From Onthophagus taurus (taxonomy: Eukaryota; Arthropoda; Insecta; Coleoptera; Scarabaeidae), in NCBI RefSeq assembly GCF_036711975.1, contig NW_027248947.1, forward strand, positions 682,001 through 746,000: a stretch of 64,000 nt of DNA, given 5' to 3'. The position numbers were made by a program, and so were the translations under genes. The notes beneath the pieces were generated by a model. That model was given only the letters and a program-made list of their open reading frames with translations, searched no databases and had not been told where the DNA came from. This document shows, in pieces, positions 1 through 64,000 of this stretch (position 1 is its first letter; every line of letters starts with the position of its first letter).

Positions 1-47
1 CTATTGACCCCCTTCAACCCCTTCAACCCCATCTTAGTACCCTATTG
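1..47. repeat. Minisatellite edge, inverted relative to 32.4-32.7 kb
   Basis: Short run of CCCCTTCAACCCC and CCATCTTAGTAC units. Its reverse complement is the unit of the array at 32,405-32,700. The array therefore flanks region 1 on both sides in opposite orientation. Confidence 0.75.
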
Positions 48-439
48 TCACCCGATACAACACCCTATTCTTCTCTAACGACGACGACGAAATTGGAACT
101 TTAGGTTTGTTCGCGCTTATACTTAGGCATTTAATAAACCTTGTATCGCAACAATCAAATCGCGTTGGGACATATCGTAACGCTAGACGTCGACTGAAAT
201 GTAAAACGGTAGCGATATATAATATAATATATAAATTTCAAATAACTTCCAATGAGAGACGAAGGCGACGCTCGTATGCTTATCAGCGGAAGTTGCTCCC
301 CCGCGGAGCGATGACTTAATTGAAATAATAATACTTACCTTAAAAAATATGTTATTTATTACTGGTTCTTTATTACTGATTGAGGGTAGCAGGAGGAAAT
401 CACACACAGAATTAATACGATAAATAAATGTTAACGATA
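48..439. repeat. Outer inverted repeat, left copy
   Basis: Reverse complement of 31,913-32,316 with small indels, including a different CGT/ACG microsatellite length. The repeat stops abruptly at 439, exactly where a Polinton terminus (AGTAGTGT) begins. That fits Polinton 1 having inserted into the left arm after ACGATA. No credible gene is seen. Confidence 0.8.
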
Positions 440-493
440 AGTAGTGTAAGAATGCCGGTTCTAGACCGGAAGTTAATCCTGCCAATCCTGCGG

Positions 494-501
494 TGACGTC
501 A
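494..501. promoter_or_regulatory. CRE/ATF-type palindrome TGACGTCA in Polinton 1 terminus
   Basis: A perfect 8-bp palindrome 54 bp inside the terminus. Polinton 2 has the same site 74 bp inside each of its termini although the surrounding sequence differs. In animals this sequence binds CREB/ATF-family factors. Function here is inferred. Confidence 0.4.
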
Positions 502-908
502 CGCCTCAATGTATTAGGTATAGGGGGGGATACCAACCAAAGTTTGGGGGGAAAAAATTAGGTTGGTATTAAAAGTAACTAGAGATCTAGGGATTTTTAG
601 AAAATTAAATAGAAAAATTTAAATACAATGGCGCCACCTATGATTGAGTGGTGTAAGTACTAGATTTAGGAATTTTTTATAAAATTAAACAGAAAAATTA
701 AAATATAATGACGCTAGCTATGATTGAGAATTGAACTGTAAATTAGCGTAACTTGAGCTGAAAAATTAAATGGTGGTGGTGGTGGGAATATGGGATTAAA
801 AATAAAAAAAAAATCATTACATTTCAAATTAACAATAAATTATATTAGCATAATATATAAAAAAACCAATATATAATATAATCTGTGATTAACTTGAAAT
901 GACTACAT

Positions 909-1256
909 TTAAGAAATAGATGCCGATGAAATTTCATCATTTGAACCAATATTCTTCTTCTTCTTCTTTATAAATTCAATCTTTTGCACAGTACATGTCT
1001 TGTTAAGTTCAAGTTCTCCAAGATATACCAAACACATTTCACGTAGTTCAACAATTTCAGCATCGGAAATCACTTCAGCAATACGTGTAGGTAGAAACAC
1101 AATAAATCCAGCTTCCAGTTCAACAATTACCGTAGGCCAAGCTCGGCTTGGAATACGTTTAGCTGCTACAATTGTATACGGTGTATGTAAATGTAAATCA
1201 CTCACTTTTTTCTTAGGTAAAAATTCACACTGTCCTAAACGATTTAGATGTTCCAT
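909..1256 (-). CDS. Small TIR-encoded protein, putative OB-fold/ssDNA-binding type
   Basis: 115 residues, intact. Four related genes or remnants lie in this window: 15,858 (plus), 17,862 (minus), 30,062 (plus), and decayed copies in both Polinton 2 termini. Conserved blocks are LGQCxFxPKK, TPYPIxxAKR, ELEAGF and LPxRIAEVIxDxEI, then a hydrophobic/Gly end. More distant relatives at 1,637 and 14,744 keep an LIELEDFKVYIPKRY-like block. The short beta-rich pattern suggests an OB-fold, and the location in terminal repeats would suit a DNA-replication accessory role. Both are inference; I do not recognise a named family. The C-terminus is Lys/Ser-rich with a run of five lysines. Confidence 0.6.
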   Translation of the reverse strand: MEHLNRLGQCEFLPKKKVSDLHLHTPYTIVAAKRIPSRAWPTVIVELEAGFIVFLPTRIAEVISDAEIVELREMCLVYLGELELNKTCTVQKIEFIKKKKKNIGSNDEISSASIS

Positions 1257-1636
1257 CTTTTCAATAAGCGGTGTATAAACTTCAAGTGAACAGTTTGGAG
1301 TGTAAGTTCGGAATGAATAAATTTCGCACCAGGCGGTAGAGATAATGTAACCGCAAAAAAAATAATGTGGTTAGACGCAATAACATCTCTCTAAATAAAC
1401 AATTTTATAAAAAATTTCCAATAACAACTGTTGATAAAATTAAAAAAAATAAAATTATCAAAAGGAAAATTCGAGAAACAATAGATATTACTCACAGTAT
1501 AAAAAATAAATCGATCCTAAGTGTTCCCAACACATCCCAATGGTTGGTAAACCATGTTCTCCACAATCTCAATATGATTTCGATGGGCAACATCCCGTAA
1601 AGCTCAAATACATGAATTCTTTTTTTAGTCTTAAAT

Positions 1637-1840
1637 TCACAAAGAATTGATTGAAGATTTTAAAATTGCAAACGTATCGTCCTTTAAAGTCTCATTTTCA
1701 TAACGTTTAGGTATATAGACTTTAAAATCCTGCAATTGAATTAAAACAATAAAAAAAATCTCGATGGTGTAAATTAACATACTTACCAATGAGATTTGAA
1801 CCATAGCTAAAGTGTGATGTAAAGTAAAGCGAATAAACAA
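1637..1840 (-). pseudogene. C-terminal remnant of the OB-like small protein (second subfamily)
   Basis: Encodes a piece ending FKVYIPKRYENETLKDD, closely matching the C-terminal half of the intact 130-residue gene at 14,744-15,136. The N-terminal half is not recognisable. It lies just inside the left TIR, and its better copy lies just inside the right TIR, so the pair may be a decayed inward extension of the TIR. Confidence 0.55.
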
Positions 1841-1903
1841 TTAAGCCATCGAGAACTTTTCAATAAACTACAATAAATACGAATAAATTAACTTAAAATT
1901 AAA

Positions 1904-3207
1904 CTATGTACTATCGTCATTAATACTATAATGACCCCAAGCGAATGTATTAATTCCATTATTACAAATATATCGTTTGGAGTCATTTGGTGATAGAACC
2001 ATTTTATTTTGTAATGCTGTAAATATGTTATGATTGAAACTTCTAAATAACGTTTGTTTTTTAAATAAAACCGATTTTGAATTTAAACAATCTAAATAAT
2101 TTTGAAAAGATATGTTATGTTTAACAATAGCTTTCTTAACACCTTTAGATTTCTTTGTAACCCGACCATCAGCGACCCTATTCGCATACACTTTAGACCT
2201 CAAACCGATAAATTCAACCATTATGTTTCCGCAATTCTCGTCTTTCATTTTACCCAAAACAGCTTTATTATGTAACGGTATGTCAAACTGATTATCAGGA
2301 CTGTAGTTCGATGTGTCAAATTTATCTAAATTCAATTTCACGTCTCTATAAACATCATCGGAATCAATTAGTACGGTGAAGCTATCGGTATCCATGTAAC
2401 ATAAGCGAATAGATTCACCGTACTTTGGTTTTAAGAAATCATAATAAAAATTATACATTAACAATTTAGACAATTCTAAAACCGTAAAACCAACATATAG
2501 AGGTTTATCGTAAACGACATGGAGACGATCCATTTGAATTGCCGAAAATTTTTAAAATTTTTAAAATTTAATTTCGCAATTAAACTCCGAGCTCCTAAAC
2601 GAGGACGACCGGAGATTTCGCTAGTATGAACATCATCCCAACTGGTCACTAATCTTACATCGACTCGCTTATCTACATTTTCCATGGTTTTACCAAAAAC
2701 CGCATTATTCATTAACTTGAAAAAATCTTTTTCAAAAGAATTATTAGCGGATTGGCGTAATGCTGTATTCTTATCGATGTAAGATTTTAACCAGATAGAC
2801 TGTCTGAACGATAAAACTCTATTAATTTTAGAAACTTTAAGACCGTTAGCAACGGCCTGCTTTAAATTTCTATAATGCACAACATAATTTGTTTTATTAA
2901 ATAAATTTGGAATCAATCTTTTATCGCTTTCACATCTACCGTTAGGTGGTAAAATGTTTTCACATAAAAAAGGTAAATCATTATGCGTATCATGCAAATA
3001 CTCGGGGTATTCGATATCTACATATAAAATGTAACCGTAATCTGAAGTATCTGATATATTATTAAAATTAAAATTTAGAATTTGGGTATCATCTAACCAC
3101 TTGAAACTGGAAACCGGTAAATATTGGGACATCGCCCATCCATACAAATTATTCGCGTCCCAATACATTAAATGCGATGATGGTAAATTGGGGTTATAAT
3201 TATCCAT
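1904..3207 (-). pseudogene. polB: Polinton DNA polymerase B, palm/C-terminal part
   Basis: C-terminal third of a family-B, protein-primed-type polymerase. Pol A motif region reads DANNLYGWAM near the start of this segment, the Pol B-type region reads KLMNNAVFGKTMEN, and Pol C reads CYMDTDS. One frameshift lies near 2,535-2,575, where two overlapping frames (2476-3207 and 1904-2533) both carry polymerase sequence. The segment begins directly at the CCAT target duplication of the solo LTR; the preceding part of the gene resumes at 4,738. Polinton polymerases replicate the element's own linear DNA. Here the gene is clearly dead. Confidence 0.88.
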
Positions 3208-4737
3208 TGTGGCACTTCTTTTTAAACAAGCAAAAGGGCAAACGAAACACCAGACGATGTCAAGGTTACGTAAAGGTTTACTTACCTCGGCCAGCCTTTA
3301 GACAGTGGAGACGGCGTGGATTTAAAATAATATTCAAAGATGTTAATGGGCGCCACGGACTTATATAAAACCTTTACGAACGTACTTGACCACACCCTAA
3401 TCAAGTCCGAACTTAGAGTTACAGAAAGGAATGAGAACAAATAACCAACAACCACATTTGAAACTGAAGAAAGAGTATCTATATTATATGTAATCGTAGA
3501 AAAACATTCATGTATACACATGTAAATATATGTGGGTATATAAAAAAATATGTAATGACAATTGGAACAAAGTTCTCAAATTATAAGAATAAAGTTTATA
3601 CAATTTAATCAAAATGTTGCTGTAATCGCATACAAAAAAAAGAAAATATAGCACCCCCCTGTATCGTAAGTTACACAATTACGATCCTAACTTTATTTAG
3701 AATAAATGAACAAAAAAACATTATCGCGAAAACTTTTCAGATTGGCCAATTTGAACAGTAAGGGGATATCAAAAATAATCGATAAAAAAATTATAACCCC
3801 AAATGCAATTACCCTTACAAAAATGTAAATAATAAAAAAATACTTTGAATTATCAAGGCAACAAAAAAAGTTAACAATAAATATATCAGATTTTAGAAGT
3901 TGAGTAACTCTAACTTCTCTGATCAAAATTCAGATTTTATACAAAAAAATAATAAAGTTGATGTTCACATAAAACAAAAAAATACAACTTAGCCTTAATC
4001 TTCTACGGGCCCAAACAGCATCCCACGGTTCCAATTCCAATCCAATTCAGAATAATCTTCTCCAAACAGATAACAAAGGTACCAAAATATTGAGGTTATG
4101 GATGACCCAAATCTGTCATCAACAGATTTCAAATGACTTTCAAACGACTTTCGATGGCGCAGTTTCAAGATGACGTTCTAAAAATTCTTCCACTAAAATT
4201 CTTTACCAAGGGGAAGATGATCTCGTCGATTGGTGGGTTGATAATCGTTCAACACGATTAAGACATTCCACGGAGGACCAAAACTACCGTAAACGCCTCC
4301 AATAAAATAACCTTCGTTGAAACGATGATGGCGTCGCTGTTAACGTACGTGATCCAGTTTTATATCCGCAATTGCGACGTCGAAATTTATCGACTAATAA
4401 TAGATACGGAAGTCCAGAAATCCCATCAAATGGTCGAAGAACAATCCCAGTAACAACCAAACTCAATGATTGATTCTTCAAAAGGACTAAACCATTCTAA
4501 AATTTAACTGAACCACTAACGACAGTGAGACAAGATCTTTTTGAGACCACGACCTTTTCTCGTCTCCTCCCAAATCGCGACCGGAAATTTAACGTTCCGC
4601 ATTCATCCGACCAATCAAAAAGAAGCACGCAACAACTCCACTAAAAAAGGCGCGAACTATTAGAATATGAATACGAAAAATAACGATTTAAAGAACGAAA
4701 TCTAAGAAATTCAATAACCTCAAACGGAACCGTTACA
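3208..4737. mobile_element. Solo LTR inserted in polB
   Basis: 1,530 bp starting TGTGGCAC and ending CCGTTACA, so TG...CA termini. It is flanked by CCAT at 3,204-3,207 and 4,738-4,741. Removing it and one CCAT rejoins polymerase coding sequence in frame. No internal coding region or second LTR is present, so this is a solo LTR left by LTR-LTR recombination. The 4-bp duplication suits Gypsy-type elements; the family is unknown. ORFs inside it look spurious. Confidence 0.8.
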
Positions 4738-5799
4738 CCATATATTTATTATTAGCTTTAGCGTACCGTAGGGAGCATTGAGAAATACCTCCACGGATAC
4801 CTTTCTTAATAAAATGAACTTGATCTATATCCGTCAATAATTCTAATTTAATTTTGGTGAATTTTAACATGGCATCCCAAGATAGCCCCGGTGCCGTATA
4901 ATAATGCGCGGGATCTAAATCGTAAGTTTTAAAACAAACTTGCCTGAATTTTTCAAATACATCAGTCAATAAAAGAACATCTGTCTTTAAATACAAGTCG
5001 GAATATTGTTTCAAATTTTGACAATTAAATTCTTTCCACACACATTGAGCGTGCGAATATTGCTCATCGCTTATGTCTTCTAAATTTAATTTGTTGTAAA
5101 ACATGCTTTTAGATGGTAGTGATGTATCATTTAGTTTGTCGAAAGAGGCTATATAATTGTATGGAAATACACCCTTTTTCGTTAACAATTTAAAATGTTC
5201 CGGGTGTGGAAAGAATTTACGTATATTGATAAAGTCATTTATTTCGAGGTTACCGGCTAAAGAGTCTAATGAAGATGCCATAAATCTAAACGAATCAACA
5301 AATCTTAATTTTAAAAAAATATTTTCAACAGTTTTATCTTCATTGATTAATTTATCGACAAACACTCTTTTACTGAAACTGATATATTTTTCTTTATTGT
5401 TCGGCAATACATCAAGTCCATATTCATCAGCATCAGCCATTTCTTTAATAAATAAATGGCAATCATAACCGCTAAAATTATGAAAGAATATTGGAATAGA
5501 ATAGGAAGTTTGAAATTTAGATTGCAATTTGCATGAGCGGGTCCCCGGTATTTACCACCAATATGACAATGATCGCATACCTTAACCTGGTCAGATGTGA
5601 AAGGATTTTGACAAATATAACAATTTTCAGCTGAATCGAAATTGCGTTGCTCATCGGTTGTTAAAGGTATCATTGGTTTTACGGTTTTCAAGTATTTATT
5701 ATAAATAGATTTAACATCATCGATTAATTTTGTGATAAAAACGTGAGATGCATCAAGTCCTGTATACGTTTCAAATTTATTAAAACTACTATCAATCGT
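4738..5799 (-). pseudogene. polB: Polinton DNA polymerase B, exonuclease II-III part
   Basis: Middle portion of polymerase B. A Cys/His cluster (CYICQNPF, CDHCH) is followed by exonuclease motif II (HNFSGYDCHLF), the segment FVDSFRFMASSLDSL, exonuclease III (YLKTDVLLL) and GIRGGIS just before the solo LTR. A frameshift lies at about 5,350-5,530, where frames 5347-5802 and 4733-5527 overlap. The upstream end is the LINE insertion point, with AATCGT at 5,794-5,799 duplicated at 9,792-9,797. Confidence 0.88.
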
Positions 5800-6036
5800 C
5801 ATTTACTGATCATTTACTATCACTCATATTCATTGAGTGGTGCTGTCGCGGAGATCAGTCGTGTCTTTTGGTCTTCCTTCAATAATTTTTAATAGTGCGA
5901 AAAGTTTACGGTTTTCGCGATAGTTTTCATTCTTAGCTTAATCAAGAATTTATCCTGAATCTTTCAATTCAATTATTCTAATCAGGTTGGTGAATATTGT
6001 TTTATTATTTTTCGATTTGTTATCACGTCGTACGGC

Positions 6037-6948
6037 ATGCCGTCCTGTTCCTTGTGCTCCAAGGCCATTTCCAAAAAAGCATCCGGTTTGTCGTGCGCTG
6101 GGTCGTGTGGGGGATCTTTCCACGCCCGCTGCGCCGAAGTTCCACCAGCGGCACTTGCCGCTTTGACGCTGCCCGGTTCATCGTGGCGCTGCCCCAGTTG
6201 CCGCGACTTGGGCAACTCGTCAATTATTGCGGCGGAGGATTTTGAGCCGGTCCCCGACGGAACCCAGGCTAATCAAGATACGCTTTTGGTTATATGCAAT
6301 CAGTTGCAAGCACTGAATGAAAAATACGCTACGCTTTGCAATCGATTCACAGAATATGAAAAGGTAATCGGCGATCTACAATCCCGTTGCGCTGCGGTTG
6401 ATTCCCTTCGTGAGGAGAATCGCGATCTGCGGCAGAGAGTTAATGATTTAGAACAGCACTCCCGTCTTTCTAATTTGGAAATTTTGGGTGTCCCTGAGGC
6501 GGCAAGCGAGAACGTAGCGACGATTGTTGAAACTATCGGCAGCGCTATTGGCCTACCGCTGTCGGCCGCGGATGTTGACGTTGCACACCGCGTGAAGAGC
6601 TCGATTGCCCCGGCGGCGGATGGCGTTCGTCGTCCTCGCAACATCGTTGTTCGTTTTTTATCCCGCCAAACACGCAATAAATTTTTGGCCGCCTCTAAAG
6701 CCGCAAAGAAACAATCGCCCACTACGCCTGGTTTCGTCGTTCCTGGAGTCTCTGAACGGATCTTCGTCAATGAACATCTCTCTCCTGAAAATAAGAGACT
6801 GCTGAAACTTACTAGGGACGCGGCCCGTTCTAAAGGCTTTAAATACAATTGGGTGTCACAGGGGTCAATCTTCGTTCGGCGCAACGATAAGTCTAAGGCT
6901 GTTCCAATTAAATCCCTATCTGATCTTGAAAGACTCGACGGAAACTAA
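6037..6948 (+). CDS. LINE ORF1 (PHD-like finger, coiled coil, FP C-terminal domain)
   Basis: 303 residues. Residues about 4-58 carry a C4HC3-type pattern (CSLC, CAGSC, HARC, CPSC) like a PHD finger. A coiled coil follows at about 85-150. The C-terminal half resembles the baculovirus FP-protein-type domain common in insect LINE ORF1s (blocks EILGVPE, VDVAHRVK, RIFVNEHLSPENKRLL, FVRRND). ORF1 proteins coat element RNA and help target-primed reverse transcription. The stop TAA overlaps the ORF2 start in TAATG, suggesting termination-reinitiation for ORF2. Confidence 0.85.
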   Translation: MPSCSLCSKAISKKASGLSCAGSCGGSFHARCAEVPPAALAALTLPGSSWRCPSCRDLGNSSIIAAEDFEPVPDGTQANQDTLLVICNQLQALNEKYATLCNRFTEYEKVIGDLQSRCAAVDSLREENRDLRQRVNDLEQHSRLSNLEILGVPEAASENVATIVETIGSAIGLPLSAADVDVAHRVKSSIAPAADGVRRPRNIVVRFLSRQTRNKFLAASKAAKKQSPTTPGFVVPGVSERIFVNEHLSPENKRLLKLTRDAARSKGFKYNWVSQGSIFVRRNDKSKAVPIKSLSDLERLDGN

Positions 6949-9779
6949 TGGAACTAAGTGTTTATTACCAGAATGTACGCGGCTTAAGATCCAAGACCAA
7001 CACACTCTTCTTGAAGACTAGTGACTCTGAATTCGACCTTGTTTGTCTCACCGAAACTTATTTGAATAGCTCAGTTCATGATGGCGAATTATTTGGCGCT
7101 CAATACACCGTTTTCCGTCGGGACCGTGAGTCTACACTGTCAAGCAAAAAAGATGGTGGCGGTGTTTTGATCGCTATAAGATCAACAATCGACTGTTTTA
7201 GACTTGCTGAAAGTGCGTCCGCTGAAGATCTGTGGCTTTCTGTGCAGTGCGGTGGTACTCGGTTGCTGCTTTGTTGTGTTTATCTCCCACCCGCGGACTT
7301 TGACTCGCTTGACGCATTTCTGGTAACTTTGCATCGCGTTTGCGACCACTACCCTGACCATAAGATTTTGATTTTTGGTGATTTTAATCTACCTCATATT
7401 TCATGGTATTCGTCGCAATCGCTTGGTTTATTGCCATCGAGTGCCAATGATGCTCGTTCACGATTGTTTTTAACTTCGTTTTCTTATTGTAATTTTGAGC
7501 AGTTCAACGGCGTACGTAATGCTAACGACAGAACCTTGGACCTTATTCTTAGTAACTCCTATAACATCTCTGATTTTTCTCAAAGCCTTGATCCACTTTT
7601 GCACGCGGACACCCATCATCCTGCTTTAACTTTTTCAATTAAATTTAATTTATTGCATTCCCTCCGCGAAAACTGCTCGCGTAAATATCTTTTTCACAAG
7701 GCTAACTATACAGGTATCCGTACATCACTCGCGTCTGTAGACTGGGGTGCGGCTATTAGTCACTTACCAGTTGACGAGGCGCTCGAAGTGTTTTATTCAG
7801 TTGTTCGCGGAGCAGTTGATGAATTTATTCCTCACAAAATTACTTTTAAATGCAGATTTCCTAACTGGTATTCCCTGCCAACGATCAAGGCCATTAAGGA
7901 AAAATTAAAATTTCACAAAAAATGGAAGACTACAGGTAATCGCCTTCACTATGAAAGCTTTCGTCTGCTCCGTACTCGGTCTAAAACTTTAATTGCAGCT
8001 GATTATAAGCTATACTTAGAGGCTACACAGACTAGCTTGTCCGATAATCCTAACAGTCTGTGGTCTTTTATTAAATCGAGGAAAAAAGGCAGCATGAGTA
8101 TTCCCAGTAAGATGTCGTATGGTGATCGAGTGGTTGAGGGTGGGGAGGAAATTTGCAAACTGTTTGTTGACTATTTTAGTTCTGTCTTTGTTGATGGAAC
8201 TTTAGTTGATATCCGCGACTGCTCTTCTTCGGAAATCGCACCTTGGTTCTCACGTGATGATATTCTACAGGCGTTGTCACTTGTGAATCCTAGAGCGGGT
8301 GCGGGTCCGGACGGCCTACCAGGCGTGCTTTTTCGTGAGTGTGCATCAGTGCTTACTGAACCACTTTTTTACATTTTCAATACTTCTCTGCGAACGGCTA
8401 TTTTCCCATCCGAATGGAAAAAAGCTCTAATACTGCCCATCCATAAGGCTGGCGACCGAAATTTAGTCGTCAACTACAGACCTATTTCTATTCTGTCAAT
8501 TGCCTCTAAGATCTTTGAACGTCTAGTTTACGATCTGCTTTTCTTTAAGGTTAAATCTTACATAATCCCGGAGCAACACGGCTTTTTTCGTGGCAGGTCA
8601 GTGGAGTCTAACCTAATCACATTTTCTAATTTTTTACTGAATGCTCTAGACAAAAATTACCAGGTGGATGCTGTATATACAGACTACAGTAAGGCCTTTG
8701 ACAGAATAGATCACGGAATTCTTTTTAAGAAACTCTTTAATTATGACATCCCTGTTGGTTTGATTTATTGGTTATCTTCTTACATCTCTAGCAGATCACA
8801 GGCTGTTACCATTAATGGCTATCGCTCTTCCTTCAAAGAGATAACTTCCGGTGTGGCGCAAGGCAGTCATTTGGGACCGTTGTTGTTTCTGCTATATATC
8901 AATGACATTCATGCGTGTTTTCATTACTCCAAGTTTCTGCTATACGCTGACGATAGCAAAATATTTACCACGATTTGTTCACCTGACGACTGCGAAAAAT
9001 TGCAGGAGGACTTGGTCCGATTACAGGCTTATTGTGTAAACAACAATCTTTTCATCAATCACGATAAATGCACGAAAATTACATTTACACGCAAACGCTA
9101 TCCCATTGTTTTCGATTATTCCCTCGGCCCTAATACTCTTATACCATCTGATTGTGTTCGAGATCTTGGGGTTCTCTTTGATTCTAAACTTGCGTTTTCA
9201 GCTCATATTGATTTTATTGTTAATAAGGCTTCTCGCATGTTCGGATTTATTTGTCGTGTCTCCCGTCCTTTTACTAACTTATCCTGTATTCGTTCTCTTT
9301 ACTTCGCCTTCGTTTCTTCTATCCTTAACTATGCATCTTCTGTTTGGAACCCTCAATACCATATATACATTGATCGACTAGAACAAGTTCAAAAACGTTT
9401 TCTTCGGTACCTATCGCGAAAATTCTACTTACCATACTGTGATTACACACAGCGATGCTTAATATTTGGAGTCCCTCAACTCTCTTCCAGGCGCATTAGT
9501 AACGATTTAATGCTGCTTTATAAAGTGAGTAACGGCACTGTTGACTGCTCCGCGATTCTATCTCAGTTACAGTTTAGGATTCCTGTTCGACCATCCCGTG
9601 ATTTATCGGTATTCTACGTGCCTTGTACCAATACAAATGCGTTTTCTAACTCCGTGGTCCCTCGTCTCATGTTTTCTTATAACAATTTTTGTTCTGATTT
9701 AGACTTGTTTGCTACTCCCCGGTCTACATTTAGGAAATTGGTTAATGAGAAAAAAAAAAAAAAAAAAATAAATAAATAA
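6948..9779 (+). CDS. LINE ORF2: AP-type endonuclease and reverse transcriptase
   Basis: 943 residues, uninterrupted. The N-terminal APE-like endonuclease shows YYQNVRGLRSK, LTETYLN, FGDFNLPHISW and DTHHPALTF (a variant of the usual SDH motif). The reverse transcriptase shows AGPDGLPG, NYRPISILS, YTDYSKAFDRIDH, GVAQGSHLGPLLF and the catalytic YADDSK. The C-terminal region continues to RDLGVLFDSKL and NYASSVWNP. It nicks DNA and copies element RNA at the nick. The last codons run into the poly-A tail, giving a Lys-rich end. Confidence 0.92.
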   Translation: MELSVYYQNVRGLRSKTNTLFLKTSDSEFDLVCLTETYLNSSVHDGELFGAQYTVFRRDRESTLSSKKDGGGVLIAIRSTIDCFRLAESASAEDLWLSVQCGGTRLLLCCVYLPPADFDSLDAFLVTLHRVCDHYPDHKILIFGDFNLPHISWYSSQSLGLLPSSANDARSRLFLTSFSYCNFEQFNGVRNANDRTLDLILSNSYNISDFSQSLDPLLHADTHHPALTFSIKFNLLHSLRENCSRKYLFHKANYTGIRTSLASVDWGAAISHLPVDEALEVFYSVVRGAVDEFIPHKITFKCRFPNWYSLPTIKAIKEKLKFHKKWKTTGNRLHYESFRLLRTRSKTLIAADYKLYLEATQTSLSDNPNSLWSFIKSRKKGSMSIPSKMSYGDRVVEGGEEICKLFVDYFSSVFVDGTLVDIRDCSSSEIAPWFSRDDILQALSLVNPRAGAGPDGLPGVLFRECASVLTEPLFYIFNTSLRTAIFPSEWKKALILPIHKAGDRNLVVNYRPISILSIASKIFERLVYDLLFFKVKSYIIPEQHGFFRGRSVESNLITFSNFLLNALDKNYQVDAVYTDYSKAFDRIDHGILFKKLFNYDIPVGLIYWLSSYISSRSQAVTINGYRSSFKEITSGVAQGSHLGPLLFLLYINDIHACFHYSKFLLYADDSKIFTTICSPDDCEKLQEDLVRLQAYCVNNNLFINHDKCTKITFTRKRYPIVFDYSLGPNTLIPSDCVRDLGVLFDSKLAFSAHIDFIVNKASRMFGFICRVSRPFTNLSCIRSLYFAFVSSILNYASSVWNPQYHIYIDRLEQVQKRFLRYLSRKFYLPYCDYTQRCLIFGVPQLSSRRISNDLMLLYKVSNGTVDCSAILSQLQFRIPVRPSRDLSVFYVPCTNTNAFSNSVVPRLMFSYNNFCSDLDLFATPRSTFRKLVNEKKKKKKINK

Positions 9780-9791
9780 ATAAATAAAATA

Positions 9792-10560
9792 AATCGTGGA
9801 AACGATATAATACGCGAAACTGTAGGGTTGATTCATCTCAACTTTTTCGGTAAAAGATTTAGATGAATTGGGCTCACAAAAATCGATGGGTTGTAGAATC
9901 GATTCGAAGTCTGCATATATAACGAACGAGACCATCTGTGTGAATTTATAGTTATTAAATGATAAAATATTTTCGGGAGTGTGTAAGCCAAAATAATTAG
10001 GTTTTGATTTTAAATTTATCGTGGGAACAATTGTTTTTATATGATTACAATCGTGATTCTGATGTGTAATTAATTTTTCAGCAGATGGAAATCGGGTTAA
10101 ACATCCATTACAAAGGTGTATAGAATGCTCATGGCGTGAAAACTGACGTGATATAAGCCTGGATAGGTTCTTAATTAATACAAAATGACTTTTCCCGCCG
10201 GTTTCATATAAATAGAGTAAATTTATATGAATTTCGCGTCTTTGTTTGGTAAAATATGGATGTTAATGGTGTTGGTACTACCATCTCCAAATTTGATTGA
10301 TGTTTAGTAGATGTACCGGGAACTTCCATCTCTAGATTTGATCGATGTTCGATGGTTGATGGTAATGGTGGTGGTGGTGCTTGACGTTTCATAGATAACC
10401 CATGAGATCGTTTCAGATGTACGTACAAGTTATCTCGTCTTGAAAATTTTCCTCCACACACGGTACAATCGAAATTAGTTTGACCATGTTTACCTCGCAT
10501 ATGCCTGTCAAGATTATGTTTCGCCGTAAAAGACACTTGACAGAACTCACAAATAAACAT
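9792..10560 (-). pseudogene. polB: Polinton DNA polymerase B, N-terminal part with C2H2 fingers
   Basis: Starts with two C2H2 fingers (C4, C7, H20, H25 and C32, C35, H48, H53 from the Met at 10,560). After a frame break near 10,200 comes a segment containing KSHFVLIKNLSRL and a Cys/His cluster. Exonuclease motif I (FVIYADFESIL) is at about 9,900. These N-terminal blocks are typical of Maverick polymerases. The LINE cuts the gene after this part. An alternative reading is that the finger protein is a separate small gene. At least three frame breaks exist over the whole polB locus. Confidence 0.8.
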
Positions 10561-10900
10561 GTTTAGAGTTTTTTCTTTTCACTTTCGGAAATAAAAAATA
10601 ACACGGTGTCTACGCGATCACGAACAAATGCTATTAACTTTTCGGTAACCAGAACATCCTTTATATATCTATTGTCTTTAAATAATAAAACAAGTTGTAG
10701 ATAATTGCGGTGAAAAACAGATAGTAGTTTCAAAAGAAAACAAAAAACCACAAACGGATGACAGTTGGACAAGATAATTAATTCTACTTCAAAAAACAAA
10801 AAACCACAAATGTATAAACAAGTGGAAAAATTTTTATTTACATAGAACCCAAATAAGTTTGTCGTTACATAGATTAAATCACATTTGATACATAACATAT
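10561..10900. other. AT-rich spacer between polB and the metalloproteinase gene
   Basis: A 111-codon ORF on the minus strand (10,563-10,898) is Phe/Leu/Ile-rich with no recognisable domain. It spans low-complexity sequence with repeated ACAAAAAACCACAAA, so I do not call it a gene. Confidence 0.5.
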
Positions 10901-12568
10901 TTAATTTTCCGCTGGAATTGTGATATTTGATGAAATTATTGTAGACAATATATATTTGAGTTGATCAATTAAAGACTTATAGGGACAAGATATACCCAAT
11001 AAAGATAGGTTCTTTTCCGAACTACTCACAACCTCTTTTAAATATTCATTGTAACGGATAATTATATCCCCAACAAAGAAATTTAATAAACCGTCAGACG
11101 TTTTATATACACCACTGAAGTTGTTTGGAATTCCCCGAAAGAATTCATCTGCAGACATTATAATCTTTTTTCTTCTGTAAAAGTACTCATCTACCTGGAT
11201 GATGTAATGTTTATCGAAAAAGATGTATGTCAAACCGTAATTACTGGTAACCACACCTCTAATTTTACTTACATCAGTTAAACCTAATTCCGTTTCAGAA
11301 AATCTATATTTATACCTTACAGTTAAACTCTTAATTTCAATTATATATATTTCATTTTTGATAATAAATGTGAATAGGCCATTTGAATCTACTGACACTA
11401 CATAGTCATAGTCGCTATTGTCTAAAACCCCTCTCAAGGGGTGTATCCAATCTAAAATGTTTACAGCTTCGGATTGAATCGGTTTTTTAGTCTTTAGATC
11501 AATTAACCAAACCCACTGCTTAAAGAAAACGTAGACTATTTTATCGTAAATTAAAAATGCTGTGAACTTTTCATCCACATCACATATATGGGAGACGTTT
11601 ACAGTTGAGACTGATGTTGACCTTATTGTTGTTGTTGATGGTGATGGCCTTACTGTTGTTGTTCTTGTTGTTGTTGTTGTTGTTCTTGTTGTAGTCGAAG
11701 TTTGAGTTCTATTTGTAGTGGGAATTGAGGTTGTTGTAGAGATACTAGGTTTATCAAGTGATTTACGTCCATAGATTCTCTGTATATTATCAATATCATG
11801 CTGACTTAAGGTTTCAACTCCACCATAATATGCATACATTACGGAATCATTTCGATTATTATGATCTAATCCTAAAGAGTGACCAATTTCATGTATAATA
11901 ACAGGTAATAAATTGACTTCATTTTCGTTATTATTAGTGAAATTCCAATTCTCGTCTATGTCTATATGAATTTCAACTTTAACTTTATGTATACTCGGAT
12001 ACTCTGCATGAGCTAGCACACCTTCTTTACAATCAAATTTAGCGGGGCAATTTATCCTAGGATTTTGGATAAGTGTATGATTCACACTTCGGAACCCGAT
12101 TAAAATGTTAATATCTCGATAAGTTTTTTGAAACTGTAAATTTATATGCTCAGACCAAACGTTAAACGCCTTTCTAAATAGCTCTACGGACTGTAGATGA
12201 TATGGTTGGAACAAACCCCATTTAATTTTAGTAAAGTTCCACTTACGCGTTATATGTTTATAGTTTAAATTTGTATAAACATCCAAATTACCACATCGGG
12301 GTTTTAACAGTAGCTTTAATGTATCATTATCAGCCTCCCCTGTTATAGGGAGATGATAGTAATTTTGAAAGTGAGATAGACCTTCAGCTAACATTTCCTG
12401 ACGATCTAAATGTAAATTGGGTTGTTCGTCAAAGTCCACCGCCGAAATATGTCCATACTTAACAAGAAGGTTATAAATATCATCAGTATCGTCGTTTAAC
12501 ATTCCAGATATATATTTCAATATATATATCAACAGGTAAATAGATTTAAAATTAATATGGGGGTACAT
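10901..12568 (-). CDS. Matrix metalloproteinase with hemopexin-like domain, Polinton-borne
   Basis: 555 residues, intact and intronless. A hydrophobic N-terminus (about 8-22) suits a signal peptide. The prodomain ends in the cysteine switch KPRCGNLD (C92). The catalytic domain has LAHAEYP, the zinc site HEIGHSLGLDH (H226, E227, H230, H236) and a Met-turn at M244. A Thr-rich linker (about 277-325) leads to a hemopexin-like domain closed by C329 and about C528. MMPs cleave extracellular matrix. Polymerase and DVQG genes of the same element flank it on the same strand, with 98 bp to the DVQG gene. Host-derived MMPs are known in some insect viruses, where they are linked to tissue breakdown; a similar role here is inferred. 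It is undamaged although the polymerase is dead. Confidence 0.93.
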   Translation of the reverse strand: MYPHINFKSIYLLIYILKYISGMLNDDTDDIYNLLVKYGHISAVDFDEQPNLHLDRQEMLAEGLSHFQNYYHLPITGEADNDTLKLLLKPRCGNLDVYTNLNYKHITRKWNFTKIKWGLFQPYHLQSVELFRKAFNVWSEHINLQFQKTYRDINILIGFRSVNHTLIQNPRINCPAKFDCKEGVLAHAEYPSIHKVKVEIHIDIDENWNFTNNNENEVNLLPVIIHEIGHSLGLDHNNRNDSVMYAYYGGVETLSQHDIDNIQRIYGRKSLDKPSISTTTSIPTTNRTQTSTTTRTTTTTTRTTTVRPSPSTTTIRSTSVSTVNVSHICDVDEKFTAFLIYDKIVYVFFKQWVWLIDLKTKKPIQSEAVNILDWIHPLRGVLDNSDYDYVVSVDSNGLFTFIIKNEIYIIEIKSLTVRYKYRFSETELGLTDVSKIRGVVTSNYGLTYIFFDKHYIIQVDEYFYRRKKIIMSADEFFRGIPNNFSGVYKTSDGLLNFFVGDIIIRYNEYLKEVVSSSEKNLSLLGISCPYKSLIDQLKYILSTIISSNITIPAEN

Positions 12569-12665
12569 CTTAACTTGTTGTATGTTAAGGACTGAATGAA
12601 TGAAAGTTCAATAGTTTACAAAATATATATATTTATTTTTTATAGTACAATACATTTTGATTGGT

Positions 12666-13184
12666 TTACAGCATAAATTTCGATTGGTTTACATAATTTT
12701 TTAATATTAATGCGTTGTTTTGCGAACATACGGCTGGGAACCCGTTATGACACCAACACACATCTAACGAAACATTTAATTTAATCTCTTCGGCTACATT
12801 ACATTTTTCTAGCGATAGGTCGATAATCTTTAAATTTCTACAAAATCGATTTGGATGGCATGGACGATTTTTCAAAAAATGTGCCTTCTGGTTCCCCTTC
12901 ACATAGATGAGATCATAGTTTGAAATGGTATCATCGAGCAGCTTCAAACCCATACCTTGATTGATCCAGCCATCGTTAAAACCCAATCGATGATGATGCC
13001 GTTCTAAATATCTACAAAACTTCTGGTCCTTTTCGTTCAGCGCTCGGAATGGTTTGCTTGACTGAAGATGTAAATGTAACGTGTGGGATGTGTCTAAATC
13101 TATGAGAGTGACTTCTCTGGCTTCAAATTCTGAATCGACTTGAACACCTTGAAGATCTACAACTGCCGTACGTCTGAATGCCAT
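12666..13184 (-). CDS. DVQG-family protein (uncharacterised, Polinton-associated)
   Basis: 172 residues, intact. Homologues in this window are at 19,070, 28,514 and 56,917. Shared features are an N-terminal VVDxQG, then EVTLxDI, a central LExxHHxLxxxDGWINQ, VKGNQK, and a C-terminal CWxHxGxPAVCSQNN block. The Asp/Glu-rich N-terminus, His and C-terminal Cys/Asn block recall a degenerate RNase H or DEDD-exonuclease layout, but catalytic residues are not convincing. Function unknown. In Polinton 2 the homologue follows the capsid gene at the element's right end. A TATATATA stretch about 35 bp upstream may be a promoter. Confidence 0.6.
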   Translation of the reverse strand: MAFRRTAVVDLQGVQVDSEFEAREVTLIDLDTSHTLHLHLQSSKPFRALNEKDQKFCRYLERHHHRLGFNDGWINQGMGLKLLDDTISNYDLIYVKGNQKAHFLKNRPCHPNRFCRNLKIIDLSLEKCNVAEEIKLNVSLDVCWCHNGFPAVCSQNNALILKNYVNQSKFML

Positions 13185-13408
13185 GATGGTAACTAATGTG
13201 TGTGCATAGCATGGACGTCATATATATAGTCAATGGTAGTTGTTTTTTTCCACGGTTAACCACATTTTATCATTGTGGACATCCTGTTTGTCTATAACGT
13301 CCTGCACCTGCATCTGCACAGTTGTTTTTCTCTGTGGCTGACCACATTTTTTTATCAATGTGGATATCCTGTTAGTTTATGACTACCGACACCTCACCAC
13401 TCAATGGT

Positions 13409-13609
13409 TTATATGTATACATGCAGTCTCGAATTTGTTTTTTCTAAAGGGGTTGTTACTGCTATATATTGCTCTTGAAGCAAAGGTTCAGATGTATGGT
13501 TCCTTGTTTTAATGGGGTTTGTTCCAACCATATCCTCCACAGTCCGTAGAGCGTCCCCAGTAACTATAAGAATTCCATCCGCCAACGGTATAATTTGATC
13601 AGAAACCAA
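13409..13609 (-). pseudogene. Chimeric fragment: orphan 213-aa gene piece joined to DUF8207-like N-terminus piece
   Basis: One open frame reads QIIPLADGIL, as in the orphan protein at 18,274/29,167, then LLQEQYIAVTTPLEK, as in the N-terminal part of the structural protein at 51,216-52,331. The two sources are separate genes elsewhere in this window. This is a recombination scar inside Polinton 1, not a working gene. Confidence 0.6.
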
Positions 13610-14022
13610 TCTGTTTTACCCATCCAACCGATTTTCAGTTTGAAAAAGTATCGGTGTTACAACTGATAAAAGCGGTTGGTCAGATAAAACAGATCGGTTA
13701 AAACCGGCCTGTTAAAATTTATCTGCTAAAACAGTTTATATAACAACCTGTGACAATCCTTAACGTCCCCCAGTAATTATAAGAATTCCATCCGTCAACG
13801 GTATAATTTGATCAGAAACCAATCTGTTTTACCCATCCAACCGCTTTTCAGTTTGAAAATGTATCGGTGTTACAACCGATAAAAGCGGTTGGTCAGATAA
13901 AACAGATCGGTTAAAACCGGCCTGTTAAAATTTATCTGTACCAATCTGTTTTACCCATCCAACCGCTTTTCAGTTCGAAAAAGTATCGGTGCCGATAAAA
14001 GCGGTTGGTCAGATAAAACAGA
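13554..14022. repeat. Tandem repeats of about 210 bp (2.5 units)
   Basis: Units begin near 13,554 and 13,766, with a partial third near 13,941. Each contains AAGCGGTTGGTCAGATAAAA and ATCGGTTAAAACCGG. The same motifs follow the PLA2 stop codon in both other Polinton copies (45,640-45,730 and 52,400-52,510). The first part of each unit derives from the orphan 213-aa gene. This looks like an amplified recombination junction. Confidence 0.7.
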
Positions 14023-14033
14023 AGGCTCGATAA

Positions 14034-14532
14034 ATACTTTAGTCTTTACGGGAATCATAAATGGTTACATCTTTTGAATGACGTAGCTAAAATTTATAAC
14101 GCTTCAAAGCATAGGACTACAAAGCTAGCTCCTAATTTAATAAATTCTAAATCTATTGAAAATCAGCTTCTCAGTACAGTCTACAATTTCATAAAAATTA
14201 CTGGTAAATGAAAGTCTAAAGTTGGTGATACGGTACGAATCAGTAGACATACACATGTTTTCGATAAAGGATACCTACCAAATTGGACTACTGAATTGTT
14301 TAAAATTGCTAAAGTTCAGATAACAAACCCTGTAACATATTTGTTGGAGGATATGAATGGTCAACCCATTTCAGGAGCATTTTATGAATTTGAGCTCAGT
14401 TTATCTAAACAACCTGACGTTTATCTCGTTGAAAAAGTGATAAGAAGGAGGAAAGGGGATAGATTGTACGTGAAATGGTTAGGTTTTGATTCGTCTCAGA
14501 ACAGTTGGATTTCTAAAGAAAATGTATTGTAA
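14034..14532 (+). pseudogene. Polinton integrase, C-terminal remnant with chromodomain
   Basis: From about 14,034 the sequence resembles the region after the catalytic core of the Polinton 2 integrase (SKHRTTKLAPN). It has a stop at about 14,211, then continues through GDTVRIS, PNWTTELFKI and NPVTYLLED to a chromodomain ending VKWLGFDSSQNSWISKENVL. The catalytic DDE core is missing, so this copy cannot integrate DNA. Its position at the right end on the plus strand matches a terminal integrase gene in Polintons. Confidence 0.8.
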
Positions 14533-14743
14533 AGATTAAATATACATTTTATTGGTTTAAATAAATTTTTTCATTTAATACATTGTTTTTTATTTAAAAT
14601 ATAGTTGTTTTTTCACGCGCATTTCCGCTTGTGGTTAACAAACTTTCCATAGCAACTGTTGGTAAAAGATAAAAAGATAAAAAATAAAGATTATCGAAAG
14701 GAAAGTTCGAGAAACAATAGAAATACTCACATTATAAAAAAAA

Positions 14744-15136
14744 TTAAACTTCATTTAAATTTACAAAATTTAAAATATCCATTAGATAGGTAGAACCTTT
14801 AAAGATCAATCCGATAGAATTGATTGAAGATGTTAAAATTGTAAACGTATCATCCTTTAATATCTCATCTTCATAACATTTAGGTATATAGACTTTAAAA
14901 TCCTCCAATTCAATTAAAACTTTGGGATATGTACTACTCGAATTAACATGTCTCTCAATTCCTATTATACGATATACTCTATTACACTCCAAACGAGAGA
15001 CTCTAACCAAGGTTTTACTGGATCTTGCATATATATTGTTAAGTAAATCAAGTTTACTATTCAATGACGCACCAATTTGATTAAAATTTTCCATTTGTAA
15101 CCGATATAGAACCGATGAAATCAATCTGTGGGACAC
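14744..15136 (-). CDS. Small protein, second OB-like subfamily
   Basis: 130 residues, open throughout. The block IGIERHVNSSSTYPKVLIEL followed by EDFKVYIPKCYEDEILKDD parallels the ELEAGF/LPxRIAEVI block of the TIR-encoded family, so I take it as a divergent paralogue. It sits just inside the right TIR, and a remnant sits just inside the left TIR (1,637-1,840). The initiator Met may be internal (MENFNQIG). Function unknown; a DNA-binding role is speculative. Confidence 0.5.
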   Translation of the reverse strand: MSHRLISSVLYRLQMENFNQIGASLNSKLDLLNNIYARSSKTLVRVSRLECNRVYRIIGIERHVNSSSTYPKVLIELEDFKVYIPKCYEDEILKDDTFTILTSSINSIGLIFKGSTYLMDILNFVNLNEV

Positions 15137-15477
15137 AACTGATTAAAATGTTATTCTAAGTAAATAGATAATAAAATAAAAAAATAACACGTGCATAATA
15201 AAGTAAAACCACAAAAACCGCAATTATCACAACTGAGAAATACATCTGCAAAAAATACAGTGGCGAACAAACGAAATACCACGAAAAACAAATTACCACA
15301 AAAAAACAGATAAATTTCTTCGGATGACAACATCGGGAAATAGGACAGATAGAAAATTAATATAAAATGTGGTGAAAAAGACATTATAGAATTAGTTCAA
15401 TCTAAACCAGAACATAAACATCAAATTATAAAAAGATGAGTTATAAACAGCCATCAAGCCTATTTGATTCAGCAGCC
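15137..15477. other. AT-rich stretch without a gene
   Basis: Only a hydrophobic, low-complexity minus-strand ORF (15,151-15,384) appears. It shares CCACAAAAA-type low-complexity sequence with 10,740-10,830. No feature is supported. Confidence 0.5.
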
Positions 15478-16543
15478 GAGGTTGTGAATTTATGACTAAA
15501 AAAAGAATTCATGTATTTGAGCTTTACGGGATGTTGCCCATCGAAATCATATTGAGATTGTGGAGAACATAGTTTACCAACCATTGGGATGTGTTGGGAA
15601 CACTTAGGATCGATTTATTTTTTATACTGTGAGTAATATCTATTGTTTCTCGAATTTTCCTTTTGATAATTTTATTTTTTTTAATTTTATCAACAGTTGT
15701 TATTGGAAATTTGTTTATCTAGAGAGATGTTATTGCGTCTAACCACATTATTTTTTTTTGCGGTTACATTATCTCTACCGCCTGGTGCGAAATTTATTCA
15801 TTCCGAACTTACACTCCAAGCTGTTCACTTGAAGTTTATACACCGCTTATTGAAAAGATGGAACATCTAAATCGTTTAGGACAGTGTGAATTTTTACCTA
15901 AGAAAAAAGTGAGTGATTTACATTTACATACACCGTATCCAATTGTAGCAGCTAAACGTATTCCAAGCCGAGCTTGGCCTATGGTAATTGTTGAACTGGA
16001 AGCTGGATTTATTGTGAAGCTGCTGAAATTGTTGAACTACGTGAAATGTGTTTGGTATATCTTGGAGAACTTGAACTTAACAAGACATGTGCTGTGCAAT
16101 AGATTGAATTTATAAAGAAGAAGAAGAAGAATATTGGTTCAAATGATGAAATTCCTTCGGCATCTATTTCTTAAATGTAGTCATTTCAAGTTAATCACAG
16201 ATTATATTATATATTGGTTTTTTTATATATTATGCTAATATAATTTATTGTTAATTTGAAATGTAATGATTTTTTTTTATTTTTAATCCTATATTCCCAC
16301 CACCACCACCATTTAATTTTTCAGCTCTAGTTACGCTAATTTACAGTTCAATTCTCAATCATAGCTAGCGTCATTATATTTAAATTTTTCTGTTTAATTT
16401 TATAAAAAATTCCTAAATCTAGTACTTACACCACTCAATCATAGGTGGCGTCATTGTATTTAAATTTTTCTATTTAATTTTCTAAAAATCCCTAGATCTC
16501 TAGTTACTTTTAATACCAACCTAATTTTTTTCCCCTAATTTTT
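15478..16543. repeat. Polinton 1 right terminal inverted repeat (outer end lost)
   Basis: Inverted copy of 541-1,640. It ends at a run of T directly joined to a Tc1-type element that lacks its own outermost bases. The junction falls in a TTTTT/TTGG stretch, so the Polinton end and the Tc1 end were lost together in one deletion or recombination. Confidence 0.85.
15858..16173 (+). pseudogene. OB-like TIR gene, right copy, internally deleted
   Basis: Near-identical to 909-1256 through ELEAGFIV. A deletion of about 35 nt then removes the LPTRIAEV region and shifts the frame, so the open frame ends early at 16,115. Original-frame sequence (polylysine and the Ser-rich end) can still be traced to 16,173. 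The left copy is intact, so the two TIRs are no longer homogenised. Confidence 0.75.
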
Positions 16544-17859
16544 TTGGAAATAATTCACGAGCACACCCTATATAATCTGAACGCGTGAAGATAAATCCAT
16601 AATATTTGCCGAGCACAAAGCTTTACTGTAGACGAGTTTATTCAGCGAGTTTCGAGTTGATCCTTCGCGGCATTGTTTACTGAGCCGCCCTTCCAAGTGG
16701 AACAATCCGTCGCTATGGAGACCGAAGTGGATGGAAAATACCGGTCGTTTTTAGTGTGGTGTGAGGGACCACATTGTTATCGTACTCTGTGCGCAATGGA
16801 TGAGCGATCGCGTTACTTAAGCGAGTTTGGGCGAGGAATGTTTGTGGGTATGTACATTGAGGGTGTATCGTTCCGTGAAATTGCGCGTCGTCTCGAGCGG
16901 TCGTTATCGGCAGTGCAACGGGCATGGCGAGAATGGTCTGAGGAAGGACATAGGTACCTACAGCCGCGGCCGGGACGGCCCTGCGCGACCCCAGCACACG
17001 AGGATCGCACTCTTGTGCTCAGCGCTTTAGCGTCGTGTGCATCCTCCTCAAGGCAACTTGGAGCTGTTTGGCCACCGGCAGGGGAAGGCTCACTCACTAC
17101 GCGAACTGTATGGCGGCGTTTGGTAGATAGTGGACTGCGCGCGCGTCGTGCGATACAGCGGATTCCAGTAACACCCGAGCACCGCAGCATACGTCACGAG
17201 TGGGTCAACGCTAGGCATTAGTGGGTTGCCGAGTAGAGGGACATTTTGTTTTCCGACGAATCAAGATTCGAATTGACGACCGGTGATGCGCGAATTTTAG
17301 TTCGTCGGAGACGTGGTGATCGTCTACTCGAGCAGTGCGTGCAAGAATGCCCTATCCACCGACAACCGAGCATTATGGTTTGGGGTGCTATTACACATGG
17401 TTGTGCTTCCCTACGTTCGGCGGCGTCCAGGTCTCCTATACATGCACGATAACGTCCGAACGCACATCGGGCGTATTGTACAGACCTTTGTGGAAGAGCA
17501 TCGTATACGAATGCTTCCTAGGTCAGCTCGTTTTCCGGATCTGAGTCCAATCGAACATGTTTGGGAAATGACTGGTCGGAGACTTCAACGTTATCCGGCT
17601 TCCTCGGCTAACCAGTTGGCCATCCCTCTCGCTACAATACAGCGACGTATAGACTCCATGCCACGTCGTGTAGCGATGGTACGCGAAGCTCACGGGGGAT
17701 ACTCTCGCTATTGATGTTTCATCTCCCAGCAGAGCTGTGCCGCTCTCCATGTGAGAGTAAGTTACACTACTTTAGTACTACTTCCATACCAAATTTTATT
17801 CCGCTAGACACACGCGTTCAGATTATACAGGGTGTGCTCGTGAATTATTTCCAACAGTG
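16544..17859 (+). mobile_element. Tc1-type (DD34E) transposon, left-arm copy, left end truncated
   Basis: Ends are GGAAATAATTCACGAGCAC and its inverse. The right end finishes CCAACAGTG next to TA (17,860-17,861); the left end lacks the outer CACTGTT. It is an inverted copy of 30,223-31,602 and lies at the same position in the same gene (ELEAGFVI block), so it was present before the arms were duplicated. Confidence 0.88.
16673..17714 (+). pseudogene. Tc1-type transposase, broken
   Basis: Two HTH regions (SFREIARRLERSLSAVQRAWR and a second around RTVWRRL) precede catalytic FSDESRF, MHDNVRTH and SPIEHVW. I count 34 residues between the second Asp and the Glu (DD34E). A stop follows NARH at about 17,221. 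A deletion of about 70 bp near 17,402, relative to the sister copy, shifts the frame. Such proteins cut and paste DNA at TA; this one is inactive. Confidence 0.85.
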
Positions 17860-17861
17860 TA

Positions 17862-18020
17862 AATTACGAATCCAGCCTCCAGTTCAAGTACCACGGACGG
17901 CCAAGAACACTTTTTAAACCGTTTCGCGCACTTAATTGGGTATGGAGTGTCTGGTTGAAGCTCAGAAATTGATTTTTTCGGTGGGAAATTACACTGACCC
18001 AATTGACTTAGACGAGACAT
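17862..18020 (-). pseudogene. OB-like TIR gene, 5' part only (left arm)
   Basis: Encodes the first half of the family (LGQCNFPPKKSISELQPDTP, then ELEAGFVI). The Tc1 element inserted at a TA cuts it off. The second half, present beyond the transposon in the right arm (31,603-31,749), is missing here because the far side of the Tc1 element is joined to Polinton 1. Confidence 0.75.
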
Positions 18021-18273
18021 GGTTCGTTTTGTAGATTAATAATAATAAAACGTAACCTGTTAGCTTGGAAAATAGCCGCCAAACTAAATAAATTAATTTA
18101 GAACATGTATTTATATGTATGAAAAAATGGGGGGTGGGAGAAATGTGTAATAGAAGTTTCTAGAAGGATGATGTAATTCGGACGTCAGCTGTTATTGTTA
18201 TCTAAAATGCGAATTAAGCAGTTTTTTGTTGTAACGCGAGTATTCGTCAACATTCTTAATAGTAAGTTTAACC

Positions 18274-18915
18274 TCATGAAATCATATCAATATATTCCAT
18301 TAAGTAATAATTTATTTCAGATAAATTTTGCAAGCAAAATTCTCGAATTAATTTTAACTTATCCTTTGAAAGTTTAGTGGTCATAGTAAAATCAATGTAA
18401 TCATTAAAATGTAAATTGTCCAATACTTTTAATTTGTATGAAATTAAAAATTCCTTAGATAAAATATCTTGAACTTCCATCAAGGTCAATATAATCGGAA
18501 TAAAAAAATTATTTTCAGACTCCGTATCTTCATATGTGATGCACACACAATTCTCAACGTCCGTAGTAACTCTAAGAATTCCATCCGCTAACGGTATAAT
18601 TTGTTCAGAAAACTTCATTTTAAAACGGGTGGTTTTAAATACATTAATCAATTGTTCCCAATCTTCACGTAGAAAAGAGAGTATATGCGATTTAGATTCT
18701 ACATCATTACAAAATTTAAAAATCAATTTTACACATGTTATAAAACCTCTCGCCACACTAATACCAACTTTTATATTAAATCTATCGATGGAATATAAGG
18801 TTTCACCAATAAATTTATTTTCTTTCTCTATATCATCACGAAACTTCTTCCATTGTTTATTAATTGATACCCAGTAAGGGTTTTCAGAAATCTCACACCC
18901 AGTGTTAACAGCCAT
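18274..18915 (-). CDS. Orphan 213-residue protein (left-arm copy)
   Basis: Open throughout and identical to the right-arm copy (29,167-29,808) except Lys/Asn in the FKMxFSEQ segment. Mixed alpha/beta character with several Lys-rich helices, no signal peptide or membrane segment. Contains QIIPLADGILRVTTDVENC and a charged, helical C-terminus. I recognise no family. It lies between the DVQG pseudogene and the OB-like gene, in the same order in both arms. Repeats at 13.55-14.0 kb carry a fragment of it, so it belongs to the Polinton-associated gene pool. Confidence 0.55.
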   Translation of the reverse strand: MAVNTGCEISENPYWVSINKQWKKFRDDIEKENKFIGETLYSIDRFNIKVGISVARGFITCVKLIFKFCNDVESKSHILSFLREDWEQLINVFKTTRFKMKFSEQIIPLADGILRVTTDVENCVCITYEDTESENNFFIPIILTLMEVQDILSKEFLISYKLKVLDNLHFNDYIDFTMTTKLSKDKLKLIREFCLQNLSEINYYLMEYIDMIS

Positions 18916-19069
18916 GTTTCATCAAATTCAGTTGTACACTGAATAGATTTATTTTTTGAAATGATATGATATATTTCACACCCCCCCTCCTTCTCACAAT
19001 AAATTTTACAACTATTATAATAATAAAACTACAATCAATTTTTTATTTAAACACTATTATATTTACGAC

Positions 19070-19570
19070 TTAAATACAAGTAACATTATGTTGATTACAT
19101 AAAAATTTTTGTGAAATTAATTCATTGTTTTGTGAACATACTGCTGGAGAGCCGGTGTGGAACCAACATTGATTGGCGGTTGAATTTAATTTAGCCCCAT
19201 CCTCTTCCGCAAATTCTAACGCAATATCAGTTATTAGTATTGAATTGTTGTTACGTATTTCCAAAAACTGCTTCTTTTGATTTCCCTTAACAAATATTTG
19301 ATCGTAGGAGGAAATTAAGGTATCAATTACATTTAGACCTTCTGATTGATTTATCCACCCATCGCTATATAACAACCTGTGATGGTTGCGTTCCAAATAT
19401 CTCACTGATCTTTGATCTCGAACGTTTAATTGTTGGAATGGTATACTAGCTTTTAAGTGTAAATGTATTATGTAGTCGGTGGTGATATCCAGAAGAGTAA
19501 ATTCTTAAACTTCGAATTTAGAACTGAAGTAAAAACCCTGAACGTCTACAACCGCGATTTTGAACTTCAT
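19070..19570 (-). pseudogene. DVQG-family gene with nonsense codon (left arm)
   Basis: Starts MKFKIAVVDVQGFYF. A TAA replaces the Lys codon after KFEV, where the Polinton 2 homologue reads KFEVKEFTLLDI. The rest is open and ends in HNVTCI. The same stop is in the right-arm copy (28,514-29,014), so the gene died before the inverted duplication. Confidence 0.8.
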
Positions 19571-19596
19571 ATTGTAAACTAACATATGACCTCATG

Positions 19597-19897
19597 TGTC
19601 AACCAACCACAACGCCCGGTTGATAGGGTTTTACCCAAGGGCGCCTATTTAAGGCGGCCGGGTTTCCATCAGCGGGCAATTCCAACCAAACTCCGAAGCG
19701 ACAACAACAGCGACAACGATAACAGCGACAACAGCAGCGACAACAAGCCAGCACTTCAACCGCCAATTCGAAGACGACCCCTTTCGTCTTAAAAAAACCT
19801 TTGAGGGTTTTTTTTTTGTACATATTTTGTAAATAAATTATTTCGTTTTATTCAACAACTGTTGTTTCTTCTTCGGCGCAATCCATCCCCCGTAACA
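19597..19897 (+). repeat. Gypsy 5' LTR
   Basis: 301 bp, TGTCAACC...GTAACA, with CGACAAC-type tandem repeats at about 19,698-19,745. A TTGGCGCCCAACG primer-binding site follows directly (about 19,899-19,911). AATAAA-like sequence occurs at 19,832. Confidence 0.85.
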
Positions 19898-19923
19898 ATT
19901 GGCGCCCAACGTATGGCCCGATA

Positions 19924-20836
19924 ATGCCAAAAGGACCAACAACGAGAAGCCGTTCATTGTCGACACGGCCATATCCGACGAAGGAAGATTTGGCAAGCTC
20001 TTCAGAAGAAGAGGGGCCCACCCAACCGATTAAAGAAGAGAAGAAAGGAAAAGAATCCCAAACGCAGAAGATGGGAAAGACCGCCGAAGAACCGAAACAA
20101 GACAGTGCGACCGTTCAGACACAGGTTTGCGCCCTGTCAAAGTTATTGGCCGAACATGTCTGCATCCCAAAAGCCGAGCCCCCGTGCTTCACCGGCGATT
20201 CCTTGGAGGATCCTGCAGAATTCATCAAGGTAATAAAGACATATTTCACTGACACCGGCATTCCATCAGCGGAACAAACAAAGAAAGCGACCAGTTTTCT
20301 TCGAGAAGATGCCGCTGTGTGGTGGAGTGCATTCGATGATTTGGAGATGTCCTTCGCGGAATTTCACCAAGCGCTGTTGGAAAGGTTCAACAGTCCGCAA
20401 ATATTGGCACAAGTCAACGGCCAATATTTCAGCCGCCATCAGCAGACTGATGAATCGGTGCAGGCGTTTTTGAAACGCAAACACCTGCAAGCCCGTCGTC
20501 TGCACCGAAAACCGAACGACGACATTGGAATGATGGTTGCCCTGCTGCTACCTCAGCTACAGCTGCACCTGTCCCCCACGCCGGCCAACATACACGAGTT
20601 GCGACACAAAGCAATTCGCACGGAGGCGCTTCTGAAGAAGTCGGGCCTCCTCAAACACCATCTCCAAAGGGTAAGAAGACTCCTGAAGGGGACAACGAGG
20701 ACCCCAAGAAGAAGGTGCCCCGATGCTGGTACTGCCCCGGGTACCATTGGAACCGTGACTGTCCCCTACAACGCAGCACCGGTTCGGGAAACGAAACGGC
20801 GGCCGTTCGCCCAGGACAACCCGGACGGCCGCAGTA
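19924..20836 (+). pseudogene. gag: Gypsy gag
   Basis: Capsid-type region PPCFTGDSLEDPAEFIKVIK through SFAEFHQALLERF is in the first frame. A zinc knuckle (CWYCPGYHWNRDC, C-X2-C-X3-H-X4-C) lies at about 20,720-20,765 but in another frame, so there is a frameshift between about 20,640 and 20,700. The stop is near 20,835, next to the protease frame. Gag forms the particle that carries element RNA. Confidence 0.8.
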
Positions 20837-20845
20837 ATCTCCACA

Positions 20846-21215
20846 TTGGAGAAACCTGGTTGCTCCAGCCGCTCGACTGTAATAATCGAGGTAGCAGGAA
20901 GGCGCAGTCTAGCTCTCCTGGATTCCGGCTCGACAAGCAACTTCGTCAGCTCAAGAGCCGTCGCGTCTTATAAACCACTGGGAGACACCTACGCCACCCA
21001 AGCGGACCCGAATGCCCAGCTGCCCATCCTCGGGAAGGCCGAAATCCAGTTCACCATCGGTGGACTCCAGTGCACCCAGCAGTTTTTGGTGGTTCCCCGA
21101 CTCAGCACCCCGTTTGTTTTTGGGGATCCCTGGTTCCGCGACCAAGGGGTGATCCTCGATTTCCAACGAGGCTGTTTTCACTTCGGGAAAGAGAAGAGGA
21201 CCACGATGTACTTCC
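20846..21215 (+). pseudogene. Gypsy aspartic protease region
   Basis: Contains the catalytic LLDSGSTSNFVSS and continues through QFLVVPRLSTPFVFGDPWF. It is in a different frame from gag (possible programmed shift) and from RT. A frame break near 21,200 separates it from pol sequence that should be continuous, because the upstream RT-side linker is already open in the RT frame from about 21,218. Confidence 0.8.
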
Positions 21216-21217
21216 GA

Positions 21218-23660
21218 CGGGGCTGCGCCACTGCCCGCTCTGGACGTCAGTACTATCCGTCACCAATTTCCGGACAAACACAAAGAGGCCTTTCTAACGA
21301 CGCTTCGTGCCTTCCCCGACGTGTTTACCGACTCCCATAAGAGTACCACAGGGGCAACTCAGCACAAACTGGAGCTCACCGAAGGAGCAAGGCCGTTTCG
21401 ACTACCGCCATACCGCTGCTCCTATACCAAAAAGGAATTTATCGCCCGTGAAGTAGAGAAGATGTTGGCGGAAGGTGTCATTGAAGCCAGTCGTTCCCCG
21501 TATTCATCTCCGATCGTACTGGTGGAGAAGAAAGATGGGGCCAAGAGGTTTTGCGTCGACTACCGTCGATTAAACCAGCAAACGGTGGACGAGTCCTCAG
21601 CGTTGCCAATCATCCACGAGACGCTGCGGGACCTCAGCCAGGCTACCGTTTTTTCGAGCCTCGACCTGCGGTCCGGATATTGGCAAATCCCAATGGAGAA
21701 GGGGTCTCGACCCTTAACCGCCTTCACAACTCCCGACGGTGCCACCTACCAGTTTCGCGTCATGCCTTTCGGATTGAAGAATGCCCCGGCGACGTTCCAG
21801 AAGTTGATGACGCAAGAAGTGCTCCCTGGATACCTCCGGAAATTCGCCCTGGTGTACCTGGATGATGTCATCGTCTACAGCAACTCCTGGGAAGAACACC
21901 TTAGACACTTACACCTGGTGTTTGAACGACTCCGGTTACACAACCTCCGGTTATCACCGGAAAAATGCCACTTGGGGGCAACAACCATCGACTACCTGGG
22001 TCACCGGATTACACCAGGAGGAGTGGAGCCCTTACCGAACCACGTCAACTCCCTCTGCGACGCATCGAGACCGTCCAACAAGAAGCAGCTGCGATCCTTC
22101 TTGGGACTGTGTAACTGGCTACGCGGGTTTATTCCACGCTGCGCCGAAGTGTTAACCCCGCTGACAGATCTCTTGCGAGGCCAGAAACAGTTTAAGTGGA
22201 CAGCTGAAGCCGAGAACGCCTTTCTCGAGATTAAACAGCTACTGAGCCGCCCACTGCAACTTAGACGCCCGGACTTCACTCAACCTTTCGTGCTACAGAC
22301 CGATGCCAGCGGGAAGGGAATTACCGCGGTCCTCTACCAAGAACCGGGAAGGAAGATCATCGCATTTGCCAGCGCCAAGTTGTCTCCCACTGAGCAGCGC
22401 TACCATGCTAACGAACAGGAATGCTTGGCAGTCGTCTGGGCGATGCGATTTTTCCGACCGTACCTGGAGGACAGAAGATTCACCCTGCGCACCGACAGTA
22501 GAGCATTGTTATGGCTTGACACCATGAAGGACCGGAACGCCAAGTTAACCCGGTGGGCGCTCCTTCTTCAGGAATATAAATTTGACGTACAACACGTCCC
22601 GGGGGAACAGAACGAACTCCCGGACTTTCTCTCGCGCCAACCTGGGCATGAGCCAACGACCCCTGCGGGTCACACAGCTGACGTCGACCGGATGTTTCTT
22701 CCACCATCCGCCGAACAAGAACCAAAAAACGTCCGACCCCACATCGCATGTGTCGAATTCCCTGGGCTAGCAGACGACTTAAAAGACAGTCAACGACGAA
22801 ATCCCCACAGCCAAAACCTGATTCGTACCCTGGACGGAATCAACGAGGCGGGTCCCGCAAACCCGGCGGAAGCTAGAGTCGCCGCCCAGTATTTAGTGCA
22901 TGATGGGCTTTTGTGGAGACGACATCCCGATGGTAACCGATTGATCGTGCCACAGGACATGCACGACCAGGTGTTGCACGCCTACCATGACGCGTCCTAC
23001 CATGATTGCTGGGCCTGCTCATCGCTCAAGCGGGGACCCCTACAGGAACGGGCTCCATTACGACCACGAGCGCCCACACAACCATGGGAAGTTTTGGCAG
23101 TAGACCTCATGGGCCCATACGTGAAAACACGAGATAACAACAGGTTTGTGCTCGTTGTCACCGACCTGTTCAGTCGATGGGTGGAGGCGTTTCCGGCCGC
23201 TACCAGCAGCGCTCCGAAAATCATAAATATCCTGGAGAGTGAGGTGTTTCCCCGGTATGGTTATCCAAGGGCCATTTTATCCGACAACGGGCCTCAGTTT
23301 ACCAGCGCCAACTGGGACTCCGCGCTGAGACGTTGGGGGTGCCACCACTGGACGACGCCGATATACCACCCTCAGGCCAATCCTGCGGTGAGGAGGATTC
23401 AAGAAATAAAGAAATGTATACGGATCCAACTCCAGGGCATAAATCCAACGACCTGGGATCGACACATCAATCGGGCTCTATTCAACGTTCGGTCACGGCG
23501 CAACGCGGCGACAAGAGAAACCCCCGCCGCCCTACTGTTGGGATACGAGTTACCGCGACCTGGGGAATGGTTTCTTGAGGACCCCCAAGATGGTCAACAG
23601 CCAGCGGCAGGACGGGCCGAGAGAAGAAGACGAGCGCACAGGAACGAGCGACAACGATAA
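21218..23660 (+). pseudogene. pol: Gypsy reverse transcriptase-RNase H-integrase
   Basis: RT motifs: FCVDYRRLNQQTV, FSSLDLRSGYWQI, MPFGLKNAPATFQ and LVYLDDVIVYS (YLDD). RNase H follows with TDASGKGITAVLYQ, NEQECLAV and the tether before LPDFLSRQP. The integrase zinc finger is mostly deleted between YHD and CWAC. Core motifs are AVDLMGPY and LSDNGPQF, but the Glu position in YHPQANPxxRR reads Val, so the DDE triad is incomplete. There is no chromodomain. The long frame itself is open, but the product could not integrate DNA. Confidence 0.88.
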
Positions 23661-23823
23661 CAGCGACAACAAGCCAGCACTTCAACCGCCAATTCGAAGA
23701 CGACCCCTTTCGTCTTAAAAAAACCTTTGAGGGTTTTTTTTTTGTACATATTTTGTAAATAAATTATTTCGTTTTATTCAACAACTGTTGTTTCTTCTTC
23801 GGCGCAATCCATCCCCCGTAACA
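23648..23823 (+). repeat. Gypsy 3' LTR, 5'-truncated
   Basis: Matches the last about 176 bp of the 5' LTR, with a 12-bp deletion in the CGACAAC repeats. The first about 113 bp are absent; the pol end is joined inside the CGACAAC repeats, suggesting repeat-mediated deletion. Confidence 0.85.
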
Positions 23824-23842
23824 ATATGACCTCATGTGTAAT

Positions 23843-24160
23843 TTAATATATAATTACAGATACCTCCCCACTCAAAGGTTTGTACGTATACATGGATTCT
23901 TGAAGTAGTATACAGTATGCTTTTGTATCAGGCGGAAAATCTTTACTGCTTTGAATTTCAATACGCACCTCACATGATGCGGATGGAGCGGCTTCTTCAT
24001 CGTTATCCTTAGTGGTACCCACCACGAATAAAGGTCTCGTTTTAAAGCTTGCGAAATCCATAATCGGTTGTTTTCGAGATGTTTCCCAAATATACGGTTG
24101 AAATTCAGTATACATTTTATATAGTTCAACATAATTTTCTTTCGCAAACTCCAAATTCAT
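23843..24160 (-). pseudogene. C-terminal fragment of a second major-capsid-like gene (left arm)
   Basis: About 106 codons aligning with the C-terminus of the Polinton capsid protein at 35,284/55,421: YxxFxxxY, then a P-x-x-V-V/I-D segment, VRIEIQSS (compare IRIEFETS), AYCILLQ (compare LYCLILH) and YKPLSGEVSVI (compare YVPLTG). It is clearly divergent, so it is a paralogous lineage rather than the same gene. The N-terminal part is missing exactly at the BEL junction. Confidence 0.75.
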
Positions 24161-24162
24161 CG

Positions 24163-26402
24163 ACTAGATCGACGTCCCGTTAGATTTTGATCTTAGCGAC
24201 ATATTATTGGCTGATCCAGATTTTACCTCATCTAAGAAAATAGACTTAATTCTAGGAGTCGGCTTTTATTCTAAAATTATTCAAACGGGAATTCGTAAAA
24301 ATCATGATGGCTCTTTGATGGCGCAACAAACTTCACTTGGATGGATATTATCTGGAAGTCTCTCATCGTCTCCTGAAGAATTAAAGGCTTACGGTTTTCA
24401 ATGTTCTATAGATTACGAATTTCTTGATCTGATGCAAAGGTTCTGGAAACAAGAAGAAAATTTATGTAACTTACCACCGTGCCTTTCCCCAGAAAAGGTT
24501 AAATGTGAGGAACATTTTGCAAAAACTTACTCTCGTAATTCGAACGGACGCTTTATCGTTTGCCTTCCATTTAGCAAATCGCCCCAAGAATTGGGAAATT
24601 CATACACATCAGCGCTACAAATGTTTAAGAGAATGGAATTACGTTTTGCAAGACATGAGAACTTAAAAAAAGAATATAGTAAGTTCATGAATGAATATTT
24701 ATTGCTAAATCACATGCATTTAATTCCATTTCCATCACTTGAAATTCCACATTATTTTCTCCCACATCACGGAGTAATCCGTGAAAGTAGCTCCACTACA
24801 AAATTGAGAGTTGTATTCAACGGGTCACAGAAAACAACAACAGGTGTGTCTTTAAACGATTGTTTATTTACTGGCCCAAAATTACAAACTGAACTCGTTG
24901 ATGTTTTGCTGCGTTGGAGACGTTATCCAGTTGTTTTTGCATCTGACTTAGAGAAAATGTATAGACAAATTCGTGTACATCAAGATGATTTACCATTCCA
25001 ACAAATTATTTGGAGAGAAAATTCATCACAGCCAATTCAAGTATGTCAACTTTCAACTGTTACTTATGGTCTCTCTAGCGCTCCATATTTAGCTCTTAGA
25101 TGCTTACGTCAGCTCGCTGATGATAACTCAGAAAACCTTCCTCAAGGCTCAGAAATCCTTAAATTGAATACATATGTGGATGATATCTTCTCTGGAGCAA
25201 ATAGCTTAGACAAAGTTCACGAAATAATCTTCGAGCTCAATAAAATTCTAAAATCAGCAGGTTTCACTGCAAGGAAGTGGGTTTCAAATCATCAAGATGC
25301 TCTTGTTCATTTACCTTTAGATGTATTATCTAGTGCCCATACTTATTCAGTTGAAGAAGATAATAAACTACGCGCCTTGGGTTTATTATGGAATAACATT
25401 GAAGATCAGTTTTTATTCGTTTGTCGCGCTTCTTATAACATGTCCAAATCGACAACCAAACGTGAAGTTCTGTCTTTTATTGCTCGTTTATTCGACCCTC
25501 TCGGTTGGCTTTCTCCACTGACAATTATTGCAAAAGTTTTTATGCAACAACTATGGGTGCAACATCTCGATTGGGATGAGAATCTCCCTAATAATCTGGA
25601 AGAAAAGTGGCAGACATTCATAAAAAGTTATAATCAAATTCCGACAATTCATGTACCCAGATGGCTTGGGACTTCCGATAGAACTGAATCAATCGAAGTT
25701 CACGGGTTTTCTGACGCTTCCTTCGACGCGTACGGGGCAGTCGTATATCTTCGCGTTTTAACAAATAAAGAAGTGCGCGTTTCGTTACTAATTTGAAAAT
25801 CAAAAGTGTCGCCTCTAAAACGCGTTACCATTCCCCGTCTCGAACTATGTGCGGCAGTTCTGCTTACTCGTTTAATTAAACGTGTTCAAAACGTGTTAAA
25901 TCTCTCAGACTGTCCGGTGCACTTGTGGACTGATTCAACAGTGGTTCTTGCATGGATTAAAAGTCATCCATCTCGATGGAAGGACTACGTAAGAAATAGA
26001 GTCACAGAGATTCACGAGTTGGTCAACGTTCAATGGCATCACGTACCAAGTGGTGACAACCCAGCGGATTTGGTTTCTCGAGGTGTTTCCGTGGCCAAAT
26101 TACAAGAAAATTCTCTTTGGTGGGTTGGACCTTCATGGCTTGTCGCATCTCCCTCTGAGTGGCCATCAATTCATCTCAATTCTTCTGATGAGACTGATCT
26201 GGAAAGAAGACTGAAAAGTTCAAATATTTCAACTAAAGCTGATGATGGTTGGGACCTAAAACATCGCTATTCTTCCCTGAGAAGACTGCTTCGTATCACC
26301 GCGTGGTGTATGAGAATTTTTAAAAGAAATAATCTTTATTCTCATGTTTCAGACGTTCTATCTCCTGCCGAAATTAATAATGCTCTAATGTTTTGGGTTT
26401 GA
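24163..26402 (+). pseudogene. pol: BEL/Pao reverse transcriptase-RNase H
   Basis: RT motifs: HHGVIRESSSTTKLRVVFNG, FASDLEKMYRQI, TYGLSSAPYLALRCL and TYVDDIFSG (YVDD). RNase H begins at GFSDASFDAYGAVVYL; TIPRLELCAA, HLWTDSTVVLAWI and GDNPADLVSRG follow. One TGA at 25,794-25,796 and a second at 26,400-26,402, in the same frame, break the polyprotein. The first visible codon is TTG, inside the gene, so no true start remains. Confidence 0.9.
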
Positions 26403-27749
26403 GAGAGTCAGCAGTTTCAATTTTCCGAAGAAATTACCTTATTATCGTCAAAAAGAGTCATTCCAAAATCAAGTTCCCTCTTCCGACTGTCTCCGTTCAT
26501 TGATGGCAATGGGTTTCTCCGAATAACTGGACGTCTCAAATTCGCCAACTTGGAATATGATGAAAAACATCCTATTATCATCCCCAAGCTGTCAGTTATC
26601 ACAAGTCTCATCATTGATCATCACCATAAATCTACACTTCATGGAGGTACACAACTTACCTTGTCTTCAATCCGACGACGATTTTGGGTGGTTGGTGGTC
26701 GTGTTCCTGTTCGTTCTTATATCAATAGATGTATGGTGTGTGCGAAACATAAAATTATAACCAGCCAACAACTAATGGGACAGCTTCCTCCTGCCCGAGT
26801 GAATCAATCCCGACCATTTTTACACTCTGGCGTCGATTATGCAGGACCATTTCAATTACGAACAATGAGAGGACGAGGTGGTAAACTCTATAAGGGTTAT
26901 TTGATCATTTTCATTTGTTTAAGTACATCAGCGGGTCACCTGGACGTCGTTACCGATTATACCACTGATGGATTTCTTGCCGCCTACAAAAGATTCACCG
27001 GCCGTAGAGGAATATGTGAATGCCTCTATAGTGATTGTGGTACAAACCTGATCGGAGCCGATAGAGAACTTCGAGCTCTTTTCAACAAATCTTCCAATGA
27101 ATGGAAACATCTAGCGAACATTCTAAGCAACGATGGTACAAACTGGAAGTTTAATCCGCCTTCAGCGCCTCACTTTGGCGGAAAATGGGAAGGAAATATC
27201 AGAATTGTTAAAAGTCACTTAAAGAAAATCATTGGTTTTACTACACTCACGTATGAAGAATTCGTTACTGTCTTAGTTCAAATTGAAGCCGTTATGAATT
27301 CACGGCCTCTCTGCGCAGTTTCCAATGATCCTCTTAATTACGATGTACTTACACCCGGTCACTTTTTGATTGGAAGTTCTCTAGCCGTTGTATCTGAACC
27401 ATCTCTTCTTGATTTAAAAACCTCTCGTCTCTCCAGATGGCAACATCTAAGACAAATGATTGAAAGCTTTTGGAAACATTGGTCCGTTTATTACCTCCAA
27501 TCTATACAAAACGCCAGTAAGTGGTTCGAAGCCAAGAATATTCCACAGTTAGGACGGTTAGTCTTAATTAAAGATGAACGTCTTCCTCCTTCGAAATGGG
27601 CTATTGCGCGAATAACAGAAATGCACTCTGGTCCTGATGGTCGCATAAGAGTTGTAACTTTACGAACACCAACAACGACACTCACGCGGCCCATAACAAA
27701 AATTTGTTTATTACCGGAAGTTGAAACCGATGACAGCGATACTCAATAA
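26403..27749 (+). pseudogene. pol: BEL/Pao integrase with DUF5641-type C-terminus
   Basis: The zinc-finger region (HHKSTLHGG, CMVCAKHK) precedes the core DYAGPF, YSDCGTNLIGA and PHFGGKWEGNIRI, so Asp, Asp and Glu are present. The C-terminal SRWQHLRQMIESFWKHW...GRLVLIKDERLPPSKW...RPITKICLLP segment is the DUF5641 tail typical of BEL/Pao. It continues the same frame after the TGA at 26,400. This part is open from 26,403 to 27,749. Confidence 0.9.
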
Positions 27750-27848
27750 GCACCAATAAGCACGTTTTGATTGATCGATTTTGTTTTGTAATTAAGAATT
27801 TCACTCATGTTTTTTTGTGTTGCCTATATTTAGGCAAGGGGGGCGAAA

Positions 27849-28161
27849 TGTTAAAAATGTTAATTAACTCTTTAATTTAAATAATTTTATTCGTCTTAAA
27901 AAGCATTTGTATCTAGTTACCTTTCGTTCAATTAAAATAAAAAAAACACATCTGTCAAAAATCCTAAAGTGCGTCTTCTCATTTTTCGTTTTTCTCAAGT
28001 AACTTCTTCAGATCGCCTCATATAAAGTTTAATTCAGTGATAGTGCTTCAAATAATGAAAAGTAAGACTATTTCTTTCTAATTCAATGACATTTTATTTT
28101 ATTCGAAACAATTCATTTTCATTGTTAATTAACTGAGTAAATTCTAAACTCTTGCAAAACA
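27849..28161 (+). repeat. BEL/Pao 3' LTR
   Basis: 313 bp, TGTTAAAAATG...GCAAAACA, preceded by a polypurine tract and followed directly by the capsid-fragment ORF of the right arm (CGATGAAT). No 5' partner survives in the window. Confidence 0.8.
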
Positions 28162-28163
28162 CG

Positions 28164-28481
28164 ATGAATTTGGAGTTTGCGAAAGAAAATTATGTTGAAC
28201 TATATAAAATGTATACTGAATTTCAACCGTATATTTGGGAAACATCTCGAAAACAACCGATTATGGATTTCGCAAGCTTTAAAACGAGACCTTTATTCGT
28301 GGTGGATACCACTAAGGATAACGATGAAGAAGCCGCTCCATCCGCATCATGTGAGGTGCGTATTGAAATTCAAAGCAGTAAAGATTTTCCGCCTGATACA
28401 AAAGCATACTGTATACTACTTCAAGAATCCATGTATACGTACAAACCTTTGAGTGGGGAGGTATCTGTAATTATATATTAA
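28164..28481 (+). pseudogene. C-terminal fragment of a second major-capsid-like gene (right arm)
   Basis: Inverted near-identical copy of 23,843-24,160; Asp replaces Gly in VVxTTKDND. It begins immediately after the BEL LTR, with no room for the N-terminal two thirds of a capsid protein. The same C-terminal block (KPLSGEVSIVI) also survives just before the DVQG gene in Polinton 2 (56,870-56,905), which shows its original gene order. Confidence 0.75.
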
Positions 28482-28513
28482 ATTACACATGAGGTCATAT
28501 GTTAGTTTACAAT

Positions 28514-29014
28514 ATGAAGTTCAAAATCGCGGTTGTAGACGTTCAGGGTTTTTACTTCAGTTCTAAATTCGAAGTTTAAGAATTTACTCTTCTGGATATC
28601 ACCACCGACTACATAATACATTTACACTTAAAAGCTAGTATACCATTCCAACAATTAAACGTTGGAGATCAAAGATCAGTGAGATATTTGAAACGCAACC
28701 ATCACAGGTTGTTATATAGCGATGGGTGGATAAATCAATCAGAAGGTCTAAATGTAATTGATACCTTAATTTCCTCCTACGATCAAATATTTGTTAAGGG
28801 AAATCAAAGGAAGCAGTTTTTGGAAATACGTAATAACAATTCAATACTAATAACTAATATTGCGTTAGAATTTGCGGAAGAGGATGGGGCTAAATTAAAT
28901 TCAACCGCCAATCAATGTTGGTTCCACACCGGCTCTCCAGCAGTATGTTCACAAAACAATGAATTAATTTCACAAAAATTTTTATGTAATCAACATAATG
29001 TTACTTGTATTTAA
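28514..29014 (+). pseudogene. DVQG-family gene with nonsense codon (right arm)
   Basis: Same structure and same TAA after KFEV as 19,070-19,570. Downstream frame is open with LERNHH changed to LKRNHH. It follows the capsid fragment as in Polinton 2. Confidence 0.8.
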
Positions 29015-29166
29015 GTCGTAAATATAATAATGTTTAAATAAAAAATTGATTGTAGTTTTATTATTATAATAGTTGTAAAATTTATTGTGAGAAGGAGGGG
29101 GAGTGTGAAATATATCATATCATTAAAAAATAAATCTATTCAGTGTACAACTGAATTTGATGAAAC

Positions 29167-29808
29167 ATGGCTGTTAACACTGGGTGTGAGATTTCTGAAA
29201 ACCCTTACTGGGTATCAATTAATAAACAATGGAAGAAGTTTCGTGATGATATAGAGAAAGAAAATAAATTTATTGGTGAAACCTTATATTCCATCGATAG
29301 ATTTAATATAAAAGTTGGTATTAGTGTGGCGAGAGGTTTTATAACATGTGTAAAATTGATTTTTAAATTTTGTAATGATGTAGAATCTAAATCGCATATA
29401 CTCTCTTTTCTACGTGAAGATTGGGAACAATTGATTAATGTATTTAAAACCACCCGTTTTAAAATGAACTTTTCTGAACAAATTATACCGTTAGCGGATG
29501 GAATTCTTAGAGTTACTACGGACGTTGAGAATTGTGTGTGCATCACATATGAAGATACGGAGTCTGAAAATAATTTTTTTATTCCGATTATATTGACCTT
29601 GATGGAAGTTCAAGATATTTTATCTAAGGAATTTTTAATTTCATACAAATTAAAAGTATTGGACAATTTACATTTTAATGATTACATTGATTTTACTATG
29701 ACCACTAAACTTTCAAAGGATAAGTTAAAATTAATTCGAGAATTTTGCTTGCAAAATTTATCTGAAATAAATTATTACTTAATGGAATATATTGATATGA
29801 TTTCATGA
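29167..29808 (+). CDS. Orphan 213-residue protein (right-arm copy)
   Basis: Open frame of 213 codons, one residue different from the left-arm copy. The frame has survived in both arms although the neighbouring DVQG gene is dead, which hints at either recent duplication or retained function. No recognisable domain. A weak TATA-like AAATATATCATATC lies about 55 bp upstream. Confidence 0.55.
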   Translation: MAVNTGCEISENPYWVSINKQWKKFRDDIEKENKFIGETLYSIDRFNIKVGISVARGFITCVKLIFKFCNDVESKSHILSFLREDWEQLINVFKTTRFKMNFSEQIIPLADGILRVTTDVENCVCITYEDTESENNFFIPIILTLMEVQDILSKEFLISYKLKVLDNLHFNDYIDFTMTTKLSKDKLKLIREFCLQNLSEINYYLMEYIDMIS

Positions 29809-30222
29809 GGTTAAACTTACTATTAAGAATGTTGACGAATACTCGCGTTACAACAAAAAACTGCTTAATTCGCATTTTAGATAACAATAACAGCTGACGT
29901 CCGAATTACATCATCCTTCTAGAAACTTCTATTACACATTTCTCCCACCCCCCATTTTTTCATACATATAAATACATGTTCTAAATTAATTTATTTAGTT
30001 TGGCGGCTATTTTCCAAGCTAACAGGTTACGTTTTATTATTATTAATCTACAAAACGAACCATGTCTCGTCTAAGTCAATTGGGTCAGTGTAATTTCCCA
30101 CCGAAAAAATCAATTTCTGAGCTTCAACCAGACACTCCATACCCAATTAAGTGCGCGAAACGGTTTAAAAAGTGTTCTTGGCCGTCCGTGGTACTTAAAC
30201 TGGAGGCTGGATTCGTAATTTA

Positions 30223-31602
30223 CACTGTTGGAAATAATTCACGAGCACACCCTGTATAATCTGAACGCGTGTGTCTAGCGGAATAAAATTTGGTATGGAA
30301 GTAGTACTAAAGTAGTGTAACTTACTCTCACATGGAGAGCGGCACAGCTCTGCTGGGAGATGAAACATCAATAGCGAGAGTATCCCCCGTGAGCTTCGCG
30401 TACCATCGCTACACGACGTGGCATGGAGTCTATACGTCGCTGTATTGTAGCGAGAGGGATGGCCAACTGGTTAGCCGGGGAAGCCGGATAACGTTGAAGT
30501 CTCCGACCAGTCATTTCCCAAACATGTTCGATTGGACTCAGATCCGGAAAACGAGCTGACCTAGGAAGCATTCGTATACGATGCTCTTCCACAAAGGTCT
30601 GTACAATACGCCCGATGTGCGTTCGGACGTTATCGTGCATGTATAGGAGACCTGGACGCCGCCGAACGTAGGGAAGCACAACGGACCGTAGCACCTCATC
30701 TACGTATCGTTGACCCGTCATGGTCTGCTATACACGCAGCAGACATGTACGTCCACCATGTGTAATAGCACCCCAAACCATAATGCTCGGTTGTCGGTGG
30801 ATAGGGCATTCTTGCACGCACTGCTCGAGTAGACGATCACCACGTCTCCGACGAACTAAAATTCGCGCATCACCGGTGCTCAATTCGAATCTTGATTCGT
30901 CGGAAAACAAAATGTCCCTCTACTCGGCAACCCACTAATGCCTAGCGTTGACCCACTCGTGACGTATGCTGCGGTGCTCGGGTGTTACTGGAATCCGCTG
31001 TATCGCACGACGCGCGCGCAGTCCACTATCTACCAAACGTCACCATACAGTTCGCGTAGTGAGTGAGCCTTCCCCTGCCGGTGGCCAAACAGCTCCAAGT
31101 TGCCTTGAGGAGGATGCACACGACGCTAAAGCGCTGAGCACAAGAGTGCGATCCTCGTGTGCTGGGGTCGCGCAGGGCCGTCCCGGCCGCGGCTGTAGGT
31201 ACCTATGTCCTACCTCAGACCATTCTCGCCATGCCCGTTGCACTGCCGATAACGACCGCTCGAGACGACGCGCAATTTCACGGAACGATACACCCACAAA
31301 CATTCCTCGCCCAAACTCGCTTAAGTAACGCGATCGCTCATCCATTGCGCACAGAGTACGATAACAATGTGGTCCCTCACACCACACTAAAAACGACCGG
31401 TATTTTCCATCCACTTCGGTCTCCATAGCGACGGAATGTTCCACTTGGAAGGGCGGCTCAGTCAACAATGCCGCGAAGGAACAACTCGAAACTCGCTGAA
31501 TAAACTCGTCTACAGTAAAGCTTTGTGCTCCGCAAATATTATGGATTTATCTTCACGCGTTCAGATTATATAGGGTGTGCTCGTGAATTATTTCCAACAG
31601 TG
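30223..31602 (-). mobile_element. Tc1-type (DD34E) transposon, complete ends
   Basis: 1,380 bp with TIRs starting CACTGTTGGAAATAATTCAC and TA on both sides (30,221-30,222 and 31,603-31,604). The transposase is on the minus strand. It is the sister of 16,544-17,859. Confidence 0.9.
30368..31468 (-). pseudogene. Tc1-type transposase, broken
   Basis: Same protein as the left-arm copy. It lacks five residues (MYIEG region) but retains the about 70-bp stretch lost there. Frame breaks fall near 31,040 (TVWR region) and near 30,720 (stop before TMTGQRYVDE). Catalytic FSDESRF, MHDNVRTH and SPIEHVW are all present. Non-functional as it stands. Confidence 0.82.
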
Positions 31603-31912
31603 TATTTACCAAGACGCATCGCTGAAGTTATTACCGACGAAGAAATTATCGAACTTAGCAAAATGTCCATAATTTATAACGGTGCAAAAGACATTGGTAA
31701 AACACACCCTATATATTTATTGGATTTCATCAGGAAGCCTGAAACGTAAAAAACTTCCGACCGATGACCCTGATGTTCATCTGTATGAATATATAAATGT
31801 AATTGTATTATAAAAGTTATGGATACTTAAAAATTAAATAATAATAATAATAATAAATGTATTTCTTAAACACATCTTTTTGTTGTTTGTATTAATAATT
31901 TCACAATATATG

Positions 31913-32316
31913 TATCGTTAACATTTATTTATCGTATTAATTCTGTGTGTGATTTCCTCCTGCTACCCTCAATCAGTAATAAAGAACCAGTAATAAATAA
32001 CATATTTTTTAAGGTAAGTATTATTATTTCAATTAAGTCATCGCTCCGCGGGGGAGCAACTTCCGCTGATAAGCATACGAGCGTCGCCTTCGTCTCTCAT
32101 TGGACGTTATTTGAAATTTATATATTATATTATATATCGCTACCGTTTTACATTTCAGTCGACGTCTAGCGTTACGATATGTCGCAACGCGATTCGATTG
32201 TTGTGATACAAGGTTTATTAAATGCCTTAAGTATAAGCGCGAACAAACCTAAAGTTCCAATTTCGTCGTCGTCGTCGTCGTCGTTGTTAGAGAAGAATAG
32301 GGTGTTGTATCGGGTG
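31913..32316. repeat. Outer inverted repeat, right copy
   Basis: Partner of 48-439. Unlike the left copy it continues inward without interruption, through TATCGT into the flank of the OB-like gene, giving the pre-insertion sequence for Polinton 1. An 88-bp unmatched stretch separates it from the minisatellite. Confidence 0.8.
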
Positions 32317-32404
32317 ATACGTTTCACGCAAGTACTATCTTTTTTTTTCCACTGAAATTCTATGTACTTTAATCGATGTTGTTGTTACAAGCGTTTATAC
32401 TTAG

Positions 32405-32700
32405 GAAGGGCACTAAGATGGGGTTGAAGGGGTTGAAGGGGGTCAATAGGACACTAAGATGGGGTTGAAGGGGTTGTGGGGTTGAAGGGGTTGAAGGGGG
32501 TCAATAGGGTACTAAGATGGGGTTGAAGGGGGTCAATAGGACACTAAGATGGGGGTCAATAGGGCACTAAGATGGGGTTGAAGGGGGTCAATAGGGCACT
32601 AAGATGGGGTTGAAGAGGTTGAAGGGGGTCAATAGGGCACTAAGATGGGGTTGAAGGGGGTCAATAGGACACTAAGATGGGGTTGAAGGGGTTGAAAGGG
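32405..32700. repeat. Minisatellite, units of about 30-45 bp
   Basis: Repeats of CACTAAGATGGGGTTGAAGG with GGGGTCAATAGG. Unit length varies because the GGGGTTGAA part is present once or twice. Confidence 0.9.
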
Positions 32701-32945
32701 CGTCGACCGATCCTTAAGGATGCTACAGGTGGCGCCACCGTCGACCGATCCTTCGATCCTTAAAGAGCAGGTGGAGCAACATTCGATCCTTAAGGATGCT
32801 ACAGGTGGCGCCACCGTCGACCGATCCTTAAGGATGCCTAGGTGGAGCCACCGTCGACAGATCCTTAAGGATGCCTAGGTGGCGCCACCGTCCACCGATC
32901 CTTAAGGATGTACCGGTAGGTGGAGCATCCTTAAGGATCGGGGGA
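32701..32945. repeat. GC-rich interspersed repeats with ATCCTTAAGGAT palindrome
   Basis: Units combine GATCCTTAAGGATG with AGGTGGCGCCACCGTCGACC. Both parts are near-palindromic (CCTTAAGG; GGTGGCGCCACC). About six irregular units. Possibly a Helitron-associated end or a local satellite, since Helitron coding sequence follows at 32,990. Confidence 0.75.
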
Positions 32946-32989
32946 GCGGGGGAACACTTCCGGTCCAGAACTCTCATTAATTATCTACT

Positions 32990-34335
32990 GACGTGGCGGC
33001 CGTATTTGTCGGAAATGAGCCGCCGTTCGACGTAGATTTAAAAATATATACGAAAAGTAGAAACGCACAACACGAATTAAAAAATTTGAATAAATTAGCC
33101 GATCCGATGGTATATCCGTTGCTTTTTCCGTACGGAGAGTACGGTTGCGACGTAACGCTACGGCATCAACTGAATACGGCGAAGAACGTTACCATAAGGG
33201 AGTTTTACAAGTATAGGTTGCAGTGTCGGGAAGAATTTTCAATTTTACATAATTCGAGAAAACTGTTTCAACAATATATCGTTGACGCGTGGGTCAGAGC
33301 TGAAGCAAGCGAATTATGGTATTTGAAGCAAAATCAAGAAACATTTAGGCTCGTGTCTACCGATGTAGTTCGACGACGTTTGGAAGATCAATTTAGAGGT
33401 ACAGATACCTGAATTGGCAAAATATGGGTGTTACCCACATCGCATACGGGATCTATAAGATACAAGAATCGAAAATACTTGGAAGCGTTAGCTATGGTAG
33501 CCAGACACGGGAAGCCCGATCTCTTTATTACAAAACAATCTTGAATACGCCCAAAAGTACGAGCACCGCCCGGACTTGGTTGCGAGGGTGTTTAAAACGA
33601 AATTAAACGAATTCATCGACGACATCGTCAATAAGCAACTTTATGGAGCCGTGCTCAATTACATGTACACAATCGAATTTCAAAAACGTGGTTTACCGCA
33701 CGCCCACGTTTTAGTTACGATGAGGTCCGAAGATAAATTTGAAGATGTCGAAAGTATAGATAAATTAATATCTGCCCCTTTGCCGGACGAAAAGGAAGAG
33801 CCCGGATTACATCGAATAGTCGTCGAGTGTTATATACACGAAGAGATATCCGAAGGATTTTTGCGAAGAAACGATATTGCACGTGGGTCATATACAACAG
33901 CCGCAATACAAGAGACCGTACGACCGTCGATCGATCTAAATGGGAGATGTGGTAATCGATAATAGAAGCGTCGTTCCTTACAGCAGGTACGCTGCGATGA
34001 AATATAAGTGCCACATAAACTTGCATAAAGCACCGGATTGTATTACAATAGAATCGCGCAACGAAAGGAACGTCTTGGAATGGAACGAAATCGACCGATA
34101 ATTAGAATGTCGCTACGTTAGTTCGATGGAAGCGGTTTGGCGTTTGTTTGAATATAAATTAAATGATAAATCCCATAGCGTCGTTGTACTTGCCGTACAC
34201 ATGCCAAACGAACAAACGTTCATCGTAGACGATGATGCCGAAAATGCCGATTTTGAAGCGGCCCTTAGAAAACCCACAATGTTAATGGCATATTTTCGAT
34301 TTAATCAGATCGATCCGGACGCGATAGGCCTGTGA
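32990..34335 (+). pseudogene. Helitron Rep region, decayed
   Basis: Opens with the Helitron-like N-terminal domain: DPMVYPLLFPYGEYG, REFYKYRLQCREEF, FQQYIVDAWVRAE. A frameshift near 33,410 leads into ITKQSLEYAQKY-type sequence, then RGLPHAHVL (HUH-type His pair) at about 33,690-33,720. Further frame breaks near 33,850 and 34,100 precede YVSSMEAVWRLFEYKLNDKS and a tail ending in a stop at 34,335. The helicase domain is absent. Rep nicks DNA for rolling-circle transposition; this copy is dead. Confidence 0.85.
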
Positions 34336-35204
34336 GTCAGTCGGTCGCAGCTAAGAGAAGAAGAGGCGCGCACTTAACAGAAAACACGTTCGTGAATCGA
34401 TATATAACTAATATCAGAGACCATAACTGTTGAAATGCATAAAACAAGTTCATAGTTACAAAAGACATTACCTGGTTTTGTTTTGTTTTTATTCTTTTTT
34501 AATAACATTATAATTATAGTTACTGAGTCAGTGTTTTTTTTTATTTATTTCCCCAGCAGTCCTACATATATTTATTTTAAAATACAATTTCTTATCTTCA
34601 AATTTTTTTTAACATCAACCCTAATATATTTAAACATATTAAAGACACTGAACCTCTGATGATCGAAGATGCATCTTTCATCGCTTTGGTTGTTGTAGGT
34701 TGAATGTTTCAGCTGAAGGTGATGCAGTAACTTCTACGGTTGTTTCTTCTTCTTCTTCCCCGCTATCACACATTGTTGTCGTAATAAAAAGAAAGAAGAG
34801 GAAGACCGTTGTACTTGAAATTGTACTAAACATTTTCTTTTATATCGTGATTTACGAACTAGACGAATCAGCAGGGGTTAAAAACGTACTGAATCGGGTC
34901 TTTCGAGTGCGACGGTTGTTGACGCGTTAACGAATCGCAGGAAATATGAGGTAGGAAATGTGCGAAGATTAGATAAGAGGAAACTCGCTCGCAGATGATG
35001 AATAAGAATAATACATTTAATAAAAAAAATAATATATTTAATAAATAAAATAAATTTACCTGACGGACTGTTATATTTTTAAAATTTAAATTTGCTGAGC
35101 GCTTAAAGGCGCCTCCAGTCGCTTGAATGCGCGTGCGCCGGAAATTAGGAATATTTCTAATAAAACTTCAGCCAACTTAAATACGACTAACTTTATTTTG
35201 TTTA
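34336..35204. other. Non-coding AT-rich stretch
   Basis: No supported gene. A 76-codon ORF at 34,700-34,930 has no recognisable content. Nothing clearly repetitive is seen by eye. Confidence 0.5.
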
Positions 35205-35283
35205 CATAAAAATCCAGTTCATCTGCTTTATTAAAACCTAATGTTATTGACATAGAGTTGTTTACAAACTGATCTATATTTGA

Positions 35284-36477
35284 TTAATCATACCAGTTAA
35301 AGCGAACATATTTGAAAACTCGATCATGTAAGATTAAACAGTAGAGCGAAGTAGCATTAGGTGTCTCTTCACTAGTTTCAAATTCAATGCGAATATCAAC
35401 GGTTCCAACATTTAAAATATCATTCTGCCGTGAACAATCAATTACAATAATCGGTGTATGTGCTACAAATGTATCTCTGTTAAACATTGGTTCTGCGAGT
35501 TCTCGAACGTAATAGGTCTTTGCGAAATTACAATACATTTCATATAAAACTGCAATTTGACCTGTCTTAAAATTTAAATTTAAAGCTTTATAGGGATATT
35601 TCTCACTATTTAAAAACACTTTTATATCTGTTAAATTACAGTGGTCAAATTGTGATGCAGAACGTAACGGATTATCTTTTCTATTGATTTGAAACCCTAA
35701 TATAAAGTATCTGGGCTTTTCTAATTGAGTAGACGTTTTAATTGTCCATGTGTGTTGTCTACTTTTTGGTAATGATGGGTATTCATGTAAATCAAATGAT
35801 CTAAAGCCCATGTCTAATTCAATTCCTTGTTCTATGTACTCTAAAAGTTTTAAACGTTCAACATCAGCTACAGAAACATGAGGGACTTTCCATACTATTT
35901 TATTAATATTAAACATCACATTAGGTAAAAGACTTTCAATAACATTCTTGTCTGAATTACTGCACACTACAACTAATTCTTGACGGAGATTTATCAAAAT
36001 TTTATTATAATCTTCTGCGAAACCAAGAAAATATTTCAAGGGAACACAAAAATCAAAATCTCCTGTATTTTCATTTACTTTAACATTTGGATATTCGAAA
36101 CCTGCATTAGAGGCATGATAGTATTCCGATCTTGTTAATGAGCAAAGAGTTTTTAACGTGCTAGCTATTCCTGGATTTCTTACTCTGTCAATTACATTCC
36201 CTCCACATTCAAATCGTACTTCACTAAACATATAAGCGATCGGATTTACTGATAATTTTGAATCTTTATCAACTGTTCCGTTATCTTTCAATAGTTTCCC
36301 TTGTACGTAAATAAAATATTTACTTGGTAACGTGTAAACGTCCTGTTGTTGAATTGCAATACGAATTTCATCGCTATTGTTAAAAGAATTTGATGAGTAT
36401 GGCAAATGATTATGATACTGAATCCGTACGAGCGAATTATCAAATTCTACTTTATCCCAGACGTTTAAGATACTCAT
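35284..36477 (-). CDS. Major capsid protein candidate (Polinton PY-like)
   Basis: 397 residues, open except that one extra base near the end changes the last residues (KYVRFNWYD instead of KYVPLTGMINQI). Contains FECGGNVIDRVRNPG, CVPLKYFLGFAEDY, SFDLHEYPSLP and RYFILGFQINRKDNP, with a beta-rich character. Position after penton, protease and pX-like genes matches the Polinton capsid (double jelly-roll) gene; that identification rests on synteny and general character. It is shorter than many Polinton capsid proteins. It keeps the Gln codon that is a stop in the Polinton 2 copy. Confidence 0.68.
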   Translation of the reverse strand: MSILNVWDKVEFDNSLVRIQYHNHLPYSSNSFNNSDEIRIAIQQQDVYTLPSKYFIYVQGKLLKDNGTVDKDSKLSVNPIAYMFSEVRFECGGNVIDRVRNPGIASTLKTLCSLTRSEYYHASNAGFEYPNVKVNENTGDFDFCVPLKYFLGFAEDYNKILINLRQELVVVCSNSDKNVIESLLPNVMFNINKIVWKVPHVSVADVERLKLLEYIEQGIELDMGFRSFDLHEYPSLPKSRQHTWTIKTSTQLEKPRYFILGFQINRKDNPLRSASQFDHCNLTDIKVFLNSEKYPYKALNLNFKTGQIAVLYEMYCNFAKTYYVRELAEPMFNRDTFVAHTPIIVIDCSRQNDILNVGTVDIRIEFETSEETPNATSLYCLILHDRVFKYVRFNWYD

Positions 36478-36628
36478 ATTGAATATTATTTTATTAATTG
36501 TAAACCTAATGATTCAAGAAATTGTTTGTTTTGAGGTGTTAACTGTTTCACAGTGTGAGGAGAACTAAAAGTATTGGTTTGATTTCGTGGGTTTATATAA
36601 CCTTTCACCTTAAGAACCATTATTACTA

Positions 36629-37021
36629 TACTCTGTTTTTAAACCAGGAGGAGTTATTTTAAATTTGTCACCAGATTGACCTTGCACGTGATTGGTTGAA
36701 TGCGAGGAAGGTTCACACAGACAATTTTGAATTTTGATTTTGAATTTGAAGGTTAGGTTATTGATAATTCGACAGTTTCGTGTCATTGTTGTAAATTTTG
36801 TTTAAACTCTTTTGCGTCTTCAATTAATACACTCATAACCTTAATGTTAATTTGTATGTTTAGTGTTGACGATAGCAAACGAAAATAAATACAATAATAA
36901 ATAAATAATAATAATTATTAATTTAAATTTACCGCCAAAATATCTAGTGATATTTTCTGGTGATTTTTCCTAGTGTAAATCTGACTTTCGCGTTTACTCC
37001 TCCTGGTTTAAAAACAGAGTA
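36629..37021. mobile_element. MITE with TA target duplication
   Basis: 393 bp, TIRs TACTCTGTTTTTAAACCAGG and inverse, flanked by TA at 36,627-36,628 and 37,022-37,023. Removing it rejoins the end of the penton gene as seen at 55,270-55,290. No ORF; presumably a Tc1/mariner-dependent MITE. Confidence 0.85.
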
Positions 37022-37023
37022 TA

Positions 37024-37139
37024 GAGAGCTTTAAATGTAGTCTTATCTTGATGACTTCTCCTCTGAAATTGACCAATAATCCGTTTTGATCAACTATTTT
37101 AAGGGTAATATTATTAATTATTTGTGTATTCAAGGCCTA
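37024..37139 (-). pseudogene. Penton gene, C-terminal piece
   Basis: Matches the last about 40 codons of the intact penton protein (NNITLKIVDQNGLLVNFRGE). It is separated from the rest by the 5.5-kb DD41D transposon. Confidence 0.85.
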
Positions 37140-37765
37140 TACAGGGTGATTCATAAGTAATGGGCCAAATTGTAAATGTACGTTCAGGAGGCCAAAATAA
37201 TAATATTTTCATTAACAATAATGGGTCTTAGTCTGCTCCTTACTGAGATACAGGATGTTAAAGCGAAAAAAATAAAATAGATTTTTGTTAATAGATCAGC
37301 TACTTTTCTACATAATGACTCATAGTTGACTTATAGTTTTTGTAAGGGTAAACAATAATGTGTGAGAGGATTTGAGTTAACTCGTAGATGTCGCCACATG
37401 CGCCATATGAATTAGATGAAATCAGCTACAAATTTTTTATCGCTCATTATTTTACAACATACTTGTTTAATTTGGATAGCCCCATCATTTCTGTAGAAAA
37501 AAGCTATACTTCTTTGATCTTGAAAATATTAACGATTTTCGAGATATTTGAATTTTACTAATTCACTACACTACATTTCACAGTGGTCGACGTAGCATTA
37601 ATCTGTTAAGACACAAGCATGGCATGGAATGTTAACATTTACCTAACCGTAATTGATAATTGATAACAATATTAAACTGAAACCATAAAAAAATTACGTA
37701 ATAAAACAATTTATTGTACGCCAGTTAATAAAACGAAATACAACATTAGAACAGACTTGAACTAA

Positions 37766-40700
37766 CAAGGGAAGTGTCACAACTGTGTCTCACCGATTTC
37801 GATGCAATTTGGTACAGTCATAGAATGGGCCAAAATAAGGTTCGTACATTTTTTTATACGTGCGGTAAAAGCCCCTGGGGCGAGTTATAGGGGTTGAAAG
37901 TTTGGAGAAAAAGTACGTTTTCACTTATATTTTAAAAATGAAAAGTGCTATCAAAATTTGGTAAATTGTAACTGATATTCATTTTAAAAGAGCTTTCTTT
38001 TGATGTATCACACATATACCAGAGGGTTAAGAAGGGCGAACTACCCCTATTTTTTTGGAATTATTTAAAAACCACCCTATCGATTTTGGCGGCATTAAGT
38101 ATACTTCCAGCACGTTCAAAAATATTAGTTAAGGGTTTTTTCCCATTCGCTCTAGATCATCCCCAGCGAAGTTACGGGGGTTAACATGTAACCACTTTTC
38201 GTAAGAATGATGTGATAAAATTGTCAGGTATTTTGAAAATACTTTAACAAAACCGTAAATTAGTCGCACAATAAAATGTTTAATGTAAAATAAGGCATAA
38301 TACACCATTTACGGGTGGTTGGGGTTAACCACCCCCTTAAAAATTAATTCTATCCCGGGCATTACTTGTTGATTACGGCGAAATTTGGTACTGTGTTTGT
38401 TTTATATAGTTTATTAGTTTATTTTTATTCTACATAATGTTGCCAAAAATACACCTACCAAAAAAATTTTGGCACAATATTTGTTTTTTTAGTGCCGCTT
38501 GCTAAAGGTCATTTCTCAAAATAGTTTTTTCTAGTATAAAAGAACGTGTGCCCAGTGGGTAGATTTTAGTTTCAGAGCAACTGACAGAAGCAATGGTTAC
38601 AATAAACCCAATAAACGTTTTAAATTTGCTAATGACAGTTTTTACTGTTATGAATATTCCCCAGACTCCTGTAAATGAAGCAGAAGTTAGTTTAAAAGAA
38701 AATATACAGCGTATTTTAATGGAAAGTATGGAAGACTACAATATGCAAATTGAAGACGAAACTGTATTAATTTTCGATTCATCCAATGGCATCAATGACG
38801 GTCAGCAAATTATTGAAGACCAGGATACAACTGACAGGTTTGTAGAAGATACTGATGCTCATTGTCCATTGAAGGATGACATCGACTACGAGTACAAATT
38901 AGAGGCGGTAAATTACTGGACAAGTGGGAAGAAAGGTTATTTGAAACTAGAAACCGTAAAAAACAAATACCGAAAAGTAACGTCAAAGACCCAATTGCAC
39001 AGATGGTCTAAATATATTGAAGAAAGAGGGACATACAAAGAAAAATTAGCAGAAATTACCGAATTTGTAATTAATCAAGCGAGAGCCGCCGTAGATAATA
39101 AATTGCCACTACATGATATTGATATACGCAGATGGGCTATACAAGCTAGAAATGAAAAGAATTTATCTCCTCAACTGTTCAAAGCATCTCATAGCTGGGT
39201 GCAACGTTTTAAGAAAGCAAATCGGTTAGTAAGCCGAAAAATAACAAAATTTCTATCCCAAAAACAAATTGGAAATGTTGATCGAGTAAAAACTTTAGCA
39301 AAAGATTTCGTTAAAGAGGCAAAGCTACAAATCCAAATATATGGACCTGAAAACACCTACAATTCGGATCAGAGCGGTTTTAACTTGGAATTCCATTCGG
39401 GAAGAACATTAAGCGATTTAGGAGTTAAAACCGTAGAAAGTGTGGTCCAGTCGGTGTCATCTACAACGCACAGTTACACAATTCAACCCGTAATATCTGC
39501 TGATGGGAAACTTCTTTCTCCACTTTTTATTGTTTTAAAAGAACCCTCTGGCAGCTTTGGACCGAGGGTAGCAAATACAATGTTTAAAGCAGACAATATA
39601 TACGTTTTGGCATCAAAATCTGGAAAGTTAACTTCAGAACACATGAAAAATTGGCTCCAAAATGTATATTTTCCAAATACTGGTTCTAAATCATTATTAT
39701 TATTAGATTCTTGGAGTGGCCATTGTCCTGAAGTTATTAGTGAAATAACTCCATCAGGTACTAATTTTAAACATTTATCTATACCTGCAGGGACAACAGG
39801 TCAAATACAGCCCCTAGATGTATTTGGTTTCAGAATATGGAAAAATTTTATTAGAAGATTCTCTGATCAGATTATTCTTTACCAGTATGATGTCAATTTA
39901 CATCAGAGGGATAACATATTAAAATTGCAATCGTTGACGCATAACCAGTTGGCTTCCCCTCGGTTTATAAATGTTTTTAAATACGCATGGTTTGCAAGTG
40001 GCTATATAGAGGAGAGACCAGACCATTTTGAAAATCCCGTGGAAGTTTGCTTTTCGAGTGAGAAGCCAACGTGTGATATCTGTGGGGATATAGCGGTCAT
40101 AACATGTGCATGGTGTAAAAAATCCTTATGTTTAAAACATTTTTTCCACGACTTTCATTTTTGCCAACACTACGTAGAATAAAAATAAATTTAATATTGA
40201 AAATTAATATAATACATAAAAAACGTCAATTAGTAATGTAGAATAAACTTCTTTGGTATATTGAACTATTTTTTTTGTCAGTTGCTTTTTAACTCATAAA
40301 TAAATAAAATATCTTATTTATCTAGTAGTTTTATATTTATTATTTAAAGAAAATGAGGGTAGTTTACCTCGTGGAACATCGATAGATAGATTTTTAAAAA
40401 ACAATACCACAGTTACGATGGCAGTTTTCATCTTCGAGGTATAAACAAAAAACTACCCCTAATTTGTAACCCTTATAACCATTTTCAAAAATTTTTACTT
40501 CAAATATAAAACAAACACAGTACCAAATTTCGCCGTAATCGACAAATAACGCCCGGGATAGAATTAATTTTTAAGGGGGTGGATAACCCCAACAACCCCT
40601 ATATGGTGTATTATGCCTTATTTTACACTAAACATTTTATTGTGCGACTAATTTACGGTTTTGTTTAAAGTATTTTCAAAATACCTGACAATTTTATCAC

Positions 40701-41146
40701 ATCATTCTTACGAAAAGTGCTTACATGTTAACCCCCGTAACTTCGCTGGGGTTGATCTAGGGCGAATGGGAAAAAACCCTTAACTAATATTTTTGAACGC
40801 ACTAGAAGTATACTTAATGCCGCCAAAATCGATAGGGTGGTTTTTAAATAATTCCAAAAAAATAGGGGTAGTTCGCCCTTTTTAACCCTCTGCTATATGT
40901 GTGACACATCAAAAGAAAGCTCTTTTAAAATGAATATCAGTTACAATTTACCAAATTTTGATAGCACTTTTCGTTTTCAAAATATAAGTGAAAACGTACT
41001 TTTTCTCCAAACTTTCAACCCCTATAACTCGCCCCAGGGGCTTTTACCGCACGTATAAAAAAATGTGCGAACCTTATTTTGGCCCATTCTATGACTGTAC
41101 CAAATTGCATCGAAATCGGTGAGACACAGTTGTGACACTTCCCTTG
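37766..41146 (+). mobile_element. DDE_1 (pogo/CENP-B-like) transposon nested in the DD41D element
   Basis: TIRs of about 645 bp (37,766-38,411 and 40,500-41,146), outer bases CAAGGGAAGTGTCACAACTG. TAA occurs on both sides (37,763-37,765 and 41,147-41,149): either a 3-bp duplication or TA plus a chance base. One intact transposase gene. Long TIRs and intact ORF indicate a young insertion. Confidence 0.88.
38593..40182 (+). CDS. DDE_1-superfamily transposase
   Basis: 529 residues, intact. An acidic N-terminus is followed by a psq/CENP-B-like HTH region (YEYKLEAVNYWTSGKKG) and a second DNA-binding part (RRWAIQARNE, HSWVQRFKKANRL). Catalytic Asp residues are in YNSDQSGFNLE, LLLLDSWSGH and IQPLDVF; I count 36 residues between the last two. 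The C-terminus has a small Cys/His cluster (CDICGD, CAWC, CLKH, FHFCQH) that may bind zinc. Catalyses cut-and-paste transposition of its host element. Confidence 0.88.
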   Translation: MVTINPINVLNLLMTVFTVMNIPQTPVNEAEVSLKENIQRILMESMEDYNMQIEDETVLIFDSSNGINDGQQIIEDQDTTDRFVEDTDAHCPLKDDIDYEYKLEAVNYWTSGKKGYLKLETVKNKYRKVTSKTQLHRWSKYIEERGTYKEKLAEITEFVINQARAAVDNKLPLHDIDIRRWAIQARNEKNLSPQLFKASHSWVQRFKKANRLVSRKITKFLSQKQIGNVDRVKTLAKDFVKEAKLQIQIYGPENTYNSDQSGFNLEFHSGRTLSDLGVKTVESVVQSVSSTTHSYTIQPVISADGKLLSPLFIVLKEPSGSFGPRVANTMFKADNIYVLASKSGKLTSEHMKNWLQNVYFPNTGSKSLLLLDSWSGHCPEVISEITPSGTNFKHLSIPAGTTGQIQPLDVFGFRIWKNFIRRFSDQIILYQYDVNLHQRDNILKLQSLTHNQLASPRFINVFKYAWFASGYIEERPDHFENPVEVCFSSEKPTCDICGDIAVITCAWCKKSLCLKHFFHDFHFCQHYVE

Positions 41147-41228
41147 TAAGACCACTTACGACAACTGTTATCAAAACCTACATGTTAATGTTGTGCGAAG
41201 TTAAATTAAATTTAAGCTTAATTATGAG

Positions 41229-42314
41229 CTACTGCAAAAGGTTTTCAACATGACCACCACCAGCATTTATACACGCATTTAACCGTTTGGTTAAGGATTG
41301 TCTGACTTTAAAAAATGTAGCAGGATTATTTCGTATTGAATTGGCTGCATCTTGAATTCTATTCCATAACTCGTCTCGTGTATTTATAGTAGGTTCAGCA
41401 TAGACCATTGATTTCATGTAACCCCACACATAAAAATCAAGTGGATTAAAATCGGGACTGCGAGGTGGCCACTGAAATTCACTACCACGTCCAATCCAAC
41501 GGTGAGGGAATGTTTCATTCAGATGTTCGCGCACAGCACGTGAAAAATGTGGAGGTGCACCGTCTTGCATGAACCACATATTTCTTCTTAGTTGTAATGG
41601 AAGATCTCCCAAGAGGTCGACTAAGTCATTATTTAAAAAAATTAAATATGACTCTCCATTTAAATTAGGAGGTAATTCAACTGGGCCCAGTAATGTATTG
41701 CCTATTACACCGCACCACACATTTATTTTAAACTCGTGCTGGAAATGTCTGTCTTTTTTTAAACGAGGGTTTTCGGTTTCCCAGGCATGACTATTTCGCC
41801 AATTAAAAACTCCGCGTCTGGTAAAGGTTGCTTCATCCGTGAAAAGAATGTTATTTAGGAATGTTGGATTATTATTCAATTTTCCTTTTAGCCACTGACA
41901 AAATTGAACTCTGATTCGATAATCTGTTGGAAGTAAATTTTGCACAGGTATAAAATGATAGGGATATAAATTTTCCTTGTGTAAAATTCTAGTCACGGAT
42001 GGTTGGCTTATTCCAGTTGCTGCAGACAATCGACGAGTGCTTATTTCAGAATTTTGCGCAATTCTTACCAAAATTTCATCTTCTTGCTGCGGAGTGATAA
42101 TCTTAGGACGTCCTGTATGATATTTTGGACGAAATGAACCTGTTTCAGCCAATCGATTATAAATATTTTGAAATATCTTCCGGTTTGGCTGCCTTCTGTA
42201 AGGGTACATTTCACGATATTTTCTGGATGCTGCTTGCCCAGAAAAACGTTCTTGTGCGTAAACGCATAACATGTCTCTCATTTCTTCGTTTGAAAAGTGA
42301 TTATGTCTCGGCAT
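41229..42314 (-). CDS. DD41D mariner-superfamily transposase
   Basis: 361 residues, intact. The N-terminus has two HTH units (EEMRDMLCVYAQERFSGQAA and STRRLSAATGISQPSVTRIL) with a GRPKI linker. Catalytic residues are in LFTDEATF, WFMQDGAPPH and FNPLDFYVWG; I count 41 residues between the second and third Asp. That spacing is reported for rosa/Visitor-like lineages. Both TIRs are intact, so it could be mobile. Confidence 0.9.
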   Translation of the reverse strand: MPRHNHFSNEEMRDMLCVYAQERFSGQAASRKYREMYPYRRQPNRKIFQNIYNRLAETGSFRPKYHTGRPKIITPQQEDEILVRIAQNSEISTRRLSAATGISQPSVTRILHKENLYPYHFIPVQNLLPTDYRIRVQFCQWLKGKLNNNPTFLNNILFTDEATFTRRGVFNWRNSHAWETENPRLKKDRHFQHEFKINVWCGVIGNTLLGPVELPPNLNGESYLIFLNNDLVDLLGDLPLQLRRNMWFMQDGAPPHFSRAVREHLNETFPHRWIGRGSEFQWPPRSPDFNPLDFYVWGYMKSMVYAEPTINTRDELWNRIQDAANSIRNNPATFFKVRQSLTKRLNACINAGGGHVENLLQ

Positions 42315-42681
42315 TTTGATTTATGTTAGGACAAGAATGAATCAGTTTACTTAACAATAAAATGTTTTAAACTATTCATTAAACGTAAAAGCTCATTGAC
42401 GTTTCATAATTCATATGGCGCATGTGGCGACATCTACGAGTTAACTCAAATCCTCTCACACATTATTGTTTACCCTTACAAAAACTATAAGTCAACTATG
42501 AGTCATTATGTAGAAAAGTAGCTGATCTATTAACAAAAATCTATTTTATTTTTTTCGCTTTAACATCCTGTATCTCAGTAAGGAGCAGACTAAGACCCAT
42601 TATTGTTAATGAAAATATTATTATTTTGGCCTCCTGAACGTACATTTACAATTTGGCCCATTACTTATGAATCACCCTGTA

Positions 42682-43283
42682 TATTAAATTGTGGGGAGTT
42701 TCTGATATTTTATAACCTTTAGGTACTGTAGGGAAAAATGAGTAGATAGTGTGCGCAGGTATGTCGTTGTGATAAGCTCCATGTGTTATGCTACATACTT
42801 GTACATACTTGTACTACATACTTGTATAGAATTTACTTTAAATATATCTACAATATTGCGAGCTCTATGTGGGGATTTTATTGGATCCAGTACATCTGAT
42901 TTATTAAATCCTAATATTGTTGAGATGGAGTTGTTTATATTAAAATCAATAGTTTTGTTACATGTGATCACTGCTTGTAGCGTATCCTCATTTGCTTGTA
43001 GGCTAAAGGTCACACCATTAATATTCTTTTCTTTTATGAAAGCAAAGATTAGCATTAGCATTTAGCATTCGATATGTGTATTAATTCATAAGATCCTGTT
43101 GGTAGTGCTATCAACACATTATCTATTTTTAAGCAATTGTTTGTTTCATCAATATTTGGAATTGAGTTGTAACCATCAAAGCTTACAAGTGCCAGTTCAT
43201 ATTGATAATTAGGATTCAGTTCTATTGCAGGGTGGTAATTTGCCGTTAGAACAGATGTTTTTCCTACTAAATCAAACGACCAT
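42682..43283 (-). pseudogene. Penton gene, N-terminal and middle piece
   Basis: Matches codons from WSFDLVGKTSV through NSISTILGFNKSDVL to the transposon insertion. The start codon region is altered by a small deletion, a frame break lies near 43,060, and an ACTTGT duplication lies at about 42,800. Intact homologue at 54,582-55,289. Confidence 0.82.
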
Positions 43284-43291
43284 TGTTGAAG

Positions 43292-43630
43292 TTATAATGC
43301 GTCCGATAATAAGAAATTTAAACATAAATAACCACAATTACTTGTGTTATAGGTTTGATATTGATGGTGATTATATTTAATAATTACATTATTTCCAGCA
43401 CTCTTGAAATAGTTCACAATTTCTTTACTTGGTTTTAAATTACCAAAACTATCAAAATAAGTAATTATATTTCCCTTCTTAATATAGGCTGTCCAATGAG
43501 TGCCAGGCCCTTTCACACTATCCAAGTTTATAATACGTCTTTCATTATTATTAATACGTATAGGCAATTTATCTTGCATGAATATCCCTCTAAACTCTGG
43601 TATTCCCAATATTTTTACATAACGCATCAA
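43292..43630 (-). CDS. Adenain-type cysteine protease (copy 3)
   Basis: 112 residues, open. GTHWTAYI (His), ITYFDSFG (Asp), Gln near YQTYNTSN and SNCGYLCLNF (Cys) fit the adenovirus-protease/Ulp1 triad. Near-identical to 54,227-54,565; Tyr replaces His after NCG. Polinton proteases mature the capsid. The frame is open although neighbouring genes are broken. It is short for the fold, but all catalytic blocks are present. Confidence 0.85.
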   Translation of the reverse strand: MMRYVKILGIPEFRGIFMQDKLPIRINNNERRIINLDSVKGPGTHWTAYIKKGNIITYFDSFGNLKPSKEIVNYFKSAGNNVIIKYNHHQYQTYNTSNCGYLCLNFLLSDAL

Positions 43631-43641
43631 GTCAACGTTTG

Positions 43642-44085
43642 TTAGCGCTTTCTGCTGTTGTATGGTTTTTCTTGGCGTGTCTTTAAAAAAACACCTAATC
43701 CTTTTTTATATGGTTTTAAATATAGACCTTTACCTAAAGCTATTGATTCCATCGTTTGATTATGTCTTTGACTTTCCTTGAGGGCCGCTTGTGCTTGCTT
43801 CGCTTTATTGACAGCACTTATAACGGAAGCAGTGCTACCTGCTAAAGCTCCTAATGCACTTAAACCAGCAAAAATTGAAATGGGTGGAAGGATACCCCCG
43901 TTTTTCGGAATTGTAATAATTCTAGAACGAGGTTTCTTTTTGACAATACCTTTTACGGCACGTAAAGCTAACTTTGCAGCAGATTTCAAATCATTAGTGC
44001 TTGACTCTTTTAATTTTATTTTAGCATTTTTAACGGCTCTATTAAAAGAAATGGCTTTTCCACTTGCTCTTTTCTTCATGGTCAT
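43642..44085 (-). CDS. pX-like basic/membrane-active core protein (copy 3)
   Basis: 147 residues. A Lys-rich amphipathic N-terminus is followed by GGILPPISIFAGLSALGALA, a hydrophobic stretch, then a basic tail (GLYLKPYKKGLGVFLKTR). Gly-Gly-Ile-Leu-Pro before an Ala/Gly-rich hydrophobic run is reminiscent of adenovirus pX-type proteins; the functional match is inferred. Homologue at 53,778-54,215. It lies 11 bp upstream of the protease gene. Confidence 0.65.
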   Translation of the reverse strand: MTMKKRASGKAISFNRAVKNAKIKLKESSTNDLKSAAKLALRAVKGIVKKKPRSRIITIPKNGGILPPISIFAGLSALGALAGSTASVISAVNKAKQAQAALKESQRHNQTMESIALGKGLYLKPYKKGLGVFLKTRQEKPYNSRKR

Positions 44086-44204
44086 CCAATCACTTCAATG
44101 GTCAACAGACAAATGAATATTATATGTTCAAATTCAGACTTATATAGGAATCAGTTATATCATAAACATGAAAGTGATAAAACAATCTTACACATTAAAT
44201 ATTG

Positions 44205-44488
44205 TGTAATAAATTAATATAACAAGAGTTTAATTACTCACCAAAATATAACAACAAAAGGAAAATGTTAATAAACGAATGAGTAACAAAATAGCTAGCG
44301 AAAAGGACGAAGAAAATATAATTGCATGTAAAATGCGCACAAACGAAAAGCGGAAGAGATACTAGCGATGCTGCATCTCTTTTAAAGTAATGCGCGAAGA
44401 AGTTTGATAATGCGTAGGTGGGGGTGCGAATTACAGCGAATTACATTGCGAATTAAAAGTATTTTAAATAGTTTAGCGCGGACTAAAC
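44205..44488. mobile_element. 284-bp insert with 8-bp target duplication
   Basis: AAATATTG occurs at 44,197-44,204 and 44,489-44,496. The matching place in Polinton 2 (about 53,660) has one copy and no insert. The ends show no clear TIR. The 8-bp duplication would suit a hAT-type MITE, but the family is open. Confidence 0.65.
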
Positions 44489-44587
44489 AAATATTGATGA
44501 TATTGATAATCACTTCAATGGTCAACAGACAAATGAACATTATATATTCAAAATCAAACTTATATAAGAGTTAGTTATACAATAAAC

Positions 44588-45287
44588 ATGAAAGTGATAA
44601 AACAACCTTACACATTAAATGTTGATGATGTAACAATACAATTTAATACCTAGTAATAATCAATCACCTCAAAACAGAAAGCATAGTTATTTATTTCCAA
44701 ATAATCTACGTTGCATAATATCCGGACCTTCTAACTCTGGTAAAACAAATCTGATAATTAGCTTATTACAGGATCCTAATGGACTATCATTTCAAAATGT
44801 GTATGTGTATTCAAAGTCATTGTATCAAAGCAAATATGAATATTTGAGAAAATTGCTGCAGTCTATAAAAGGGTTAGGATATTATGAGTATAGCAGTAGT
44901 GATGACATGCATCCTTCCAAAGCGAATGAAGATTCGGTTTTTATATTTGATGATGTAGCATGCGATAAACAATCAATTATTCGTGATTATTTTTGTATGG
45001 GACGACATAAGGCAATAGATAGTTTTTATTTATGTCAGAGTTACACACATATTCCAAAGCATTTAATACGTTATAATGCAAACTTTTTAATACTTTTCAA
45101 ACAAGATGATCTAAATTTAAGACATATTTATAACGATCATGTAATATCCGATATGAAATTCAATGTCTTTAAGAAAATGTGTTCAATATGTTGGAAAGAT
45201 AGATTCGGATTTTTTGTAATCAGTAAGGAGGACGATATGAACAATGGTAGATATCGTAATGGGTTTCATTACTATATAAAACTATGA
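44588..45287 (+). pseudogene. Packaging ATPase (copy 3), frameshifted
   Basis: Starts MKVIKQPYTLNVDDVT, then a small insertion near 44,650 shifts the frame into a stop. Downstream, Walker A and the rest (FIFDDVACDKQS, YLCQSYTHIPKHLIR) are readable. The Ile codon before MHPSK is lost. Intact homologue at 52,869-53,564. The stop TGA overlaps the PLA2 start. Confidence 0.85.
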
Positions 45288-45655
45288 TTGTGTATGTTTC
45301 TATATCAGTCATGTTAGTTATACGAATAGGTGGAGAGCTGCATTTACCCGGCTATCAGTTCTGCGGACCTGGGACAAATCTCACGAAACGCTTAGCAAGT
45401 GGAGATCCTGGCATTAATGACCTTGATAGAGCATGTAAACGTCATGATTTAGCCTATACACAATACACAGATTTACACAATCGACATATAGCAGATAAAG
45501 TGTTAGCTGAAGAAGCATGGAAAAGAGTATTAGCGAAAGATTCCTCGATTGATGAAAAAGCTAACGCATGGTTTGTTACTAACGCGATGAAAGTAAAACA
45601 AAAGTTGGGTTTCGGATTGGAGAATCCGAAAAAGTATCGGTGTTTCAACCGATAA
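45284..45655 (+). CDS. Parvovirus-type phospholipase A2 (copy 3)
   Basis: 123 residues, open. Calcium-loop CGPGTN and active site DRACKRHDLAY. Short hydrophobic N-terminus. Its ATG overlaps the ATPase stop (ATGA). Near-identical to 52,501-52,872. It lies downstream of the dead ATPase. Confidence 0.85.
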   Translation: MIVYVSISVMLVIRIGGELHLPGYQFCGPGTNLTKRLASGDPGINDLDRACKRHDLAYTQYTDLHNRHIADKVLAEEAWKRVLAKDSSIDEKANAWFVTNAMKVKQKLGFGLENPKKYRCFNR

Positions 45656-45735
45656 ATGCGGTTGGTCGGATAAAACGGATCGGTTAAAACCGGTCGGATA
45701 AAACAGATCAGTTAAAGCCGACCTGTACAGTTCCT
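45641..45735. repeat. Short tandem ATCGGTTAAAACCGGTCGGATAAAAC-type repeats after PLA2 (copy 3)
   Basis: Three to four units of about 26 bp overlapping the PLA2 stop codon, each containing a GGTTAAAACC near-palindrome. Counterpart at 52,400-52,510; relatives at 13.55-14.0 kb. Confidence 0.7.
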
Positions 45736-45803
45736 AAAAAACATAAAACTCTACAGTAAGCTCATGCATTAGTCAGTAAGCGTTCATTCGTTGTACAGAA
45801 AAC

Positions 45804-46900
45804 ATGGACTCAAAACAATTAACACGAAAGCTTATTAAAACAAGAGAAAATGTTAGAAAGAAATTGGATAAATTAAAAGCAAGGAAACATAAATCTGAAC
45901 ATTTGCTTCAACAGCAATATAAAGCAGTAACAACCCCTTTAGAAAAAATAATTTCCACAATTAAACATCCTATTAAAGTTAAGAAGGGGGAGGAGGAGGA
46001 GGAGGAGGAGGAAGAGCTTAAATCGGAGGAAGTTAAAGAAGAATTTAAAACAATAATACCTACAAAGAAAAGAAGAGTATCAAAAGCAGTACAACAACAA
46101 CAACAAGCGCCTCAATCACCAACAATATCAATATTAAGCGATCACGATGACGACGTTTTTGCAACATCTCCATCACTACCACCGCAACCAACGCAAACAT
46201 CACCACCTGCAGCAGCAGCGACAGCAGCAGATGTATCTCCATTACCAGAAACTATGAATATTCCTGAAGAATCATTTTTCTTATACTTGGAACAATTTGC
46301 TGCCGATCCTACATTGAGGGTTATGTAAGAGATGATAACAATGAATTCGATTATAGCAACAAGGGAGTTCGTGTTAATATTTTAACTGATAAATATTACA
46401 TTGGAGATAGTGAAATATCCTTTAGTAGTAAAACGAATGATATAACCATTGCAAATAAAACTTATAAGGATACGAAAGGTCTGTATGAGCTAATTTTCAA
46501 AAGGGAGCCAGAACAATTTACTAGTGATGATCAAAAGAATTACGTTGAAATACTTAAAACAACAGCAGCATTAAACAAAAATCAGGATAAAAGCAAACAA
46601 ATTATGGGTGACAAGTCGGACAAGTACCGTCAAATAATTGCACCTGTTTTAAATGCAACGGAAGGAGTTGTACGACGGAGCAGAGTAAAAAGCGTTCCTG
46701 TTCGTATGAGAACTGGTGAAGGTCTCATGCAGCAGCACTACAATAATCAACGGTCAAATTTTATTTATTGGGATGATCCTAATGAATTAGTAAATAGATT
46801 AAAACTTTTAATAGCCTCTCAGCTTGCCGGTAATACGTCACATGGTAATGAAATTAATAGTATTATAGAAGAGTTACGAGAAGCTCATATAATTGTATAA
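45804..46900 (+). pseudogene. DUF8207-like structural protein (copy 3), frameshifted
   Basis: Same order as 51,216-52,331: Lys-rich N-terminus (MDSKQLTRKLIKTR), Glu-rich stretch (longer here), Pro/Gln-rich region, then EESFFLYLEQFA. A small deletion after this block (about 46,300) shifts the frame to a stop at 46,328. The C-terminal part, including QIIAPVLNATEGVVRRSRVK, is open from about 46,330 in another frame to 46,900. Confidence 0.82.
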
Positions 46901-46927
46901 ACCTACAATACATTCATCATTTTAGTT

Positions 46928-46965
46928 ATGACTATCCACAAGTTCGGACATCATATTCCTCAGTT
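46928..46965 (+). pseudogene. First codons of the integrase-side structural gene
   Basis: MTIHKFGHHI is recognisable, as at the start of 50,819-51,187, before homology ends near 46,965. It marks the breakpoint of copy 3. Confidence 0.7.
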
Positions 46966-48016
46966 CATATGGTTATACACTAGGTCACACTAGGTATTCA
47001 TGGCACACTAGGTTAAATATCCATATGATATGTGTGCATTTTTCAAAAAACCCTAATTATCTCCCAAATTATTAATGTTAGGTATAGGACATATGGGATA
47101 TAAAAGATGTAAAATGAGACACCGAAGACGACTAAGTAATAAAATATGGGGGGTGCCATTTAAAAAAATGAAGTTATGGTATTTTCAAATTTCGAAAAGT
47201 TAACGTGCCGTAGTAAAGTGTCCAAACGATCTAGACAGCCGTACTCGGCACCAAAATATACTCCATCATGTTGCTTACGCATGTTCTGAATCCTAAATTG
47301 ATGTCCCAAAAATCAAGTGTTCTCTGATTTTTTTAACAAATGTCTGCTGGAGCAGATTTTTCTAGAAAAATTCGAATAACTCGAGAAGGGCTGAATGAAA
47401 TTGCAAAAAGTAAAGTTATTCATAAACCTTGAAAACAGACAAATCCAAATATGTAAAAATATATAGGGTGTTCCATTTAAAAAAATAAAGTAGGTGGCGA
47501 CTTACGGTATAACCGGAAGTGCTAGAAATCTGAAAATATTTTAGTCGAAGAGAACGCAATTAATAATACCAAAATCTGAATTTTCAAATTTTTGTATTGG
47601 CCAGAACCTTGTAAAGTTCTAATGGACGGTCGTCGTGGATGACCCTGTATACATTGCTTTGTTTTGTATACATTTATATTTTTTCTCTTGACGGTGCTTT
47701 ATCTGTTTTATATTTTCTTTTATTACATGTAAAACATTTGTAAGCTGAATAAATGTTATTATTATTATTTATTATTATTAAAAAATGTTGGTTCATTCTT
47801 TCTCAGTGTCGGATATAATGTTACAAATAAACTGTTATTTTTATTCTTCAGAATAGGACCCAATGAGTCCGTTTTTGTTGTTGTTTCTTTTTATAATATT
47901 TCCACAAAATTATAGTTTCTTCTATATCCATTCTCAAATGTATCAACTGAATGTCAGGTGAAGTGTCACGTTATGCTTACGTACGCTTGTCATTTGAACA
48001 CCTTAACGCGTTAACG
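46966..48016. other. Non-coding stretch left of Polinton 2
   Basis: No ORF of interest. Near 47,460-47,650 sequence lies between TAGGGTGTTCCATTT and ACCCTGTATAC, possibly an old mariner-type or LINE remnant. 47,757-47,782 is a TTATTATT run of the kind ending many non-LTR elements. No firm call. Confidence 0.45.
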
Positions 48017-48022
48017 CGCGTT
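48017..48022. other. Target site duplication CGCGTT, left
   Basis: Six bases directly before the Polinton terminus AGTAGTGT. The same CGCGTT follows the right terminus at 59,964-59,969. Six bp is the standard Polinton duplication. Confidence 0.92.
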
Positions 48023-48070
48023 AGTAGTGTAAAAAGGCCGATTCTGGACAGGAAGTGATCCTGATCCTCC

Positions 48071-48120
48071 CTCGCGCATGCGCAGTGAAGCGGATATGAC
48101 GTCAGCGCATGCGCAGTACG
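48071..48120. promoter_or_regulatory. Cluster of NRF1-like and CRE-like sites in TIR
   Basis: Two GCGCATGCGC palindromes (about 48,074-48,083 and 48,105-48,114) flank TGACGTCA (48,097-48,104). These match consensus sites for NRF1 and CREB/ATF factors. The right TIR has the mirror image near 59,870-59,915. Promoter or replication function is inferred. Confidence 0.45.
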
Positions 48121-48129
48121 TGCATGTAA

Positions 48130-48455
48130 TGTTGCCTACCTCGTGGGGCGCCACCTAGCGGTAGATAGCGGAACTAACCACCTAGCGGTGGGTGGTGGAA
48201 CTAACGCCATGTTGGTTGGTTGCCTACTTCATGGGACGCCACCTAGCGGTGGGTGGTGGAACTAACGTCATGTTGGTTGCCTACTTCATGGGACGCCACC
48301 TAGCGGTGGGTGGTGGAACTAAGGTGGGTGGTGAAACTAACGCCATGTTGGTTGCCTACTTCATGGGACGCCACCTAGCGGTGGGTGGTGGAACTAACGC
48401 CATGTTGGTTGCCTACTTCATGGGACGCCACCTAGCGGTGGATGGTGGAACTTAG
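48130..48455. repeat. Tandem array of about 57-bp units in TIR
   Basis: About five units containing GTTGGTTGCCTACTTCATGG and GACGCCACCTAGCGGTGGGT. The frame through it is an artefact of the repeat. The right TIR has about seven units. Confidence 0.9.
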
Positions 48456-48984
48456 CGGTTTAGAGTTCCGTAGGGCGCGGTAAGGGGGTTGGGTGATAGA
48501 TGGCGCGCGTAAATTTAAAATTGGTGTCACCTAGCGGTGGAACGTTGAGTGATAAATGGCGCGCGTCTGGGCGTTCTAAATCAAAATCCCATAAGATTTA
48601 ACATAGGGGAGTCCGAAATCACATTTTATCCCTACCACTACCTCCTTTTGAGGTTCTGACCACGCCCACATTTTAAAGTCCCAAGAACCCTCTTTTTCCG
48701 GAAAATTTGAATGCTGCTATCTAACACCACGATGACGTCATCGTCGATACATGAGGACACAAAGCTTGGTGTTGCCTGATGGGCGGTAGACGAACGAAAT
48801 ATACATAATACTTACTTGTTATAGGAATTGAACTGATAGCTGCAAGGAGAAATCTAGAAACTTTAAAGTCAATAAACCACCGAAACCTTTCCAGTTTAAT
48901 GCAGTTGAACAGAACAAAAAATAAAAAAACAAAAATAAATATTAATTTATTAATTAAAACATAAATTTAATAATACAATTAGAT

Positions 48985-49180
48985 TAATAAACCTCCGCGA
49001 TACGTTTTGGTAAAAATACGAATAAACCATCCTACAAATCAACAACTGATGGCCATGTAGATGATGTAATCCGCTTCACAGACGTAAATCACATATAATT
49101 TATTCACTTCTAATTCAGATATGTTCTTCTTCGGGGCAAATTGATACTGCTCTATAACTGATTTAAACGTGACATACTAG
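48985..49180 (-). pseudogene. OB-like TIR gene, decayed (Polinton 2, left)
   Basis: Several frames carry SRLNQL, FAPKKNISEL, a Tyr-Val-Ile piece and FLPKRIAEVY, in the order of the family at 909-1256, with stops and frame breaks. The identical ruin is in the right TIR, so decay predates the last TIR homogenisation. Confidence 0.65.
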
Positions 49181-49533
49181 CTTGAGTTGCTTTATAACGT
49201 GAGCGAGCGGTGTGAGCAGTAGTAGAAGGTAACAACTGACTTCTATATGAAAATTTTAACCGTTTATACCATCGGGAACAACCTTGAAAAATGTTAGCAT
49301 GTGTGTTGCACAACAACAACAATAACTTAAACGTTTATACGTAATTAGACGAATATAAAGTTGTTATACAATGCAAATAATATATTATGCATTTTATTTT
49401 CTCGAATCTTCGCCGCACCTTGATTTATTGACAGTGTATGCAAATAGAAATGCAAATGAAAATAGAAATTTAAAATGCAATAAAATAAAGTTGACTATAA
49501 TACAATGTATGACGCGTTTTAACTGGAATAAAT

Positions 49534-49728
49534 ATGAAATCGGTTCGATTTAAGGAAGAGATTGAGATTTATGAAGTAGAGTGTGATGATGTACATAAAA
49601 GAGCAAGAAGTGGACGGGAATGGTTAGAGGCGGTAATTGATAGACAACGATTTCAAAGACGTATTAAGGAAATTGAACGAATTGTTGATAAAATATTGCG
49701 TGAAAAATTGTTAAAAATGAATGAATAA
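49534..49728 (+). CDS. PPP1R15/GADD34-like mini-protein (left TIR)
   Basis: 64 residues. PP1-docking RVxF-type motif SVRF at residues 3-6, followed by acidic/hydrophobic IEIYEVE. Then RSGREWLEAVIDRQRFQRRI (25-44), matching the conserved PPP1R15 core with its Trp (W30) and D-R-x-R-F-x-R-R-I block (36-44). In animals this core recruits PP1 to dephosphorylate eIF2-alpha and restores translation after stress; several DNA viruses carry similar short proteins against PKR-type shut-off. The match is by motif; activity is inferred. The right TIR encodes an identical product, while the OB-like gene in the same TIR is dead. An upstream 60-codon ORF (49,371-49,553) overlaps its start in another frame and looks spurious. 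Confidence 0.8.
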   Translation: MKSVRFKEEIEIYEVECDDVHKRARSGREWLEAVIDRQRFQRRIKEIERIVDKILREKLLKMNE

Positions 49729-49922
49729 ATAAAACTTAATAAAATATATATTGTTTTAATTACTTTAGTTTTAGTATACAGTTGTATAAAACCTATTGAT
49801 GCACAAAAGAACCGTTTAAACAAAACATATAATTTGAAGGTGGAGGAGATAAGTATACTACTAAAATAAGGGCCAGATAACATATTAAAAAGGTTGTTTT
49901 ATTTAAAAAAATCTAATTACTA

Positions 49923-50846
49923 CTACACAATATCTGATTTCTTAATCCAACTTCTTTCATCTATTCCAAACCACTTGACGTACATTCTGTTTCCTTTCCG
50001 TTTTAGAATCTTTTCAATCAACTGTATGTCAGGATAATGAGTCCGTTGTAATTCTTCAGTATAGAAAGCTCCTTTAATGTCATCACCTTTCAAATCTTGT
50101 AGTAAATACGTCACTGGATTACTATATTGAATCTTAACAATTTTAAAAACTTCATTGCTCCAGTTAGGAGTATACCCTTTGGTGAACACACCACGATGTT
50201 TAGATATTCTTACAAAGTCATTCAAATGAAATTTTGTGTGTAATGTTTGACTTTGATAATGTGTTTTTCTATTATAAACAGTACGCAATAGCTTTTCCTC
50301 ATCCGCCTCTATTGGTTTCATACCTGTAGTGGAATGCTTGCGGGTATTATATATTAATAAAATTTGCGGTAATAAATTTAACCATTTAAAAGATCCCTGA
50401 ACACTAAATTCTTTCCACATTAAACCTTTTAAAGTTCTATTTAAACGTTCAACGATAGATGCTTTTAACGAGCTAAACGTAGAGTAATGATTAATTTTTA
50501 ATTTACTCATAAGTGACATAAAATCTTTATTATAAAACTCTTTTCCTTGATCGGTTTGAAGGTTTTTTGGTACGTTTGCATCCTTTAAAATACTTTTCAT
50601 TGCTTTAGTAACATCTTTACCTGATTTAGTTTTTACCGGAACAGCCCATGCATATTTGCTAAAGACATCAATTACAACGAGTATATAACGATAACCACTA
50701 TTTTGTCGTGCATAAGGTATCATCTCTACTAAATCAGCCTGGTATAAATCATTTATCCCTTTAGTAAGTACATGTCTTCTTTTAAAATGTATTCGAGCAG
50801 GTTTATGAAGTTCTTCAGCTAATTTTCTTTTAATATCAGAGGACAT
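49923..50846 (-). CDS. Polinton integrase with chromodomain
   Basis: 307 residues, intact. Retroviral-type core: D38 (YQADLVEM), D99 (LQTDQGKEF), E133 (SIVERLNRTLK). An SH3-like region (FVRISKHRGVFTKGY) is followed by a C-terminal chromodomain (about 268-307, VKWFGIDERSWIKKSDIV). An N-terminal HHCC finger is not evident, so the start may be further upstream or lost. It inserts the element with a 6-bp duplication, as seen here. First gene after the left TIR; its 5' end overlaps the ORF of the neighbour, an operon-like packing. Confidence 0.93.
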   Translation of the reverse strand: MSSDIKRKLAEELHKPARIHFKRRHVLTKGINDLYQADLVEMIPYARQNSGYRYILVVIDVFSKYAWAVPVKTKSGKDVTKAMKSILKDANVPKNLQTDQGKEFYNKDFMSLMSKLKINHYSTFSSLKASIVERLNRTLKGLMWKEFSVQGSFKWLNLLPQILLIYNTRKHSTTGMKPIEADEEKLLRTVYNRKTHYQSQTLHTKFHLNDFVRISKHRGVFTKGYTPNWSNEVFKIVKIQYSNPVTYLLQDLKGDDIKGAFYTEELQRTHYPDIQLIEKILKRKGNRMYVKWFGIDERSWIKKSDIV

Positions 50847-51187
50847 GTTAGTACGATTTCTACAAACAGTGTATTAATCGTCGCAGTAGGAGATGGAATG
50901 AATTTTAATCTGTCACCTTTCTTCAATTTGATACCCTTCCCATTTGAGCTATCATAAATCCTATTGTTTACTATAAGAGTGGTGTCCGATGGCACAATGG
51001 TGATAGAGTAAATTTCTCCTGATTCAATAGGAAAAATATAATATCTGTTGAAATTACTCAGCGCATAACTATGTCCAGCTTTCGCACCAGTCAAAGTAAT
51101 ATTCAAATAAGAATAATATTTATGTTCTATTGAGGAGGAGGAAGAAGAAGAAGAAGAAATATGATGTCCGAACTTGTGGATAGTCAT
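50819..51187 (-). CDS. Small beta-rich protein, candidate minor virion component
   Basis: 122 residues from the Met of MTIHKFGHH; an upstream Met at 51,223 would overlap the preceding gene's end. A Ser run (nine Ser) is followed by beta-strand-like sequence (YSYLNITLTGAKAGHSYALS, YYIFPIESGEIYSITIV, LKKGDRLKFIPS). No named domain recognised. The position between a structural gene and integrase, and the single beta-domain size, would suit a spike or receptor-binding component, but that is speculation. Only the first codons survive in copy 3. Confidence 0.55.
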   Translation of the reverse strand: MTIHKFGHHISSSSSSSSSIEHKYYSYLNITLTGAKAGHSYALSNFNRYYIFPIESGEIYSITIVPSDTTLIVNNRIYDSSNGKGIKLKKGDRLKFIPSPTATINTLFVEIVLTCPLILKEN

Positions 51188-51215
51188 AACTAAAATGATA
51201 TAATGTATTGTAGGT

Positions 51216-52331
51216 TTATACAATTATATGAGCTTCTCGTAACTCTTCTATAATACTATTAATTTCATTACCATGTGACGTATTACCGGCAAGCTGAGAG
51301 GCTATTAAAAGTTTTAATCTATCTACTAATTCATTAGGATCATCCCAATAAATAAAATTTGACCGTTGATTATTGTACTGCTGCTGCATGAGACCTTCAC
51401 CAGTTCTCATACGAACAGGAACGCTTTTTACTCTAGTCCGTCGTACAACTCCTTCCGTTGTATTTAAAACAGGTGCAATTATTTGACGATACTTGTCCGA
51501 CTTGTCACCCATAATTTGTTTGCTTTTATCTTGATTTTTGTTTAATGCTGCTGTTGTTTTAAGTATTTCAACGTAATTCTTTTGATCATCACTGGTATAT
51601 TGTTCTGGTTCCCTCTTGAAGATTAGCTCATACAGACCTTTCGTACCCTTATAAGTTTTATTTGCAATGGTTATATCATTCGTTTTACTACTAAAGAATA
51701 TTTCACTATTTCCAATGGTATATTTATCAGTTAAAATATCAACATGAACTCCCTTGTTGCTGGAATCGAATTCATTGCTATCATCTCTTACATAGCCCTC
51801 AATGTAAGATCTTGTTAGAGGAGCAAATTGTTCCAAGTATAAGAAAAATGATTCTTCAGGAATATTCATAGTTTCTGGTAATGGAGATACATCTGCTGCT
51901 GTCGCTGCTGCTGCTGCAGGTGGTGATGTTTGCGTTGGTTGCGGTGGTGGTGATGGAGATGTTGCAAAAACATCTTCATCATCATCGCTTAATATTGATA
52001 TTGTTGGTGATTGAGGCGCTTGTTGTTGTCGATGAAGTTCTGGTAGACGTGATGCTTGCACTGCTTCTGATACTCTTCTTTTCTTTGTAGGTATTACTGT
52101 TTTAAATTCTTCTTCTTTAACTTCCTCCGATTTAAGCTCCTCCTCCTCCTTCTTAACTTTAATAGGATGTTTAATTGTGGAAATTATTTTTTCTAAAGGG
52201 GTTGTTACTGCTTTATATTGCTGTTGAAGCAAATGTTCAGATTTATGTTTCCTTGCTTTTAATGTATCCAATTTCTTTTTCACATTTGCTCTTGTTTTAA
52301 TAAGCTTTCGTGTTAATTGTTTTGAGTCCAT
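51216..52331 (-). CDS. DUF8207-like virion-associated protein
   Basis: 371 residues, intact. Lys-rich coiled N-terminus (KLIKTRANVKKKLDTLKARK), acidic segment, Pro/Gln/Ala-rich low-complexity middle (about 95-150), then EESFFLYLEQFA, YIEGYVRDDSNEFD, YKGTKGLYELIFKREPEQYT and DKYRQIIAPVL. The C-terminal half resembles the domain often labelled DUF8207 in arthropod Maverick proteins, by recollection only. Role unknown; likely structural or core. It shares orientation with integrase, PLA2 and ATPase. Confidence 0.65.
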   Translation of the reverse strand: MDSKQLTRKLIKTRANVKKKLDTLKARKHKSEHLLQQQYKAVTTPLEKIISTIKHPIKVKKEEEELKSEEVKEEEFKTVIPTKKRRVSEAVQASRLPELHRQQQAPQSPTISILSDDDEDVFATSPSPPPQPTQTSPPAAAAATAADVSPLPETMNIPEESFFLYLEQFAPLTRSYIEGYVRDDSNEFDSSNKGVHVDILTDKYTIGNSEIFFSSKTNDITIANKTYKGTKGLYELIFKREPEQYTSDDQKNYVEILKTTAALNKNQDKSKQIMGDKSDKYRQIIAPVLNTTEGVVRRTRVKSVPVRMRTGEGLMQQQYNNQRSNFIYWDDPNELVDRLKLLIASQLAGNTSHGNEINSIIEELREAHIIV

Positions 52332-52399
52332 GTTTTCTGTACAATGAATGAACGGTTACTGACTAATGCATGTGCTTACTGTAGAGTTTTATTGAAACT

Positions 52400-52510
52400 A
52401 TTCAGGCCGGTTTTAACCGATCCGTTTTATCCGATCGGTTTTAACCGATCTGTTTTATCCGACCGGTTTTAACCGATCTGTTTTATCCGACCAACCGCAT
52501 TTATCGGTTG
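52400..52510. repeat. Short tandem repeats between PLA2 and DUF8207-like genes
   Basis: Units of about 26 bp, CCGGTTTTAACCGATCTGTT then TTATCCGA, three to four copies, starting within the last PLA2 codons. Each has GGTTTTAACC self-complementarity, so the transcript could form stacked hairpins, perhaps a terminator or processing signal for the upstream gene. Confidence 0.7.
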
Positions 52511-52872
52511 TAACACCGATACTTTTTCGGATTCTTCAAACCGAAACCTAACTTTCGTTTTACTTTCATCGCATTAGTAACAAACCATGCGTTAGCTTTT
52601 TCACCAATCGATGAATCTTTCGCCAATACTCTTTTCCATGCTTCTTCAGCTAATACTTTATCTGCTTTATGTCGATTGTGTAAATCTGTGTATTGTGTAT
52701 AGGCTAAATCGTGACGTTTACATGCTCTATCAAGGTCATTAATACCAGGATCTCCACGTGCTAAGCGTTTCATAAGATTTGTCCCGGGTCCACAGAACTG
52801 ATAGCCGGGTAAATGCAGCTCTCCACCTGTTCGTATCACTAACATGACTGATATAGAAACATACACAATCAC
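52501..52872 (-). CDS. Parvovirus-type phospholipase A2
   Basis: 123 residues. LPGYQFCGPGTN gives the calcium loop; DRACKRHDLAY gives catalytic H54-D55. The N-terminus is hydrophobic. This domain type lets parvovirus VP1 breach endosomal membranes; a virion entry role here is inferred. ATG overlaps the ATPase stop by four bases (ATGA), implying coupled translation. The basic C-terminus (KRKLGFGLKNPKK) may be a nuclear signal. Confidence 0.88.
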   Translation of the reverse strand: MIVYVSISVMLVIRTGGELHLPGYQFCGPGTNLMKRLARGDPGINDLDRACKRHDLAYTQYTDLHNRHKADKVLAEEAWKRVLAKDSSIGEKANAWFVTNAMKVKRKLGFGLKNPKKYRCYNR

Positions 52873-53564
52873 AGTTTTATATAGTAATGAAACCCATTAC
52901 GATATCTACCATTGTTCATATCGTCCTCCTTACTGATTACAAAAAATCCAAATCTATCTTTCCAACACATTGAACACATTTTCTTAAAGACATTGAATTT
53001 CATATCGGTTGTTACATGATCATTATAAATATGTTTTAAATTTAGATCATCTTGTTTGAAAAGTATTAAAAAGTTTGCATTATCACGTATTAAATGCTTT
53101 GGAATATGTGTGTAACTCTGACATAAATAAAAACTATCTATTGCCTTATGTCGTCCCATACAAAAATAATCACGAATAATTGATTGTTTATCGCATGCTA
53201 CATCATCAAATATAAAAACCGAATCTTCATTCGCTTTAGAAGGATGCATTATGTCATCACTACTGCTATACTCATAATATCCTAAACCTTTTATAGGCTG
53301 CAGCAATTTTCTCAAATATTCATATTTGTTTTGATACAATGACTTTGAATACACATACACATTTTTAAATGATAGTCCATTAGGATCCTGTAATAAGCTA
53401 ATTATCAGATTTGTTTTACCAGAGTTAGAAGGTCCGGATATAATGCAACGTAGATTATTTGGAAATAAATAACTATGCTTTCTGTTTTGAGGTGATTGAT
53501 TATTATTAAATTGCATTGTTACATCATCAACATTTAATGTGTAAGGTTGTTTTATCACTTTCAT
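52869..53564 (-). CDS. Polinton FtsK/HerA-type packaging ATPase
   Basis: 231 residues, intact. Walker A GPSNSGKTN at 44-52 and Walker B-like VFIFDD at 116-121, then SFYLCQSYTHIPKHLIRDNA. It pumps element DNA into the capsid. The start lies in one of two tandem promoter copies. Confidence 0.93.
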   Translation of the reverse strand: MKVIKQPYTLNVDDVTMQFNNNQSPQNRKHSYLFPNNLRCIISGPSNSGKTNLIISLLQDPNGLSFKNVYVYSKSLYQNKYEYLRKLLQPIKGLGYYEYSSSDDIMHPSKANEDSVFIFDDVACDKQSIIRDYFCMGRHKAIDSFYLCQSYTHIPKHLIRDNANFLILFKQDDLNLKHIYNDHVTTDMKFNVFKKMCSMCWKDRFGFFVISKEDDMNNGRYRNGFHYYIKL

Positions 53565-53777
53565 GTTTATTGTATAACTAACTATTATATAAGTTTGATT
53601 TTGAATATATAATGTTCATTTGTCTGTTGACCATTGAAGCGATTATCAATATCATCAATATTTAATGTGTAAGGTTGTTTTATCACTTTCATGTTTATGG
53701 TATAACTGACTCCTTTATAAGACTGAATTTAAACATATAATATTCATTTGTCTGTTGACCATTGAAGTGATTGGACC
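53565..53777. promoter_or_regulatory. Divergent promoter region with tandem duplication
   Basis: Lies between ATPase (minus) and pX-like (plus). About 110-130 bp containing TCACTTTCATGTTTAT, a TATAAG box (TATATAAGTTTG; TTTATAAGACTG) and TTCATTTGTCTGTTGACCAT occurs twice in direct orientation. The first copy includes the ATPase ATG and the second ends 12 bp before the pX-like ATG. Copy 3 has the same duplication (about 44,085-44,600), so it predates their split. Confidence 0.65.
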
Positions 53778-54215
53778 ATGAAGAAAGGAGCAAGTGGAAA
53801 AGCGATTTCTTTTAATAAAGCCGTTAAAAATGCTAAAATAAAATTAAAAGAGTCAAGCACTAATGATTTGAAATCTGCTGCAAAGTTAGCTTTACGTGCC
53901 GTAAAAGGTATTGTCAAAAAGAAACCTCGTTCTAGAGTTATTACAATTCCAAAAAGCGGTGGTATACTTCCGCTCATTCCAATTTTTGCTGGTTTAAGTG
54001 CATTAGGAGCTCTAGCAGGTGGCACTGCTTCCGTTATAAGTGCTGTCAATAAAACGAAGCAAGCACAAGCGGCACTCAAGGAAAGTCAAAGACATAATCA
54101 AACGATGGAATCAATAGCTTTAGGTAAAGGTCTGTATTTAAAACCATATAAAAAAGGATTAGGTGTTTTTTTAAAGACACGCCAAGAAAAACCATACAAC
54201 AGCAGAAAGCGCTAA
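53778..54215 (+). CDS. pX-like basic/membrane-active core protein
   Basis: 145 residues, intact. Lys-rich amphipathic N-terminus (1-55), hydrophobic segment 61-90 beginning GGILPLIPIFAG, a Gln/His-containing helix, and a basic C-terminus (GLYLKPYKKGLGVF). The Gly-Gly-Ile-Leu-Pro plus Gly/Ala-rich run suggests relation to adenovirus core protein pX, which condenses DNA and is cut by the viral protease; the next gene here is that protease. No cleavage site is proposed. Related proteins have been noted in adintoviruses, by recollection. Confidence 0.68.
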   Translation: MKKGASGKAISFNKAVKNAKIKLKESSTNDLKSAAKLALRAVKGIVKKKPRSRVITIPKSGGILPLIPIFAGLSALGALAGGTASVISAVNKTKQAQAALKESQRHNQTMESIALGKGLYLKPYKKGLGVFLKTRQEKPYNSRKR

Positions 54216-54226
54216 CAAACGTTGAC

Positions 54227-54565
54227 TTGATGCGTTATGTGAAAATATTAGGGATACCAGAGTTTAGAGGGATATTCATGCAAGATAAATTACCTGTGCG
54301 TATTAATAATAATGAAAGAGGTATTATTAACTTGGATAGTGTGAAAGGACCTGGTACTCATTGGACAGCCTATATTAAAAAGGGAAATATAATTACTTAT
54401 TTCGATAGTTTTGGTAATTTAAAACCAAGTAAAGAAATTGTCAATTATTTCAAGAGTGCAGGAAATAATGTAATTATTAAATATAATCACCATCAATATC
54501 AAACCTATAACACAAGTAATTGTGGTCATTTATGTTTAAATTTCTTATCATCAGACGCATTATAG
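54227..54565 (+). CDS. Adenain-type cysteine protease
   Basis: 112 residues. Triad H45 (GTHWTAY), D60 (ITYFDSFG), C99 (SNCGHLCLNF), with Gln near 90-92 for the oxyanion hole. Ulp1/adenovirus-protease family; matures virion proteins in Polintons. It begins 11 bp after the pX-like stop and ends 16 bp before the penton start, so the right-half genes are tightly packed. Confidence 0.9.
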   Translation: MMRYVKILGIPEFRGIFMQDKLPVRINNNERGIINLDSVKGPGTHWTAYIKKGNIITYFDSFGNLKPSKEIVNYFKSAGNNVIIKYNHHQYQTYNTSNCGHLCLNFLSSDAL

Positions 54566-54581
54566 TTTCAACAATCAAAGG

Positions 54582-55289
54582 ATGTGGACGTTTGATTTAG
54601 TAGGAAAAACATCTGTTCTAACAGCAAATTATCACCCTGCAATAGAACTGAATCCTAATTATCAATATGAACTGGCACTTGTAAGCTTTGATGGATACAA
54701 CTCAATTCCAAATATTGACGAAACAAATAATTGCTTAAAAATTGATAATGAATTGATAGCACTACCAACAGGATCTTATGAATTAACACACATTTCGAAT
54801 GCCATTAATAAACAACTTAAAGAAAAGAATATTAAAGGTGTGAACTTTAGCCTACAAGCAAATGAGGATACTCTACAAGCAGTGATCACATGTAACAAAA
54901 CTATTGATTTTAATGTAAACAACTCCATCTCAACAATATTAGGATTTAATAAATCAGATGTACTGGATCCAATAAAATCCCCGCATAGAGCTCGCAATAT
55001 TGTAGATATATTTAAAGTAAATTCTATACAAGTACTATGTAGCATAACACATGGAGCTTATCACAACGACATACCTGCGCACACTATCTACTCATTTTTC
55101 CCTACAGTACCTAAAGGTTATAAAATATCAGAAACTCCCCACAATTTAATATATATGCCTCTGAATACACAAATAATTAATAATATTACCCTTAAAATAG
55201 TTGATCAAAACGGATTGTTGGTCAATTTCAGAGGAGAAGTCATCAAGATAAGACTACATTTAAAGCTCTCTAGTAATAATGGTTCTTAA
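54582..55289 (+). CDS. Penton/minor capsid protein (Polinton PX-like)
   Basis: 235 residues, intact. Typical Polinton minor-capsid blocks: YELALVSFDGYNSIPNI, LPTGSYELTHISNAINKQL, NNSISTILGF, then HNDIPAHTIYSFFPTVPKGY. Expected to be a single jelly-roll at capsid vertices; the fold is inferred from family and position. The copy at 37,024/42,682 is broken. Confidence 0.82.
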   Translation: MWTFDLVGKTSVLTANYHPAIELNPNYQYELALVSFDGYNSIPNIDETNNCLKIDNELIALPTGSYELTHISNAINKQLKEKNIKGVNFSLQANEDTLQAVITCNKTIDFNVNNSISTILGFNKSDVLDPIKSPHRARNIVDIFKVNSIQVLCSITHGAYHNDIPAHTIYSFFPTVPKGYKISETPHNLIYMPLNTQIINNITLKIVDQNGLLVNFRGEVIKIRLHLKLSSNNGS

Positions 55290-55420
55290 GGTAAAAGGTA
55301 ATATAAACCCACAAAATCAAACCAATACTTTTAGTTCTCTTCACACTGTGAAACAGTTAACACCTCAAAACAAACAATTTCTTGAATCATTAGGTTTACA
55401 ATTAATAAAATAATAACAAT

Positions 55421-56623
55421 ATGAGTATCTTAAACGTCTCTGATAAAGTACAATTTGATAATTCACTCGTACGGATTCAGTATCATAATCATTTACCATA
55501 CTCATCAAATTCTTTTAACAATAGCGATGAAATTCGTATTGCAATTCAATAACAGGACGTTTACACGTTACCAAGTCAATCTTTTATTTACGTACAAGGG
55601 AAACTATTGAAAGATGACGGAACCGTTGATAAAGATTCAAAATTGTCAGCAAATCCGATCGCTCATATGTTTAGTGAAGTACGATTTGAATGTGGAGGGA
55701 ACGTAATTGACAGAGTAAGAAATCCAGGAATAGCTAGCACATTAAAAAATCTTTGCTCATTAACAAGATCGGAATACTATCATGCCTCTAACGCAGGTTT
55801 CGAATATCCAAATGTTAAAGTAAATGAAAATACAGGAGATTTTAATTTTTGTGTTCCCTTGAAATATTTTCTTGGGTTCGCAGAAGATTATAATAAAATT
55901 TTGATAAATCTCCGTCAAGAATTAGTTTTAGTACGCAGTAATTCAGACAAGAATGTTATCGAAAGTCTTTTACCTAATGTGGCGATTACTATTAATAAAA
56001 TAGTATGGAAAGTTCCTCATGTTTCTGTAGCCGATGTTGAACGTTTAAAACTTTTAGAGTACATTGAACAAGGAATTGAATTGGACATGGGATTTAGATC
56101 ATTTGATTTACATGAATACCCATCATTACCAAAAAATAGACAACACACATGGACAATTAAAACATCTACTCAATTAGAAAAGCCCAGATACTTTATATTA
56201 GGGTTTCAAATCAATAGAAAAGATAATCCGTTACGTTCTGCATCACAATTTGACCACTGTAATTTAACAGATATGAAAGTGTTTTTAAATAGTGAGAAAT
56301 ATCCCTATGAAGCTTTAAATTTAAATTTTAAGACAGGTCAAATTGCAGTTTTATATGAAATGTATTGTAATTTCGCAAAGACCTATTACGATCGAGAACT
56401 TGCAGAACCAATGTTTAACAGAGATACATTTTTAGCACATACACCGATTATTGTAATTGATTGTTCACGGCAAAATGATATTTTAAATGTTGGAACCGTT
56501 GATATTCGCATTGAATTTGAAACGAGTGAAGAGATACCTAATGCTACTTCCCTCTACTGTTTAATCTTACACGATCGTGTTTTCAAATATGTTCCTTTAA
56601 CTGGTATGATTAATCAAATATAG
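55421..56623 (+). pseudogene. Major capsid protein candidate, one nonsense codon
   Basis: ATG at 55,421; TAA at 55,550-55,552 (codon 44), where the homologue at 35,284-36,477 has Gln. The frame reopens and runs to 56,623. The remaining sequence is well preserved and includes the correct C-terminus (KYVPLTGMINQI). The Pol-encoded particle could not form from this copy alone unless the stop is read through or an internal Met (55,607) is used. Confidence 0.75.
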
Positions 56624-56629
56624 ATCAGT

Positions 56630-56780
56630 TTGTAAACAACTCTATCTCATCGACATAACGTTTTAGTAAATTAGATGTACTGGATCCAATAAAATTCCCA
56701 CACAGCGCTCGAAATATTGTAGATATATTTAAAGTAACTTATATGCAAGTATAATGTAACATAACACATACCTGCATAAT
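56630..56780. repeat. Partial duplication of penton-gene sequence after the capsid gene
   Basis: AACAACTCTATCTCA...GATGTACTGGATCCAATAAA repeats the NNSIST...KSDVLDPIK segment of the penton gene (54,918-55,040) with decay. Copy 3 has part of it at 35,205-35,265. A scar of gene conversion or an old paralogue. Confidence 0.7.
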
Positions 56781-56869
56781 TTTACTGAAACATAAATAAC
56801 TTTGGAATTCGAAATACTCAGAAGTTATTTATAATCATTACGTACATTCTTTAATAATTTTACAAAAAC

Positions 56870-56905
56870 CTTTGAGTGGGGAGGTATCTATAGTTATAAA
56901 TTACA
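56870..56905 (+). pseudogene. Residual C-terminus of the second capsid-like gene
   Basis: KPLSGEVSIVI matches the end of the fragments at 23,843 and 28,164, directly upstream of the DVQG gene as in those arms. Shows that a second capsid-like gene once preceded DVQG here. Confidence 0.65.
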
Positions 56906-56916
56906 TTTATTACAAT

Positions 56917-57426
56917 ATGAAGTTCAGATGTGCGGTTGTAGACGTTCAAGGGTTTTACGTCAACTCTAAATTCGAAGTTAAAGAATTTACTCTTCTGGAT
57001 ATTACCGCCACCGGCTACATTATACATTTACACCTAAAGCCGAGCGTACCATTCCAACGATTAAACGTTGAAGATCAGAGGTCAGTAAGATATTTAGAAC
57101 GCAACCATCATAGGTTGATATATAACGATGGGTGGATAAATCAATCGGAAGGTCTAAATGTAATTGATGGTTTAATTTCCTCCTACGATCAAATATTTGT
57201 TAAGGGAAATCAAAAGAAGCAGTTTTTGGAAACACGTAACCATAATAATAATTCAATAATAACAGATATTGCGTTAGAATTTGCGGAAGAGGATGAAACT
57301 AAATTAAATTCAACCTCCAATCAATGTTGGTTTCACGTCGGCTGTTGTCCAGCGGTATGTTCACAGAACAATGTTTTAATTTTAAAAAAATTTTTATGTA
57401 AACAAAATAAATTTAATTGTATTTAA
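56917..57426 (+). CDS. DVQG-family protein (Polinton 2)
   Basis: 169 residues from MKFRCAVVDVQGFYV; a longer in-frame start at 56,872 lies in capsid-like remnant sequence and is less likely. Intact, unlike the palindrome-arm copies. Blocks KEFTLLDI, LERNHHRL, NDGWINQSEG, VKGNQKKQF, then CWFHVGCCPAVCSQNN. Last gene before the right TIR. Function unknown. Confidence 0.68.
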   Translation: MKFRCAVVDVQGFYVNSKFEVKEFTLLDITATGYIIHLHLKPSVPFQRLNVEDQRSVRYLERNHHRLIYNDGWINQSEGLNVIDGLISSYDQIFVKGNQKKQFLETRNHNNNSIITDIALEFAEEDETKLNSTSNQCWFHVGCCPAVCSQNNVLILKKFLCKQNKFNCI

Positions 57427-58086
57427 GTTGCCTGGATTATTATTAGAAATATTCCTATTGTATTATTAAATTTATGTGTTAATCAATAAATTAATATTTA
57501 TTTTTGTTAAAAAATATGCATTTTAATACTATCAAAATAATTGTATCTTTATTCTCTTTTACCACCATCACCAGATGGCGTCACATGAATTTTAAATTTA
57601 CGCGCGCCATCTATCGCCCATCAGGCAACACCTAGCGCGCGTCATTTATCGCTCAACGCTTTGTGTCCGCATGTATCGACGATGACGTCATCGTGATAAG
57701 GCCCGTCGATCTAGATAGCCTCATTCAAATTTCCCGCCAAAAAGAGGGTTCTTGGAGAATGCTGCGCTCCGATTGGTTGAATTTAAAATGTGGGCGTGGC
57801 CAGAAGGAGGTAGTGGTGGGGATAAAATGTGATTTCGGACTCCCCTATATTAAATCTTATGGGAGTTTGGTCCAGAACGCCTATAGCTATACGCACGCTA
57901 TCTATCGCTCATCAGATGAATTTAAAATGTGTACGTGGTCAGAAGGAGGTAGTGGTGGGGATAAAAAGTACTTTTGGACCCCCCTACGTTAAATCTTATG
58001 GGATTTTGATTTAGAACGCCCATAGCTATATGCGCGTCATTTATTGCTCAATAAAAATTTTAAAGCTACATGTATTTTAATACTAC
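57427..58086. repeat. Diverged partial duplications of TIR sequence
   Basis: Two blocks (about 57,590-57,880 and 57,900-58,070) resemble the TIR segment at 59,085-59,335: GAAGGAGGTAGTGGTGGGGA, TTTCGGACTCCCCTA and CTTATGGGATTTTGATTTAG. No gene is supported; the ORFs over it follow the repeat. Confidence 0.75.
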
Positions 58087-58148
58087 TTTATACAACTGTA
58101 TACTAAAACTAAAGTAATTAAAACAATATATATTTTATTAAGTTTTAT

Positions 58149-58343
58149 TTATTCATTCATTTTTAACAATTTTTCACGCAATATTTTATCAACAATTCGT
58201 TCAATTTCTTTAATACGTCTTTGAAATCGTTGTCTATCAATTACCGCCTCTAACCATTCCCGTCCACTTCTTGCTCTTTTATGTACATCATCACACTCTA
58301 CTTCATAAATCTCAATCTCTTCCTTAAATCGAACCGATTTCAT
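58149..58343 (-). CDS. PPP1R15/GADD34-like mini-protein (right TIR)
   Basis: Product identical to 49,534-49,728, transcribed toward the element's interior. Two doses per element follow from residence in the TIR. The preceding 60-codon ORF (58,324-58,506) is the same spurious overlap. Confidence 0.8.
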   Translation of the reverse strand: MKSVRFKEEIEIYEVECDDVHKRARSGREWLEAVIDRQRFQRRIKEIERIVDKILREKLLKMNE

Positions 58344-58724
58344 ATTTATTCCAGTTAAAACGCGTCATACATTGTATTATAGTCAACTTTATTTTATTGC
58401 ATTTTAAATTTCTATTTTCATTTGCATTTCTATTTGCATACACTGTCAATAAATCAAGGTGCGGCGAAGATTCGAGAAAATAAAATGCATAATATATTAT
58501 TTGCATTGTATAACAACTTTATATTCGTCTAATTACGTATAAACGTTTAAGTTATTGTTGTTGTTGTGCAACACACATGCTAACATTTTTCAAGGTTGTT
58601 CCCGATGGTATAAACGGTTAAAATTTTCATATAGAAGTCAGTTGTTACCTTCTACTACTGCTCACACCGCTCGCTCACGTTATAAAGCAACTCAAGCTAG
58701 TATGTCACGTTTAAATCAGTTATA

Positions 58725-58905
58725 GAGCAGTATCAATTTGCCCCGAAGAAGAACATATCTGAATTAGAAGTGAATAAATTATATGTGATTTACGTCTGTG
58801 AAGCGGATTACATCATCTACATGACCATCAGTTGTTGATTTGTAGGATGGTTTATTCGTATTTTTACCAAAACGTATCGCGGAGGTTTATTAATCTAATT
58901 GTATT
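58725..58905 (+). pseudogene. OB-like TIR gene, decayed (Polinton 2, right)
   Basis: Mirror of 48,985-49,180 with the same stops: MSRLNQL followed by a stop, then FAPKKNISEL in another frame, then FLPKRIAEVY. Confidence 0.65.
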
Positions 58906-59421
58906 ATTAAATTTATGTTTTAATTAATAAATTAATATTTATTTTTGTTTTTTTATTTTTTGTTCTGTTCAACTGCATTAAACTGGAAAGGTTTCGGTGG
59001 TTTATTGACTTTAAAGTTTCTAGATTTCTCCTTGCAGCTATCAGTTCAATTCCTATAACAAGTAAGTATTATGTATATTTCGTTCGTCTACCGCCCATCA
59101 GGCAACACCAAGCTTTGTGTCCTCATGTATCGACGATGACGTCATCGTGGTGTTAGATAGCAGCATTCAAATTTTCCGGAAAAAGAGGGTTCTTGGGACT
59201 TTAAAATGTGGGCGTGGTCAGAACCTCAAAAGGAGGTAGTGGTAGGGATAAAATGTGATTTCGGACTCCCCTATGTTAAATCTTATGGGATTTTGATTTA
59301 GAACGCCCAGACGCGCGCCATTTATCACTCAACGTTCCACCGCTAGGTGACACCAATTTTAAATTTACGCGCGCCATCTATCACCCAACCCCCTTACCGC
59401 GCCCTACGGAACTCTAAACCG

Positions 59422-59850
59422 CTAAGTTCCACCATCCACCGCTAGGTGGCGTCCCATGAAGTAGGCAACCAACATGGCGTTAGTTCCACCACCCACCGCT
59501 AGGTGGCGTCCCATGAAGTAGGCAACCAACATGGCGTTAGTTCCACCACCCACCTTAGTTCCACCACCCACCGCTAGGTGGCGTCCCATGAAGTAGGCAA
59601 CCAACATGACGTTAGTTCCACCACCCACCGCTAGGTGGCGTCCCATGAAGTAGGCAACCAACATGGCGTTAGTTTCACCACCCACCTTAGTTCCACCACC
59701 CACCGCTAGGTGGCGTCCCATGAAGTAGGCAACCAACATGACGTTAGTTCCACCACCCACCGCTAGGTGGCGTCCCATGAAGTAGGCAACCAACCGCTAG
59801 GTGGTTAGTTCCGCTATCTACCGCTAGGTGGCGCCCCACGAGGTAGGCAA
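59422..59850. repeat. Tandem array of about 57-bp units, right TIR
   Basis: About seven units of the same sequence as 48,130-48,455, including two places where GTGGTGGAACTAAGGTGGGT-type junctions repeat at half-unit spacing. Confidence 0.9.
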
Positions 59851-59963
59851 CCAACATTACATGCACGTACTGCGCATGCGCTGACGTCATATCCGCTTCA
59901 CTGCGCATGCGCGAGGGAGGATCAGGATCACTTCCTGTCCAGAATCGGCCTTTTTACACTACT

Positions 59964-59969
59964 CGCGTT
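59964..59969. other. Target site duplication CGCGTT, right
   Basis: Directly follows the right terminus; identical to 48,017-48,022. Confidence 0.92.
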
Positions 59970-60899
59970 TTTGAGCGTAAAGGTCTATTCATAGTGGGAG
60001 CGCCCAGCGTCGCGTCGAGAGTCGCGTCTCGCTATGGAAACGCGACGCAAAACGTTGCGTCGCGTCGACGAAACAAAACAATCCACAGAGTAAGGCAGAG
60101 AGTTAGCTCACCGAGAAAATGATAGGCCATTCTCTATCTCTTATTATCACATCATAATACCGATATTTTCTCTTTGTCATCTTGATACAAATCCTTAGTA
60201 GATGGCGTACATGTCGTTAGTAATATTCATCGAGATACATATAATTTACTGGAGTACGTGCTCACGATATTCGCTTGGTCGAGAAAACGGTCCGATTCGC
60301 CAGCATGTTCCCCCACCCTATAACGGCAAGAAATACAAATCGTCTGTGAAATTCTAATGCCTTGTAACCCACAAAAAATCCAAAACTGTGTTATTATATT
60401 TTTATGAAATCTACAGAATTATACATAGTACTAGTAACAGCTAGTAATCCACAAATACGCATTTACTTAGATAAAAGGGATTTCTTTCATCACGTATCCC
60501 AAATGCACCTCATCAAGAAAACAATAATACCTCGTACACCACAATGAAAATTTGAATACCTCTTAAGCAACATTTGGTATAAGTCAAACTGTATTTATCG
60601 TATTTATCGTATAGTCAAGGTATTTATTTAAAAAATAATCGATTTGTAATACTGTAAATAGTATTTTTTTAAAAATACATTCTTTTTATGTTTTTTTTAA
60701 TTGAATCAATAAAAAATGAATAAATATTGTTTACAGAAACAATTTTGGTAATTTGATTTAAAAATAATTAAAAAGTAGGCATTGTTAAAATAAAGTAATG
60801 TTGTAGTAGGCTGTGTCCGCTATAACTAATGTTATTGTTTTATTAAAATAATTGATATTGGTGTGGATTTCTGTGTCAAAAGTGTGTTTAAACTAGTAC
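59970..60899. other. Non-coding flank
   Basis: 59,990-60,090 is rich in GCGTCGCGTC-type sequence and partly self-complementary. 60,225-60,330 is similar, inverted, to 63,725-63,830 (ATCGAGATA, TTTACTGGAGT, GAAAACG, CCCCCACCC, ATAACGGCAA). No gene. Confidence 0.5.
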
Positions 60900-61514
60900 T
60901 TGATATCTATAAATTTACTGAGTGATGGAAATAGTTACGGTAAGTATATTAAATTATTATGTATAATAACGAAGTCTATTATATTTAACAAAAAATATTT
61001 GCACTTATTTATTTTGCATTACTATGCTAACATTGTTTGCGTTTTAATTAATTTGAATGTAATTACGAATTTGAAGCTAGAGGAGCTGAAGGATATAAGC
61101 CATCTGCAACCTGTTGTAAATATTATAATTGAGGATTTAAGAGGTGTTCAAATGTTGGAGCTAGATGCACGAAAAGACGAAGAATGTGTTAACAATGATT
61201 TTAATGACGATGACTACGAACTTAAAAAGGAAAATGGTACAACAGATACCGACGAAGAGCAAGGAAATAATGCTGAAAAAGATGAAAAAACAAAACAGGA
61301 TGAGACATTAACAGAAAATGATATCAATCATGGCAATATAACGGAAGGAAGGAAAAGAAGTATTACTGCTCAACCTGATAAATGGGACCAACCTGAATGG
61401 AAGGAAAAGCGTACATGGGGTACAGCAGAACTAAAGAAGGTAAAGTAAAACAGAATGTCCCAAAAGAAGCAAGAAAAATGGGTTCTTCTTGCAAATCAAA
61501 AGAGTGCCTTAGAG

Positions 61515-61689
61515 CAGAGGTTCTCAAACTTATATCATTGCGTACCACTAAGGCTATTTTAAAAATCAGGTAGTACCACTGAACAAAAAAAAACAATAAT
61601 GATAATGCAAATATAAACTGTTTTGCGTACCACTTGAGAACTTCTTGCGTACCATCAATGGTACGCTTACCATAGTTTGAGAACCACTG
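61515..61689. mobile_element. hAT-type MITE
   Basis: 175 bp, TIRs CAGAGGTTCTCAAAC and its near-inverse GTTTGAGAACCACTG. The 8-bp target CCTTAGAG precedes it; the second copy follows but is itself split by the next MITE. Confidence 0.85.
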
Positions 61690-61694
61690 CCTTA

Positions 61695-61904
61695 AGGTGT
61701 GTCCAGACATTGCGCAGCATTCGCGCGCGGCAATAGCGCGCGGCGTATCGTGTTTCAGCTGTTGCTAACGAACTCGCATATGCCGCGTAGCACTGCCGCG
61801 CACACGTTATTTGAATACGTCCCAACTGGCGCGCGGCAGAATTGTGTCCGACGAACGCCACGCGTTGCTGCCGCGCACCTGCCGCGCAATGTCTGGACAT
61901 ACCT
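61695..61904. mobile_element. Second MITE, 3-bp TTA duplication, inside the first MITE's target duplication
   Basis: 210 bp, TIRs AGGTGTGTCCAGACA and inverse TGTCTGGACATACCT; GC-rich inside (GCGCGCGGC). TTA at 61,692-61,694 and 61,905-61,907. CCTTA before it and GAG after it together rebuild the hAT duplication. The 3-bp TTA suits PIF/Harbinger-type movers. Confidence 0.82.
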
Positions 61905-63445
61905 TTAGAGTAAAATCCATGAATTGTTCAGAAATTAATGACGTTCAGCGCAATGCCATATTTACTAAATTCTGGAATGAAATGAATTGGGATCAACGAA
62001 AAGTGTTTGTAATCAATCCATAGAAAAAACTGTCACAAAAAGAACGTATACTAAAAGCTTTGAGAGTAGGCGAAAATATTCCTTAAAATATTTTCTCACA
62101 ATAAATATGAACAAAGTGCAAGTTTGTAAACAAATGTTTTTTCAAACACTTGCTATAGGTGAATATTCCGTTTATGATTGGGTCCAAAAGGGATGTTACG
62201 GTATGACTTCTAGCTTCGATTTGACCTACAAATCAAACAAACGAACCACTCGACAGGACAAGGTGGAAGATAAGAGGTTACTAAAAGAATTTTTTGATTG
62301 TTTACCAAAGTTGCCTTCACATTATGGACGTTCAAATTCAAGAAAATTGTATTTAGAAACGGTAATCCGGAGCCTAAATCAATTATTTAAGTTATACGAA
62401 ATTAAGTGCAAAGAAGAAAACAAAGCAACCCTGTCGAGAACAATTTTTAGCAAAATGTTTTATTCTATGAACTTGTCAATTCACTCCACTAAAAAGGGTA
62501 AATGTGATTTGTGCACAAAACATGAAGTTGGTCAATTATCAAACAAAGAATGGAATACGCACAGACGTAAAAAAGAAAGGGCTCGTGAAGAAAAAAGGAG
62601 AGACAAGGAAGAAGCAAAACTGAACAAAAAAGGTCGGGTTTTAACAATGGATTTACAAGCTGTAAAAGTGTGTCCGTATGTCCAAGCCAGCACAATATTT
62701 TTTAAGTTAAAACTGTGTTGCCACAATTTTACAGTTTATAATGTAGTACCGCATGAGGCAAAGTGTTTTTGGTTTAGTGAAACTGAAGCAGATATGACTG
62801 CATCGACTTTTGCTTCTTGCATTATGGAATACCTAACAACAGACTGTCAGAATGAATCTGGACCAATTATAATTTACAGTGATGGATGTACTTACCAAAA
62901 TAGAAATAATATTATAGCAAATGCATTATTAAACTATTCTGTAAATAATAACATAGAAATTATTCAAAAATTTCTCGAAGTTGGACACACACAAATGGAA
63001 TGCGACTAAGTTCACAGCTGCATCGAAAGGAAATTAAAAGGACGAGACATTCATTTACCTAGTGATTATCTACGAATAACAAAGGAAGCAAGAATGAAGC
63101 CCTTTCCATATGAAGTTAAATGTATGCAATATTTTAATTTTAAAGATTACTCAATCAAGAAATATCAAAGATATGCATCTATTAGACCTGGAAAGGTAAA
63201 AATTAGTAATACTATGAAACATTCTTTATAACTGCCTGTCATTTTCCCTTTAAGGTCACAAATGATCCTGTGGTCACCGATATTAGAGCTCTCCAATATT
63301 TGCCGAATGGAAACATTTATTACAAATTGGATTTTGATGATGAATGGCGAGAACTTCCACAACGACAAAAACCTGTTTCTCAAATGGTAGAATATCCACA
63401 AATGTATAAAGAGAAACAGAAAAAAGAGAAACCCTTGTGTAACTG

Positions 63446-64000
63446 ACAGTTTCAAAACAAACAAACAAATACTTTCCCAGTTTAATATAAAACGTCTTTT
63501 ATGTCTACTGAAAAAAAATGTTTTTAGGGTTACAAGGTATTAGAACTTCACAGACGAAATAGTACTAACTAATGGATATAATTCAGCATGAATTTATTCA
63601 ATATTTACTAAGTAATTCAAATAATGTTATTCAATAATGATGAAAAATACCAAATAATACATATTTAAGTTATATTATAGTTAGGAAAAAAAAATAATAA
63701 TAAATTTTACGTATGTTATGTTGAAGCTTTTTGCCGTTATGGGGTGGGGGAGGCCGGCTCGTTTTCTAGCTCAAAGCACGCACTCCAGTAAACATAGTAT
63801 ATCTCGATGGTAATATTACAGAAAGCTGTTGACTTACGATGCCTTTACTTACACTAAAAATCCAAAGAGAGAGGCACTTTTTTGTGTACTGCGTACATTT
63901 AGGTAATCCCCCTTTTTGTTTAAGCGGTTTTGACATTTTATGTATGTCACATTAGAGTCCTTTTGCGTTTATTGTCTTATTTGTGCTTATTATCAATTTT
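63446..64000. other. Non-coding right edge
   Basis: AT-rich. 63,725-63,830 is the inverted partner of 60,225-60,330. No gene is supported; the feature continuing past the window cannot be judged. Confidence 0.5.

Follow-up and report, generated by a model that had tools for sequence, protein, structure and literature searches.

The locus raises the question of whether a virus-like transposon of the beetle Onthophagus taurus carries its own version of GADD34, the host regulator with which cells turn protein synthesis back on after stress. The window (the whole stretch of 64,000 nucleotides analysed here) had been predicted, from its letters alone, to contain a Polinton whose terminal inverted repeats (TIRs) encode, in two copies, a minimal PPP1R15/GADD34-like protein. 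We consider it probable that this ORF encodes a stripped-down PPP1R15 (GADD34/CReP) core which would tether PP1 to phospho-eIF2-alpha and thus keep translation running. At the level of sequence, the demonstrated part of this explanation is the homology, the RVxF motif, the retention of most actin and eIF2-alpha contact residues, the recurrence in nine groups and the constraint between groups; the tethering of PP1 to phospho-eIF2-alpha would be the most likely way in which the Polinton protein works.

The ORF and the Polinton that carries it

The ORF lies on the forward strand at 49534–49728 and translates into 64 amino acids plus a stop. Its product starts with MKSVRF, contains GREWLEAVIDRQRFQRRI and displays all of the motifs originally claimed, namely SVRF (residues 3–6), G-x-x-W (G-R-E-W, 27–30) and D-R-x-R-F-x-R-R-I (D-R-Q-R-F-Q-R-R-I, 36–44). 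AATAAA polyadenylation-like signals (49724–49743, forward strand), putative in function, overlap the stop codon and extend just past it. Translation of the reverse strand at 58149–58343 confirmed a second copy with an identical product, the two ORFs being a single synonymous base apart (ORF position 135).

Both copies sit within the TIRs of a Polinton inserted at 48023–59963 (11,941 bp) and flanked by a perfect 6-bp target duplication (CGCGTT at 48017–48022 and 59964–59969). The left TIR (48023–49790) has the terminus 5'-AGTAGTGTAAAAAGG and the outer end of the right TIR (58087–59963), at 59963, likewise reads 5'-AGTAGTGTAAAAAGG; the inverted-repeat core comprises 1,576 nt with a complementarity of 100% (a rounded figure). 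The element encodes a retroviral-type integrase (49923–50846, reverse strand; PF00665, E = 1.1e-14), a phospholipase A2-like (PLA2) gene (52501–52845, reverse; PF08398, E = 6e-15), an A32-type packaging ATPase (52869–53564, reverse; PF04665, E = 8.4e-9), a C48-like cysteine protease that stays below the cut-off (54230–54565, forward; E = 0.0061), a double-jelly-roll (DJR) major capsid protein (55667–56623, forward; PF21738, E = 8.9e-106), the similarity to which begins upstream at 55421, and a gene that we call 'DMQGF' (56917–57426, forward), homologous to a domain that, in groups C and I described below, is joined to the PPP1R15 core. Each TIR also holds a piece resembling a 115-aa-type gene and interrupted by stops (48990–49082, reverse, on the left; 58795–58887, forward, on the right), which bears out the predicted decay of the neighbouring TIR gene. 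Tandem repeats with steps of 57 and 18 bp are present in both TIRs (48158–48512 and 59365–59857), and their copy number differs between the arms.

The TIRs, the 6-bp target duplication, the integrase, the A32 ATPase, the protease and the DJR capsid are common to this element and known Polinton/Maverick elements, from which it differs in its PPP1R15 gene, its lack of a PolB match and its length of 11.9 kb. With queries from the window, two of which were confirmed as PolB by PF03175, tblastn gave no PolB match inside 48023–59963, and because of this the label 'adintovirus', previously attached to the element, does not fit the window copy. The termini and target duplication are perfect, yet PolB is without a match; nine similarly spaced pairs of copies of the ORF in the genome (see below) suggest a PolB-less subfamily, perhaps dependent on the polymerase of other elements.

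Further Polinton sequence occurs elsewhere in the window. A second, partly decayed fragment (43292–46914) adjoins the first element in inverted order, with protease, ATPase, PLA2 and a 98-aa gene, and is 89–98% complementary to it, in pieces. A matrixin metalloprotease gene of 555 aa (10901–12568, reverse; PF00413, E = 3.8e-33) adjoins a DMQGF gene (12666–13184) and apparently belongs to another Polinton of the window.

Homology to the PPP1R15 core

Searched against solved structures (PDB), the window protein matched asfarvirus DP71L best (9nb9_B, E = 1.7e-6, residues 2–60); human PPP1R15B appeared only at E = 0.34, ranked behind armadillo-repeat designs matching by composition. The sole Pfam family was PF10488 (PP1c_bdg), at E = 0.016 and 15.3 bits against a gathering score of 26.1. 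Taken alone, these PF10488 and DP71L matches are suggestive. The identity of the ORF becomes firm because of its relatives in the genome, which we assign to groups A (that of the window) to I. Group C exceeds the Pfam cut-off (28.1 bits, E = 2.1e-6), and its PDB matches include DP71L (E = 1.6e-6), PPP1R15B (4v0u, 3.1e-6) and PPP1R15A (7nzm, 2e-5). Against PF10488, groups B, F and G gave E-values of 3.3e-5, 5.9e-5 and 2.4e-4, and the gathering score was missed by B, D, E, F and G as by the window protein. An HMM built from groups B, C, D and E, with A left out, found the window protein at 65.9 bits (E = 2.6e-18), whereas none of 20,000 shuffles exceeded 16.8 bits; when it was run on the 191 window ORFs of at least 40 aa, both PPP1R15-core copies included, no other window ORF was among the eight best matches listed. 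The DP71L match, the Pfam and PDB matches of group C and the B–E HMM together support the prediction of a Polinton with a minimal PPP1R15 core. The anticipated match to the PPP1R15 profile was obtained with group C, and group A was reached through the B–E HMM, but the window copy itself remained below the Pfam cut-off.

Known proteins of this type resemble the window protein to different extents. The short form of African swine fever virus DP71L (9nb9) is, like it, a stand-alone core of about 70 aa with KxVRF, W...DRxRFQRRI and a hydrophobic tail, whereas its linker from VRF to W is shorter (PDB-search alignment) and its gene is that of a large cytoplasmic DNA virus infecting pigs, not part of the terminal repeat of an integrating element. 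Mammalian PPP1R15A/GADD34 and PPP1R15B/CReP and the single Drosophila PPP1R15 have the same 70-residue C-terminal functional core, preceded by long N-terminal regions that the window protein lacks. The 70-residue core is described as sufficient to repress the ISR in cells (PMC4394352). AlphaFold2 modelled the window protein as a single helix (residues 20–63) with a low-confidence N-terminus (mean pLDDT 70.9, pTM 0.42), which is consistent with the known PPP1R15 core and by itself no evidence for it.

Contact residues and proposed mechanism

The RVxF motif of human PPP1R15A is reported to bind PP1, W582 to pack on PP1, F592, R595 and R612 to bind actin, and R587, D588, R591 and R594 to touch eIF2-alpha (PMC8500838). 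Seven columns, W30, D36, R39, F40, R43, I44 and L55 in window numbering, are invariant in eight aligned sequences (groups A, B, C, D, E, F and G and the database protein P0005). Counted from the Trp, five of these seven residues equal the human contacts W582, D588, R591, F592 and R595 (hypergeometric P = 5.5e-5 with seven contact residues, 1.4e-4 with R612 as the eighth). By the same count, V-x-F, W30, D36, R39, F40, R42 and R43 are retained in the window protein, which has I35 in place of R587 and lacks an Arg at the distance of R612. The RVxF docking motif is present as S3-V4-R5-F6, and F6 is invariant across the six sequences of alignment A2; group F departs from the motif, with KVRI in place of KVxF. 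For DP71L, function is stated to need V16, F18, L57 and L61 (PMC5346070), and these align in the PDB search with V4, F6, V51 and L55 of the window protein, the position of V51 being L in subfamilies A2 and A3.

In the mechanism that we propose, expression of the element would yield a putative adaptor that binds host PP1 through S-V-R-F and whose W...D-R-x-R-F-x-R-R-I helix would recruit G-actin and phospho-eIF2-alpha. PP1 brought to eIF2-alpha would dephosphorylate it, and the proteins of the element (capsid, integrase and ATPase) could still be translated despite an eIF2-alpha kinase activated by infection or stress. The anti-defence role that formed part of the original prediction is thereby a putative one.

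Copies across the genome

Three queries of the host assembly (290.8 Mb in 33 contigs) gave match counts that are lower bounds, and part of the places were read. The window protein returned at least 70 match rows, of which 41, at 76–100% identity, constitute group A, the rest being fragments and more distant groups. The group G query gave at least 147 rows, three of them overlapping rows of the window protein and 141 of the 147 without a stop inside the match; the group C query gave at least 129, including eight core matches that were new relative to the other two queries and 60 weak rows (E = 2.4–7.8, core residues 40–62 only) left out of the count. Some of the resulting 222 rows are pieces of one gene, and we therefore speak of more than 200 places. 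At four of the ten contig ends read (L078, L079, L081 and L085) we saw the telomeric repeat (TTGGG)n, and two ends were N; this insect-type motif has been described in beetles, Odonata, Hymenoptera and Neuroptera (PMC12564400, PMC8233369).

The PPP1R15-like cores form at least nine divergent groups with three gene orders. Polinton genes lie beside the core in seven of the nine; G and I are linked via a shared neighbour gene or the fused domain only. Class 1 consists of A and B (c. 48% identical). All 12 full-length group B copies stand tail to tail with a 242-aa gene, with a PolB-like gene beyond it in 11 of the 12; the name 'ANK' first given to this neighbour was dropped, as Pfam finds no family in it. 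In the stretches examined around the 41 A loci, an integrase was present at 27 and a DMQGF gene at 11, and a relative of the 242-aa gene at four (L018, L027, L029 and L045); in L018 and L045 the integrase and the 242-aa relative occur together, and L063 has none of the three genes. Class 2 (C, D, I and H) has the core directly before the DMQGF gene. In group C the two form one open frame of 231 aa (six copies, a seventh, L054, being truncated) and in group I one that measures 229 or 250 aa. In group D (L053, L093) the frame of the core ends and DMQGF is read in a different one, as overlapping genes or through a frameshift; the group H copy (L074) contains a single stop. The class 3 cores (E, F and G) are 73–74 aa long and follow the end of a 267-aa-type gene, E also standing before a PLA2 gene; F-type rows (query residues 1–71) make up 63 of the 147 rows of the group G query, among the matches listed.

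One F element was read through its DMQGF region (L090): about 2 kb from the F core, the DMQGF frame starts with a stretch similar to the end of a class 2 core, and the same element keeps another PPP1R15 core (L069). F elements therefore seem to have lost one such core and kept another, and the 60 weak group C rows, a few of which were compared by eye, seem to be the same vestige beside other F copies. Of the groupings in a tree of 12 cores, (E,F,G) alone had firm support (97/98), and the cellular protein took no firm position; that the core occupies three gene positions suggests that it was gained or moved several times.

Nine converging pairs of A copies, 8.6–9.0 kb apart, were found among the window-protein matches listed (two each on C2 and C3, one on C4, three on C6 and one on C22). 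The double dose in the TIRs, first proposed for the window element, thus extends to eight further pairs; it was seen in group A only, where no partner was listed for most copies with more differences, nor for a near-identical copy on C7. The TIR location therefore looks like a trait of one young subfamily; selection may maintain the double dose, or it may merely have followed from expansion of the TIR across the gene.

The in-frame fusion of the core to the DMQGF domain (L049:1992–2660, L091 and L092) involves two groups that are about 47% identical in the core. DMQGF genes recur in the window near 12.7, 19.1, 28.5 and 56.9 kb and at many other loci examined. The gene at 56917–57426 belongs to no Pfam family, and its sequence had two matches among solved structures (E = 0.086 and 0.12), which were of no use. 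The model of the fused protein was poor (pLDDT 52.6) and had no PDB match reaching E = 0.001 (the best was 5.9e-3); RNase H-like and exonuclease folds were frequent among the matches, a weak hint at the nature of the modelled domain. If DMQGF were a nuclease, the group C and I proteins would, speculatively, join a nuclease to a phosphatase adaptor. A wider reading, which we regard as possible but rather doubtful, is that control of eIF2-alpha is a common and repeatedly gained function of insect Polintons, that the fusion is a two-part suppressor and that the ISR is a main insect defence against virus-like transposons. Were this true, one part of the suppressor would remove the trigger RNA or DNA and the other would reverse the translational arrest.

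Selection on the PPP1R15-like protein

In group A the full frame is intact in 34 of 40 copies (L027, L029, L030, L064, L065 and L066 being those dropped from the frame set, with row C3:15020362 and the fragments outside it). Among 19 haplotypes, seven of the 13 changes common to at least two are synonymous where 24% would be expected (P = 0.02, a guide only, as the haplotypes are non-independent), and private changes are synonymous in seven of 25 (P = 0.40), as expected without selection. This is the pattern that selection during propagation, followed by neutrality after insertion, would give. Between groups, eight comparisons (A–B, A3–B, C–D, C–I, D–I, E–F, E–G and F–G) yielded pN/pS of 0.42–0.53, with dN of 0.39–0.48 and dS from 1.26 to beyond saturation. 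Within the group C core, pN was 0.015 and pS 0.009, without synonymous excess, and differences between group B copies were mostly nonsynonymous; in both groups they are few and recent. The hint of selection in the original prediction finds support in the between-group pN/pS and the shared group A changes, both of which we read as signs of constraint on the protein.

Alternative explanations

The evidence could also be accommodated by a PP1 adaptor of PPP1R15 ancestry that has been retuned from eIF2-alpha to another target, for example a capsid or DNA-binding protein of the element or a host transcription factor. Strong variation of the RVxF-to-W linker between groups would fit such a change, as would the loss of R587 in A, the variation of R594 between groups, the missing canonical RVxF phenylalanine in F and the fusion of the core to another domain in C and I. 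The residues equivalent to D588, R591, F592 and R595, which contact the eIF2-alpha beta-barrel or actin, are nevertheless invariant in the eight sequences, and this counts against retuning because an adaptor for PP1 only would not need them; we regard a new target as unlikely.

That the cores are functionless remnants of an old host-gene capture, hitch-hiking in elements so young that the frames are still intact, appears to us less likely again. Many copies are indeed near-identical products of recent bursts, the private changes in A look neutral and those within C and B are without a purifying signal; but intact frames are shared by groups whose proteins are only c. 50% identical and whose dS is close to saturation, shared A changes are enriched for synonymous ones, the neighbouring TIR gene has decayed and one F element has kept one core while losing another. 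A resemblance to PPP1R15 arising by chance in a short ORF with a charged, helical product is the least credible of these explanations, and we give it hardly any weight: the ORF is short, its Pfam score is under the cut-off and its composition also draws armadillo-repeat designs, but the shuffle and window-ORF controls, which we judge to refute chance, the curated cut-off passed by group C and the presence of this gene at more than 200 places and in three gene orders all argue the other way. A Polinton-encoded PPP1R15 core directed at eIF2-alpha remains the reading that we prefer.

Origin and relatives

Capture from this host, as originally proposed, is unproven because the host's own PPP1R15 was not found by a PF10488 search of the genome, by protein queries from A, G and C or by a degenerate DNA pattern. 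The matches fetched were all Polinton-type genes or fragments, those left unread being C8:20770203, C11:4393412 and C11:2554765 (weak rows of the group C query), two one-mismatch DNA-pattern rows and the majority of rows from groups E and F. A 222-aa frame at C6:27726039, considered as the host gene, proved to be a group F copy with its frame continuing from the preceding stretch. The host PPP1R15 may be hidden by an intron through the core, by divergence or by crowding of the search lists with repeats; in both mammalian isoforms the core is described as a separate exon (Chen et al., PMC4394352).

Among database proteins, P0004 is close to group E, P0007 equals group C over residues 1–64, and P0005 (71 aa; PF10488, E = 1.8e-4) and P0006 represent a further PPP1R15-like protein, all of these entries coming without genomic context; a query of the protein database with P0001 alone gave no match, and no relatives of the PPP1R15-like proteins were found in IMG/VR. 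Likened by description, coGV-gp036, herpes simplex gamma34.5 and TGEV protein 7 are viral PP1/eIF2-alpha adaptors and not Polintons; coGV-gp036, unlike the other two, comes from an insect virus, coGV being presumably a granulovirus. Adaptors of the PPP1R15 type are reviewed for herpes simplex virus (gamma34.5), asfarvirus and the coronavirus TGEV (protein 7) (PMC10807198), and coGV-gp036 is named as an insect-virus PPP1R15 in a figure legend (PMC4394352). As the original prediction had presumed, no report of PPP1R15 or GADD34 in Polintons, or of eIF2 in adintoviruses, was found in the literature searched, which mostly excludes subscription journals.

Significance

With a PPP1R15 core in integrating Polintons, at more than 200 places of one genome and in various gene orders, the known carriers of such cores gain a new class. 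By analogy with some herpes- and asfarviruses, it suggests that Polintons disarm the host's shutdown response, and also that a translation block based on eIF2-alpha restrains virus-like transposons in insects. The kinase usually said to be countered by viral mimics is PKR, and insects are not known to possess it; the finding therefore makes it testable which eIF2-alpha kinase acts on insect DNA elements. Polintons could, moreover, be a route by which PPP1R15 genes entered large DNA viruses, or the reverse.
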